Part shown: positions 1-64,000 of the stretch, one piece after another | Position numbering within the stretch: position 1 is the first letter of the stretch | Layout of the letters: each line of letters opens with the position of its first letter | Source of the DNA: Orobanche coerulescens | Lineage: Eukaryota > Streptophyta > Magnoliopsida > Lamiales > Orobanchaceae | Assembly: GCA_033398695.1 (NCBI GenBank) | Contig: CM065817.1 | Coordinates: forward strand, 32,746,231-32,810,230 | Direction: 5' to 3' | Length of the DNA: 64,000 nt | Notes under the pieces: generated by a model | Database searches by the model: none | The model's input: the letters and a program-made list of their open reading frames with translations, nothing else | What the model was told of the DNA's origin: nothing | Position numbers and translations under genes: made by a program

Positions 1-1252
1 ACATAACCAAAAAAACAATGATATAATTTATATTTTATAGTAATTTATAAAAATGATATATAAATAAAATATTACAATTAAGTAATATGTAGATGATAGT
101 CGACTTAAATATTCGAATATTATGCGAATCGAATACATGAATACTTATATTCGTATTCATATATAATTTATTTAATAATTTATATATATTGAATTCAGTT
201 AGACTCGATAAGGCTTGATTGAGCTCGTAAATATTAATATATTTCATAAATTAAGCTCCAACTCGATTTGATATAGTAAATTAGTCAAACTCAAGTCGAC
301 AAGAAGCTCAATTCAACTTGAGTCAATTCTCCACATACACACACACAAGCACATGTGTGCACACACGTGTATATACATATTCGTAGGTATAATAAATATG
401 TGTGCATATAATTTGTAATATATAATAATATTATAAATGAAAGGTTTAGTTAGATATATTGACTTTCCTAACAAAAATGGTTAAATGAAAATAAAGTTAC
501 TTGATTTTTACTTATCAGGCCCGGCTCTGGCATAAGGCGACCTGTGCGACCGCATACTATTAGGTAGAGGAAGACTAAGTTTGAAAAGAAAATGGATATT
601 AACAGGAAAAAATAAAAGATATATGTATATATGGATAGTCATGTATATAGCCCAACAACCAGAAAAATATTTAGATAAAACCAAACTTGAGGCCCACGAT
701 AATATGAGAATAAGAGATATGATATTTTTTTGGTTATTTATTATATTCAATTTGAAAGTAACCGACTTTTATTTTTACTTTTGTTATTTTATTTTTAATT
801 CTTTTTCTAACTTTTTTATTTAGTTGTAATTTCAAACTCAGTTTCTGATCTCTATTCAGTTCTCTTTTCTTTTTTATTGTTTTTGCGATATGAAAAAAAA
901 TTAGTAAAATAAATTTATTGTGTTCTGTTTATCAAATAATCTAATTTAACAAACAATGAAATTTGGATGTGTAAGATTTTGAGCTTTCCGTTATGAAAAA
1001 TGATGAATTGATGAAAGGGATGAAGCAAATTATATTTTTACATTGACCACTATCAGGGACAAATATTCCGAGCAATACATTATTAGTGTTAAGTTTTTTA
1101 GTCCTTTGATATTATTGTAGTGGTGTACATATTTTAATTCCTTTTTAATTTATGAAATGCATGGTGGTGTATTGTCGAAAAAAATTAAATTCTTAAAATA
1201 TATTTAGTTATGATTTGTCGAAAAAATTAATACTATTTATTAGCAGGGCACC
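1..1252. repeat. Duplicated AT-rich flank of Gypsy G1, copy 1
   Basis: No gene is visible. The stretch is AT-rich, with a CA/TG-rich tract near 340-370. It matches 28053-29296 almost base for base, with small indels and substitutions (for example at 520-570 versus 28562-28612). Because the match already exists at base 1, the left border of the duplication lies outside the window. The short open frames here have no recognisable domain. Confidence 0.85.
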
Positions 1253-1533
1253 TGTAATGTCCAGATATTACGTACAATTTTTTTATGAATTAAACGACGC
1301 ATAAATTATCTGAGTAGAAAATTTAATGAATTTCGACTGTCTCGATTCATGATTTCATTTACATGCATGTGAAGAGTTTAAAATGACGATCATAAATATA
1401 TCTGCTTTTATGAATTTAGATAAGTATACGAGACATACATAAGTCGAATAAGTGAATTTCGGAACAAAATATATAAAAACAGATGGAAGGAAAATATAGC
1501 AGAGACAAAAATTGGGACATAGTTCGATCTCGA

Positions 1534-1699
1534 GGTCAAACGTTCGACCTCGATATCGAACGTTCGACATACCGATCGACCTCTCTCCAGCAGAACAAAT
1601 AGAGCGATCGAACTACCGTTCGAGCACCATCACGATCGGTCAGGCAGATGGTTCGACTTGGAGGTCGAACGTTCGACCTTAAAGTCGGACGTTCGACCT
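1534..1699. promoter_or_regulatory. Cluster of TCGAACGTTCGA palindromes in G1 LTR
   Basis: Four copies of a palindromic core occur within 166 bp: GGTCAAACGTTCGACC (1534), ATCGAACGTTCGACAT (1554), the perfect palindrome GGTCGAACGTTCGACC (1663) and AGTCGGACGTTCGACCT (1683). Related half-sites (GATCGACC, CGATCGAAC) lie between them. The cluster is CpG-rich in an AT-rich LTR. A regulatory role is inferred from clustering and symmetry only. Confidence 0.5.
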
Positions 1700-2663
1700 A
1701 AGGTTTTTGGTTGAAACAAATCCGGGTAATATCTGTACTTTTGGACTATTACCTGAGAATATCTTCCCCCGAATCCTTTAAAACACGCCGAGGGACCAAG
1801 GAAAGTGACGTATATCAGCTGAACATGCATACTAATAGCCATATATTCTCCCCTACTTAACTGGAACATGCATGAGAAAAAAACCAGGAAGCAGAATCGT
1901 AGAGAGAGAGTTTTACAGCAAACAGTGAAATTTTCTGAGAATCACTTGAGCACTTTTCACGGCCTTTCACTCATATACACATAAAAAAGTGAGATCGTAG
2001 AACAATTTAAAGGGTATAAAGAAGCTCGGGAAGAATCGAAGGAGGTTACGATAGGTTGGAGCTTGTCGCGGAGGAGGAATCTGGATCGTTTCGACATCGT
2101 CTTTGCGTACCTTATTTTATCGACTTGCTGAGGCCAGTACCCTAAGTTTCGACTCTTATGTTGTGATGTTGGTATATATATATCAATAGCATGAAAATAC
2201 ATGTTGGATTCATTAGGGTTTCATAAAAGTTGTTCGAAGAGAAAGTCATTATATGCGTTTTTGTCGATTTTACCAGTTCTTGATCGTATAGCCTATGAAA
2301 TTGAGTTGTGCTTATGTTTTTGAGATGTGATTATAATATCAAGATGATATGTTGATAAACCTATTGAAAAGAATCCAAAATTATGGTGAAAAAAAACGTT
2401 TAAGGACTAAAAATAACAGAACGTCTATAAATTGTTCTTAATCGGGTGTATAGTTTTTCGAAGGTTACAACTTAAGATTTTAACACATAATTCTTAAGTA
2501 GGAATTTTGGTTAAAATCTGGAGAGTTTTGTTATGAAGATATCACGAAAATTATGGAAGAAAAATCGGGTTTGAATTGATAAAATATTTATTGGCGATTT
2601 TGGCCAAAAATGACGTTATGATCGAAGTTGGGCTGAACGGACACTACTAAAAAAGGGTTGCTT

Positions 2664-3660
2664 TAGCTTCACCACATTAGCTTCACCCGAAAAAGTGAAG
2701 CTAAAGAAACAAAAGTGATAAAAAAAAATAAACAAAAGCGTCACATATCTCACGCCTTAAAATTAGGTTAAAAAGTCAACATGAACAAAGGCGTCACATA
2801 TGTGAAGCCATTATATAAATTTTTTTTTTTTATTTTATTTTACACATTAGCGTCACATATCTGACGCTAATGCTTAATTCTTTAGCGTCACACATGTGAC
2901 ACCAAAATGTGAAGATTATTTTTTTTTATAAAAATATTTTTTAAACGGTGTCACATATGTGACGCCAAAGAATAACGTTTTAGCGTCACATATCTGACGC
3001 CAATTTGTGATAGTCGATTTTTTTTTAAAAAATATTTTTCCATTGTACAAATTTATATCAGTTTAAATATTAAATACTATAAATAATAAATTTTAAATTA
3101 TATTTAATAATTATAGTGTAAGAAATTTCTTAACATTAAGAACTTAAATTACATTATATTTATTTATGCTTACATATTTTGGAGATTGATTAAATATAAG
3201 TATGAAATATAGTACAAGGATAAATAACATTCATTATTAATCTACGGAAATATAATAAATAATACTGTTAAATTTATATTTAATAATATAGTATAATTAA
3301 TTAAATGAAATATATTGGATAAATTAATGGCAAACTTTTTCTTATTTAAGATTTTTAATTAATTCAAATAATAAATAAAGGAAAATATTTTACTTAGTCA
3401 GTACATATTATATTTATGTTCTTTCTACAATGAATGAAAACATAGCTCGGTGGCAACATGCCACACCTTGAATGACATTGGCGCGGGTTCGAATCCGCGC
3501 AAGCCACCGAGCTATGTTTTCGGTTCCCTTTTCTTTTAATATTCATTGGCGTCACATATGTGACGCCTTTAAGGCTTTTTTTTTTTAATTTATTAACAAT
3601 GGCGTCACATATGTGACGCCTAATAAGACATCAGCCACATATGTGACGCTAATACCTCGC
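2664..3660. repeat. Left subterminal palindrome repeats of CACTA-1
   Basis: About nine to ten copies of an 18-bp palindrome, consensus GCGTCACATATGTGACGC (variants GCTTCAC, CACATGTG, CATATCTG), are scattered here at roughly 2738, 2790, 2850, 2884, 2948, 2983, 3548, 3601 and 3630. In CACTA elements subterminal repeats are the binding sites of the TnpA-type protein, which this element also encodes as a remnant. The gap 3020-3540 is AT-rich and contains the tRNA-like hairpin. Confidence 0.8.
3436..3521 (+). other. tRNA-like hairpin with A- and B-box sequences
   Basis: A perfect 19-bp inverted repeat (3436-3454 and 3503-3521) closes an 86-base unit. Inside it, TAGCTCGGTGG (3443) resembles a Pol III A box and GGTTCGAATCC (3486-3496) is an exact B-box match, embedded in a T-arm-like stem (GCGCGG...CCGCGC). 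The spacing is tRNA-like. The 19-bp closing stem is far longer than a tRNA acceptor stem, so this is not a normal tRNA gene. It could be a tRNA-derived foldback or SINE relic. Confidence 0.5.
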
Positions 3661-4054
3661 GCCCTTTTTTTTTTTTGACAAAGAATAAAGAACCAAGACA
3701 AGAAACAAAACACCAAGACAGAAAACAAAACACCAAGACAGAACCAAAGACAAGAAAGAAAACAAAGAAAATAATTGTAATGTTTCAATACACCATCATA
3801 AACAACATTGTAATATACAATAAACAACATTGTAACTAAATTATCATAAATAATACACCATCAATACAACAACAAACAACATTGTAACCATCAATACACC
3901 ATCATAATCAATACATCACAAAAAAACATATGAATAATAAACACAACATACCATCAACCGAACCAAACCAACACAACAACAAACAACATTGTAACCAAAC
4001 CAACAAAGCAATATATTAACACCATGCAACAATAACATTTTATACATATCGAAA

Positions 4055-6082
4055 TCAAAATATACGCAAAATATAACAAATATGATCATCAAGACATAAA
4101 CCTAACATGCTACTCGCCGATAATGATCGCATCAACTCATCCTCATCAAAGTCGTCGGAGTCATCATCCTCAACGTTCGCCCGAGATGATGAGGAATCTG
4201 CCTTCTTCTTTCCTTTGAGTAATCTCAACATGAGTTTACTCATCTTTGAAAATTTCGACTCCATCTTCTCTCTCGACTTCTTCATCTCCTCTCTGTCCTT
4301 CTTCATCTCCTCGTTATCTTTTTTTAGCGCCTCGATGGTAGCCTCCAAAGACCGATCGACCTCGACAGGTCGTAATGATGCTCGTGAATCAACAAGACGA
4401 CGACTTGTGGGTTGGTCGATGACTTCATTTATGATGATTCCCTTTGAAATTCCCCTCACCCTTCCACCCTGTCTAACTCCGCCACCCGCCTGAGCCCACA
4501 AGTTCGGGTAAAATTCATCTTCCGGAGGGGGGTTTGGGAAATGCAATGCCTCAACGAGCTTATAGTATTGGTCCTGTTCCAAGTAATATTTACAAAAAAA
4601 AGTGAACAAGATACACAGTTTACAAACTAGGGACGTAATCGAAATATAAGTGAACAAATATAAAGCTAAACTTACGTATTGTTCTGCACTCCGGGCATCT
4701 ATCCATTTGGGAGTAAAGACTCCCGACTCAACTTCTCCCGACTCCGCTTCTCCCTCCTCCGGTTGAGCCTCGCTGCTGCCCTCACCAATTTTCTTTTTTT
4801 TCTTTTGATGTTTTTCCATTTCTTTCACATTGGTGATGTGAGTCTTCATGAAGGCCAAAGGATTAAACACTGGGTCCTCTACCGGTCTCTCCCTCTCACA
4901 TGCCGGTCTTTGGTACATCTCTGACGCAAAGATCACTCGCCATGCGTTAACATAAAATATTAATAATATGTACGATGACACATAATTGAAAACAACATAT
5001 ATTATATAATAAAATGTTGACAGAATTTATAAGTACCATGGAATGAGCATGATCGTACATGCTCATACCGCCTCCAGATATGTACCCGGTGCCTTTTGCG
5101 TAATCACACCGATTCTCATCGTAAATGCAAGGCCCCTATTTTTAGATTTTTGAAACGCCTCATTCTTCTTCTCTTCGGTCTCCCAACGCTTCCACAAGAT
5201 CCTAAACTCTTTTTCCTTCAACCACTTCTCCATTGACCGATCGGTTTTTGATATGCTTTATTTTTAGCGTGCGTAAGCATATCAATAAACCGTCCGTGGC
5301 TATATCTCGTCCCAATACCACCCAATTCTCTCCTCATCCGATTTCTCCCATCTATAACGCATCCGACAAATATAATAACAATTGTCGAAAATCGAAAAAC
5401 AATCAAATATTTTTGGCCCAACTGTAATAATAGTTTGAGTAAAATGAATGCAACTGTAATAATATACCCCAAATTCCCGCCACAACTCGTCCCTCGTCCG
5501 TCGAGAGACTCCGCCCCAATGCTCTTCACCGGAGTAGTACCTCTTAAGTAAGCCGACTATATCGGTCTCGGCCTTCTTTGAACTAAAGCCAACTATTTTT
5601 GGCAAAGGACGGATTAATTTTCGATCTTCATACTTCTCTTGGCCTTAGAGATCTCGGTCGGACCTCTACCCGGTGGTCAGTGCTAAAACCTCCCGATCCT
5701 CGTCGTACTCAAACTCCATCGGCTCCTCTGGAATAGAAATGTGATGTACCAATGGACCACCAGATGGGGGATAAGTAGTAGGTGGCTGCAATGGAGGCTG
5801 ATCGTGAGACACAGTCCTCGAGAACCCCGCATAAGGTCAATGGGCGATCAGTGAGTTCTGCTGTGACGTCTCTGGAGTGTCAATATGTACATCAAGTATT
5901 GGCGCCACCAATAAATGGAATATGTGGCTCCCATGAGATAACAACGAGCCATAACTCATGTACCGTGTAAATTCGGCATCACTAAACGGACGCCAATGCC
6001 GGAGTCCCGAGTCGGTACGCAAATGTTGTTGTTGTAGCCGCCGCCCAAGGGTATGTAAAAGACGCTTAGAAGGGAAATACAA
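4055..6082 (-). pseudogene. CACTA transposase remnant, Transposase_24/TnpA-like
   Basis: This is read on the minus strand. The amino-terminal part (6082-5218) is broken into short frames and includes a Trp/Arg-rich stretch (WGGVSRRTRDELWREFG). An exon ending at 5037 starts with MEKWLKEKEFRILWKRWETE and contains the NR/GTG-S-GG pattern of plant Ptta/En-Spm transposases, with a frame slip. Further exons lie at 4918-4676 and 4573-4055. They are joined by introns with GT-AG borders (5036-4919 and 4675-4574) that keep phase 0. The middle exon has FMKTHIT...KWIDARSAEQY, typical of this family. The last exon has a Lys/Glu-rich coiled coil (about 4390-4230) and an acidic tail. The protein would bind the subterminal palindromes. 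Frameshifts make a full product unlikely. Confidence 0.75.
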
Positions 6083-6085
6083 GTG

Positions 6086-6650
6086 ACTTTTATTGAAAAG
6101 AACATATATTTATTTAGTAAAATTATTTACAGATACTTATTTTTACTGAATATTATTTTCTCAATAATTCTATGTGGCTCGATTCTATCTGGTTTGGTAT
6201 CGCTAACAACAAACTTGTATAATTTAATGAAAGGGCTTAAGATATACTATCAACTAAATTTTCAACTAAATTATCAACTAAATTTTCATTTAATATAAAA
6301 CTAAAACTAGATCAATACAATTAATTAGCAAATATATGTATTGGTAAGAATATTAATGAATCAGAAATATTTTATAAAGTCGCTACTTTATTGAACAGAG
6401 CTGGTTTTTATTGAAAAGAACATATATTTATTTAGTAAAATTAATTAAAGATACGTATTTTTACTGAATATTCTTTTCTCAATAATTCTATGTGCCTCGA
6501 TTCTATCTGGTTCGGTATCGATAACAAAAAACTTGTATAATTTAATGAAAGGGCTTAAGATAAATTATATCAACTAATTTTACAACTAAATTATCAAATA
6601 AATTTTCAACTAAATTATCAACTAAATTTTCATTTAATATAAAACTACAA
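6086..6650. repeat. Direct repeat of about 240 bp inside CACTA-1
   Basis: The block starting TTTTATTGAAAAGAACATA (about 6089) recurs about 320 bp downstream (about 6408) with small differences. Each copy ends in short reiterations of CAACTAAATTWTCAACTAAA. The sequence is non-coding. It lies just beyond the start of the transposase remnant. Confidence 0.75.
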
Positions 6651-6889
6651 CTAAATTATATTTCGTATTAACAACAAGAAAAATAAGTATAATTAAATTT
6701 CAACTGTTTCTACATACCTTATAATATCGACGAGATTGCTTGAAAATGCTCAATATATCCTTGAATATATATTCCTAAAAAATCGAAAAAAACATGTATA
6801 TTTGTATTGCAATAGTTGGTTTTACAAAAAAGATGTATATATCTCGTTCATCCGTTTAACCGAGTTATATAATATACTCAATCAGATAT

Positions 6890-7150
6890 TGGCTTCACAT
6901 ATGTGAAGCTAAAGAATAATATCAGAATAATTTTGGTAGCGGTAGGTGGCGCACGTGGAAATGATGGTTGACACATTTTAGCTTCACATATGTGAAGCTA
7001 ATGTGTTATCTTACTAAAGGCGTCACATATGTGACGCTAATATGAATATTTTAAAAAAAATTGGCGGAGGTTTGAAATTTTTGGCCGCGTAATTCAAATT
7101 AGTGAAATACTTTAGCTTCACATATGTGAAGCTATTGTATTTCAAAATAT
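6890..7150. repeat. Right subterminal palindromes of CACTA-1, inner group
   Basis: Four palindromes of the TTCACATATGTGAA / GTCACATATGTGAC type occur at about 6894, 6981, 7021 and 7113. They mirror the left-end repeats. The bases between them look like ordinary AT-rich filler. Confidence 0.75.
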
Positions 7151-7526
7151 ACTATAAATACACCATCACTCCAAACCTTCTCTCATTCAATTCTAATCCA
7201 CCTTTCATCTCATTTCTTCAACTTCCATCTCTCAATCTTCAAGGTAATTTCTAAATTATTTTCAATTTTATTAATAATTTTACTTATATAATTTTTTGTT
7301 TCTACTAACTTATTAATATTTTTGTTTTTTTCTTTCTTTTGCAGGATTTTTATTTATTTAAAACTAAGTGAATTACAATATTAATATTATTGAAACATAA
7401 CAAAAATAATTATATTTATTTTCTAATTAAATAATTATTTTTTTAGTATAATATAATTATTTTCTAATAATAATTAGAAGTGTAGCTTTTGGCATATTTT
7501 CTAATTACAACAAAAAATAATTTAAA

Positions 7527-7552
7527 ATATATATATATATATATATATATAT
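7527..7552. repeat. (AT)n microsatellite
   Basis: This is an uninterrupted AT dinucleotide run followed by a short (AC)n run. The surrounding 7150-7620 is AT-rich CACTA-1 interior with no gene visible. Confidence 0.9.
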
Positions 7553-7619
7553 TCATACACACACACATGAAATTAGCCAGAAATTCATTCAGGCTAATTT
7601 CATTTTTTTTTATTTTAAA

Positions 7620-8185
7620 CGACTTTCTTTAGCGTCACACATGTGACACTAAAGATATAATAATTAAAACTACTGGATTTTCTTTAGCGTCACACATGTG
7701 ATACTAAAGACATAATAATTAAAATTAGTGGACTTTGTTTAGCGTCACAAATGTGACACTAAAGATATAATAATTAAAATTACTTAGAGTTTCTTTAGTA
7801 TCACACATGCGACACTAAAGATATAATATTTAAAATTACAAGGACTTTCTTTAGCGTCACACATGTGACACTAAAGATATAATATTTAAAATTTTCGGGT
7901 CTTTCTTTGGCGTCACACATGTGACACTAAAGATTAAAAATAATATTCATCGCCAGTCTTTAGCTTCACCCATGTGACGCTAATGTAGACAAGTCAATTG
8001 TTTTATTTTATCTTTACCACCTACGCGACGCTAAAGTTCAATTCTTAGCTTCACAGGTCAAACTTGACGCTAAATATTCTTTAGCGTCTTCTTTAGCTTC
8101 ACATATTAAATACACATACGCGTTGTAAAGACAAAAGTTTCATTAGCCATCTCTTTAGCTTCACATTTTTGTGAAGCTAAAGAAG
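7620..8185. repeat. Minisatellite and subterminal repeats at right end of CACTA-1
   Basis: Six tandem units of about 56-60 bp run from 7620 to about 7945. Each contains CTTTAGCGTCACACATGTGACACTAAAGATATAATA or a close variant (pieces only; positions 7626, 7684, 7740, 7798, 7852, 7910). Looser copies follow up to the terminus, ending with TTTAGCTTCACATTTTTGTGAAGC. Each unit carries one palindrome of the kind seen at the left end. Confidence 0.85.
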
Positions 8186-9680
8186 ACATTATTTAGTAGT
8201 GGGAGTAAAACCAGATTATAACTCAAAATTTCAGTATGTAATGATTAAGAACAGATTACGATTGAGTTAATTTGGGTTTTATTAGTGTTCGTTTCAGTGA
8301 AACTGGAGAAATATAGGGGTAGACGAGTTTTGGGAGTTTTTGGTGAAATTTAACGTATATGGTAAAGATTAGTAATTTACCTAACGTAAATGTTGAGATG
8401 AAAATCATATGTTTGATATTATATTCACATCGATTTAAGGTTATTGCGTTCGAGATGAGGATTTGGGGCGAAGAAGTACTACGAAGGGCGAGGTTTGAGG
8501 CAAGTGGAAATACTTATTCAATGTTATAATTTATTTTGAGTATGTATTCTCATATTTTGATGTATTGGGGTAAATGCATATTTCAGGTCATTATCATGTG
8601 TGCATTTGAGATGTATTAGTAGTTGATCCAATACGATCTTCTACGATGATGATGTTGTGAAGTCACGGGGGACCAAACCCTAATGTATATTTGATGTAGT
8701 ACAGTTAGGGGAGTCTAATGTCACGGGCTTAGAGTTTCTCTCGGGGCGTGACACTAAGCTCTGTTGTACATAAATGGTTGGCTGAATATGGTCTTCCATA
8801 TTAGTATACAGTTGTGGGCAGGCGTAACCCCGATGTATACTGGAGTGGGCCCTGCATGTGCATTCATTATTGCACTTAGACGGTATGATTCATTTTCTAT
8901 GCATTGTGTTTATTATTTACATATTGGTGGTGCGATGGCATATTGAGCACGATATACTCATTTATATTATGCATATGCATGGGTTTTTTCTATCTTACTA
9001 GTCCTCAGTGACTAACCCAACAGTGTTGGCTGGAATATATTTCCAGGTCAGGATTCTGGAAAGATGTTAACACACAAGCACCACGTGAAGAAGCACTACT
9101 ACAAATCTGGACCTGCATAGCTTTTTTTTCTTACACAATAGCGCTATGTAAGCGCCGCACATGCAAGTGCCTGACGCAAGCACAACACTTTTTTAGGCGC
9201 TTTGTAAGTGCAATAGTAAGACAGCGTTTTTTTATGTGCTATGGAAGTATGTGCTACCTAAGTACACGTTCTACAATATCGGTTTAAAAACCGCTATGTA
9301 AGTATTTTCCCTGTCTAGTTAATTCGTAAGATATCGTTTCTAAAAGCACTGTCCAAGTAGCAGAGAAATACTTACATAGCGCTTCAAGAGCGGTATGTAA
9401 GTATTTTTTTTTTTTTACCTGAACATTCATAACATTTTATAAATAGAAAATTTTACAAACTCCAAATCTAAAATGGTAATGCAACCCAAGCATCTCAAGC
9501 AACATTATAACGCAGATCAAATAACTTTAATATGCCTGAAATAAATCCCAAATATATCAACTTCCATAAAACTTGAAAAAATTAATAATACATACAAGAG
9601 TCAAATTATCCAGAACTATTTCATACATTAATAGATAATAAAAACAAGTAACTATAGATTTAAACCAAAATGATCAAAGA

Positions 9681-10190
9681 CTACTTCAACAATTTGCCCT
9701 TGAGAAATCTGTTGTACAAATACCCTGCCCAGTTTTTCTGGAAGCGAACCATTTTGTCAGGAGAGTAGAACTTCAGCCTGTGGGAACGAGTGAACTGTAC
9801 ACCAAAGCAAATACATATATTACTATTCAGATCGTATGAAAGGATATACACTTTTTTAGGAAATATTAACATATCCATACATTTACGCCAATACTTGTTT
9901 CAGCAGAACGCAATAAATCCTCAATATAGCATCCAACATAATAGCCGCAAGAGATGCCATCACTTGTAAGTTGCTTGGGGCACTGTAAATAACAATTTAT
10001 AAATATATCAACATTTCGCCTTGCACTGTGCTTGAAATATAGCAGGTAGTTAATTAACATAACTTAAAGAAAATCAATCACCTGTATAGTTGTCCATTTA
10101 AAAGTGTTAAACGCAGTCCTAGTGCAACTCCTCCCACAATTAGTACGAAAACACCTCATAGCATCACAAAAGAAAACGTTTCTTCCACAT
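9681..10190 (-). pseudogene. C-terminal exons of a Ulp1/C48-like cysteine protease
   Basis: Three minus-strand exons fit GT-AG borders in phase 0: the end of one exon at 10082, a 96-base exon at 9982-9887, and a last exon from 9794 to the stop at 9681. The middle exon reads CPKQLTSDGISCGYYVGCYI. This matches the Gln and catalytic Cys segment at the end of SUMO-protease (Ulp1, C48) domains often found inside plant CACTA and Mutator-like elements. The last exon ends YNRFLKGKLLK. The histidine and aspartate parts expected further upstream are not recognisable, so this is a 3' fragment. It could be a native part of the CACTA family or a captured host piece. Activity is unlikely. Confidence 0.6.
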
Positions 10191-10782
10191 CAACATCATA
10201 CGTAGTTTCTATTTTTAATAATTAATCAGTTTCCCAGTGAATATAGATAAAATTTGTCACAAGCAGCATTATAAATCAGATGATCCCATCAGATATATCA
10301 TTCTATCTACATCATCTTCAAGCTTAAACTACACATTAATAATAAAGATTGGGCAGACTCTTCAGATTCTGATGAAAAAGTCAATTATGCTTTGATTTTT
10401 GTGAATTTTTCTATTAGAGCTATAAACTGAATTTGAAATGTTTCTGATAGCTTAAACAAGCTACTAGGAGCTTATTTGAGCTTACTTGATCAACCTTAAT
10501 TTTAGGGCAAATTTTGTTTTGAGTCCCTGTAATATAGGCGAACTTGGATTTTCGTCTTTAAAAAAAATCCCCTGTAATATCAGATTCCCATCGTATTGTG
10601 ATGACATGGCATCGATTTGACTAAACCACCGCCACATAAGATTTCGATGTTGACGTAGCATTTTGTGACTCATTATTTAATTATTTTTAGAGGGACCAAA
10701 CAAACACCACATTCTTCATCTTCAACACCGTATTCACCGCTTCAACTCCACATTCTTCATCACAAATCCATAAATTATTTAA

Positions 10783-10830
10783 AATTCTTCTTCTTCTTCT
10801 TCTTCTTCGTTTTTTTTTTTTTTTTTATAA
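10783..10830. repeat. (CTT)n and poly-T tract
   Basis: This is a short TTC repeat followed by a T run inside CACTA-2. The remaining interior of CACTA-2 (10200-11590) shows no recognisable gene. The region 11260-11550 looks like non-coding leader sequence with AAACCCTAAAAA. Confidence 0.85.
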
Positions 10831-12246
10831 ATCATGGAACACCATCCCTTCAAAAACCTACAACACTACCCAAAACAAACACCATCTCAAATCAAACGAA
10901 AAATATAAACAAATGGATCCTAACATTGAATTAAATCTCTACGCAAAACCCCAAATCAAAATACCCTAACAATGGAAAATGGAGATCCATATCATTTTTG
11001 TTCTGCAACAATGGAAAAGGCAGTGACCATCTCTATACTGTGTTACTTGTTAAATACTTCAAACTAAATTTCATCTTTCCCACCAAGTAATCCAAGTGTA
11101 GCAAGAAAATCATAAAAATACCGATTAACACTAAGAATAGATATCCAGTTTAGAATTATCGTTCCAACTTCAAAATCAGTCTCAATTTTGTAAATTTAAC
11201 AAAAACATAATCTTTAAATCTTTCTTTTTAAACCTTAACATGGATGAGCGGAGAACAGTGAATTACCTTGGTTGTTGGGTTGACTGATTTGCGCAAAACC
11301 CTAAAAATAACCCGCTCTATTTGCTGGATTTCGATTGAAGATTGATGCTGATGTTGATCGATTGAACTTGATTGAAGACTTGATTGGATTCTTCAATTGC
11401 TGGGATTCTTCTGGGTTTCTCTTCTTGTGCTGGGTTTTTCTCTTCTTCCTTACCGATGGAGCAAAAAAAAAAAGAAGATATGTGTGTGTAGGTTTTTCTG
11501 GCCGTTTTTTCCTCTTCTCAGCCGTAAAAGATAACAAAAAACACATGTAACCTGTAAAAGAAAATAAAGAATAAAAATAATTATTACTTTAACATATAAA
11601 GCGCTTTGGAAAACGCTAACGTACTATAAAAAAAATTCAAAATTAAAAAATAATTACTTAAAAAATGCTAACTACAATAGCGCTTCTAAAAGCGCTATCG
11701 TAGATAAACGCTACAACAACGCTCCTTAAAAAAACGCTATTGAAGTATTTTCTTTTATTTTTCATTTAATTTTATAATTCTTCACAATAACTTGTAACAC
11801 GCTTTTCTGGAGAAGCGCTGTCCAAGTGTAATGCTTGCATAGCGTTTATGAAGAAGCGCTATTGAAGCAGTGTCTCCTATGCCCAGATTTGTAGTAGTGA
11901 AGGTGAATGTTCTCGTCGTTACTAGATTCCTCGCGTGTCCGTTGTGCTGGTTGGTTGAGTTTTTTTGGAGTATAGTGTATTGATGATATAATGATGTATT
12001 TTTATAATGTATTGTTATGCATTTTATTCCGTTTGGATCGATCCAGCCGTATGGCTAAGTTAATTACATTTTGATGTATTTTTGAGATGTTTGTACTTTG
12101 GATATGTAAAAATTAAGTATGTGGTTTGTAATCTATGTATTTTGATGTATTTGTAAGCATTTTGGGTTGAGTAGCCAGGTAAATTCCATAGTTTGGGATT
12201 TACGGCGATGTAATATTCCAAATGGGGTTTAGGGTATTATAGAAGA

Positions 12247-12260
12247 TGGTATCAGAGTCG
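12247..12260 (+). other. Primer-binding site of Gypsy G1
   Basis: TGGTATCAGAGTCG is complementary to the 3' end of initiator-Met tRNA and sits five bases after the LTR end. It fixes the plus orientation of G1. Confidence 0.85.
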
Positions 12261-12850
12261 CAGCTACAAAAATCGAGGTCATCGAGTTGTGAGTCCGGAA
12301 TCTAGTAACACGGGCAGATCACCTCTTGATGGAGTTCTTGTAAGTGACTGTATTATTTTTTTTGTGCCAATGAAGTTCTTTTTACATTATAAGATCAAAA
12401 TACCTTCAAATCAAATAAATTTTACTATATAAAATATAACAAATATATTAATTTTTTTCGACCAGTTGTCAGCGCCGGCGGCCGGCGACGGTTGGTCGGA
12501 AAATTCGACCAGAAAAAAGTTATTTATTATGTATTGAGTTAAGGGTAAAAAAGTTATTTAAATAAGAAAGAAAAAAGATTTTGTAGTGATTGGGCAAAAA
12601 AAAGAAAAGTTTGTACCTATTGGATAAAAAAAGATGGGTGACCTATTGGGCAAAGACTAGGTCAACCCCATATCTATTGGGCATTTACTCTTATTTTAAA
12701 TACTTTCATTTTATTATGCCTTTATGATTGAACTGTATTTCGAGGAAATTGGTACGAAGAATGTAAGATGTTGAGATGAGATATATTTGTATACTATGTA
12801 AGATGATAGTAGAAAAACTCATTTAGACGATATAATTGAATTGTATAGAA
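12261..12850 (+). other. Untranslated leader of Gypsy G1
   Basis: No gene is visible. The stretch is AT-rich apart from a GC-rich patch at about 12470-12515 (GCGCCGGCGGCCGGCGACGG). The patch is flanked by GGTCGG and TTCGACC, which could be a small insertion. Confidence 0.5.
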
Positions 12851-15265
12851 ATGGCGAGAACTAGAAGACAACAGAGTCTTGATTGTGTATTGGTTCACAC
12901 CGAACACTAAGGCGAGTCGTTCGCAAATGTTAGAGGCTGAGTTGAACCAATACGTGTGGAGGTCCCGGCTCCGAACACGCCTCCACCATCCCCACTATCG
13001 AGGGGCCCAAGACTGAGATGGTCCTGTGGAGAATGAGGCAAGGTGTTGACTATGATGTAGGGTATGTTGACCTAGATGGCACAAATGACGGAAGTCTGCG
13101 AGGGATACAGCGGCAGAAGCACCTGTACCAGATCCATGAGTGGAGCAGCCTCGTCAACAGCGGGATGAGAGGCTAATTGGATGAGAGAAGAGAGAGCTAA
13201 ATGGTGGGGTCAGCAGGATTATTAATGATCTTTCCATACAACGACCACCAATTTTTGAGGGGTCGACCGAGCCGACCGACTATGTATAGTGGGTGACCCG
13301 AATGGAGAAATTACTCGACATGATCGGATGTCCTGAGGAGCTGAAGGTACCAGTTGTTGCCTACTATCTAGAGAGGGGTGCCCATTCATGTTGGAAGTAA
13401 AGGAAACTGGCAAACCGAGTCGCCACTTGGAGGGAGTTTAAAGAGGTGTTAGAGGAGCGTTTCTATCCATCTCCTTGAGAGATTTGAAGGTTCGGGAGAT
13501 CCTGAACCCAGAGATTGATGAGAATGAAGACGTAGCGAAGGCATCCGAGGTGTTTCTTGCTTTATTGCCTTTTGCATCGAGGATTGTGGAGACAGAGAGA
13601 GACAATATTAAGTATTTTAGTCTGAGGTTAAGGCCCCGGATTCGGACTCAACTGGTGAGCCACAACTATTCAATGTAACAACAATACATAGACCGAGCTC
13701 TAAAGTTGGAGTTGATGTTGAAGGACGTGATGAAGAAGTCGACAACCCAGCCGAATAAAAAACAAGGTGCAAAGTAGTAACGATGGGAGCAGGAGTGTGG
13801 GGTTTCGTAGACCCCACCGACTACGGCCCCAACAGGAGATTCACCCAACCCTCCAAGAGCGTGAATGAGATTACTTAGTCTCAGACACCGAGAGCCACAT
13901 GACATTGTTTTAATTGTGGATTGGAGGGCCATTTGAGGCACCAGTGCCCCAAACCGACCGTGATATGTTTCAAATGCGGAGGAGAGGGTCATATTGCACC
14001 CAATTGTGGATAACAACATCAGAGACAACCCGTATCCCCATCGACTATGTCACGAGGACAGACGAGCAAGGCTCGTTCCACGGCATGCATCACTCATCAT
14101 AGAGGAGGTTTTGGGGTGGGAAAAGCTAGAGACGAGGGACCGATCGCGTCACATGTGGGATCTGTACAACATCCCCGAGTCTACGAGATGAAGTGCATTG
14201 GAGACACTAATGCTCAGATCACGATAGGTACTATTTGGATTTAGTCTTTACCTGTTAGTATTTTTTTTGATATAGGTGCTACACATTTATTTATTTCTGA
14301 GACTTGTGTAAGAAAACTAATGTTAAGTAGTGCGTGTAAATGCGAACCATATGTAAACGGGATACCTACTGATACTCGAATAGTAGGTGATAGAGAGATT
14401 AGATAATGTCCTATTAGAATAGGCAATCGAGATTGGTTTACCAATTTGATTGTTATAGAGTTAGGACATGCAAATATGATCTTAGGGATGTACTAGATCA
14501 CGAGGTATAAAGTGATCATGGGCATCAGAAATTAGATAGTGATGGTTATATCTGAAGATGACCATCAAGAGACGTTCATGGGACTACGACTTGATCACTC
14601 TGCAAAGATTATCAGAGCACTGAAGGCCAGGAAATTGTTAGAATGGGGATATTCTGGATACTTATGCTATCTATCCACATCGAAGATAGACGAATTGAAG
14701 TTAGAGTCCATTCCAATTGTGAGGGACTTTCCAGAGGTGTTTCCAAACGAGTTACCCGGATTACCACCTAACCGAGAGATTGAGTTCATGATTGACTTGG
14801 AGGCTAACACTGCACCAATATCAAAGGCACCGTACCAGATGGCCCCAACTGAGATGCAAGAATTGAAGGAACAACTTAAAGAGTTGCTCGAGAGGGGATT
14901 TATTCGACCGAGTGTATCCTTATGGGAGCGCTAGTGTTATTTGTTCGGAAGAAAGACGGATCATTATTGATTTGCATTGATTAGAGGGTGTTGAACAAAG
15001 CGACTATCAAAAACAATTATCCTCTACCACAGATCAATGATCTCTTAGACCCGCTACAGGGTGCAACCATATTTTATAAGATATATTTACTATCGGGCTA
15101 TCACTAATTGCGCATTAAGGCGATAGACATTCCGAAGACAGCATCTGTACCCGCTACGGACATTTCGAGTTTGTGATTATGCCTTTCAGAATAACCAACA
15201 CACCGGCGATATTCATGGAGTTGATCCGGCGATATTCATGGAGTTGATGAACTGAGTATTTGTAA
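12851..15265 (+). pseudogene. Gypsy G1 gag-pol remnant (Tekay/Del-like)
   Basis: The frame begins near MARTRRQQS (12851) and is broken by many stops and shifts. A retrotransposon gag segment (WREFKEVLEERFYPS, about 13420-13475, continuing to 13678) is followed by two zinc knuckles, CFNCGLEGHLRHQC and CFKCGGEGHIAPNC (about 13910-14010). A protease-like DIGATHLFIS lies near 14270, with the first residue group altered. Reverse transcriptase starts at about 14700 (VPIVRDFPEVFPNELPGLPP...KAPYQMAP...GFIRPS) and continues with KKDG and [12 protein letters not shown] up to about 15200. The finger and palm features and wording fit the Tekay/Del chromovirus clade. The reading breaks at 15268 where Copia A begins, so RNase H, integrase and any chromodomain are not seen. 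It cannot make a protein. Confidence 0.85.
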
Positions 15266-15268
15266 GAT

Positions 15269-16541
15269 TCATATTGATATAGATTTTGATGATACCAAAA
15301 TAGGTTATTAGAATTATAAATGTATAGGAATTAGACTCCCCCAAATACTTGTAATTTTTATTTAAAATTAAAGGGGTCAGAAGAGTCACTGCAAAACAGA
15401 AGACGGATTAAGTCTTTGCCTACTGAATTCAACCAGAAGACCAGTAGAGGGTTCAGCACTGGTCAGACCAGAAGACCAGTAGACAGTGTCACTTGTCTAT
15501 TAGAACTCGACCAGAAGAAGTGGCAGTCCGAGATTAAACAGCTTTCCACGTCAGCCCTACTTAACGGTCAGAGTTGACTTATGTGCATGCAAGGACAAAC
15601 TCGGCCGCATTTATTGCTGAAAGCGATGTGATATTTCTATTTTATACAAATATGGCGGAACATGAATCGGCCAAGATTTTTATACTTAACAAAGAGAATC
15701 CAGACAAGGAAGTTTGCCTGATTTTATGGAGATCATCTTCAATGGGAAAAAATTTCAAATACAAGAATAAAAGGCAATTCAAGTTAACAGAGAAAATATA
15801 CGAGAACATACAGAGAGATAACATGATCAAGCATTCAAAAATGCACAAAGCAAGATTTACATAGCTTAAAGTTCTAGTTACTCAGTTGTGTTTTATTTTC
15901 TTATTTGTAACTGAGTAATATTCAAATAGTTTTGTTTTGGATAGGTATTTTCAGAAGCACGGTTAAGTGTTTCCAGTGAATCAGGGTCTAGGTAAAGAGA
16001 TTTCGGTGTTGTCAGGTCACGGTATAGAGATTCTGGTGAATCAGGGTCACGGTGAAGTGATACTGATATTAGGATAGATCGAGTAGGAAGTTTAGGGTTG
16101 TATAAGTCTTCTTATGATTATAAACTCACAAAAATAGTGAATTTGCTCCTATCTAAAAGGGGAATAGTGGACTAGTGGAGTATTACATATACCTCTGATA
16201 CCACTATAAAATCTTTCCAACTCTCTACTACTTTATATTTATTGTTTCTTGAAATCTGTCCTATCTACTGAAATCGAACCAGAAGAGAAGAAACAAGTCT
16301 ATTGGTCAGATACCAGAAGACTTGTATCCTCCCACTGATTACTAGTAGACCAGTGTATTAATACACAAAAACATTTTTTAACTTATTTTCTAACACTTAT
16401 CTGTTATATACTCCATCTTCAAGACAAACAAAAAGACTTCCGCTACAAAATATTTATAAACTCTGATTTTAAAAAGAAATTTTAAAATTACCATCTAGCT
16501 TATTCACCCCCTCTAAGCTAGATCTTGCCTCGGGACCAACG
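15269..16541 (+). repeat. 5' LTR of copy A
   Basis: The LTR runs from the start of homology with copy B to GGGACCAACG, just before the primer site. It contains two exact copies of ACCAGAAGACCAGTAGA and several half copies (15430-15500; 16275-16350). TATAAAAT at about 16206 is the best TATA candidate. No 3' partner LTR is in the window. The ~96-codon frame at 15574-15864 is LTR sequence without a recognised domain. Confidence 0.75.
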
Positions 16542-16543
16542 AG

Positions 16544-16557
16544 TGGTATCAAAGCAG
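16544..16557 (+). other. Primer-binding site of copy A
   Basis: TGGTATCAAAGCAG differs at one base from the usual complement of initiator-Met tRNA. Confidence 0.8.
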
Positions 16558-16664
16558 TATGTTCATTGGACCACCGCATCTGGTTACTGAATCTGATCAA
16601 GACAAAGTATATCGACCAGCAGACTTATTTTCATTTCAAAAAAATAGTTTACACTATTTCAAAA

Positions 16665-17843
16665 ATGGACAGATCTCAAACCCACATGTATACTGATGAG
16701 GAGTTTGATGAATGGAGTATATGCATGCAGATTCACCTCTCTGCAATGCATGATGGAATGTGGTCAGTGCTCCAGGATGGCCCAAAAAAAGTAATGAAGA
16801 TCAATCCTGATTCCACTAGATCACCCACTAACACTCACCCCCGACTGATCCAGAATCCTAAAGAAGAATGGTCCATGTATGACTACAAGTCAGCCAACCT
16901 GGACAACATTGCTAAAAGTGAAATCATGAGAACATTAGGGAAAACCACATTTCCCATGATCAAATCATATATTTCCACTGCAAAGAACTCTGGGACAAGT
17001 TACATGAACTTTCACTTGGAACGGATCAGATAAGGGAGAATAAACTCTCTATTATTGTTCAAAAATTTGATGCTTTTGAAATGCTTCCTAACGAATCCAT
17101 CGATGCAATGGAGGTGAGGTTTACTAATATTTTAAATGAGTTATCTATTTTGCAAAAATACTATAGCAAAAAGGAAGTGTGCGTGAAAGTTTTTACAGGC
17201 CTTACTAAAAGAATGGCATGTTAAAGTGGTGTCCATCAAAAGCACCAAGGATCTGAGTACAATGTCAGTAGAGTCCCTTTTCTGGAAATTGAAAGACCAT
17301 GCTTTTGATCTTGAAAGATTGGAAAAGAAGAAAGTTGCAAGTGAGAAATTAGCAGCGGCAGTGGTTCCATCCACGATTAGTAGACCCCCTAAAACCAGCA
17401 AAGACAAAAGCACATCCAGTAAAGAGAAGGGGTCTATTGAAAAGGAGAAAAAGGAAGAAAAATTGGAGGAAGAAATGGCTCTCCTGATGAAGAGCTTTAG
17501 AAAATTCATGAAGAAGGACTACACCAAAGGGGGAAGCTCTAGTACCAGACCCATTAATAAGCCTCAAGATCCCCAATATGATAGGGTATGTTTCAGATGC
17601 AAGAGGCCTGGACATTTCAAGAAAGAATGTCCATATCCTGAGGAAACCAAGGAGTATCCCAGATCTGGTAGCCCAAGAAGAACAGAAAGAAATGAAAAGA
17701 AACAACCTTCCAAAGATGATAAAAGAAAGAAAGCTCTAGTAGCAGAAGAGGAGAAATCCAAAGAGAAGGTGAGCTCTTCTGGTGTAATCTCATCTGGTTC
17801 AGAAGAGGGTGAACCAACACTCATCTGCTTAATGGTAGAAGAA
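16665..17843 (+). pseudogene. gag: Copia gag (UBN2-type) of copy A, frameshifted
   Basis: The start is at MDRSQTHMYTDEEFDEWS. The gag reading changes frame at about 16985 and again at about 17215. In between, a UBN2-like stretch reads FDAFEMLPNESIDAMEVRF. After the second shift a Lys/Glu-rich region leads to one zinc knuckle, CFRCKRPGHFKKEC (about 17588-17630), an intact CX2CX4HX4C. The reading runs on to LICLMVEE, where the inverted block begins. In an intact element gag would form the virus-like particle. Here two frameshifts prevent that. Copy B has the same frameshifts, and in addition a stop at the last knuckle position. Confidence 0.85.
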
Positions 17844-18759
17844 CTTCTTCTGAGTATTTTGAGAAACTATTTCTTTGTGTCTGTTAAACCTTCTTAGTTT
17901 TCTGAAATTATTTAGTTTAACGTACCTCTTAGAATAGTAGCCTGGACCAGTAGGCTTCTGGTATCCCCTCCACTAGTTTGGAACAGTAGATCTCTATCTT
18001 CTGGTCATGTAATAAGGTTTTCTTTCGAAATCACACCAGTGTCTACTGTTATTATACCAATAGGGATGCCAGTTTATCTTTCTACTGGTATTGACTTGAC
18101 CACAAGATATATAAACCTTCTTCTAATTTTTCACTTTAGGGCCTTGACCAGAAGTTTATCCCTTCTGGTACCCTTAACCAGTAGTAGGGGTATTGTTTTT
18201 ATTGAGATCACAATTCTTTTTGGTAAAACCCTTGAAGGGTCCTTTAGATTGATGAGTTTTCCCTTGTTTAAAGTTGACAGGTTTTGAAAGAATATTTTGG
18301 TTATTTTTATAGTCATATCCTATGTATGCTTTGCCTTTTGGTATGACTTGTCCCTCAGTAATAGAGTTCAAAGATTGTGTGGATTTTGTGAATGTTTTAA
18401 TTTGCTCCTTGAGTTTTATTTCATTTGATCTCAATTCAGTATTCTCAGTTTTTAAATTTGCATTTTTTTTTGTTACTGATCCAATCTGGCTAATAAGGAT
18501 ATTTTCCCTATTTTCCAGATTGTCATTTTCTTTTGATAAAATTTCCTTTTCAGATTCAAGCTGAGAATATGTCTTGGATTTTTTCAAATTCCTCTTTTAA
18601 AAATTTTACCATAATATATGTGCTTTCTGTATTAACATAATGAGAATAACTTGAATATGATACCTCCTCTCCAGCCCTTTCCCTTAAATTACGATTATCA
18701 AAGGAAACTGGAAGAAGCTCGAGCCCCATTTCATGGCTTAGAGCTAAGCTGGAATCCAA
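17844..18759 (-). pseudogene. Inverted gag C-terminal segment of copy A
   Basis: This block reads open on the minus strand although the element is on the plus strand. From 18759 down it begins with DSSLALSHEMGLELLP, followed by a coiled coil rich in Lys/Glu/Asn (YSQLESEKEILSKEND...), then NKNNTPTTG. This is the coiled-coil tail that normally follows the zinc knuckle in Sirevirus gag. Plus-strand coding reaches both edges of the block. The junctions (17843/17844 and 18759/18760) have a short AAGAAG/CTTCTT inverted match. Turning the block round would bring it into frame at both sides, so I read it as an inversion and not as an antisense gene. Confidence 0.8.
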
Positions 18760-21700
18760 GAAAAAGTAACAGAAGAGGACCCACTATGATGTGGGTCCCC
18801 AAATCCTTATTGAATTGATTTATAGGACCAGGTCACCTCTAGAAGGAAGAAAGGGGTCAAGTGATACCTGGACAGTGAATGCTCCAGACATATGACCTGG
18901 AACAAAGAGTTACTTACCAATTTCATAAATCTAAATGGGATTCATGTGACCTTTGGAGGTGACAAAATTGTTATGATCACAAGTATAAAAGATCTGATCA
19001 AAGGAAAACTGATAATTAAGGATGTTTATTTTGTGGAAGACTTACATTACAACCTGCTAAGCACTAGCTAACTCTGTTATAAGGGATATGATGTAATGTT
19101 CAAAGCGCAGGAGTGTGTGGTGTACAAATCAGGAGACACCATACCAATCTTCAAGGCCTATAAAGATAAGAACCTTTATACAATAAACTGGGAATTCAGC
19201 TGTCCAGGAGACATGTCTACTGGCCAAGAATGAACAATGCTGGCTATGGCACAAGTGGATGAGCCATATGAATTTCAAGTCAATCATCAAGCTAGCCAAA
19301 GGAGGTCTTGTTGAAGGGTTGCCATTAATGATTTTTGACAGGATAAGCCTCTGTAGAGCTTGTCAGAAAAGAAAACAAGTCAAAGCGTCCTTCAAAACAA
19401 AGCCTAAATAGTCAACAACCAGACCTCTGGATCTACTGCATATGGATATGTTTGGTCCTCTGGTTCCTTTCAGCATAAGTGGGAAAAAGTATACTCTTGT
19501 GATAGTAGATGACTATACAAGATATACTTGGACAATTTCCTTGAGCAGGAAGAATGAAGTACTGAAAAAGATGCCAGATCACCTGAGGTTATTGCAAAAC
19601 CAGAAGAGTCTGACCCTCCTGAATATAAGTTCAGACAGAGGCACTGAATTTCTCAACCAGGTGACCATAGATTACTGCAACTCTAATGGTGTCAGTCACC
19701 AATTGTTAGCACCCAGAACACCTCAACAAAATGGGGTAGCTGAAAGAAGAAATAGAACACTCAAAGAAGCTGGAAAAACAATGATTTCAGAAGCTAAGCT
19801 ACCTCAAAGGTTTTGGGCAGAAGCTGTTAACACAGCTTGCTATGTTCAGAACAGGTGTATGATCAACAAATTCTTCAACAAGACACCTTATGAACTATGG
19901 AATGGGATAAAACCAAATATTTCACATCTCATAGTGTTTGGGGGAAAGTGCTACATTCACAACAATGGAAAGAATCATCTGAAGACATTTGATCAGAAGG
20001 CAGATGAAGGCATACTGATGGGTTACTCTTCTACCAGCAAGGCATACATAATTCTAAATAAGATAACAATGGTAGTTGAAAAATGAATGCATGTAAAATT
20101 TGATGAAGTGGATGATACACCCCCTCTGGATGATGAAGTACCAGCAGAACCCATTCCAGAACTAGTAGATGATCAATTTGCAAGAATAGACATCAATATG
20201 GATTAATCAGAAGATGAAGAAGCTGAAAAAATCAAGTCTGCTGGTACTCAACCAGTAGAGGTCCCTTCTGCCAACAGAGACATACCGGATGGGACTGATC
20301 CAGAAGATTTTATCAGAAGACCAGGAGGCACTACTGGTCTTCAACTAGATTTGATATGGCTAAGAGATCACCTACCTGAATTAGTGATTGGAGATCCAAC
20401 AGCTGGAGTCAGAACCAGATCCAAGTCCTCAGCAGAAAACATGTTTGAATGCTACATTTCTCAAGTTGAGCTAAAGAATGTTACTGAGGCATTTGAAGAA
20501 GCAGATTGGATCCAGGCTATGCAAAAGGAACTAAATCAGTTTGAAAAGAATGCATTTTAGGATTTGGTTCCTAAACCAGATCATATCAAACCCATTGGCA
20601 CTAAATGGGTATTCAAGAACAAACTAAATGAAGAAGGTCTTATTATCAAGAACAAATCCAGGTTAGTGGAACAAGGGTACAATCAATCAGAAGGCATAAA
20701 TTTTGATGAGACATTTGCACCAGTTGCCAAATTGGAGGCCATCAGAATATTCCTGGCCTATGCTGCTTATAAGAACTTCACAGTCTACCAGATGGATGTG
20801 AAGAGTGTATTTTTACAAGGAAATTTAGCAGAAGAGGTCTATGTCCTACAGCCCTCTAGAGTTAAAGTGAGAGGACAAGAAGATATGATGTATAAGATGA
20901 AAAAGGATCTTATGGGTTGAACCAAGCTCCCAGATCTTGGTATGATACACTCTCCCAGTTCCTAGTTGAAAAGGGATTCACCAAGGGAGCAGTAGATAAG
21001 ACATTATTCAGAATTGAACAAGAAGGCCATATCCATTTAGTTCAAGTTTATGTTGATGATTTTATATTTGAGTCCACTAACCAATTATTATGTGAAAGTT
21101 CTCTAAGCTTATGCAGGGGAAATTTGAAATGAGCATGATGGGAGAACTCAACTTTTTCTTAGGACTCCAAATAAAGCAACTGCCTATTAGTATCTTCATC
21201 AATCAGTCTAAGTACACCAAGGAGCTGGTCAATAAATTTGGGACAGAAAGAAGGAATTCAGTGAAGATTCCCATGAACACAACAAGCTCAGCTAATTTGG
21301 ATGAACAAGGCAAACCAGTAGACCAGAAGACCTACAGAGGCATTATTGCGCCTCTACTGTACCTCGCTGCCAATAGACCTGATATTGCTTTCTCAGTAGG
21401 AGTATGTGCAAGGTTCTAGACCAATTCAAAGGAGAGTCACCTGATCCTTGCAAAGAAGATCCTTAGATACCTAAATGGGACTCAGAACACAGGCCTCTGG
21501 TATCCTAAGGAAGGAGGATTTGATCTTTTAGTCTATTCAGACTCAGATTTTGGTGGATGCAAAGTAGACTTGAATAGTACATTAGGGACATGCTAACTAC
21601 TAGGGGGAAGGTTTGTCTCCTGGTTCAGCAAGAAGCAGCAGTCTACTGCTACATCTACTGCAGAAGCAGAATACCTTGTAGCTGGGAGTTGCTACACACA

Positions 21701-21767
21701 ACTCATCTGGATACAACATCTAAGGGATTATGAAATAATTGCCAAGGAGAACAAGATCAGATGTGAT

Positions 21768-22614
21768 CAGTGTTCTAAAAATCGGCCTAGGCGGCCGCCT
21801 AGGCGCTAGAAGGTGGCCCTCCGCCCCGACTACCCCCTAATCGGTTCTGCCAGGCGGCTAGGCGGGTCTTAGGCGGGCTAGGCGGGTCCTAGGCGGGCTA
21901 GGCGGGTCCTAGGCGGGTCCTAGGCGGGTACTAGGCGGGCTAGGCGGGTCCTAGGCGACTACCCCATCTGTCCAGATTTTTTTCCTTTTCTATTTTGTTT
22001 TTTAACGTTTTGTCCAAAAACGTGTTTTCCTTCGCTGGACCCTCAAACCCTAAGTACCGTTTTCCTTCTCCTGTATCTCCCGGTCCATTCGTTTCTTCCT
22101 TTTCACCTTCGCTGCGGAAACTATCATCTAATTCTCCATCTGCCCGCGCACCAAATAATCGGCAGCTCACCTTCTTCTAGTCCAGTTTTTCCATTCCGGC
22201 CGTTTCATCATCTTCAGTTCCGGCGGTTCTTCCATCTTCTGGTCAGTGTTCTTCCAGCTCACCTTCGGGTTTTCTTTTTTATTTTTTTTTTTTAAAAAAA
22301 AAGCTGTTGTAGATGGAGAACATATATTGGAGGAAGGATATGGAGATGAGGAAGACATGGAATTTTGACTTTAGTTTGTGACTTTTGCTTTTTGAATGTT
22401 TTTTTTTCAAGACTATTGGAATGTTGTTTTTTTTCAAGACTGTTTTTGAAAAGAATATTATTATGCATTTTGTATGCATATATAAAAATAAATAAAATCT
22501 AAAATATATAAAAAAAACCGCCTAGCGCCTAGCCGCCTAGGCACCGCCTCCAAGGCCTAGGCGCTAGAAGGTCCCCGTCCGCCCGCTTACCGCCTAGCGC
22601 CTTTTAGAACATTG
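21768..22614. mobile_element. Non-autonomous hAT transposon (847 bp)
   Basis: The terminal inverted repeats are CAGTGTTCTAAAAA and, reversed, CAATGTTCTAAAAG. They are flanked by a perfect 8-bp target duplication GATGTGAT (21760-21767 and 22615-22622), diagnostic of hAT. Copy B has the empty site at about 45373-45380 with one GATGTGAT. Subterminal DNA is very GC-rich (CCTAGGCGG motifs at both ends). The interior 21970-22280 looks like a CT-rich leader with AAACCCTAAG. At about 22305-22366 a short frame ends EEGYGDEEDMEF and stop, possibly the last codons of a transposase. Confidence 0.95.
21848..21957. repeat. GGCGGGTCCTA minisatellite within hAT element
   Basis: About ten head-to-tail copies of an 11-bp unit GGCGGGTCCTA with variants (GGCGGGCTA) lie just inside the left terminus. 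They repeat the subterminal CCTAGGCGG motif. Confidence 0.85.
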
Positions 22615-22842
22615 GATGTGATAATACAAGCGCCATTGCCATTGCACAAAATCCAGTACAACATTACAGGACAAAGCACATAGCAATCAGATATCATTTT
22701 ATCAGAGATCATGTGGAACATAAGAATGTGGCTGTTGAGTATGTCAACACAGAGATTCAGCTTGCAGTTATATTCAAAAAACCCCTATGTGAATCACGGT
22801 TCAATATGTTGCGAAACGAGTTGAGAATTATCGAATTTCTGT

Positions 22843-23544
22843 GACCAGAAGAGGTGCAAAAAGCAGAAGAGAGGTCTTCTGGTTGGTGACCAGTAAAGTC
22901 CTATCAACTCTCCTCGTTGACCTCCAGTAGACACCTACGAAGACCAGAAGAGGCGAACCTTGGTCAGCAGAGAGAATATTAATTAAATTTGAAACGGCAC
23001 AACGATCAACTAAAAGACAGACATATTATTTCATTAACACCGCCATTGATTGCTAACTCAACGGATATATTTTTTTTTGATAACTAGGTGATCCCAGCTT
23101 AGCCGGACTAATCCTAGTCCCTCAATGAACCCACTTCTAACCCATTGAGAGAAGTAAATCGCGAGTCGCTCGAGCAATTCCAGGGTTCCCAATGCCTTTT
23201 TCTGTACACTTCTGCGCACAAGGAGAAGCCCTTAACTGATTAATAGCGCCTGTGTTCCCAAAGACAGCTTCTGGAGAACACCACCGATTGGTCAAGACCT
23301 CCGGTTCCCAAAGAAGGAAATACTTCCACACTGCCGCTTGACGTGAGATTAAACATTGATTAGCGGTTGCTTGAGCTATCCCCGGGGAGCTAGAGGATCA
23401 TAAAGAGAAAAACTTCCTCTTTCACCTCCTTTGGTGGGGTTAGAACCCAAGACCTCTCCAAAGGAGTGTCTTGGAGTAGGCGTCCTACCACTGGACCACC
23501 CACCCTTCCCCAACTCACTGGATATATTCATACAATTATAAATA
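22843..23544 (+). promoter_or_regulatory. Putative internal promoter region of copy A, split by a SINE
   Basis: Between the end of pol and the place where the third ORF would start lie ACCAGAAGAG (22844), CTTCTGGT, GACCAGTA, CCAGTAGAC and ACCAGAAGAG again, up to about 22965. These are the motifs that fill this element's LTR. A TATA box (TATAAATA, 23537-23544) and a CT-rich leader follow. The SINE separates motifs from TATA. In copy A the third ORF itself is missing. Confidence 0.45.
23071..23511 (-). mobile_element. tRNA-derived SINE in copy A
   Basis: On the minus strand the head starts GGTGGTCCAGTGGTAGGACG, with a Pol III A box (GGTCCAGTGGTAGG, 23497-23484) and a B box (GGTTCTAACCC, 23447-23437). 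The 3' end is the A-rich tail, seen as T9-10 at 23071 on the plus strand. Imperfect 16-bp target duplications flank it (AACTCAACGGATATAT at 23055 and AACTCACTGGATATAT at 23512). The same SINE occupies the same site in copy B. The open frame at 23137-23331 is a chance reading of the SINE body. Confidence 0.88.
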
Positions 23545-23650
23545 GAGAGATAAAATGACCAGATAAATTCTTTACCTTTTCTCTCTATCTATCTATATTC
23601 TGCAATTAATCTCTCTCTTTCTCTTTCTAATTTCTTACTGCATAATCATT

Positions 23651-24735
23651 ATTTCATTTACTATTCTGCAATTAATCTTTCTCTTTCTCTTTCTCAATTA
23701 TCTTTATTTATATATTATCTTAATTATTATTTCATTTACTATTTATTAAAACAATAGTTTTTTATTTGTTTAAAACTATTTTGATTTTTTCTTTTGTTCA
23801 TTTTATCAATGTGAGTGAAGCTTGTGATAATCAGATAAATTTTATTGTGCATGTTCTTATACATTATTATGCATGAATGTAGATATTATTATGCATTAAT
23901 ATAACACTAGTTATAAAAATTTACAAATATTAGTTATTTGTTAAATTACTAGACTATTAACTTGATGAATTGGATCATGGTGGATTAATTGCGATAACAA
24001 AGTTAAAAGAATAATAATTACTATGCATGTTCACTGGTACTATTCCTTTTATTAAATCAGTTTTCATCATTTCATCTCCTATTCATTCACACTCTCAAGA
24101 TTTATCATCTTTCTTAATAAAAAAAAAACTATTCTCTAACGAGAAAAAAATTCAAAACGAAATTGTATAAATTTCTTTGATGCAGAAATTTTTTTGAAGA
24201 TGAAATCATTCACCTGTACCAGATGTCCCATCGTCGTATTCCCTTGTCTAATTTCTAATGAGACCTGCTATTCCCCCCCCCCCCCCACACCCGCCGTCTT
24301 CCCCCCCCCCCCCTTCTCTTTTTTTTTTTTCCCATTCTATCCTTTAATTATTTTTGTTATTTTTTGTTTTTTAGCAATTTTATCTTAATATATTTAACAT
24401 TAATATTATTTTTTTGTTATTATTAAAATTAATAGTTTCTCATATTTTATATATTATTTTAAAATATAATGTTAGAAACTTTATTTTTTTTTCTTTTCTA
24501 TCCTTTACTCCTTTGCACTTTAATTTTTTTTTCATATTATTTATTTATTTGTTCTTTATTTTTTGAATTTTTATTTTACTTTATTATTATCAAAATTAAA
24601 AATTTCTATTATTTATTTATTTATTTATTTATTTTTATTTATATTATTTATGATTAAAAATAACTACGGCACAATATAATAAATAATAAATGCGGAAAAT
24701 ACGATCAACATTGATAAATAAATTATTCAATTACA
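23651..24735. other. AT-rich DNA without a gene; C-tract at 24273-24313
   Basis: No gene is visible. The stretch holds CT-rich tracts continuing from copy A, two C homopolymers (24273-24286 and 24301-24313) followed by a T run, and an (ATTT)n stretch near 24605-24640. Confidence 0.7.
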
Positions 24736-26340
24736 TTATCTGGTCATCAAATCGAACCAAGATTGTATCCTTTCTCCATATGGATCAGCCCATCCTTTAC
24801 AATCTTCACTCACATTATTCCACCATAAAATTGGAATTGGTGGTACAGGATAATCGGAGTTCAAAAAAACTTGTACAAAGTGATTACCATTAACTAATGC
24901 AATTGCTATATGTTGACGTTGTTGAAATGGAATTGGAGCTGACCTTAATGGCAAATGTGTAAAACAACTTCCACTAAGAGGAGTAAATGCATGCAGCACA
25001 ACATTATATCGTGTTGCAATGACAAATCCCACACATAATGTCCATCCAACTCCACTGTGGTGCCGAGATTCAAGAAATTTAGTGCTCGCATCATATTATC
25101 TAAAGACCTCGTTCAAGCAGATAATGTGATGTGCGTTGGGAAAACTTCTCCTATTGAAGATATTAGTGCCAAATCTCTATCAAGAATAAGCACGGATGGC
25201 ATTAATGCCCCTTTTTCAAGCATAATTTTTAGACAATTTAAATGCCAAGTGTATCGCTCGTTAGTTCATCACACATATAGCCAAACATAAGTGAATAAGT
25301 TAGCTTCGTGGATGTGATACCCACGACCTCCAAGAAAGGAACCCGATATTCGTTCGTCTTGTAAGTGACGTCAATAACGAGTACCGTAGGAAATTGCGCA
25401 TATAACTCAATACTATCTCTATGAATCCAAACAATATCTATAATTGCTTGTGTCTCCGGATGCACACGGTACATATGAAAATAACCTGCATGTACCAAAA
25501 ATAGTTAGTTAATAGATGGACAAATTATATTAATATTTCAAATGGAAAAAAAACTTAATTACCTTTATGAATTAATTGAGATAAAGCATATTGGACGTTG
25601 CTTAATAAACACTTTTGGCCTTCCTTTCGCTTTGTACCGCATTGTAAATACTTTTAATGCCCGTAGTATTAGATGGGTCACGTTCCTTCAAGGCGCTTAA
25701 TAAACCGAGGAGCAGTAATCTCGGCCATTTTACTCACAATGCACTTTTCATCTCGTGTTAGTCTTGATGTGTACTCATGACCCTCTAAATATTGTGCTGG
25801 GGCATGATTATGCTCTACGCACACAACAGTAATTCCCCACAAAATACCATCTGGAGGAATCGGTACACCTCGTAGAGAGAATGGACAACTATTTTTTTGT
25901 ACTAGTACATCTTTTTAAAGTTTCTCCACTTTTTAAATATCTTGGTGGTTGATATTTTCCTCCCTTTCCACAAATTAGAGTGCATTTCGGGAGTTTGTTA
26001 CCTATTTTCTTTGCGGATTTATCAATAACTATGACGAATCCATTTTTCCTTCCGGTCGTCCTCACCCAATCTAACATCTCATCTCTACTTTCAAAAATAT
26101 GTAAAAAATAAATAAAAAGAGTAAAACGGATTAAATGAGCAATATATATACTAAACGAATTAAATGAAAAGAGCAAAACAGAAGAATATATTTATACGAA
26201 AAAAGAGCAATATATATATATATATATATACCAAAAAAATGACGAAACACTAAAAAAAAGATATTTATACGAAGTCGTACCTGATCAGTGATAAATTCAC
26301 ACGACATGTTCCCATTATTTGCTGAATTATATTCTTCCAT
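24736..26340 (-). pseudogene. Mutator-like (MULE) transposase pseudogene
   Basis: This is read on the minus strand. A first exon MEEYNSANNGNMSCEFITDQ (26340-26281) ends at a GT donor. An acceptor at about 26090 leads to RDEMLDWVRTTGRKNGFVIV, the FAR1-like N-terminal DNA-binding region. After a frameshift come CPFSLRG, HNHAP and LTRDEKCIVSKM, still characteristic of plant MULE/FAR1-type proteins. The transposase core follows at 25498-25240: FPTVLVIDVTYKTNEYRVPFLE holds the first catalytic Asp, and after another shift LILDRDLALISS holds the second. The last part, 25032-24736, reads HIAIALVNGNHFVQVFL and resembles the OTU-like C-terminal domain of some MULEs. The segment between core and C-terminus is missing. 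I did not find terminal inverted repeats. The gene is dead. Confidence 0.75.
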
Positions 26341-26494
26341 TTATTATAAACAGAATAGTGTTTCAGAAATGTGAACAAATAAGTGATATTACATGGGAAA
26401 TTTAAGAAGAAAATACAGAGAGATGATGAATTATATTTCTTCTTCACTCCCTATTTATAGCCAAACAAGACTACTAAATAATAAAAATAATTGA

Positions 26495-26628
26495 CATGAC
26501 AATTCAATAGGTAGTATAGATTATGGAACTATTTTGGTGAAAGACTTTGAAATGACAATTCAATTGGTAGATATAGGTTAGTGAACTATTTTGTTGAAAG
26601 ACTTTGAAATGACAACTCAATTGGTAGC
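26495..26628. repeat. Tandem repeat, about 57-bp unit, 2.4 copies
   Basis: The unit contains GACAATTCAATTGGTAG and GAACTATTTTGGTGAAAGAC. The first copy is at about 26495, the second at about 26551 and a partial third at about 26608. It lies upstream of the MULE pseudogene's first exon and is non-coding. Confidence 0.85.
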
Positions 26629-27214
26629 TAATAATAATAATAATATATATCAAGATAATAATATATAATCTGAATAATAATATATATTATTTGTATAGAT
26701 GACTATTGATGTAGTGGAGGATATTGCAATTTGTTATTTGGAAAAGGGTTGTTTTTGAAATATAAGGAAAATGTTTGTTGGTGAATTTTGGGATAAACTC
26801 GGCCTTTTTTTATCGGAATCGACCCACTGAATAAGACTCACTCCGCAGTGAGGTCCGTCGCTTTTTGGCTAAAAAACGACATTTAGGCCTTCGATTTTGC
26901 TTTTTTCTGTTTTTAGGGACTTAATTGTAATTTTTTAAAAGTTTGTGTGGTTATTATTAATTGCCGTGATTTTAACTCTAGCTTCCATAGAGTTTATATA
27001 TATGCGTGTAAGGCCATTATTTCAGACGTTCAATTAATTGAAGTTTTCTCTAAATTTTATTGAAATTCTTAGATCGGTTGAATCTAGATCTGTTCGAACG
27101 TATTTTCTAAATATTTTTTTTAAATATAAATATATTGTATAGAAATAAATTTATAAATTAGTAAAAAAATTATCAAAAAAATATCAGTAAAAAATTGAAA
27201 AAAATTTAAAGTAT

Positions 27215-27247
<33 letters not shown>

Positions 27248-28052
27248 ATTTTTTAAAAAAAGTGGAAGGGACAAAAAAAGACATTTGATTTTTTTTGTGA
27301 GCAAAAGAAGGGATTAGCATAGCCCCCTTTCTAATTGTGCAGCTGCGGTGCATTGCCCAAGTCCAAGAGATGACTGACAATTATATAAAACTTTACCGCA
27401 TATTCTCAGTGTCAAAAATAATTGAAATTTTCAAACTTAGAAATTAAATACGTCTAGAAAACTATAGGATGCTTCTTACAGTACTATATTCGGGGTAGGT
27501 TGCTACCAAGTCAAATGATATTATTGGTTGGTCTTAAAAAAAAAATGATATTATTGGTTGGTCTTAAAAAGCAACTCAAAAAAACAAAGAGAATTTGTAA
27601 AAAATTGCGAAAAATTATATTTAAAAATATTTGAACAAAACTATCTTTTAATAAATATTTTTTTGCGAAAGACTATCATTTGATATTTTTCATTAGATTG
27701 ACTAATATTTCCGTCATTGACCAACACATACAAAAAAAATATTTGTGAGAAACTAAATTTTACAATAATTATTTTACAAGAAACTATCTTTTATAATAGT
27801 TTTTCACTCTCATTTTATACCCTCATTCTATAATTTGGTTGTTGCTCATGTTCAGCACTGATGCTAATTCATCCACATTAACTCTCTCTCGTCTACTTGC
27901 CGCGACGATGGAAAAGCAAAGAAGAATTACTTTTGTATTGATGAGATCATTTGAATATTTGTAATCGAACCCAACTTGAATTATTTTTACATTTCCTTGA
28001 AAAAAAATTATTAAGTTGAAAAATTAATTATGATTAAGAAAAAAAATGTAAA
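26629..28052. other. AT-rich intergenic DNA
   Basis: No gene is visible. It contains (TA)n followed by (TG)n at about 27216-27247. A 25-bp tandem duplication (ATGATATTATTGGTTGGTC) lies at about 27516 and 27545. Repeated phrases of the ACTATCTTTTA type occur between 27640 and 27800. Confidence 0.65.
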
Positions 28053-29296
28053 AACATAACCAAAAAAACAATGATATAATTTATATTTTATAGTAATTTA
28101 TAAAAATGATATATAAATAAAATATTACAATTAAGTAATATGTAGATGATAGTCGACTTAAATATTCGAATATTATGCGAATCGAATACATGAATACTTA
28201 TATTCGTATTCATATATAATTTATTTAATAATTTATATATATTGAATTCAGTTAGACTCGATAAGGCTTGATTGAGCTCGTAAATATTAATATATTTCAT
28301 AAATTAAGCTCCAACTCGATTTGATATAGTAAATTAGTCAAACTCAAGTCGACAAGAAGCTCAATTCAACTTGAGTCAATTCTCCACATACACACACACA
28401 AGCACATGTGTGCACACACGTGTATATACATATTCGTAGGTATAATAAATATGTGTGCATATAATTTGTAATATATAATAATATTATAAATGAAAGGTTT
28501 AGTTAGATATATTGACTTTCCTAACAAAAATGGTTAAATGAAAATAAAGTTACTTGATTTTTACTTATCGAGCCCGGCTCGCATATAAGGCGACTGTGAC
28601 AGCGACTCATTAGGTAGGAAAGACTAAGTTTGAAAAGAAAATGGATATTAACAGGAAAAAATAAAAGATATATGTATATATGGATAGTCATGTATATAGC
28701 CCAACAATGAGAAAAATATTTAGATAAAACCAAACTTGAGGCCCACGATAATATGAGAATAAGAGATATGATATTTTTTTGGTTATTTATTATATTCAAT
28801 TTGAAAGTAACCGACTTTTATTTTTACTTTTGTTATTTTATTTTTAATTCTTTTTCTAACTTTTTTATTTAGTTGTAATTTCAAACTCAGTTTCTGATCT
28901 CTATTCAGTTCTCTTTTCTTTTTTATTGTTTTTGCGATATGAAAAAAAATTAGTAAAATAAATTTATTGTGTTCTGTTTATCAAATAATCTAATTTAACA
29001 AACAATGAAATTTGGATGTGTAAGATTTTGAGCTTTCCGTTATGAAAAATGATGAATTGATGAAAGGGATGAAGCAAATTATATTTTTACATTGACCACT
29101 ATCAGGGACAAATATTCCGAGCAATACATTATTAGTGTTAAGTTTTTAGTCCTTTGATATTATTGTAGTGGTGTACATATTTTAATTCCTTTTTAATTTA
29201 TGAAATGCATGGTGGTGTATTGTCGAAAAATTAAATTCTTAAAATATATTTAGTTATGATTTGTCGAAAAAATTAATACTATTTATTAGCAGGCAC
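28053..29296. repeat. Duplicated AT-rich flank, copy 2
   Basis: This is collinear with bases 1-1252, with scattered substitutions and small deletions. The homology continues without a break into the Gypsy LTR, so it is one duplicated block and not two separate repeats. Confidence 0.9.
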
Positions 29297-31109
29297 TGTA
29301 ATGTCCCGATATTACGTACAATTGTTTTAAGTATTAAACGACGCATAAATTATCCGAGTAGAAAATTTAATGAATTTCGATCTCGATTCATGATTTCATT
29401 TACATGCATGTGAAGAGTTTAAAATGACGATCATAAATATATCTGCTTTTATGAATTTAGATAAGTATACGAGACATACATAAGTCGAATAAGTGAATTT
29501 CGGAACAAAATATATAAAAAACAGATGGAAGGAAAATATAGCAGAGACAAAAAATTGGGACATAGTTCGATCTCGAGGTCAAACGTTCGACCTCGATATC
29601 GAACGTTCGACATACCGATCGACCTCTCTCCAGCAGAACAAATAGAGCGATCGAACTACCGTTCGAGCACCATCACGATCGGTCAGGCAGATGGTTCGAC
29701 TTGGAGGTCGAACGTTCGACCTTAAAGTCGGACGTTCGACCTAAGGTTTTTGGTTGAAACAAATCCGGGTAATATCTGTACTTTTGGACTATTACCTGAG
29801 AATATCTTCCCCCGAATCCTTTAAAACACGCCGAGGGACCAAGGAAAGTGACGTATATCAGCTGAACATGCATACTAATAGCCATATATTCTCCCCTACT
29901 TAACTGGAACATGCATGAGAAAAAAACCAGGAAGCAGAATCGTAGAGAGAGAGTTTTACAGCAAACAGTGAAATTTTCTGAGAATCACTTGAGCACTTTT
30001 CACGGCCTTTCACTCATATACACATAAAAAAGTGAGATCGTAGAACAATTTAAAGGGTATAAAGAAGCTCGGGAAGAATCGAAGGAGGTTACGATAGGTT
30101 GGAGCTTGTCGCGGAGGAGGAATCTGGATCGTTTCGACATCGTCTTTGCGTACCTTATTTTATCGACTTGCTGAGGCCAGTACCCTAAGTTTCGACTCTT
30201 ATGTTGTGATGTTGGTATATATATATCAATAGCATGAAAATACATGTTGGATTCATTAGGGTTTCATAAAAGTTGTTCGAAGAGAAAGTCATTATATGCG
30301 TTTTTGTCGATTTTACCAGTTCTTGATCGTATAGCCTATGAAATTGAGTTGTGCTTATGTTTTTGAGATGTGATTATAATATCAAGATGATATGTTGATA
30401 AACCTATTGAAAAGAATCCAAAATTATGGTGAAGAAAAACGTTTAAGGACTAAAAATCACAGAACGTCGATAAATTGTTCTTAATCGGTTGTATAGTTTT
30501 TCGGAGGTTACAACTTAAGATTTTAACACATAATTCTTAAGTAGGAATTTTGGTTAAAATCTGGAGAGTTTTGTTATGAAGATATCACGAAAATTATGGA
30601 AGAAAAATCGGGTTTGAATTGATAAAATATTTATTGGCGATTTTGGCCAAAAATGACGTTATGATCGAAGTTGGGTTGAACGGAGTAAAACCAGATTATA
30701 ACTCAAAATTTCAGTATGTTATGATTAAGAACAGATTACGATTGAGTTAATTTGGGTTTTATTAGTGTTCGTTTCAGTGAAACTGGAGAAATATAGGGGT
30801 AGACGAGTTTTGGGAGTTTTTGGTGAAATTTAACGTATATGGTAAAGATTAGTAATTTACCTAACGTAAATGTTGAGATGAAAATCATATGTTTGATATT
30901 ATATTCACATTGATTTAAGGTTATTGCGTTCGAGATGAGGATTTGGGGCGAAGAAGTACTACGAAGGGCGAGGTTTGAGGCAAGTGGAAATACTTATTCT
31001 ATGTTATAATTTACTTTGAGTATGTATTCTCATATTTTGATGTATTGGGGTAAATGCATATTTCAGGTCATTATCATGTGTGCATTTGAGATGTATTAGT
31101 AGTTGATCC
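29297..31109 (+). repeat. Gypsy G1 LTR, copy 2 (interrupted by Copia E)
   Basis: It starts TGTAATGTCCCGATATTACG, closer to the family opening than copy 1. It is collinear with 1253-2641 plus 8205-8629 of copy 1. At about 30682-30684 it holds the unoccupied CACTA-1 site (GAACGGAGTAAAACC). The homology ends at GTTGATCC, where Copia E starts. The rest of the LTR should lie beyond the window. Confidence 0.88.
29577..29742. promoter_or_regulatory. TCGAACGTTCGA palindrome cluster, copy 2
   Basis: The four palindromes described for 1534-1699 are all conserved here, with no substitution in the cores that I can see. The function is inferred from clustering only. Confidence 0.5.
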
Positions 31110-32180
31110 TGTAGGAGTAATTTCCGAAATATAAGCATTTTCGGAGTCGACCGGACTCCGGGCCACGGCACAAACCCTCCGGACCGTGGTACTACGCTTG
31201 AAAAGACGTTTTTCCTCACCTGCACTGCTGGGCCGCGGCACACAGCTGCCGAGCCGCGGCCCCATCGGAAAACTCAGCTTCTGGCCGAGCCACTGTACTC
31301 TGGGCCGTGGCCCCTGCCGGCCGGGCCGCGGCCCCTGCCGAGCACGCCCTGCCGGCCTCTGCCGAGCACCATCCTGCCGAGACCCGCCGAGACATGCCGA
31401 TCATCATGGGCCGCGGCTCATCCCTGCCGAGCCGCGGCCGTCATTTTGCTGGCCGATCACAGGCCGCGGCCGAGCCACAGCGCATTTTTGCGCAGTGTGC
31501 CGCGGCACACTTGGCCCGGGCCGCGGCACACGGGTCAAAACCTGCAAATTGGCACCTTTTATGCAGTTTTTTGGATCGGGACTTTATAACTTCATCTTCT
31601 ACACACTTAGAACAAGAGAGAGAGATAGAGAGAGAAACAAGAGAGAAATACAATTTTTTATTTTCCCGGAGATTTATCGGTCGGATCGTCGTGATCTTTT
31701 GACAAGAGCTTGGTAACTATTGGGCAAATCTTTTCACCGGTGTAGATCGAGTTTTTGAGTCCGGAAGTACGGGTATTTCGTTAGCTCTTTGTGTAAGCCA
31801 TTTACAGTTATTTTCTTTCTCGATCTTGTTGTTGTTATTGATTCCAAATACTTGAAGAACATTTATTACCAAGTATTTGACGATTGGTGTATACCCCTAG
31901 TTTGTATTAGGGACGATTGTGTATTTGTGTGTATTGGTGATAGTGGATTTAAGCGGCTTCGGTCCCGTGGTTTTTACTCTCGTCTTGAGGGGTTTTCCAC
32001 ACTAAAATTTGTGTCTCGTGTTTATTGTTTTTCGGATATCATTTGTATTAATTTTATCGAGTTGTAACTGTTGCTCTACTCGTCGGTAACCACAAAGTTA
32101 CGATTGAAGAGTGGGAATTTATCAAACGAGGTTCCGCTTTATTCGTTGTGACGTGACGTTAGTCGGTATTTTTCCCAACA
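31110..32180 (+). repeat. 5' LTR of Copia E
   Basis: It begins TGTAGGAGTA and ends TTCCCAACA, so TG...CA, 1071 bp. The left third is strongly GC-rich (31140-31540). TTTATAAC near 31581 is a TATA candidate just downstream of the GC-rich palindromes. A tract of AGAGAGAGATAGAGAGAG follows at 31615. Several long frames within it are by-products of GC richness. Confidence 0.85.
31157..31530. promoter_or_regulatory. GGGCCGCGGCMC palindrome cluster in E LTR
   Basis: About eleven copies of a GCCGCGGC-type palindrome (variants GCCACGGC, GCCGTGGC) occur at approximately 31159, 31180, 31234, 31253, 31303, 31325, 31410, 31430, 31463, 31499 and 31519. They lie upstream of the TATA candidate at 31581. CpG density is extreme for this window. 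Confidence 0.6.
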
Positions 32181-32183
32181 AAG

Positions 32184-32196
32184 TGGTATCCGAGCC
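32184..32196 (+). other. Primer-binding site of Copia E
   Basis: TGGTATCCGAGCC follows the LTR by three bases and matches the initiator-Met tRNA complement except at one or two positions. Confidence 0.8.
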
Positions 32197-32239
32197 ACGG
32201 GATTTGTTGTTTCGTGGTGTTTAGTATCTCAATCGTAAG

Positions 32240-33933
32240 ATGGAAGCCAACACGAGTAGAATGGTTAACTTGAATGGTTCAAACTACCACGTATGGAAGG
32301 GGAAGATGGAAGACCTTCTATACGTGAAGGATTATTATATGCCGGTTTTTAGCAAAGATAAACCGGAAGGGAAGTCCGACGCGGAGTGGACTATTTTGCA
32401 TCGCCAAGTTTGCGGATATATTCGACAATGGGTGGATGACAACATTTTGAACCATATTAGTGGAGAGAAGGATGCTCGAGAGTTATGGCACAAGCTCGAG
32501 CAATTGTATGCTCGGAAGACGGGGAATAATAAGTTATTCCTCATTAGACAAATGATGAATTTGAAGTTTCGAGACGGGACTCCTCTATCGGATCATTTAA
32601 ATACATTCCAAGGCATAATTAATCAACTTGCCGGAATGGGAATTAAATTCGAAGAGGAGGTGCAAGCTTTGTGGTTGTTAGGCACATTGCCGGATTCTTG
32701 GGAGACGTTTCGAACGTCGTTGTCTAACTCCACCCCCGATGGAGTCATTTCGATGGAACTAGCAAAAGGGAACATGTTGAATGAGGAGGTCCGAAGAAAA
32801 GCACAAGGATCTTCGTCACAGTCGGATGTTCTAGTTACCGAAAGACGGGGGAGAGGTCAAAGTAGAGGTTCGAGTAATAGAGGGCCACAAAGGAGTAGTT
32901 CTCGGGGGAAGTATGCCAACATCGAATGTTACCATTGTGGTAAGAAAGGGCATACTAAGAAATTTTACCGACAATTGAAGAAGGAGAATCGCCAAGGCCG
33001 AGAAAATTCACAAAAGAAGGAAAGCGGTAGTAATGATAAAACCGAAGTTAATACTACTACCGAAGAGTTCTTTGTTTGTTGTGATTATGATATGGTCAAT
33101 CTTGCTAGAGATGATTCGAGTTGGGTGGTCGATAGTGGAGCTACGTGTCATGTTACATCACGTAGAGATTTTTATTCCTCTTATACTCCGGGCGACTTTG
33201 GTATAGTCAAGATGGGTAACGATGGGTTATCCAAGATTGTTGAAGTGGGAGATGTGCATTTGAGATTCGACACCGGAATGGAACTTGTTTTACGGAACGT
33301 AAAACATGTTACGGACATGAGGCTTAATGTTATGTCCGTTGGTTTACTCGATGATGACGGTTACCATAGCGGTTTTGGCAAGGGGTTGTGCAAACTCACT
33401 AGAGGTTCCTTGATTGTCGGGAGAGGACAAAAGGAAGGAAAATTGTACGTGACACTTCCGAAGGTCACGACTAATTTTGTGAACACAATCGACAATAATG
33501 ACATGGCCGAGCTATGGCATAAGAGGCTCGGTCATATGAGTGAAAAAGGAATGGCGCTATTGTCGAAGAAGGAGGCGTTGTCCGGGGTTCACAAGGTACA
33601 CCTTAAAAGATGCTCTCATTGTCTAGCCGGAAAGCAAAGGAGAGTTACTTTTAAGAGTCATACTCCTTCACGGAAGGAAAATGTGCTTGATCTTGTTCAT
33701 TCCGATGTTTGTGGTCCTATGAAGACTAGGACGCTCGGTGGTTGCCGATATTTTGTCACATTCATCGACGATCACTCTAGGAAGGTGTGGGCTTACACCT
33801 TGAAGACCAAAGATCAAGTGTTAGACACTTTCAAACAATTTCATGCCTCGGTGGAAAGAGAGACCGGGAAGAAGCTAAAGTGTATCCGGACGGACAATGG
33901 TGGAGAGTACACCGGACCCTTTGATGAATATTG
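32240..33933 (+). CDS. Copia E gag-protease-integrase, N-terminal part (open, interrupted by D)
   Basis: ATG at 32240 opens MEANTSRMVNLNGSNYHVWK, the typical start of Tork/TNT1-type polyproteins. Gag (UBN2-type) occupies roughly residues 1-220. The zinc knuckle near residue 231 is CYHCGKKGHTKKFY, where the last Cys has become Tyr. The protease active site is VDSGATCH at about residue 298. The integrase zinc-binding part is HKRLGHM...CSHC at about residues 430-467. The first catalytic Asp is in HSDVCGP and the second in RTDNGGEY. The frame is open for all 565 codons and is cut at Tyr-Cys by element D. The reading that continues to 34213 is D's LTR, not E. Continuation at 38394 keeps the frame. 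Apart from the knuckle change, E looked coding-competent when D landed. Confidence 0.93.
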
Positions 33934-35146
33934 TGTTGATATAAAATCGGATATTTGCGCCGTTTTGTGCGGAAGCGAAAATAAATTGCGGAAAATAAAT
34001 CACACAAGGATTTATAGAGGTTCGGCTATTAACGAAGCCTACGTCCTCTCTCGATGTATCTTTTTCTTAGGATTAAGATCAAAACCTCTACGCCTCTCTT
34101 CTATCGGTCGAGGGATTACCGTTACAAGCTCGTCTTCTATCGGTCCGAGTAAAACCGTTTTTCCTTTTCTATTGGATAAGGAATCAACCACTCTAGCTTT
34201 CTATTGGTACTAGATAAACCTCACTGAGATATCGATTGCGATTCTAACAATGCCGGATACTTGATCCTAATAACACCGAATCCAATCGTATCTTTTCTTT
34301 TACCTCTCGTGTATAATGTTGAATGTATAAACACTCAAACTAACAATATAAGCTCAACATTACAACAACAATGTACGTATATGATTCTCAGATGTATGAC
34401 TTGTTTGCTTGAAGTTGTTGTATTCAAACAATACCATAGGCATGGTATTTATAGGCACTTTCCACAAACTAGCCGTTGCTGGCTGTTTTGACTTGCTAGC
34501 GTGCGCTAACCTTCTTTATTAGCGTGCGCTGACTCATTAGCGTGCCTGTAGCGTGCGCTAGACTGTTCCCAGTTTCAGTCCAGTAGCTTCATTTCTTCTT
34601 TAGCGTACGTTATGCCTTCTGCCTTACGTACGTAACCTTCTTGTATTAGCGTGCGTTAATAACACATTGTAGCGTGCGCTAATACAATATATCTGTTGCA
34701 TGGATTGTCAAAGTATCCGTTTGATATGCTGACTTTGACCTGCTTTTCCCAACGTTCTGATTGACTTGATTCAAACTGCTTAGCGTGCGCTATTCCTTCT
34801 TTGTAGCGTGCGCTAATGCTGATTTCATTGCATACGTCATTATGTGTTTGAATTCCTTCACAACGGTAACAAGGCTCGATAGCGTGCGTTAATGATAATG
34901 TGTAGCGTGCGCTATCTCATCAGCTGACTTCACTTCAGCTTACTTCGAACTTGGCTGATATGCAGATGACTTCCCGTTAGCGTGCGCTAACATATGTGAC
35001 TTAGCGTGCGCTAATTCAGTCCAGATTGCAACTTTTTGCGTCTTCGTCTGCTTCGTCGTTTTGCTTCGCCTCGATGTTGTTTTGTTGTTTAGCAACTTTA
35101 ATCATCAAAACACAAATTAAATATGTGTGGAATAAATATTCCAACA
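33934..35146 (-). repeat. 3' LTR of element D (left in window)
   Basis: It runs TGTTGATATA ... ATTCCAACA on the plus strand. It carries the TAGCGTGCGCTA array at 34497-35017, with TATAAATA on the minus strand at 34453-34446 directly downstream. The short open frames in it are not genes. Confidence 0.92.
34497..35017. promoter_or_regulatory. TAGCGTGCGCTA palindrome array in D 3' LTR
   Basis: About 14 copies of TTAGCGTGCGCTAA and close variants (TAGCGTACGTTA, TTACGTACGTAA) lie in 520 bp. A second motif, TCCAGTAGCT, occurs at about 34569. The array is upstream of the TATA box in transcription sense. Repeated palindromes in Sirevirus LTR control regions are, as I recall, described in maize. This motif sequence is one I do not recognise. 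Confidence 0.7.
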
Positions 35147-35577
35147 ATCTCCCCCTTTTTGATGATTACAAAACAACTCTTGAATTGGATAACCTGTAAA
35201 AATAATATATGTATATTTCTACGAATCAAAGTTTTCGGCTTTGATCGTTTCGTTAGTTTCTCCAATCCTCTTTTCTTTTCGACATCTCCTTTATTTTCCA
35301 ACTACGTCGTTTTTCATTTTTCAATTTTTCAACTCCCCCTATTTGTATGCTTTATTTTTCTTTTCGACTTCTTCGATTTTTCTCATTTTTATCTCAATTC
35401 TTCTCCTTCTCATTTTTATCTCAATTCATGTTTTTCTCCCCCTTTTTGTCTTCATCAAAAAGTAAAAAATATAGAGTATATCGAAATATAAATATGCATG
35501 ATACAAATGAATATGCATTAATAAGCAAAAATACTCCCCCTAAAAGTATTATCTCCCCCTTTTTAAAATATCAATTG
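35147..35577 (-). other. Repeated polypurine tracts of element D
   Basis: On the minus strand, AAAAAGGGGGAGAT directly precedes the LTR. Further copies of AGGGGGAG or GGGGGAG-like tracts occur near 35331, 35438, 35532 and 35551. Several polypurine tracts upstream of the 3' LTR are a known Sirevirus hallmark. The rest of the stretch is pyrimidine-rich on the plus strand and non-coding. Confidence 0.75.
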
Positions 35578-37122
35578 TTAAAATTTATTTTTGGGGATCC
35601 AACCTATAGTTGGTTTTTCTTTTGAAATGTAGACGATATTTGAAATGTTTGTTCCTTTAGGAACCCAAATCTTTTTAATTTTTATCGTTCGTCTTGGGCT
35701 TTTGCAATTTGAAATGTGATGCCCGATTTTCAAACATTTTTCACATCGGGGTATTCTAAAATTGACGGATTCGTTTTTCGAACGTGGTTTGAATCTTAAC
35801 CCCTCTTTATTTAGAGTATATTTTTGAACACATAACATTTGTTCAAATTTATCGTTGCCGCACGAGAATTTCTTTGTCAAAATTTTTAGTTCATCTTGAA
35901 CTTTTAAAAGATCATTCTTTAAAATATTCTCGTTTTCAATGCATTTCGAATGATCAACTTCGACAAATTTCCCTTTTTCAAGTATTTTGGAATTTTCGAT
36001 TTACAAAGTTTTATATTTAGACTTGAGGGATTTAATTTCATTTAAAGCATTTTGATAGTCCGTATGTAATAACTCGAATGCTTCAAAGAGTTGATCATAG
36101 GAGTTACTTACTTGGCTTTCGACGTCGCTATCGTCGAATGAACTCCGGGCCATAAGCGCGAGATTATTTTGTTCAAGAAAATCTTCATCGGGATCTTCGT
36201 CGCTCCATGTTGCGATTAAAACTTCCTTTTGCTTTACTCGACAGTTTTTGGCGAAGTAGCCTTGTTTACCACATAATCGACAAGTGTTGTCGGGTTTCTT
36301 CGATTCCCCCGCTTGAATGTGCTTCTTCCTCCAGTTTAATAAGTGTTGGAACTTATTAATATTTTTGGCATAATATGCCATTTCTTCGTCGCTTTCGTCC
36401 ACCGGGGTTTCTTCTTTCTTCTTCGACATTTTAGCCTTGAAGGCTATCGACCTCTCCTTCGGTTTCGGTTTGGCATTCCGAGATTTTAGGACAATCTCGT
36501 AGTTGATAATAGAACCAACGAGAGCACTAAAATCGAGAGTATTTAAATCTTTGGATTCCATTATTGCCGTAACCGTACCGTCCCATTCTCGAGGTAGTGA
36601 TCGGAGAATTTTCTTTACTTTCTCACTACTCGAAAGTGGTTTTCCGAAACATGCTAATCCATTGGTGATAACCGAAAATCGGTCAAGCATAATCGAGATG
36701 GATTCGTCGTCCTTCATTTGGAATAATTCATAATCGTGAAGGAGCATGTTTATCTTCGTCTCCTTGACTTGAGACGTACCTTCGTGTGTTACCTCAAGCA
36801 TTTTCCAGATTTCTTTGGCACTATCACACGATGATATTCGGTTGTCTTCTTCCGGATTTAAAGCACAGTATAATAATTGCATCGCTTTGCAATTATAATG
36901 GTCGTTTTTCCAATCCGCATCGTCATACTCTTCAAAGGTTTTGAGGGTTCCGTTTGAGTTCGTCGGGATTTTGGGACCAAGACAAATCACCTTCCAAAGT
37001 TCAATGTCGTAAGCTCGAATGAATATCGACATATTCTTCTTCCATGTCATGAAGTTTGCGCCATCAAAAAATGGTGGTCGGTTGAGAGCAAGGCCTTCGA
37101 CGGGAGCCATTTGAAACGCCAT
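35578..37122 (-). pseudogene. gag: Gag of element D, one in-frame stop
   Basis: It starts MAFQMAPVEGLALNRPPFFD at 37122. A UBN2-type gag core (for example FMTWKKNMSIF, ALNPEEDNRISSCDSAKEIW, RSLPREWDGTV) covers about residues 10-220. Two zinc knuckles follow: CRLCGKQGYFAKNC at about 36265-36310, whose His is replaced by Tyr, and CEKCLKIGHHISNC near 35735. A Lys/Glu-rich coiled coil lies between them. A single TAA at 36001-36003 splits an otherwise continuous frame of about 514 codons. The frame ends at 35578 shortly after KKIWVPKGTN, which in full-length relatives leads directly into protease. Pol is therefore cleanly missing. A gag-only element would depend on relatives for reverse transcription and integration. 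Confidence 0.88.
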
Positions 37123-37163
37123 TGGATCTTTTCTCCTCGGATGTTAAGCCGCGTATTGGAGTA

Positions 37164-37178
37164 CCTCTCCGATACCAA
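37164..37178 (-). other. Primer-binding site of element D
   Basis: On the minus strand TTGGTATCGGAGAGG starts two bases after the LTR end. It resembles the initiator-Met tRNA complement used by the other Copia elements here. Confidence 0.8.
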
Positions 37179-37179
37179 T

Positions 37180-38393
37180 TGTTGATATAAAATCAGATAT
37201 TTGCGCCGTTTTGTGCGGAAGCGAAAATAAATTGCGGAAAATAAATCACACAAGGATTTATAGAAGTTCGGCTATTAACGAAGCCTACGTCCTCTCTCGA
37301 TGTATCTTTTTCTTAGGATTAAGATCAAAACCTCTACGCCTCTCTTCTATCGGTCGAGGGATTACCGTTACAAGCTCGTCTTCTATCGGTCCGAGTAAAA
37401 CCGTTTTTCCTTTTCTATTGGATAAGGAATCAACCACTCTAGCTTTCTATTGGTACTAGATAAACCTCACTGAGATATCGATTGCGATTCTAACAATGCC
37501 GGATACTTGATCCTAATAACACCGAATCCAATCGTATCTTTTCTTTTATCTCTCGTGTATAATGTTGAATGTATAAACACTCAAACTAACAATATAAGCT
37601 CAATATTACAACAACAATGTACGTATATGATTCTCAGATGTATGACTTGTTTGCTTGAAGTTGTTGTATTCAAACAATACCATAGGAATGGTATTTATAG
37701 GCATTTTCCACAAACTAGCCGTTGCTGGCTGTTTTGACTTGCTAGCGTGCGCTAGCCTTCTTTATTAGCGTGCGCTAACTCATTAGCGTGCCTGTAGCGT
37801 GCGCTAGACTGTTCCCAGTTTCAGTCCAGTAGCTTCGTTTCTTCTTTAGCGTACGTTATGCCTTCTGCCTTACGTACGTAACCTTCTTGTATTAGCGTGC
37901 GTTAATAACACATTGTAGCGTGCGCTAATACAATATATCCGTTGCATGGATTGTCAAAGTATCCGTTTGATATGCTGACTTTGACCTGCTTTTCCCAACG
38001 TTCTGATTGACTTGATTCAAACTGCTTAGCGTGCGCTATTCCTTCTTTGTAGCGTGCGCTAATGCTGATTTCATTACATACGTCATTCTGTGTTTGAATT
38101 CCTTCACAACAGTAACAAGGCTCGATAGCGTGCGTTAATGATAATGTGTAGCGTGCGCTATCTCATCAGCTGACTTCACTTCAGCTTACTTCGAACTTGG
38201 CTGATATGCAGATGACTTCCCGTTAGCGTGCGCTAACATATGTGACTTGGCGTGCGCTAATTCAGTCCAGATTGCAACTTTTTGCGTCTTCGTCTGCTTC
38301 GTCGTTTTGCTTCGCCTCGATGTTGTTTTGTTGTTTAGCAACTTTAATCATCAAAACACAAATTAAATAATGTGTGGAATAAATATTCCAACA
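37180..38393 (-). repeat. 5' LTR of element D (right in window), with palindrome array and TATA box
   Basis: It is nearly identical to the left LTR. On the minus strand the order is palindrome array (38262-37743, about 14 TAGCGTGCGCTA-type copies), then TATAAATA at 37699-37692, then R/U5 and the primer site. This is the copy that would drive transcription. Confidence 0.92.
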
Positions 38394-38880
38394 TATTGCC
38401 GAGAGCAAGGGATCCGACATCAAAAGACGCCCCCGAAGACTCCGCAACTCAATGGTTTGGCGGAGAGAATGAGCCGGACTTTGGTCGAGAGAGCTCGTTG
38501 TTTGCTCTCACATGCCGGATTGCCAAAGTCGTTTTGGGGAGAAGCTTTGAACACGGCGGTTCATGTTATTAATTTGACGCCGTGTGTCCCTTTGGAGTTT
38601 GATGTGCCGGATAAGGTGTGGAGCGGTAAAGAAATTTCGTACCGCCACTTGAGGGTCTTCGGATGTAAAGCTTTTGTTCACATTCCGAATGATGAGAGAT
38701 CAAAGCTTGATTCCAAGACGAAGCCGTGTATTTTTATTGGCTACGGGCTTGATGAGTTCGGGTATAGATTATATGACCCGGTGACAAAGAAGCTTGTTCG
38801 GTCGAGAGACGTTGTTTTTGTAGAAGATCAAACGATGAAAGATGTTGAGAATGAAGAGTCGGCTCCACAACACGATGATA
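38394..38880 (+). CDS. Copia E integrase continuation, partial
   Basis: The frame picks up right after element D and stays open to the start of Sirevirus B. It contains the third catalytic Glu region (LNGLAERMSRTLVERARC), the SFWGEALNTAVHVINLTP segment and the integrase C-terminal LRVFGCKAFVHIP. It ends at about EESAPQHDDR, where B begins. RT and RNase H of E must lie beyond the window. No nonsense codon is present. Confidence 0.92.
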
Positions 38881-40158
38881 GATTCATATTGATATAGATT
38901 TTGATGATACCAAAATAGGTTATTAGAATTATAAATGTATAGGAATTAGACTCCCCCAAATACTTGTAATTTTCATTTAAAATTAAAGGGGTCAGAAGAG
39001 TCACTACAAAACAGAAGACGGATTAAGTCTTTGCCTACTGAATTCAACCAGAAGACCAGTAGAGGGTTCAGCACTGGTCAGACCAGAAGACCAGTAGACA
39101 GCGTCACTTGTCTATTAGAACTCGACCAGAAGAAGTGGCAGTCCGAGATTAAACAGCTTTCCACGTCAGCCCTACTTAATGGTCAGAGTTGACTTATGTG
39201 CATGCAAGGACAAACTCGGCCGCATTTATTGCTGAAAGCGATGTGATATTTGTATTTTATACAAAGATGGCGGAACAAGAATCGGCCAAGATTTTTATAC
39301 TTAACAAAGAGAATCCAGACAAGGAAGTTTGCCGGATTTTATGGAGATCATCTTCAATGGGAAAAAATTTCAAATACAAGAATAAAAGGCAATTCAAGAT
39401 AACAGAGAAAATATACGAGAACATACAGAGAGATAACACGATCAAGCATTCAAAAATGCACAAAGCAAGATTTACATAGCTTAAAGTTCTAGTTACTCAG
39501 TTGTGTTTTATTTTTTTATTTGTAACTGAGTAATATTCAAATAGTTTTGTTTTGGATAGGTATTTTCAGGAGCACGGTTAAGTGTTTCCAGTGAATCAGG
39601 GTCTAGGTAAAGAGATTCCGGTGGAGTCAGGTCACGGTATAGAGATTCTGGTGAATCAGGGTCACGGTGAAGTGATACCGATATTAGGATAGATCGAGTA
39701 GGAAGTTTAGGGTTGTATAAGTCTTCTTATGATTATAAACTCACAAAAATAGTGAATTTGCTCCTATCCAAAAGGGGAACAGTGGACTAGTGGAGTATTA
39801 CATATACCTCCGATACCACTATAAAATCTCTCCAACTCTCTACTACTTTATATTTATTGTTGCTTGAAATCTGTCCTATCTACTGAAATCGAACCAGAAG
39901 AGAAGAAACAAGTCTATTGGTCAGATACCAGAAGACTTGTATCCTCCCACTGATTACTAGTAGACCAGTGTATTAATACACAAAAAACATTTTTCAACTT
40001 ATTTTCCAACACTTATCTGTTATATACTCCATCTTCAAGACAAACAAAAAGACTTCCGCTACAAAATATTTATAAACTCTGATTTTAAAAAGAAATTTTA
40101 AAATTACCATCTAGCTTATTCACCCCCCTCTAAGCTAGATCTTGCCTCGGGACCAACG
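38881..40158 (+). repeat. 5' LTR of copy B
   Basis: It is homologous to 15269-16541. It holds the paired motif ACCAGAAGACCAGTAGA twice (about 39047 and 39082) and further half copies at 39124 and 39893-39967. TATAAAAT at 39820-39827 is the TATA candidate. No 3' LTR of B is in view. Confidence 0.8.
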
Positions 40159-40160
40159 AG

Positions 40161-40174
40161 TGGTATCAAAGCAG
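40161..40174 (+). other. Primer-binding site of copy B
   Basis: TGGTATCAAAGCAG is identical to that of copy A. Confidence 0.8.
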
Positions 40175-40281
40175 TAGGTTCATTGGACCACCGCATCTGG
40201 TTACTGAATCTGATCAAGACAAAGTATATCGACCAGCAGACTTATTTTCATTTCAAAAAAATAGTTTACACTATTTCAAAA

Positions 40282-41460
40282 ATGGACAGATCTCAAACCC
40301 ACATGTATACTGATGAGGAGTTTGATGAATGGAGTATATGCATGCAGATTCACCTCTCTGCAATGCATGATGGAATGTGGTCAGTGCTCCAGGATGGACC
40401 CAAAAAAGTAATGAATATCAATCCCGATTCCACTGGATCACCCACTAACACTCACCCCCGACTGATCCAAAATCCTAAAGAAGAATGGTCCATGGATGAC
40501 TACAAGCTGGCCAACCTGGACAACATTGCTAAAAGTGAAATCATGAGAACATTAGGGAAAACCACATTTCCCATGATCAAATCATATATTTCCACTGCAA
40601 AGAACTCTGGGACAAGTTACATGAACTTTCACTTGGAACGGATCAGATCAGGGAGAATAAACTCTCTATTATTGTTCAAAAATTTGATGCTTTTGAAATG
40701 CTTCCTAACGAATCCATCGATGCAATGGAGGTGAGGTTTACTAATATTTTAAATGAGTTATCTATTTTGCAAAAATACTATAGCAAAAAGGAAGTGTGCG
40801 TGAAAGTTTTTACAGGCCTTACTAAAAGAATGGCATGTTAAAGTGGTGTCCATCAAAAGCACCAAGGATCTGAGTACAATGTCAGTAGAGTCCCTTTTCT
40901 GGAAATTGAAAGACCATGCTTTTGATCTTGAAAGATTGGAAAAGAAGGAAGTTGCAAGTGAGAAATTAGCAGCGGCAGTGGTTGCATCCACGATCAGTAG
41001 ACCCCCTAAAACCAGCAAAGACAAAAGCACATCCAATAAAGAGAAGGGGTCTATTGTAAAGGAGAAAAAGGAAGAAAAATTGGAGGAAGAAATGGCTCTC
41101 CTTATGAAGAGCTTTAGAAAATTCATGAAGAAGGACTACACCAAAGGGGGAAGCTCTAGTACCAGACCCATTAATAAGCCTCAAGATCCCCAATATGATA
41201 GGGTATGTTTCAGATGCAAGAGGCCTGGACATTTCAAGAAATAATGTCCATATCCTGAGGAAACCAAAGAGTATCCCAGATCTGGTAGCCCCAGAAGAAC
41301 AGAAAGAAATGAAAAGAAATAACCTTCCAAAGATGATAAAAGAAAGAAAGCTCTAGTAGCAGAAGAGGAGAAATCAAAAGAGAAGGTGAGCTCTTCTGGT
41401 GTAATCTCATCTGGTTCAGAAGAGGGTGAACCAACACTCATCTGCTTAATGGTAGAAGAA
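40282..41460 (+). pseudogene. gag: Copia gag of copy B, frameshifted
   Basis: It starts MDRSQTHMYTDEEFDEWS, as in copy A. The same two frameshifts occur (about 40600 and 40835). The zinc knuckle CFRCKRPGHFKK is followed by TAA where copy A has GAA, so the knuckle loses its last Cys. A second stop lies in the downstream basic region (about 41320). The reading ends at LICLMVEE next to the inverted block. Confidence 0.85.
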
Positions 41461-42372
41461 CTTCTTCTGAGTATTTTGAGAAACTATTTCTTTGTGTCTG
41501 TTAAACCTTCTTAGTTTTCTGAAATTATTTAGTTTAACGTACCTCTTAGAATAGTAGCACGGACGGTGAAGCTTGGTATCCCCTCCACTAGTTTGGAGCA
41601 GTAGATCTCTATCTTGGTCATGTAATAAGGTTTTCTTTGAAATCGGACCGGTGTCTCCGTTATTATACCAATAGGGATGCCAGTTTATCTTTCTACTGGT
41701 ATTGACTTGACCACAAGATATATAAACCTTCTTCTAATTTTTCACTTTAGGGCCTTGACCAGAAGTTTATCCCTTCTGGTACCCTTGACCAGTAGTAGGG
41801 GTATTGTTTTTATTGAGATCACAATTCTTTTTGGTAAAACCCTTGAAGGGTCCTTTAGATTGATGAGTTTTCCCTTGTTTAAAGTTGACAGGTTTTGAAA
41901 GAATATTTTGGTTATTTTTATAGTCATATCCTATGTATGCTTTGCCTTTTGGTATGACTTGTCCCTCAGTAATAGAGTTCAAAGATTGTGTGGATTTTGT
42001 GAATGTTTTAATTTGCTCCTTGAGTTTTATTTCATTTGATCTCAATTCAGTATTCTCAGTTTTTAAATTTGCATTTTGTTTTGTTACTGATCCAATCTGA
42101 CTAATAAGGATATTTTCCCTATTTTCCCGATTGTCATTTTCTTTTGATAAAATTTCCTTTTCAGATTCAAGCTGAGAATATATGTCTTGGATTTTTTCAA
42201 ATTCCTCTTTTAAAAATTTTACCATAATATATGTGCTTTCTGTATTAACATAATGAGAATAACTTGAATATGATACCTCCTCTCCAGCCATTTCCCTTAA
42301 ATTACGATTATCAAAGGAAACTGGAAGAAGCTCGAGCCCCATTTCATGGCTTAGAGCTAAGCTGGAATCCAA
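41461..42372 (-). pseudogene. Inverted gag C-terminal segment of copy B
   Basis: The minus-strand reading is open for about 200 codons from 42372 (DSSLALSHEMGLELLP) through a coiled coil rich in Glu/Lys/Asn to NNTPTTGQGYQKG. It has both ends at the same positions as in copy A. It is cleaner than A's version, where the frame is broken at the first coil. It encodes the gag tail of the same element in reverse, not an independent antisense protein. Confidence 0.8.
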
Positions 42373-45300
42373 GAAAAAGTAACAAAAGAGGACCCACTAT
42401 GATGTGGGTCCCCAAATCCTTATTGAATTGATTTATAGGACCAGGTCACCTCTAGAAGGAAGAAAGGGGTCAAGTGATACCTGGACAGTGAATGCTCCAG
42501 ACATATGACCTGGAACAAAGAGTCACTTACCAATTTCATAAATCTAAATGGGAGTCATGTGACCTTTGGAGGTGACAAAATTGGTATGATCACAGGTATA
42601 AAAGATCTGATCAAAGGAAAACTGATGATTAAGGATGTTTATTTTGTGGAAGACTTACATTACAACCTGCTAAGCACTAGCTAACTCTGTTATAAGGGAT
42701 ATGATGTAATGTTCAAAGCGCAGGAGTGTGTGGTGTACAAATCAGGAGACACCATACCAATCTTCAAGGCCTATAAAGATAAGAACCTTTATACAATAAA
42801 CTGGGAATTCAGCTGTCCAGGAGACATGTCTACTGGCCAAGAATGAACAATGCTGGCTATGGCACAAGTGGATGAGCCATATGAATTTCAAGTCAATCAT
42901 CAATCTAGCCAAAGGAGGTCTTGTTGAAGGGTTGCCATTAATGATTTTTGACAGGATAAGCCTCTGTAGAGCTTGTCAGAAAGGAAAACAAGTCAAAGCG
43001 TCCTTCAAAACAAAGCCTAAATATTCAACAACCAGACCTCTGGATCTACTGCATATGGATATGTTTGGTCCTCTGGTTCCTTTCAGCATAAGTGGGAAAA
43101 AGTATACTCTTGTGATAGTAGATGACTATACAAGATATACTTGGACAATTTCCTTGAGCAGGAAGAATGAAGTACTGAAAAAGATGCCAGATCACCTGAG
43201 GTTATTGCAAAACCAGAAGAGTCTGACCCTCCTGAATATAAGTTCAGACAGAGGCACTGAATTTCTCAACCAGGTGACCATAGATTACTGCAACTCTAAT
43301 GGTGTCAGTCACCAATTGTTAGCACCCAGAACACCTCAACAAAATGGGGTAGCTGAAAGAAGAAATAGAACACTCAAAGAAGCTGGAAAAACAATGATTT
43401 CAGAAGCTAAGCTACCTCAAAGGTTTTGGGCAGAAGCTGTTAACACAGCTTGCTATGTTCAGAACAGGTGTATGATCAACAAATTCTTCAACAAGACACC
43501 TTATGAACTATGGAATGGGATAAAACCAAATATTTCACATCTCATAGTGTTTAGGGGAAAGTGCTACATTCACAACAATGGAAAGAATCATCTGAAGACA
43601 TTTGATCAGAAGGCAGATGAAGGCATACTGATGGGTTACTCTTCTACCAGCAAGGCATACATAATTCTAAATAAGATAACAATGGTAGTTGAAAAATGAG
43701 TGCATGTAAAATTTGATGAAGTGGATGATACACCCCCTCTGGATGATGAAGTACCAGCAGAACCCATTCCAGAACTAGTAGATGAACAATTTGCAAGAAT
43801 AGGTATCAATATGGATTAATCAGAAGATGAAGAAGCTGAAAAAATCAAGTCTGCTGTACTCAACCAGTAGAGGTCCCTTCTGCCAACAGAGACATACCAG
43901 ATGGGACTGATCCAGAAGATTTTATCAGAAGACCAGGAGGCACTACTGGTCTTCAACTAGATTTGATATGGCTAAGAGATCACCTACCTGAATTAGTGAT
44001 TGGAGATCCAACAGCTGGAGTCAGAACCAGATCCAAGTCCTCAACAGAAAACATGTTTGAATGCTACATTTCTCAAGTTGAGCTAAAGAATGTTACTGAG
44101 GCATTTGAAGAAGCAGACTGGATCCAGGCTATGCAAAAGGAACTAAATCAGTTTGAAAGGAATGCAGTTTAGGATTTGGTTCCTAAACCAGATCATGTCA
44201 AACCCATTGGCACTAAATGGGTATTCGAGAACAAACTAAATGAAGAAGGTCTTATTATCAAGAACAAAGCCAGGTTAGTGGAACAGGGGTACAATCAATC
44301 AGAAGGCATAAATTTTGATGAGACATTTGCACCAGTTGCCAAATTGGAGGCCATTAGAATATTCCTGGCCTATGCTGCTTACAAGAACTTCACAGTCTAC
44401 CAGATGGATGTGAAGAGTGTATTTTTACAAGGAAATTTAGCAGAAGAGGTCTATGTCCTACAGCCCTCTAGAGTTAAAGTGAGAGGACAAGAAGATATGA
44501 TGTATAAGATGAAAAAGGATCTTATGGGTTGAACCAAGCTCCCAGATCTTGGTATGATACACTCTCCCAGTTCCTAGTTGAAAAGGGATTCACCAAGGGA
44601 GCAGTAGATAAGACATTATTCAGAATTGAACAAGAAGGCCATATCCTTTTAGTTCAAGTTTATGTTGATGATTTTATATTTGAGTCCACTAACCAATTAT
44701 TATGTGAAAGTTCTCTAAGCTTATGCAGGGGAAATTTGAAATGAGCATGATGGGAGAACTCAACTTTTTCTTAGGACTCCAAATAAAGCAACTGCCTATT
44801 AGTATCTTCATCAATCAGTCTAAGTACACCAATGAGCTGGTCAAGAAATTTGGGACAGAAAGAAGGAATTCAGTGAAGATTCCCATGAACACAACAAGCT
44901 CAGCTAATTTGGATGAACAAGGCAAACCAGTAGACCAGAAGACCTACAGAGGCATTATTGCGCCTCTACTGTACCTCGCTGCCAATAGACCTGATATTGC
45001 TTTCTCAGTAGGAGTATGTGCAAGGTTCTAGACCAATTCAAAGGAGAGTCACCTGATCCTTGCAAAGAAGATCCTTAGATACCTAAATGGGACTCAGAAC
45101 ACAGGCCTCTGGTATCCTAAGGAAGGAGGATTTGATCTTGTAGTCTATTCAGACTCAGATTTTGGTGGATGCAAAGTAGACTTGAATAGTACATTAGGGA
45201 CATGCTAACTACTAGGGGGAAGGTTTGTCTCCTGGTTCAGCAAGAAGCAGCAGTCTACTGCTACATCTACTGCAGAAGCAGAATACCTTGTAGCTGGGAG

Positions 45301-45600
45301 TTGCTGCACACAACTCATCTGGATACAACATCTAAGGGATTATGAAATAATTGCCAAGGAGAACAAGATCAGATGTGATAATACAAGCGCCATTGCCATT
45401 GCACAAAATCCAGTACAACATTACAGGACAAAGCACATAGCAATCAGATATCATTTTATCAGAGATCATGTGGAACATAAGAATGTGGCTATTGAGTATG
45501 TCAACACAGAGATTCAGCTTGCAGTTATATTCACAAAACCCCTATGTGAATCACGGTTCAATATGTTGCGAAACGAGTTGAGAATTATCGAATTTCTGTG
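42373..45600 (+). pseudogene. pol: Copia pol of copy B: protease, integrase, RT, RNase H
   Basis: The domains are as in copy A: protease with LDSECSRHMT (near 42490, DSG to DSE), integrase from 42872 (MSHMNFKSI, CRAC, DMFGP, SSDRGTEF, QQNGVAERR), RT with [13 protein letters not shown] and YVDDF (near 44660), and an uninterrupted RNase H ([29 protein letters not shown]). Integrase is open for 275 codons, longer than in A because a TAT in B (43021) is TAG in A. Nonsense codons after VVEK, before DLVPKP, after CARF and in GTC*LLG are shared with A. A frameshift follows DLMG at 44530. It is not functional. Confidence 0.88.
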
Positions 45601-46501
45601 ACCAGAAGAGGTGCAAAAAGCAGAAGAGAGGTCTTCTGGTTGGTGACCAGTAAAGTCCTATCAACTCTCCTGGTTGACCTCCAGTAGACACCTACGAAGA
45701 CCAGAAGAGGCGAACCTTGGTCAGCAGAGAGAATATTAATTAAATCTGAAACGGCACAACGATCAACTAAAAGACAGACATATTATTTCATTAACACCGC
45801 CATTGATTGCTAACTCAACGGATATATTTTTTTTTGATAACTAGGTGATCCCAGCTTAGCCGGACTAATCCTAGTCCCTCAATGAACCCACTCCTAACCC
45901 ATTGAGAGAAGTAAATCGCGAGTCGCTCGAGCAATTCCAGGGTTCCCAATGCCTTTTTCTGTACACTTCTGCGCACAAGGAGAAGCCCTTAACTGATTAA
46001 CAGCGCCTCAGGTTCCCAGCACAGTTCTCGGGAGAACAGCCACTGATTGGTCAGTACCTCCGGGTTCCCAGCAAGGAAATACTCCCACACTGCCGCTTGA
46101 CGCGAGATTAAACATTGATTAGCGGTTGCTTGAGCTATCCCCGGGGAGCTAGAGGATCATAAAGAGAAAAACTTCCTCTTTCACCTCCTTTGGTGGGGTT
46201 AGAACCCAAGACCTCTCCAAAGGAGTGTCTTGGAGTAGGCGTCCTACCACTGGACCACCCACCCTTCCCCAACTCACTGGATATATTCATACAATTATAA
46301 ATAGAGAGATAAAATGACCAGATAAATTCTTTACCTTTTCTCTCTATCTATCTATATTCTGCAATTAATCTCTCTCTTTCTCTTTCTAATTTCTTACTGC
46401 ATAATCACGATCGATATTTTATTGCAATTTTTCTGAATCTATTTGAACTCAAATCTACACTTAAATCTACATTTTCTATCGATTTTTTAGTAAATTCTAA
46501 A
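45601..46501 (+). promoter_or_regulatory. Putative internal promoter and leader of B third ORF, split by a SINE
   Basis: Directly after pol come ACCAGAAGAG (45601), AGCAGAAGAG, CTTCTGGT, GACCAGTA, CCAGTAGAC (45681) and ACCAGAAGAG (45700), the motifs of this element's LTR. TATAAATA at 46297-46304 is followed by a CT-rich leader (46335-46390) and the ATG at 46502. Without the SINE the last motif would lie about 110 bp upstream of the TATA box. This is inferred from sequence only. Confidence 0.5.
45828..46270 (-). mobile_element. tRNA-derived SINE in copy B
   Basis: It has the same head, A box, B box, A tail and imperfect target duplications (45812-45827 and 46271-46286) as in copy A, with scattered differences around 46010-46080. 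The shared position shows the SINE was present before A and B separated. Confidence 0.88.
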
Positions 46502-47328
46502 ATGGCACCAAAAGTTCAGAAGATTGCCGATCAACTATGGATGGGCAACATAGTTGATCTAGAAGGGTTAGTGGATGCGTGTGAAGATGCAGACAAAGCA
46601 AAAACCGTGGTTGTCCATTTGAACAATACTGGGCTATCAAAATATCTCACAAGGTCGAGGCTAACAAGGAAGTACATCAATTCTTTCTATCTGCTTGATC
46701 TTATATGAGGACCGATGTTGCTAAAATAGTAAATGGAAATGAATATGTTATAATCAAACAAGTATTGAAGGAGCACCTGGAACTTCCATCAGTTGGATAT
46801 TGGAAAATAAGAGGTGGTCAATTTGTGTTTGAAGACAAAGAGGCAAAATGGATCTGGGATAAGATTAGTAGACTCCTAGGCCAGAAGGTAAATCTATCCA
46901 CACACAAGAGGGAACTCAAGAATGAGTTCTAGAAATTGCTTGACATAGTCTTCAAGCAAACTGAGTTCAAAACAGGTAGTTTTGACTACCTTACTGGTTA
47001 CAAGGCTCGTCTGATGTATGTAATTCTGAAAGGGTTCCAAGTTGATTGGGCCCAAGTTATACTAGGTCATCTTCACGATTATGTGGAGAAGAGAAAAGTA
47101 GTAAATGGTGCACTCACTCAGAAGGCACCATTTGGTCTTCATGTAGGATATATACTTGAGAAACTTTGGGTGGTTTTCATCAATCCTCTCCCCCTACATC
47201 CATCCAAGTATATGTTTAGAGTCAAGGTCATACGACAAAGTGACTTGAGAAAAAGGAATAGGGTCAGCTGGTGGTTAAGGAAAAGAATAGAAAATGGGTG
47301 TTGAATCCTACTCCTCTGGCCACAGCAG
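46502..47328 (+). pseudogene. Third ORF of copy B, first part
   Basis: The ATG at 46502 begins MAPKVQKIADQLWMGN. The reading passes through three frames (46502-46705, 46705-46932, 46936-47304). Features are VVVHLNNTGLSKYL, then a stretch ending KLLDIVFKQ...GSFDYLTGYKARLM, and KAPFGLHVGYILEKLW. The sequence is not one I can assign firmly. Its position after pol, and the layout of its last part, resemble the third ORF of element C (putative plant transposon protein domain), so I infer a diverged homologue. Element C is inserted at 47329 and the ORF resumes at 57252. Stops and shifts make it non-functional. Confidence 0.6.
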
Positions 47329-48901
47329 TGAAGAGATAAATATACCACTAGAAGGGGTGTTGAATAGTGGTAATGCGGAATAACAAAATTTCTTGCGAAT
47401 AAATGAAAAGTAGTGCGGAAAATAAAGACTCAAAGATTTATAGAGGTTCGGCAACTTGCCTATGTCCTCTCTCCGACTTTCTTTTTCTATTGGCTCAAGA
47501 ACAACCACAATCTTGACTCATCTTCGATCGGTCCGAGTTCACAACCATTACAACCGCTTGTCTTCTATCGGTCCAAGCTCAACCTCTCTGAATACCAACT
47601 TTTTGTTTATCTAGTGTTCTATAGGAACTAGATAATCCTTACTGTACGAATATGGGAGTATAATCCTAACAATGCTGGATCAAAGATCCTAATAACATCG
47701 GATTAGTGACTCTTGATTCATTTCTCTTATGCTCAAGTGTAAGTGATGCAACACTTACAATCAAATGAAGGAATACAAAGTATAATAAATATTACAAGGT
47801 ATATCACTCTTTGTATTTCTCTTCTCACAACTTAAAATGCAATAGATGATATGAAACTGAGCTCAAGTATGCTTTGATTGCTTGTATGCTTGTATGCTTG
47901 TATGCTTGAAGTTGTGTGTAAATGATACCCAAGTCCTATGGGTATTTATAGGTGAGAGCCATTCTTCAAATACTGAAAATCATATTATTAGCGTGCGCTA
48001 ATAATGTCTTCTAGCGTGCGCTGTAGATTCTGACTTGGCTTTCCTGAACGGTCACAAAACTGTTCCAACGGTAAAATTGTATGGCTAGCATGCGCTAGTC
48101 ATGAATTCGTAGCGTGCGTTATTGGTTGGCCAACAGGTCTTCAATCTTGACTTTGAAATTGTTGGTTTGTCTCCCCAACGTCTCTTTATCCAATGGCTAA
48201 ATTTGAACTTAGCGTGCGCTAGCAAGCATGCATAGCGTGCGCTAGCAACCATGCATAGCATGCGCTAGTATTAATTAATTCCAGCTTTTCCAGATTTCAC
48301 GGATCTTCATTGACTCTTGCTTTCCAATGGTAGAAATTCCAACGGTAAGTTGCTGACTGATTTAGCGTGCGCTAATAATATACCGTAGCGTGCGCTAAAT
48401 ATTTTCTCCAGTTACGTACGTAACCCTGTGTAGCGTACGTAAAGCCCTTCTTACTTTGAGTCCAGTAGCTACTGGACTACTGACCATATTTGGTAGCGTG
48501 CGCAAGTAATGTAGAATGACATGCGCTAAGTCCTTGTATTAGCGTACGTAAATAATTGTTCGTAGCGTGCGCAAGACCGTTTCCATTTTCTTTCCAAACC
48601 TCACTGTCCTATGACTGAATGATGCGATAGCGTGCGTTAATATTGTTGTATAGCGTGTGCTAACTGTAGTAATTTAGCGTGCGCAAATGTTGAAAGACTT
48701 GCGTGCGCTATCCATCAGGTAACTTCACTGGACTGCAGCTGACTGACTAGGCGGAATATGCATTTCTCGATAGCGTGCGCTACTCTGGTATAGATAGCGT
48801 GCGCTAACACCATTTTGCTCCTTCAATGTAACAGCGTGCTGAGATTGATTTAATTAAATGTTTTGAATGAAATTATCATCAAAATCCTTTTGGAGTCAAC
48901 A
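47329..48901 (-). repeat. 3' LTR of element C (left in window)
   Basis: It is 1573 bp, ending GGAGTCAACA. It contains an extra 23-bp unit (TAGCAAC..CATGCATAGCATGCGC region near 48240-48262) absent from the right LTR. The palindrome array runs from 47990 to 48812, and TATAAATA on the minus strand lies at about 47950-47943. Confidence 0.92.
47990..48812. promoter_or_regulatory. TAGCGTGCGCTA palindrome array in C LTR
   Basis: I count about 21 copies of TAGCGTGCGCTA or near variants (GTACGTAC, GCATGCGC, GCGTGCGCAA) in about 820 bp. The palindrome AGTCCAGTAGCTACTGGACT lies at about 48460-48480. The motif is the one found in element D. Confidence 0.75.
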
Positions 48902-49250
48902 ATCTCCCCCTTTTTGATGATGTCAAAACATTTAATCTATACCTGCAAAAACACTTTAAATGATTCGAATCAAGGTAACTTGTTCGATATATTAGTGCGT
49001 TTCGGTTTTTGGAGTATTCTCCCCCTTTTTGACATAAACAAAAAGGAACTCCCCCTGAATTGTTGCCTTCTTAACAGATATCATGAACCAAAACGAAATC
49101 AAATAAACAATAATACAGCAAATACCAAATGAAGCGAAATGCAAATTCCATTAAAACAAAGTTCAATGCAATACATAAAATTTCAAGACATGAAACATAA
49201 AGACCATTCGAATGTTAAGCTTCTACAATCAAACATCAAGATCCTAGATT
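48902..49250 (-). other. 3' untranslated region of C with repeated polypurine tracts
   Basis: AAAAAGGGGGAGAT on the minus strand abuts the LTR. Further tracts lie at about 49019 (AAAAAAGGGGGAGA) and 49052 (AGGGGGAG). No gene is visible in the rest. Confidence 0.75.
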
Positions 49251-50516
49251 CTAAGGTGCTTGATTGGAAGAGGAGGATGGGAATGGGAACGACGGATGTG
49301 TATATCGAATGAAATCGGATATCAGCCCACGAACTTCCCCGACTTCCGAACGAAGAGATCCGACTTCCGTGCGAAGAGACCGAACATCCTCTCGAATTTC
49401 CAGCTGAGAGGTCTCGATGCTCCTCATCCGAGCGCAAAGATCACTTTCTTCTTCCTCCGTGACGGCGTCTCGCATCGGTCGCTTCCCTTTCGTCTTTGGA
49501 TGGCGAACAAATTCTCTGGTTTGTATCTCCCTAAGCGTATGGGGTCCTCGGTGCGTCACACGTTCGACCGGTGTTGGCATTCACGTCCTCTTCGGTACTT
49601 GATCATCTTCTCGGAGGCACGAAAACAACACCCAACCTCTATTGTATGTTTCAACATAATGCATAGCTTTGAGGGTTAGGTCGCTTATTTCGTGTCCTCG
49701 AGACACCGGAACGGGTGCTTCACTAGACAAGTCGACGTGAAAATGCCGGAAGATCACCGCGAGGATAGAGCCAAAAGGAAGTCCTGATTTCCGAGTCCTC
49801 GACAAGTAATTCTTTGATCGAAATGAATCCCCTTTCGCCTTCATCCAGTTTAGCACAATACCGGTAAACTCCACCCTGTCATCCTTCAACACATGATACA
49901 CCACATTTTTGTCAACGCCTACTAGCTTGTGTTGGGTATTAACTTTTGGTATCAAACACTTGGTTAGGGCAGCCAACAACAATCGAATGTGAATACCGAA
50001 ATCATTATTCTCAAAAACGTCATCCGTAACCTCGATGACCGTTTTCGAGCACAAAAGGTCAGCGACATCTCTCTCGGATACATGAGACTCTTCAGTAATA
50101 GATTTCCCAACGCAATCACAACCATCCTTCGATAAGCCAAATAACTCGTGAAGTATTTCCAAGGAAATCTTCACCACAGTTCCTTTCACCAGGCTACCAA
50201 GCACTAATCCACCATTACCGTCACCATCACCCAAGTGCAAATTAGCATAAAACTCGCGGACACAGGAAGGGTAAATAATTTCCTTGCATTCAACAAACCG
50301 AGCTATCCCTAATGCTTCAAAGAACTCACGAATACTAACCTTAACCCGTTGAAGACTGCTGAAATTGAAGAAGTAGCAGTCGGTAAGATTCTCCTGAGGA
50401 AGGATATCGGAGAATACCTTCGATGCGGCGTAGGAAACAAACCGGGTCGCATCATATTCAGTATCGCGAGGGCGTTTGTAGGTTTTCCCCATGGTTTTGC
50501 GTCCCTTGCTAGACAT
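49251..50516 (-). pseudogene. Third ORF of element C, putative plant transposon protein domain, one stop
   Basis: The ATG at 50516 starts MSSKGRKTMGKTYKRPRD, a basic N-terminus. Residues of about 30-270 (for example IYPSCVREFYANL, VLNWMKAKG, GLPFGSILAVIFRHF) match what I know as the putative plant transposon protein domain (PF20167). This domain is found in ORFs downstream of pol in Sirevirus-like elements. Its function is unknown. A single TGA at 49581-49583 interrupts the frame, which otherwise continues to 49251 through a basic segment and a heptad-like coil (ETSQLEIREDVRSLRTEVGS). About 420 codons in all. The stop sits after ACG, as a CGA-to-TGA transition would give. It has its own candidate promoter just upstream. 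Confidence 0.8.
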
Positions 50517-50609
50517 ACTGAAGGAATTTGAAGTTTTGAGGGAGAAATCGGAAGTTTGAAGGTTCGGATTTTGCGGCTAGGGTTTTGCTAGAAGAGGGTT
50601 TCTTGCTTT

Positions 50610-50865
50610 TGCGTACGTTAGGAAAGGGTGAAAGTGTTTCTAGGTCGTACGGAGTTTATATAGTCAACTGGGTTTTTAATTAGCGTATGCTAGAAACGTA
50701 AGGTTAGCGTACGTTAGGTAGGAACAGGAAGCTTACTGGACTGTCCAGTAGCTGATTTGAAATACAAAAGGTTTTAATTAGCGTACGCAAGGCAGAGAGG
50801 ATTAGCGTACGCTATCGAAAGTGGTATTTAGCGCGCGTTAAGAAAGTGAAGCTAGCGCGCGCTAG
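50610..50865 (-). promoter_or_regulatory. Putative internal promoter for the third ORF of C
   Basis: Between pol (ends 50914) and the third ORF (starts 50516) lie six copies of the LTR palindrome: CTAGCGCGCGCTAG (50851), TTAGCGCGCGTTAA (50828), TTAGCGTACGCTA (50802), TTAGCGTACGCAA (50778), TTAGCGTACGTTAGG (50704) and TTAGCGTATGCTAG (50680). Next comes a minus-strand TATATAAA (50662-50655), 18 bases further on. A leader of about 110-140 bases contains AAACCCTAGC (about 50586-50577) before the ATG. One more motif copy lies in the leader (50610). TACTGGACTGTCCAGTAGCT at about 50736 is a second motif shared with the LTR. Confidence 0.65.
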
Positions 50866-50913
50866 TGAATGAAACGAGTCAAGGATATTGATTTCTTGAG
50901 CAGAAAACTTATT

Positions 50914-53900
50914 TCAAAAATTGTCTATATGTCCCATACCAAGTTGTAAACGAATAGAATTAAATGATTCTTTGGGAAGAGGTTTTGTAAAAATATCAGC
51001 GAGTTGGTCCTTCGTCCCGACAAAAGTTAAGCAAATATCTTTCTTCTGAACATGATCGCGTAGAAAATGATGTCTAATGTCTATATGCTTAGTTCTACTA
51101 TGCAACACATGATTTTTACTCAGATTAATTGCACTGGTATTATCACATAGAATAGGGGTATTTTCAAAATATATGCCGTAGTCGCGGAGTTGATTTTTAA
51201 TCCATAACACGTGAGCACAGGCGATCCTTGCAGCGAGATATTCGGCTTCAGCTGTAGACAATGCTACACTGGTTTGCTTTTTACTTCCCCAAGATATTAA
51301 ACATGATCCAATAAAATGACAAGTACCACTAGTACTCTTTTTGTCGATTTTACATCCGCCGAAATCGGCGTCACTATATGCAATTAAATTAAAATCCAAG
51401 CAAGAAGGATACCATAGACCTAGTCCGATAGTCCCTTTCAAGTAGCGAAAAATGCATTTGCAAGCAGTTAAATGTGATTCCTTGGGATTAGCTTGGAATC
51501 GAGCACATAAACATGTAGCAAAAATTATGTCTGGCCTAGATGCAGTCAAATATAACAAAGATCCGATCATACCTCGATATAATTTTTGATCTACGGATTT
51601 GTCATTTTTATCTTTTTCAAGCTTCAATGATAAAGACATTGGTGTAGATATCACCTTGCTACTTTCCATTTTGAATTTCTTGAGGAGGTCGTTTGAGTAC
51701 TTCATTTGATGGATAAAGATTCCATCTTCGCATTGCTTGATTTGAAGCCCGAGGAAGAACGTTAATTCTCCCATCATACTCATCTCGAACTCTCCTTTCA
51801 TAAGATTAGAGAAATCTTGGCACAAAGATTCATTAGTAGATCCAAATACAATGTCATCAACGTAGATTTGGCAAACAAGTATATCATCATTCAATATTTT
51901 AACAAACAAGGTATTATCGAATTTGCCTCTTTTATAGTCATTTGCAATTAAAAATTGACTTAAACGATCATACCATGCTCGGGGTGCTTGCTTCAACCAG
52001 TAGAGTGCCTTGTTGAGCTTGTAGACATGATCCGGAAATTGATGGTCTTCAAAACCGGGAGGTTGCTTGACGTAGACTTCTTCTTGAATGTAGTCATTCA
52101 AGAATGCACTTTTCACATCCATTTGAAATAGTTTGATCTTTTTATGGGCGGCAAATGCACATAACAAGCGGATGGCTTCGAGTCGAGCCACGGGAGCAAA
52201 ACTTTCTTCATAATCAAGACCTTCCTCTTGATTATACCCTTGAGCGACCAAACGAGATTTATTTCGAATTGGATAACCATCTTCGTCACTCTTAATTTTA
52301 TGCACCCATTTAGTTCCGATAATTGTTTTATCTTTAGGGGCGGGAACTAAATTCCATACATTATTGTGCATGAATTGCACAAGCTCCTCTTACATTGCCA
52401 TCACCAAACTTTCATCATCGAGAGCTTCAGATATAATCTTGGGAACTATTTTGGATACAAAAGCACAATGAGCCATAAATTCGGTGGTTCTCCTTCGGGT
52501 TTGAACACCGTCTTCAATGTTTCCAATCACGAGATCCTTTGGATGGTCTTTGATGTACCTCCAATCTTTCGGTAAATCAACGATTGTGTTCGTTTCGATT
52601 TCCGAAATTTTCTTCACTTCGGGTGAGGGATCCGGGAAAGTACATGCATCATCAAAATATTCTACCTTTCTCGGGGGTGAGATCATATCATTGAATTTAA
52701 CATGTATGGACTCTTCAACTTTATTCGTTCTAATATTACAAACGCGATATGCTTTGCCATTTGTACAATAACCAAGAAATATTCCGGAGTCGGATTTAGC
52801 ATCAAACTTGCCCAAGTTATCCTTACCATTGTTTAAAATAAATACGTTGCAACCAAAAGGATGAAAATAAGCTATATTGGGCTTTTTGCCCTTCCATAAT
52901 TCATACGGGGTTTTAAGATGAGTTCTACGAACATGAACTCGGTTAATCACATAGCATGCCGTAAAGATTTCTTCGGCCCAAAAGTATCGTGGAAGAGAGT
53001 ATTCATTAAGCATAGTCCTCGACATTTCTTCCAAAAATCGGTTTTTCCTTTCAACAACTTCATTTTGTTGAGGCGTTCTAGGAGCCGAAAAGTTATGATT
53101 AATTCCGTATTTATCACATAAGAGTTCAAACGGAGTGCAATCAAATTCACCTCCGTGATCGGTGCGAATAGAAATTATGGAGAGATTTTTCTCATTCGAT
53201 ACCAAACGACACCATTTAGAAAACTCGGAAAATGCATCATCCTTATGTGCTAAAAATCTAACCCAAGTAAATCGAGAGAAATCATCAACAATAACCAAAG
53301 TGTAAAGTTTGCCATTTAAACTAACATGTCTAGATGGTCCAATCAAATCCATATGCACAAGTTCAAGAACACGACTAGTAGAAACCTCGAATTTTGGTTT
53401 AAAAGATTCTTGAGTGTGTTTCCCTTTTATGCATGATTCACACAAATGCTTTCTATCAAACTTGAGTTTGGGCAATCCACGAACGAGGTCGTGTCTAGAT
53501 AGAATAGAAATGATAGGTGAAGAAGTATGCCCCAATTTTCGATGCCATACGTATGCATTATCATCCAAAGTAATAAGATATTTTTCATTGAATGAACTTT
53601 TATCATTAAGGTCAACAATATAGATGTTTCCACATCTCAAACCAATGAATGCAATTTTATTATTTCTAAATTCCGTGCAATGCGTTTGCTCAAAGAGAAT
53701 TTTAAAACCTTCATCGCAAAGTTGCGAAATGCTAAGAAGATTATGATGCAAACCTTCAACAAACAATACTTTGTTGATAGAGGGAGAAGGTTCCTTACCG
53801 ACTTTGCCGATGCCTTTGATTTTTCCCTTTTGATTATCCCCAAAGGTCACATGTCCTTGTTCTTGATATTCGAGGTCTTCAAATAAGTCCTCGGACCCGC

Positions 53901-53957
53901 ACATGTACCTTGAGTATCCGCTATCAATGTACCACTTGCTTTTCCTTGGTGCCGGTA
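50914..53957 (-). pseudogene. pol: Pol of element C: protease, integrase, RT, RNase H, one stop
   Basis: The protease active site WYIDSGYSRYM lies at about 53933-53901. Integrase has HRKLGHTS and CESC zinc ligands, DLIGP, IRTDHGGEF and QQNEVVERKNR, so all three acidic residues are present. The frame continues to a single TAA (52390-52392) just before the RT. This is probably CAA to TAA, since homologues have Gln there. RT (52380-) has [20 protein letters not shown] and the active site YVDDIVFGS. RNase H has [20 protein letters not shown] and [17 protein letters not shown], then ADIFTKPL near the end. The frame is otherwise intact for about 1,010 codons. A frame change of about 53945 separates it from the gag frame. 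Confidence 0.92.
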
Positions 53958-55637
53958 CCTACAAAAATAGAATTTCTCAGTTGTTTCGGTACCCAAGCCC
54001 GTTTGGGTCCTCCAAAGTTAACTATGCTTATAGCATTTGGAACAATTGTCCCTTTAGGAACCCATATTTGTTTAACTTTGATGGTTCTCAACTTTGAACG
54101 AACATTAACATCATGAACTCATTTGGAAGGATCTTTTGAGTTCTCGGTTTTGGTTTTCTTTATTTTGTCAAGGTTGATAAGGGATTGTTCCCGTTTAAAA
54201 GGATCGAAACCAAGACCGTATTTTAGCAATGGGGATTTTTGAATAGATAGAAGCCTTTCGAATTTCTCGTTTCCGAGAGTAAATTTGTTCAAAATATATT
54301 TTAGCTCCTTTTGAGTTTTCGTCAATTCGATTTTCAAAACATTTTCCTTTTCAAGGCATAAGGTATGGTCGATCTCAATAGTTTTGCCTTTGTTTTGAAG
54401 AGAGGAATTTTTGAGTTCTAGAGATTTTATTTTTCTCTTTAAAGATATGTTTAATTTAACCATCTCGTCATATTTCGTGTTCAAGGATTCAAACGCACTT
54501 AATAACTCATCATCATGATGAACTTCTTGTGAATCACAAAAATCAAAAGAGTCATATTCGTCATCATTGAGTTTAGAACTTACCTCGATATTGCTTTCGG
54601 AGTCGAGTGCCATGAATGCGAGATTCGCGTCTAGAGATCTTTCAATCTCCTCCTCGTCATCACTCCAAGAAGCAATTAGGACCTCCTTCTTTTTGAAATT
54701 TTCCATTTGAGGCTTTGAAGAGGATCCTCGGCATTCTTTGGCATAGTGACCGGCTTGACCACATTTCCGACAATTATTGTCGAACTTCTTTATAGGAGTA
54801 TAGCCACTCTTCTTTTGCTCCGGTTTGCCATCCCGACCAAGAAAACTTCGCCTCTTTTGAATTAGGCTTTTATACCTTCTAAAGTTCTTGGCATAGAGAG
54901 CAAGTTCCTCGTCATCTTCATCTTCGGGAACATCTTCCTCAACATCGCTATCAACATTGAATGCGACTACTCTTTCCCGAGGCTTTGGTTTGGTGCCTCT
55001 AGACTTGAGAACGATCTCATAATTGATGAGTGACCCGATGAGGGCACTAAACTCAAGCTTGTTGAGATCTTTGGATTCCATAATCGCGGTTACCGTAGCA
55101 TCCCATTCTCGTGGCAACGAGCGAAGAATTTTCTTTTCTTTATCGCTGCTCGATATAGGTTTTCCGAAAGACGCAAGACCATTGGTTATAGCCAAAAATC
55201 GATCCAACATGTTTGTGATCGTTTCCTCGTCTTTCATGGAGAAAAGTTCATAGTCATGAAGTAGCATGTTGATTTTGGTTTTCTTGACTTGGGTGGTTCC
55301 CTCATGAGTGACTTCGAGAATTTCCCAAATTTCCTTTGCGCTTTCGTAGGATGATATCCTATTGAGTTCTTCGGGATTAAGAGCGCAATAGAGAAGTTGA
55401 GTAGCTCGTGAGTTGACGTGTGTTCCTCCAATCCTCGTCATTGAATTCGTCAATCTTTTTCAATAATCCATCCTCTTTCTTAGAAAGCTTCGGACCAAGA
55501 GCAATAACTTTCCAAATTTCAATATCGTAGGCTTGAACGAAGATAGCCATTTTCTTTTTCCATGTCATGAAATTGGAACCGTCGAATAAGGGAGGACGGT
55601 TGAGAGCATTTCCTTCGATTTGGCCAAGCAGAGCCAT
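53958..55637 (-). pseudogene. gag: Gag of element C, frameshift and stop
   Basis: It starts MALLGQIEGNALNRPPLFDG at 55637. A frameshift at about 55435 breaks the core between DEDWRN and ATQLLYCALNPEEL. The remainder to 54119 is open: a UBN2-like core, an acidic DDEEL region, one intact zinc knuckle CRKCGQAGHYAKEC (about 54780-54735), then a long coiled coil with FESLNTKYDEMVKLNISL. A TGA at 54119-54121 interrupts it, and the same frame continues with KQIWVPKGT to about 53958, where the protease frame takes over. The N-terminus is clearly homologous to D's gag (NRPPFFDG / NRPPLFDG, GPK). Confidence 0.88.
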
Positions 55638-55682
55638 TTGCGGATCTTTTTCCCTTAGGTGGTTAAACCTTTAAAAAGAGAC

Positions 55683-55697
55683 CCGCTCTGATACCAA
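55683..55697 (-). other. Primer-binding site of element C
   Basis: On the minus strand TTGGTATCAGAGCGG follows the 5' LTR after one base. It is a full match to the standard initiator-Met tRNA complement. Confidence 0.9.
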
Positions 55698-55698
55698 C

Positions 55699-57246
55699 TG
55701 AAGAGATAAATATACCACTAGAAGGGGGGGTTGAATAGTGGTAATGCGGAATAACAAAATTTCTTGCGAATAAATGAAAAGTAGTGCGGAAAATAAAGAC
55801 TCAAAGATTTATAGAGGTTCGGCAACTTGCCTACGTCCTCTCTCCGACTTTCTTTTTCTATTGGCTCAAGAACAACCACAATCTTTACTCGTCTTCGATC
55901 GGTCCGAGTTCACAACCGTTACAACCGTTTGTCTTCTATCGGTCCAAGCTCAACCTCTCTCAATACAAACTTTTTGTTTATCTAGTGTTCTATAGGAACT
56001 AGATAATCCTTACTGTACAAATATGGGAGTATAATCCTAACAATGTTGGATCAAAGATTCTAATAACACCAGATTAGTGACTCTTGATTCATTTCTCTTA
56101 CGTACAAGTGTAAGTGATGCAACACTTACAATCAAATGAAGGAATACAAAGTATAATAAATATTACAAGGTATATCACTCTTTGTATTTCTCTTCTCACA
56201 ACTTAAAATGCAATAGAAGATATGAAACTGAGCTCAAGTATGCTTTGATTGCTTGTATGCTTGTATGCTTGTATGCTTTAAGTTGTGTGTAAATGATACC
56301 CAAGTCCTATGGGTATTTATAGGTGAGAGCCATTCTTCAAATATTGAAAATCGTATTATTAGCGTGCGCTAATAATGTCTTCTAGCATGCGCTGTCGATT
56401 CTGACTTGGCTTTCCTGAACGGTCACAAAACTGTTCCAACGGTAAAATTGTATGGCTAGCGTGCGCTAGTCATGAATTCGTAGCGTGCGTTATCGGTTGG
56501 TCAACAGGTCTTCAATCTTGACTTTGAAAGTGTTGGTTTGTCTCCCCAACATCTCTTTATCCAACGGCTAAATTTGAACTTAGCGTGCGCTAGCAAGCAT
56601 GCATAGCGTGCGCTAGTATTAATTAATTCCAACTTTTCTAGATTTCACGGATCTTCATTGACTCTTGATTTCTAATGGTAGAAATTCCAACGGTAAGCTT
56701 GTTGACTGATTTAGCGTGCGCTAATAATATATCGTAGCGTGCGCTAAATATTTTCTCCAGTTACGTACGTAACCCTGTATAGCGTACGTAAATCCCTTCT
56801 TACTTTGAGTCCAGTAGCTACTGGACTACTGACCATATTTGGTAGCGTGCGCAAGTAATGTAGAATGACGTGCGCTAAGTCCTTGTATTAGCGTATGTAA
56901 ATAATTGTTCGTAGCGTGCGCAAGACCGTTTCCATTTTCTTTCCAAACCTCGCTGTCCTCTGACTGAATGATGCGATAGCGTGCGTTAATATTGTTGTAT
57001 AGCGTGCACTAACTGTAGTAATTTAGCATGCGCAAATGTTGAAAGACTTGCGTGCGCTATCCATCAGGTAACTTCTTCAATTTGCTGGTGACTAATTTGA
57101 ATATGCATTCCTCGATAGCGTGCGCTACTCTGGTATAGATAGCGTGCGCTAACACCATTTTGCTCCTTCAATGTAAAAGGGTGCTGAGATTGATTTAATT
57201 AAATGTTTTGAATGAAATTATCATCAAAATCCTTTTGGAGTCAACA
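55699..57246 (-). repeat. 5' LTR of element C (right in window), array plus TATA box
   Basis: It is 1548 bp. On the minus strand, about 20 TAGCGTGCGCTA-type palindromes (57140-56357) are followed by TATAAATA at 56321-56314. The last palindrome and the TATA box are about 36 bp apart. This LTR lacks one 23-bp unit that the other LTR has. Confidence 0.92.
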
Positions 57247-57251
57247 AGCAA

Positions 57252-59800
57252 ATCCAGAACTAGAAGGAGAACTAGGAGCAATTCAGGTATTAGAAGAGGT
57301 ACCAGTACAGGGAGCAGCCAAGCAGGCTCTTGAGACAACAGAGCCCATGGATAAGCCAATTAAGAAGAAATGAAGAAGAGCAAACATGTACATCAACTAG
57401 TAGAGACAATGGAAATCTCTATTGTTCAGCCTCCAAAAGACCAACCTATTCCACCAGACCAACCAGTTCCAAAAGAAAAGACTGATCATCTAGCTGATGA
57501 GATACCAGCTGTGGATATCCCAACTGATCCCATATCAGCCAACATAAGACCAGCTGAGTCTACATCAGCTGAAATGCCATAAATTCATTCTACTGGATAG
57601 GACCAATAATCGATAGAATTAGATGCACAGTTAACACAGAGCCTACATCTTGAAGAAATGCTTTAACCGGAAGCAAGAGAGGAAGAGCTTCCGTCATTTG
57701 ATATTCTGTTTATGGATGAAATTAAAAGGTATGTCAAGTGGAATCAATGGAAGTGGAGCCATGATAGAGATCAGATCTTAAACATTCAGGAGATGATCAT
57801 TGAGGAAGAATGGTTTTTCTCATTCTTTGAAGAAATGGATATTAAGAAGATTTTAAGCGCTGGGTTCTTCATAAGGACATTAGAGGAGCAGAGGCAAAAA
57901 ATGATGAAAAAGAAATGAGTTGTTTCAGAGGACATGCCACCTCCATCTCCCAGACCAGATGATGATGATTTTGATAAGGATGCACCTATGTCTCATCTTA
58001 TGAAAGCTGCTCGATAAGCCAAGGCCAGATAATTTCAGAAGAGAATGAAGGGAATAGGAGAGTCCTCCGGACAGGCTGGTGGTACATCAGCTGGTGGTGC
58101 ACCAGCTGACCAGTCTACTGGATCAGAACTAGTAGATCACTCATCCACTGCCCCTACTGCCTCACATTTAGGAGAAGGCATAGTGGCCAGCCCATCTGCG
58201 GCCAAGGGTGTTGAAGACTTTGGGACAACCCATGTCCCATATAAAGAGCAAGTGATGCACTCCCTCGCTGTCCCACCTACAGGAGAGGACACGATGGATA
58301 GCCCAGCAGCGACCTAATAATCAGACGAATAGGTGTAGCACACCCCCACTGCCTTACCAGAAGGCATGGTGGTCAGACCAACAGTGATCGGGGGGAAGTT
58401 ACCACAGGCCCCACTAACCCACCTACCGATGAGGATATAGTGCCCAGCCCGACAGTGGCTCAGGGGGAACAGTCTTCTGACTTGGAGCTTGGACCAGACA
58501 ATGATACTTTTCTTGATGATCAGCCTGAGTGTATGTCAGTAGCCACAAGGCAACAAGAAGAGGCTTCCAGGAGACTTAAGGTCAGAAAGGTGATAATACC
58601 TTCTTTTGACTCTGATTCCGAATAGGAGGTAGAACCTCCTCTTATCATAAGACCATCCAGGACTCCTACCTCCCATCCTCAGCAATCAGAGGAGATTGCA
58701 CCTACCCAGCAAACAGAGTAGGTTATTCCTACAACCATTCCTCAACCATCAAAAGATGTTGCTCATGAACCTGTACCAAAACCAGATGAGCAGGTCCCAT
58801 CTTCTGAAATCACTACAGTTCTGAAGGAATCAGAAGAGAAAGCTCCTACTCTAGTCTATCAGTCAGTTGAGCAAATTCTTTCTGAATCAAAGGCAGCCCA
58901 ACCAAGTCAAGCCAGGCAATCTACTCCACTGGCTCTTGAGTATGGTCCTACACAACCTGATGAGGACCTTGGTGGACTCAAGAAGACTGTAGACAGCTTA
59001 TACACCTTCTGTGACAAGGTGGTTCGAATTTAACTTCTAAATGTTATCACCACTCAAGTCCAATATTCACACAATCTTAATGAAGTGATAAATGGAGTGA
59101 AGGATGCCAATAGATCGATTGGAGCTACACAGATCCAAATTTCAAATTCATTCCGCACTTTCTCACTTCAAGGAGAAAGATTGTTCCAACTCCTTGAAGA
59201 GTCAATCAAGGATCAATTCAGAGCCTTTTCCACATCTATAATAGGTGCTCTGAATGATAATCAGCAGGCAACTAGAATATTGTCCCAATCAGTAGACTCT
59301 CTTTCCCAACAAGTTCACACTCTAGATGATACCAAAAAGGGGGAAGAGGCAAAGAAAAAATTCGAGAAGGGACAAGATGAGTTAACTTCTTTTTTCTCCA
59401 ATATTAAGAGAGTTGAGCAGTTGACAAAGGAAACACAAGATAAACTTCAGGGCTGGAAACATGTTTACTTTCTAGAAGACCTGAAGAAGCAGAAGAAGTC
59501 TTCTGATACCAGAAGTCGGCAGCAGTTCTGATAAAGGAGAACCAACCAAAAAGAAGGAAACATGGGCAAGGGGTAGTGTGGATATTGGTTCAGTGAAGTA
59601 TACTACTGCCAAGATGTATGATGCCTACAAGAAGAAGCATGATGCAGAGATCGAGGAAATTAAAAAGAAAGTTGCAGAAGACCCAGAAGCGAACCCTGTA
59701 AATATGAATCAGATAACTTTTCTGCAATAATAGCTTAGTGTCCCAATTACATCAGGGCAACCATCAGAAGGGCTGTGGAACCCTTCTGGTGAACCAGTAC
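57252..59800 (+). pseudogene. Third ORF of copy B, continuation
   Basis: After element C the reading resumes (NPELEGELGAIQVLEEVPVQ). It passes through Pro/Gln/Thr-rich low-complexity segments (57370-57582; 58045-58625). The final part (59085-59531) is a helical, heptad-like region with IGATQIQISNSFRTFSLQGE and KRVEQLTKETQDKLQGWKH. Many in-frame stops (for example after SAEMP, KKK and DSDSE) and at least one shift are present. I recognise no enzyme motif. Similarity to known env-like third ORFs of Sireviruses is one of position and composition only. It ends near GLWNPSGEPV, where Copia F begins. Confidence 0.55.
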
Positions 59801-60324
59801 CAGTTCGATCCGATGGTCCGAAAAATCCCGAAACCCATACCTAAATGTAAATCGAAAATACGGTTACGAAGTACTCGCAAAGACAAATCTAAGCACTAAG
59901 AGAACACACGAGCCAACTTGAAAGTAATTTAATTGTTTATGTAGAACATGTTTATGTGTAAATTATGTTCTTGATTATATTTTTAAAATATAGATTTTAT
60001 AAAATAATTTTTCGGGTTTAATTTGATTAAATCGGATCGTCAAAGGTTAATTTTCTGGACTATTTTCGCGAATTTCTGCTCCAGAACTGTTCTGGAGCAG
60101 ATCTTTTCGGAGACGGGTCGGGTCCGGGTCGGGTCGGATCTGGACCCGCGGATTGTTTTAATTAGCAAAAAGAGTTTTTCTAGGAGAGGAGTTTGATACC
60201 TTGACAATAGCAAACACCATAATTGATTTACCAAGTGGTCTACCATTTTATTTTGGAAATAATACACGGATCTTTTATAAAAGGTATCAAATATGTTTTA
60301 AATTATGAAGAAAAATCATTTTCG

Positions 60325-60392
60325 CGAGATTCGGGATTCGATCCCAAATCACTGCCATTAAGTCGTGCAAGTTACCAACTCGTCTGGGACCT
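60325..60392 (-). other. tRNA-like segment 1 in Copia F
   Basis: On the minus strand CAGACGAGTTGG (60386-60375) resembles a Pol III A box and GGATCGAATCC (60344-60334) matches the B box with one change. It is closed by a GGGAT/ATCCC T-arm-like stem. No acceptor stem is evident, so it is probably a tRNA-derived relic. Confidence 0.4.
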
Positions 60393-60481
60393 ATTTTGGT
60401 AGTTTTCATGGTAGTCCAATTTTATAAGCGTGTTTTAATATAAAAGGAAATTTGCAAATAATAGTTGCAAAATGTTACAAC

Positions 60482-60553
60482 TGCTACCGCCGGGTTTCGA
60501 ACCCGGACGGACCTGTGCACTTGGCATGCAGCCAGCCATCTCGACTATAGTCC
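60482..60553 (-). other. tRNA-like segment 2 in Copia F
   Basis: On the minus strand TAGTCGAGATGG (60547-60536) is an exact fit to a relaxed A-box consensus. GGTTCGAAACC (60503-60493) lies in a perfect CCGGG/CCCGG T arm with a 7-base loop. The ends do not pair as an acceptor stem. It may be a degenerate tRNA pseudogene or a SINE head carried by the LTR. Confidence 0.45.
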
Positions 60554-61596
60554 AGTATTGTTTATTTAATGACTCAGAATATATTTATAGTCTGACTGTC
60601 AGACAGATTTTAATTTCTATAATTACATGCTTTTATTAATTATTTGATAGTTATTTATGGTATGTGTATGGTGTATGGCATGACCATAAATTGACCAATA
60701 TGGTTTGATACTTTATTTCCTTATGGGTTGGTTTTACGGCCTGTGATTCGTCTATTTAAATTATTTAATTATTTTACGGCCTGCGTGTCGTTTGCACCTC
60801 TTGTAATTTAATTTACTAGTGTAGTATTAGAATTTCATTAATGTAATGAAGACAAGAAGGACGAGAGGACGGACTCGAGGAGCCAATTGATCGCGTATGA
60901 CGTTCCAAGGAGTTGGGAAGATCAATGAAGACCAATTGCAACCTTTTAGATTGACCCTTGTGATTTTAATGTTGGCTCATGGAAATCACGTTAGGAATTA
61001 TGGTCATTCTATGCACGGTCCTATGCTTTTATTGTCATGTGATGTGATGTATGTTTAAATTTATGCATGTATGTGATGCTATGTATGTTTATATGTATGT
61101 TAGCAAAGATAGACATTAACATAGGATAAAAATCCCTCGTTAAATTTTTTTAAATGCCGTTCATTTGAAAAACACCTATCAAGACTTCGATCATCTTGAG
61201 TGGGTCATGCCAAATCTGGGCGCTCGGATTATATTAGTACGGTAGGATGGGTAATGGTGATACCTATGTGTTTTAATGAACTAAGAATTCAAAAGAGTTT
61301 TGAACCTTAAGGCATAAGATGGGATTATAACATGCTTGGCCATAAGATGCCAAAATCCCATGAATATAATCTAAGAGTTACATATGATGTAATCGATAAA
61401 GAGTTATCCACCTAAAGTAGCTCAATTCTAGGCGTCATGCCAAAGATGAGTTTAGGATTGTGCAAAATGGAATCTTAGCCACTAAAATTACATATGTTGT
61501 AAAATTGAGGGTACTTTGTTTTAGTGGGAGTATTTTTCGAGAGATAAAATAATGTGACTAAATACTTTGCATATTGAATTTTGTAGATAATATAGA

Positions 61597-62455
61597 ATGA
61601 CATCAAACAACACGTCCACCATTTCACTGCGATCCGTCCTTGAGAAGGACAAGCTCAAAGAAAACGGCAGCAACTATCTGGATTGGATCCGGAGCTTGAG
61701 AATAGTTCTCAAGCAAGAAAGAAAGTTGTATGTTCTTGAGGAAGAAATTCCCGATGTGCCTGCTGACAATGCTAACAAAGCACTAAAAGACAAATGGAAG
61801 AAACATTGTGATGATTCCATTGATGTCAGTTGTCTTATGTTGGCTACCATTTGTCCAGCACTTTAGAAGAATCTGGAGAAAATGGAAGCTTATGAGCTAA
61901 ATGCTCCCCAAGGAAACTTTCTCGAAGCATGCTAGGCAAGAGAGGTATGAAACCTTTCAAGCCTTATATGCTTGCAAGATGGTTGAGTGGACATCTGTCA
62001 GCGATCATGTACTCAAGATGAAAGGATATATTGATCATCTTGAAAGGCTTGGTTTTCTACTTTCTAAGGAGCACTCCACGGACATGATCCTAAACTCATT
62101 GCCCGATAGTTTTAGTCAGTTCATTATAAACTATAATATGAATGAGATGGAGAAGTCTATTGCTGAGCTGCATGGGATGCTTAAAACGGCTGAGCAGAAT
62201 ATTAAGAAGAAACCAAACCACGTGTTGATAGTCAGCAAAGGGAAGTCCTTTAAGAACAAAGGCAAGGGCAAGGGTAAGGCATAAATTGCTAAATCTAAAG
62301 ACTCTACTAAGCCAGTTTTCAAGGCTAAAGCTCCCAAAGATGGAAATTGCCATCATTGCAATAAACCAGGACACTGGAAAAGAAATTGCAAGGTTTACTT
62401 GGAAGAGCTAAAGCGTACCAAGGGTAGTGAGACTGCCACATGTATATTTGTTATA
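61597..62455 (+). pseudogene. gag: Gag of Copia F, with stops and a frameshift
   Basis: It starts MTSNNTSTISLRSVLEKDKL. A UBN2-like gag core is spread over two frames: 61597-61866, ending in a TAG after CPAL, then 61901-62284 after a shift near 61900 (for example LPDSFSQFIINYNMNEMEK). Another TAA at 62282 precedes a zinc knuckle CHHCNKPGHWKRNC (about 62351-62392), which is intact. Together this gives a typical Copia gag of about 270 residues that can no longer be translated as one protein. Confidence 0.85.
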
Positions 62456-64000
62456 AAAGTTAACTTATCTACTTCTAACTCCTGGGTATTGGATACTGAA
62501 TGTGGATCTCAGATTTGTACAAATTTGCAGGGGTTGAGAAGCAGTAGAGAGCTGAAGAAAGGGAAAGTGGATCTAAAAGTCGGCAATGGAGCAAGAGTTG
62601 CTGCACTAGCCATAGGAACTAATGATCTAGTATTACCCAATGAGCTTTTGTTAGTTTTGAACAATTGCTATTATGTTTCTGCTATGAATAGGAATATTAT
62701 TTCAGTTTCTACATTCGATTGTGAAGGTTAAAGTTTTCTCATTAAGAATAAGATTATTCGTATTTTCTTTATGGTACTACAAAGTTATATACTGGCCTTT
62801 ACAATATTGATCTAAATGAGTCCGACATTTTGGAAGTCTATAACATTGCATCCAAGAAACCTAAGCTCATTTATTCTAATCTGACTTACTTATGGCATTG
62901 TCGACTTGGTCACATAAACGAGAAACGCATTTCTAAGCTCCATAATGATGGACTTTTAGACTCTTTTGACTATGAATCATATGGGACATGCGAATCTTGT
63001 TTATTGGGCAAGATAACGAAGAATCCTTTCACCGGTTATGGAGAAAGGGCTAGTGATCTATTAGGCCTAATACATACTGTTGTATGTGGACCTGGTAGCA
63101 CTCATGCCAGAGGCAGATACCAATACTTCATTACATTTACCGATGATTTTAGCCGATATGGATATGTTTATCTTATGAAGTATAAACATGAATCGAACTT
63201 TATTAGATATGGTTCGATCCATGATGAGTCGAACAGAGCTTCCATTATCATTTTGGGGCCACGCCTTATAAACAGCAGCATTCACCCTTAACTGTGTTCC
63301 ATCTAAAGCAGTTGAAAAGGCACCATTTGAGAAATGGACTGGTAAGAGACCAAACTTGTCTTTTCTAAGGATCTGGGGTTGCGAAGCGTTCGTAAGGCGT
63401 CAAGTGTTTGACAAACAGGCAGCTAGATCTGAAAGATGTTTATTTGTGGGATATCCTAAGGAAACTAAAGGATATTACTTTTATAAGCCCGCAGAGAACA
63501 AAGCGTTTGTTGCTGTATTCTTAAAAATGAAATTTATTTCCAAAAGAGACAGTGGGAGAAGAGTAATTCTCGAGGAAACTCAAGAACCACAAGAAGACAT
63601 CGCTTCACCGATGGAAATCGAACAGGCTCAACAATCAGTTGAAGAGCCCGTTCAAAGTACACAAGTCCCTCGCAGATCTGATAGGATGCGAGATGAACCT
63701 GAGAGATATGGTTATCTCGTAACCGAGGATGATGACGCATCACTCACAGATGATGAGCCTAGTAGCTACACAGAAGATTCTTCAGGACTAGAGTTCGAGG
63801 AATAGCTAGAAGCCATGAAGTTAGAGATGCAGTCCATGTATGACAATCAAGTTTGGAACTTGATAGATCCACATGAGGGTGTTAAAACCATTGGGTGCAA
63901 ATGGGTCTATAAAAAGAAGAAAGACATGGATGATAATCTACAATCCTATAAAGCTAGACTAGTCGCAAAAGGTTATAGACAGATTCATGGTGTTGACTAA
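62456..64000 (+). pseudogene. pol: Pol of Copia F: protease, gapped integrase, start of RT
   Basis: The protease motif reads WVLDTECGSQIC, with DTG changed to DTE. A frame break follows at 62730-62830. The integrase zinc-binding part (HCRLGHINEKRI, CESC) is present. The first catalytic Asp position reads HTVVCGP (Asp replaced by Val). After LMKYKHES the sequence jumps to the segment following the catalytic core, so the second Asp and the Glu are absent: an internal deletion of roughly 200 bp. The downstream part KWTGKRPNLSFLRIWGCEAF...YPKETKGYYFY is open to 63805. RT begins at 63815 (MKLEMQSMYDNQVWNL) and is cut by the window end. It is dead as an integrating element. Confidence 0.82.

Follow-up and report, generated by a model that had tools for sequence, protein, structure and literature searches.

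The window is a stretch of 64,000 nucleotides from the genome of the plant Orobanche coerulescens (GCA_033398695.1, contig CM065817.1, positions 32,746,231 to 32,810,230). On its minus strand lies element C, a Sirevirus-like Ty1/copia retrotransposon whose parts are found in the sense order 5′ LTR, gag, INT, RT/RNaseH, spacer, an extra open reading frame (ORF3), and 3′ LTR (Table 1). The order of its Pfam domains, Retrotran_gag_2/zf-CCHC, rve, and RVT_2, is the copia order, with integrase before the reverse transcriptase. The two LTRs are about 1.55 kb long and show 58 differences over 1547 aligned sites. The element is flanked by AGCAG and AGCAA, which are identical at 4 of 5 bases, and which we read as an imperfect target duplication. 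By eye, there are multiple polypurine tracts before the 3′ LTR (G-rich, on the minus strand, near 48906, 49021, and 49051). The presence of an extra ORF between pol and the 3′ LTR is a trait of the SIRE lineage, where it is frequent but not universal (74% of elements, according to the passages of PMC6317226 on these ORFs).

The window includes several other elements. Element B is a gag-only element, also Sirevirus-like, with a gag that is 53% identical in amino acids to that of element C. Another copia element is present in two copies that are 98% identical (15265-23648 and 38880-46407). Behind the second of these, a broken extra ORF (46502-47304) matches Transposase_32 weakly (E-value 0.067) and has no palindrome array, and element C starts about 25 bp past it. 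Element D has a weakly similar extra ORF, and no palindrome array was found with it in the window.

Table 1. Features of elements C and B in the window (all on the minus strand; positions on the window).
Feature	Position	Strand	Basis or remark
Element C, Sirevirus-like Ty1/copia	47329..57246	-	LTR repeats, Pfam
Element C 5′ LTR	55699-57246	-	LTR repeats
5′ LTR palindrome array, 23/24-bp pairs	56360..57151	-	motif scan
LTR form of second palindrome, GTCCAGTAGCTACTGGAC	56809..56826, also 48460-48477	-	exact in 14/16 aligned LTRs
5′ LTR TATAAATA	56314..56321	-	motif scan
RT/RNaseH end of pol	50914..52380	-	RVT_2 7.5e-75
pol-ORF3 spacer, proposed internal promoter and leader	50517..50913	-	397 nt
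Palindrome 1 (distal)	50853..50864	-	motif scan; kept in divergent relatives
Palindrome 2 (distal)	50829..50840	-	motif scan; kept in divergent relatives
Palindrome 3 (distal)	50803..50814	-	motif scan; kept in divergent relatives
Palindrome 4 (distal)	50779..50790	-	motif scan; kept in divergent relatives
Second palindrome, 17 bp, TACTGGACAGTCCAGTA	50734..50750	-	exact in 23/30 close copies
Palindrome 5 (TATA-proximal pair)	50705..50716	-	motif scan; close-copy alignment
Palindrome 6 (TATA-proximal pair)	50681..50692	-	motif scan; close-copy alignment
TATATAAA box	50655..50662	-	motif scan; close copies; ORF3-reached spacers
Palindrome 7, 2 mismatches, leader, just 3′ of expected start site	50609..50620	-	motif scan; divergent alignment
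Telobox-like AAACCCTAG, leader	50577..50585	-	exact in 27/30 close copies
ORF3, Transposase_32 (PF20167), 311 aa in window copy	49581..50516	-	E 5.1e-13, 49.7 bits, cut-off 45
In-frame ORF3 continuation behind stop, 109 aa	49251..49580	-	coiled-coil-like by weak sub-threshold matches
3′ LTR palindrome array	47989..48806	-	motif scan
3′ LTR TATAAATA	47943..47950	-	motif scan
Element C 3′ LTR	47329-48901	-	LTR repeats
Element B, gag-only, palindrome pairs and TATAAATA in LTRs, no internal array	33934..38393	-	

Motifs in the spacer between pol and ORF3

The original prediction was that the spacer of element C carries six palindromes of the type TAGCGYRCGCTA, followed 18 bp later by TATATAAA, with the ATG of ORF3 about 140 bp further and with AAACCCTAG in the leader. 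All of this is found. The six palindromes are on the minus strand with at most one mismatch each (two of them match the predicted motif perfectly), TATATAAA is at 50662-50655, 18 bp past the sixth palindrome, and the ATG at 50516 follows after another 138 nt. The leader sequence at 50585-50577 we take to be a telobox, or a telobox-like motif. Teloboxes have a role in plant 5′ regions.

The palindromes are strongly enriched with respect to shuffled sequence. Counting palindromes with at most one mismatch, 2,000 dinucleotide-shuffled versions of the spacer have a mean of 0.0085, and not one has as many as six. In the whole window there are 69 matches with at most two mismatches, where 2.1 are expected. 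On the other hand, TATAWAW alone is weak evidence, being present in about 20% of shuffled spacers. The spacer is also free of ATGs, and we dropped that observation as evidence for a promoter: 25% of the shuffles are ATG-free as well, which is not significant, and ATGs upstream of ORF3 are present in 4 of 16 leaders of the family alignment described below. An asymmetry between the left and right arms of the palindromes (pooled p 0.019, with none of three sets significant alone) was likewise left unused.

Palindrome grammar in the LTRs

The LTRs of element C had been said to have the same order as the spacer, and they do, with the palindrome arrays followed by TATAAATA 38 bp past the last palindrome. 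The distance between array and TATA box is 18 bp in the spacer, and 38 and 43 bp in the LTRs of elements C and B. Palindromes tend to come in pairs with gaps of 23 or 24 bp. These gaps are 3 of 5 in the spacer (equalled by random placement in 5 of 4,000 simulations), 9 of 17 in the element C LTR, and 5 of 11 in the element B LTR (0 of 4,000 simulations in both cases).

A second motif, also predicted to be common to both places, is indeed a perfect palindrome in the spacer and in the LTR, but with the half-sites in opposite order: TACTGGAC-A-GTCCAGTA in the spacer and GTCCAGTA-GC-TACTGGAC in the LTR. There are 9 occurrences of TACTGGAC in the window vs. 1.2 expected, and 8 of the 9 are in the LTRs or the spacer of element C.

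The arms of the main palindromes are alike in LTRs and spacers, and the centers differ. The central dinucleotide is CA in 266 of 288 LTR sites vs. 4 of 210 spacer sites; the spacer sites have mostly TA (148 of 210) or CG (53 of 210). Because of this difference, the LTR and spacer arrays need not bind one factor equally. The difference also bears on the origin of the spacer array, which could be a neutral copy of an LTR fragment or the product of a tandem duplication, as the two motifs common to LTR and spacer might suggest; yet BLAST finds no match between the palindrome-masked spacer and the LTRs of elements C or B at an E-value of 0.1, and the motif positions are conserved in relatives in which the four-fold sites of ORF3 have diverged to 28-71% identity. 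Given the lack of similarity once masked and the different centers, we reject a recent LTR copy, and we find a neutral origin the least credible of the explanations considered.

Conservation among close copies and divergent families

How much of this is conserved? In a family-wide alignment of the spacers the motifs are conserved, and they do not occur at chance frequency. For the close copies, we used the best 30 of 40 that were scored, out of 1,970 candidates in the source genome (3.65 Gb). In these 30 copies, the non-CpG columns of the palindromes have a mean of 0.25 minority rows, vs. 1.12 in the flanks (p 1.7e-4), and none of 74 slid masks gives a non-CpG value as low as that of the true palindrome mask. 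For the CpG columns, the means are 1.63 in the palindromes and 3.54 elsewhere (p 0.026). TATATAAA is present in 28 of the 30 copies, and TATATATA in the other two. Taken individually, neither the TATA box nor the second palindrome stands out in these close copies: among windows of equal length, 8.7% and 12.9%, respectively, are conserved just as well. The LTR arrays were compared over 16 rows: the non-CpG palindrome columns are also conserved (p 4e-4), and the difference in the CpG columns is not significant (p 0.07). Between the two LTRs of element C itself, CpG changes are observed at 5 of 38 sites in palindromes vs. 11 of 36 outside, which are too few to use.

We also collected spacers from more distant families. 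A search of the genome for the proximal palindrome pair followed by TATATA reports 885 + 1,364 matches, in which a repeated TATATA counts one place more than once; the reversed-pattern control reports 0. From the matches listed for two patterns, 15 divergent spacers (3 + 12), all in contig C1, were hand-picked for diversity, leaving out places with an LTR-like look. All 15 sit between the C-terminus of a copia pol and a homolog of ORF3, with amino acid identities to element C of 68-96% for pol (in the best stretches) and 48-86% for ORF3. Together with that of the window, the 16 spacers are 364-422 nt long (pol stop included) and 62-94% identical, with a mean of 75%.

Because the search pattern fixes the proximal pair and TATATA, only the distal, leader, and second palindromes and the telobox are independent of the way in which the spacers were found. 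These independent motifs are deeply conserved. In a test that takes columns as the units, on rows that are related by descent, the four distal palindromes have 0.75 minority rows of 16 vs. 3.89 in the background (p 1.9e-11), the leader palindrome has 0.50 (p 3e-5), and the second palindrome 1.65 (p 0.004). AACCCTA is present at the aligned place of the telobox in all 16 rows. Six relatives were compared with the window copy, with identities of 0.90-0.98 at the motif positions (among them the ascertained pair and TATA), 0.62-0.82 over the remaining spacer, and 0.28-0.71 for the four-fold sites of ORF3. A conserved initiator is not seen in the 16 rows: at 34-41 nt from the start of the TATA box, the rows have different Y-R dinucleotides, and two of them have none.

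In order to reduce the ascertainment by the palindrome pattern, we also selected spacers that were reached through ORF3. All eight have 6-7 palindromes, TATATA 17-19 bp behind one of them, and AACCCTA; these eight are one ORF3 family, 8 of 40 matches, and the query itself (L090) is a pattern hit.

One of the divergent relatives, L079, is close to element C in pol and spacer. It has 94% amino acid identity in pol and 82% identity in the spacer outside the motifs, together with 66% in ORF3 and 34% at its four-fold sites. From these values, it is likely that the ORF3 cassette has been exchanged behind a conserved putative promoter.

ORF3

ORF3 had been described as carrying a putative plant transposon protein domain, and PF20167 is indeed found above its curated cut-off. 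Among four relatives that were scanned, three are above the cut-off, and L079, with 44.5 bits, is just below. An in-frame stop ends ORF3 after 311 codons in the window copy. Frames of 415-427 aa are present in 6 of the 30 close copies, so the ORF3 of the family is longer than that of the window copy. ORF3 is under constraint in the 30 copies (pN/pS 0.38), and dN/dS is 0.04-0.14 in unsaturated pairs, which indicates purifying selection. These pairs are from the window copy and the 8 of 15 relatives with a single uninterrupted match, four of which hold one stop that was skipped; saturated pairs were left out.

PF20167 is the only family reported for ORF3 with E-values up to 10, with neither DUF1985 nor any other DNA-binding family, and a PDB sequence search reports 0 hits. 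An AlphaFold2 prediction performed without an alignment has a pLDDT of 32, which is uninformative. The most hydrophobic stretch of 19 residues in the window copy has a Kyte-Doolittle mean of 1.6, at residue 104. A search of viral contigs found 0 relatives of ORF3, and one viral contig has the motif pair. Genome-wide, PF20167 has 16,053 first-look candidates, of which 150 were scored; the 30 loci examined are mostly related to each other, and no RT match of the element C type was found with them.

The palindrome code outside Sireviruses

Element B has palindrome pairs and the TATA box in its LTRs. Among the 40 best genome matches to its LTR, there are 11 pairs located 3.15-3.28 kb apart, which implies that the short form of element B has itself multiplied.

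Palindrome pairs are very abundant in this genome. There are 477,553 exact pairs when linkers of 0-30 bp are allowed, while the reversed-pattern control gives 0; as the pair pattern is its own reverse complement, the forward and reverse searches count the same pairs. The start-to-start distance is 23 or 24 bp in 86 of the first 100 exact pairs listed. The palindrome pair with TATAWAWA has 25,366 + 26,796 matches (0 in the reversed control), with many different flanks among the matches listed.

From the pair + TATAWAWA matches we selected five LTR pairs, all in contig C1. Three of the five interiors have Ty3/gypsy proteins, and the other two gave no verdict. The interior of L092 has SH3_Tf2-1 (6.6e-28) and Integrase_H2C2 (5.3e-18), and a chromodomain match that is below the cut-off (21.7 vs. 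25.1 bits). L093 has SH3_Tf2-1 (1.4e-26) and L094 has RVT_1 (2.4e-7); both are homologous to L092, with 49% and 43% amino acid identity in the best stretches. The LTR start TGTAATAYCCG, or a close variant, is found beside a purine-rich tract in four of the five, and is cut off in the fifth by the limits of the stretch examined. The 2.1-kb 5′ pieces of the five elements have 15, 13, 6, 10, and 17 palindromes with at most two mismatches, and gaps of 23/24 bp are frequent. In L098 (1615-1785) and L101 (1695-1763) there is a second palindrome array about 700 bp 3′ of the TATA, in a stretch that is repeated at the 3′ end, so that it apparently still belongs to the LTR.

When the palindromes are masked, these five LTRs have only two short matches to the C or B LTRs or to the spacer at an E-value of 0.1: one of 17 nt between L098 and the spacer, and one of 20 nt between L100 and the C LTR, on the second palindrome (E-value 0.049 for each). 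The same palindrome code is thus present in LTRs of two superfamilies, and these LTRs have no other clear similarity. Including the gag-only element and the LTRs with gypsy proteins, the code is common to more elements than was originally proposed. ORF3 is absent from the 2.2-kb interior stretches of the five other code-bearing elements, the three with gypsy proteins among them.

Comparison with known systems

The original reading held up in that array, TATA box, and telobox are conserved before ORF3, and in that arms, spacing, and order are like those of the LTR. Where it does not hold up is in knowing of no description of such a duplicated promoter module: palindromes before both the LTR TATA box and ENV are already in Bousios et al. 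2010 (PMC2829016). The passages of that paper on these motifs (RM boxes) report palindromic repeats that precede the LTR TATA box in 13 Sireviruses, and that are found before ENV as well in all 9 Sireviruses having both ENV and the motif, with 77 of the 79 linker copies preceding ENV. The authors offer them in support of an internal promoter, a hypothesis that they attribute to Peterson-Burch and Voytas 2002, while no promoter was conclusively identified. So the principle of palindromes before the LTR TATA and before the extra gene is already published in PMC2829016, and the arrays described here are like the RM boxes in being high-copy dyad-symmetric palindromes in those two places. The core is different, GCG-NN-CGC here instead of the CGG-CCG reported there for all but Tnd-1, and the rarer second motif here is TGGAC-GTCCA. 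Beyond what those passages of PMC2829016 describe, we find a conserved TATA and telobox, and the pairs at 23/24 bp. And unlike the RM boxes, which are called Sirevirus-specific there (by comparison with other Ty1/copia elements only), the module here is also in the LTRs of three elements with Ty3/gypsy pol domains.

Among the papers listed in a literature search outside subscription, we found no report of the TAGCGNNCGCTA code in plant retrotransposons, nor of its sharing between copia and gypsy LTRs. We regard as new the TATA/telobox layout, the 23/24-bp pair grammar, the use by a gag-only element, and the module in LTRs of elements with gypsy proteins. The strongest of the new results is a genome-wide palindrome-pair code, putatively a promoter code, common to copia and gypsy elements.

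Palindrome clusters are also known in the LTRs of maize Sireviruses, for which the source study is reportedly Bousios et al. 2016. As in the account given in PMC10760457 and PMC5311732, the clusters here are in the LTR cis-region; the maize motif is a different one, and the pertinent passages discuss it in terms of hairpins and small-RNA hotspots. For the extra ORFs, the relevant part of Neumann et al. 2019 (PMC6317226) describes the eORF-3′F/env-like ORFs of SIRE elements, present in 74% of them and in 19 dissimilar groups. ORF3 is likewise an extra ORF downstream of pol, but in contrast to those dissimilar groups, a Transposase_32 ORF recurs here across several families of one genome. Finally, dense same-orientation motif arrays in the non-coding parts of a transposon with an extra gene are a likeness to the VANC/VANDAL system (PMC5735166, passages on motif binding). 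VANDAL is however a DNA transposon, VANC has DUF1985, the motif is not palindromic, and its binding has been demonstrated, whereas for the sites here it is a prediction.

How is ORF3 expressed?

The anatomy of the spacer is promoter-like, with an array, a TATA box, a start region, a leader with a telobox, and a start codon. We find it rather probable that the spacer is an internal promoter of ORF3, and that the factor reading its array also drives the LTR. In the mechanism that we propose, a dimeric DNA-binding factor would recognize the TAGCG-NN-CGCTA half-site pairs, adjacent palindromes 23-24 bp apart would bind it cooperatively, and the array would then activate the TATA box, which lies 17-19 bp further on. 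From a start some 30 nt past the TATA, near 50629, a short mRNA for ORF3 would be transcribed, with the telobox in its leader. As the LTRs carry the same arms, the same pair spacing, and the same order of array and TATA, the same factor would drive the genomic RNA, and the genomic RNA and the ORF3 mRNA may be switched together.

Which factor could this be? One candidate is ORF3 itself, as a VANC-like self-encoded activator or anti-silencing factor under its own control. The arrays adjoin the gene that would encode such a binder, ORF3 is under purifying selection, and element B, which is without ORF3, keeps the sites as a dependent element would. According to the passages of PMC5735166 on VANC21, that protein binds short motifs that are dense, and of one orientation, in the non-coding stretches of its own element. 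Against it, ORF3 would have to serve in trans for the five code-bearing elements that lack it, its sequence has no DUF1985 or other DNA-binding family, and a single-sequence fold with pLDDT 32 does not help either way. That the same code is found in gypsy-protein LTRs weakens the idea further, and we consider it doubtful. The presence of the module in a gag-only element and in gypsy-protein LTRs argues rather for a factor acting in trans on many families, and this factor is probably host-encoded, which is more likely than its being ORF3.

The alternatives to an internal promoter concern how ORF3 is expressed, and what the arrays do. Spliced RNA is predicted for the env-like genes of BAGY2 and Athila. 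If ORF3 were translated from a spliced genomic RNA, the palindromes of the spacer would serve another purpose. In the window copy there is an acceptor-like TTCCTTCAG directly before the ATG of ORF3, there is a donor-like GAG|GTAAGT at 54583, within the gag of element C, and in 29 of the 30 close copies the ATG is still preceded by CAG; splicing of other plant env-like genes is also mentioned in PMC2829016, in its passages on ENV. But the acceptor is not kept among families: in the divergent alignment, the 16 rows do not agree in the six bases that precede ORF3, whereas palindromes, TATA, and telobox stay. We therefore reject TTCCTTCAG as a splice acceptor, and regard splicing as unlikely.

We are equally skeptical about the arrays acting as RNA or DNA hairpins (sources of siRNAs, or decoys) instead of promoter sites. 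Certainly, the spacer array is predicted to fold well as RNA (z -5.1 vs. mononucleotide shuffles), and passages of PMC10760457 and PMC5311732 describe small RNAs concentrating on the palindrome-rich LTR regions of maize Sireviruses. However, the whole LTR array of element C folds little better than shuffles (z -1.5), the CA center of most LTR copies would leave mismatches when two copies pair, and a hairpin role does not explain the constant place of the arrays upstream of TATA boxes.

Stop-codon read-through from pol, reported for SIRE1 in the account of PMC2829016, or internal ribosome entry is very improbable: each of the 16 rows has a spacer (364-422 nt) in which every frame is closed by stops, so that read-through cannot explain ORF3, and we reject it. 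The leader is predicted to be unstructured (z -0.05).

With closed frames excluding read-through, and an acceptor that is not kept among families, a separate mRNA for ORF3 is favored, as the internal promoter would produce.

Perspective

The route by which plant retrotransposons express their extra (env-like) ORFs has been a question for some time. An internal promoter was hypothesized in 2002 and supported in 2010, and the passages of PMC2829016 on the subject identify none. The conserved layout of array, TATA, and telobox allows for exact start-site and mutation tests.

We lean, with some reserve, toward a more general reading, namely that one factor, probably from the host, reads two copies of TAGCGNNCGCTA, 23-24 bp apart and followed by a TATA, in the Ty1/copia Sireviruses, their gag-only relatives, and the Ty3/gypsy chromoviruses of a single plant, where exact pairs number about half a million, and that Sireviruses use this code twice, for the genomic RNA and for the ORF3 mRNA. 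With one cis-code in two unrelated superfamilies, many LTR promoters of this genome may be under the control of a single host factor. Finding such a factor would uncover the on/off switch that they have in common, and possibly a silencing target that they share. If true, two retrotransposon superfamilies would be using this code as one shared transcriptional currency.
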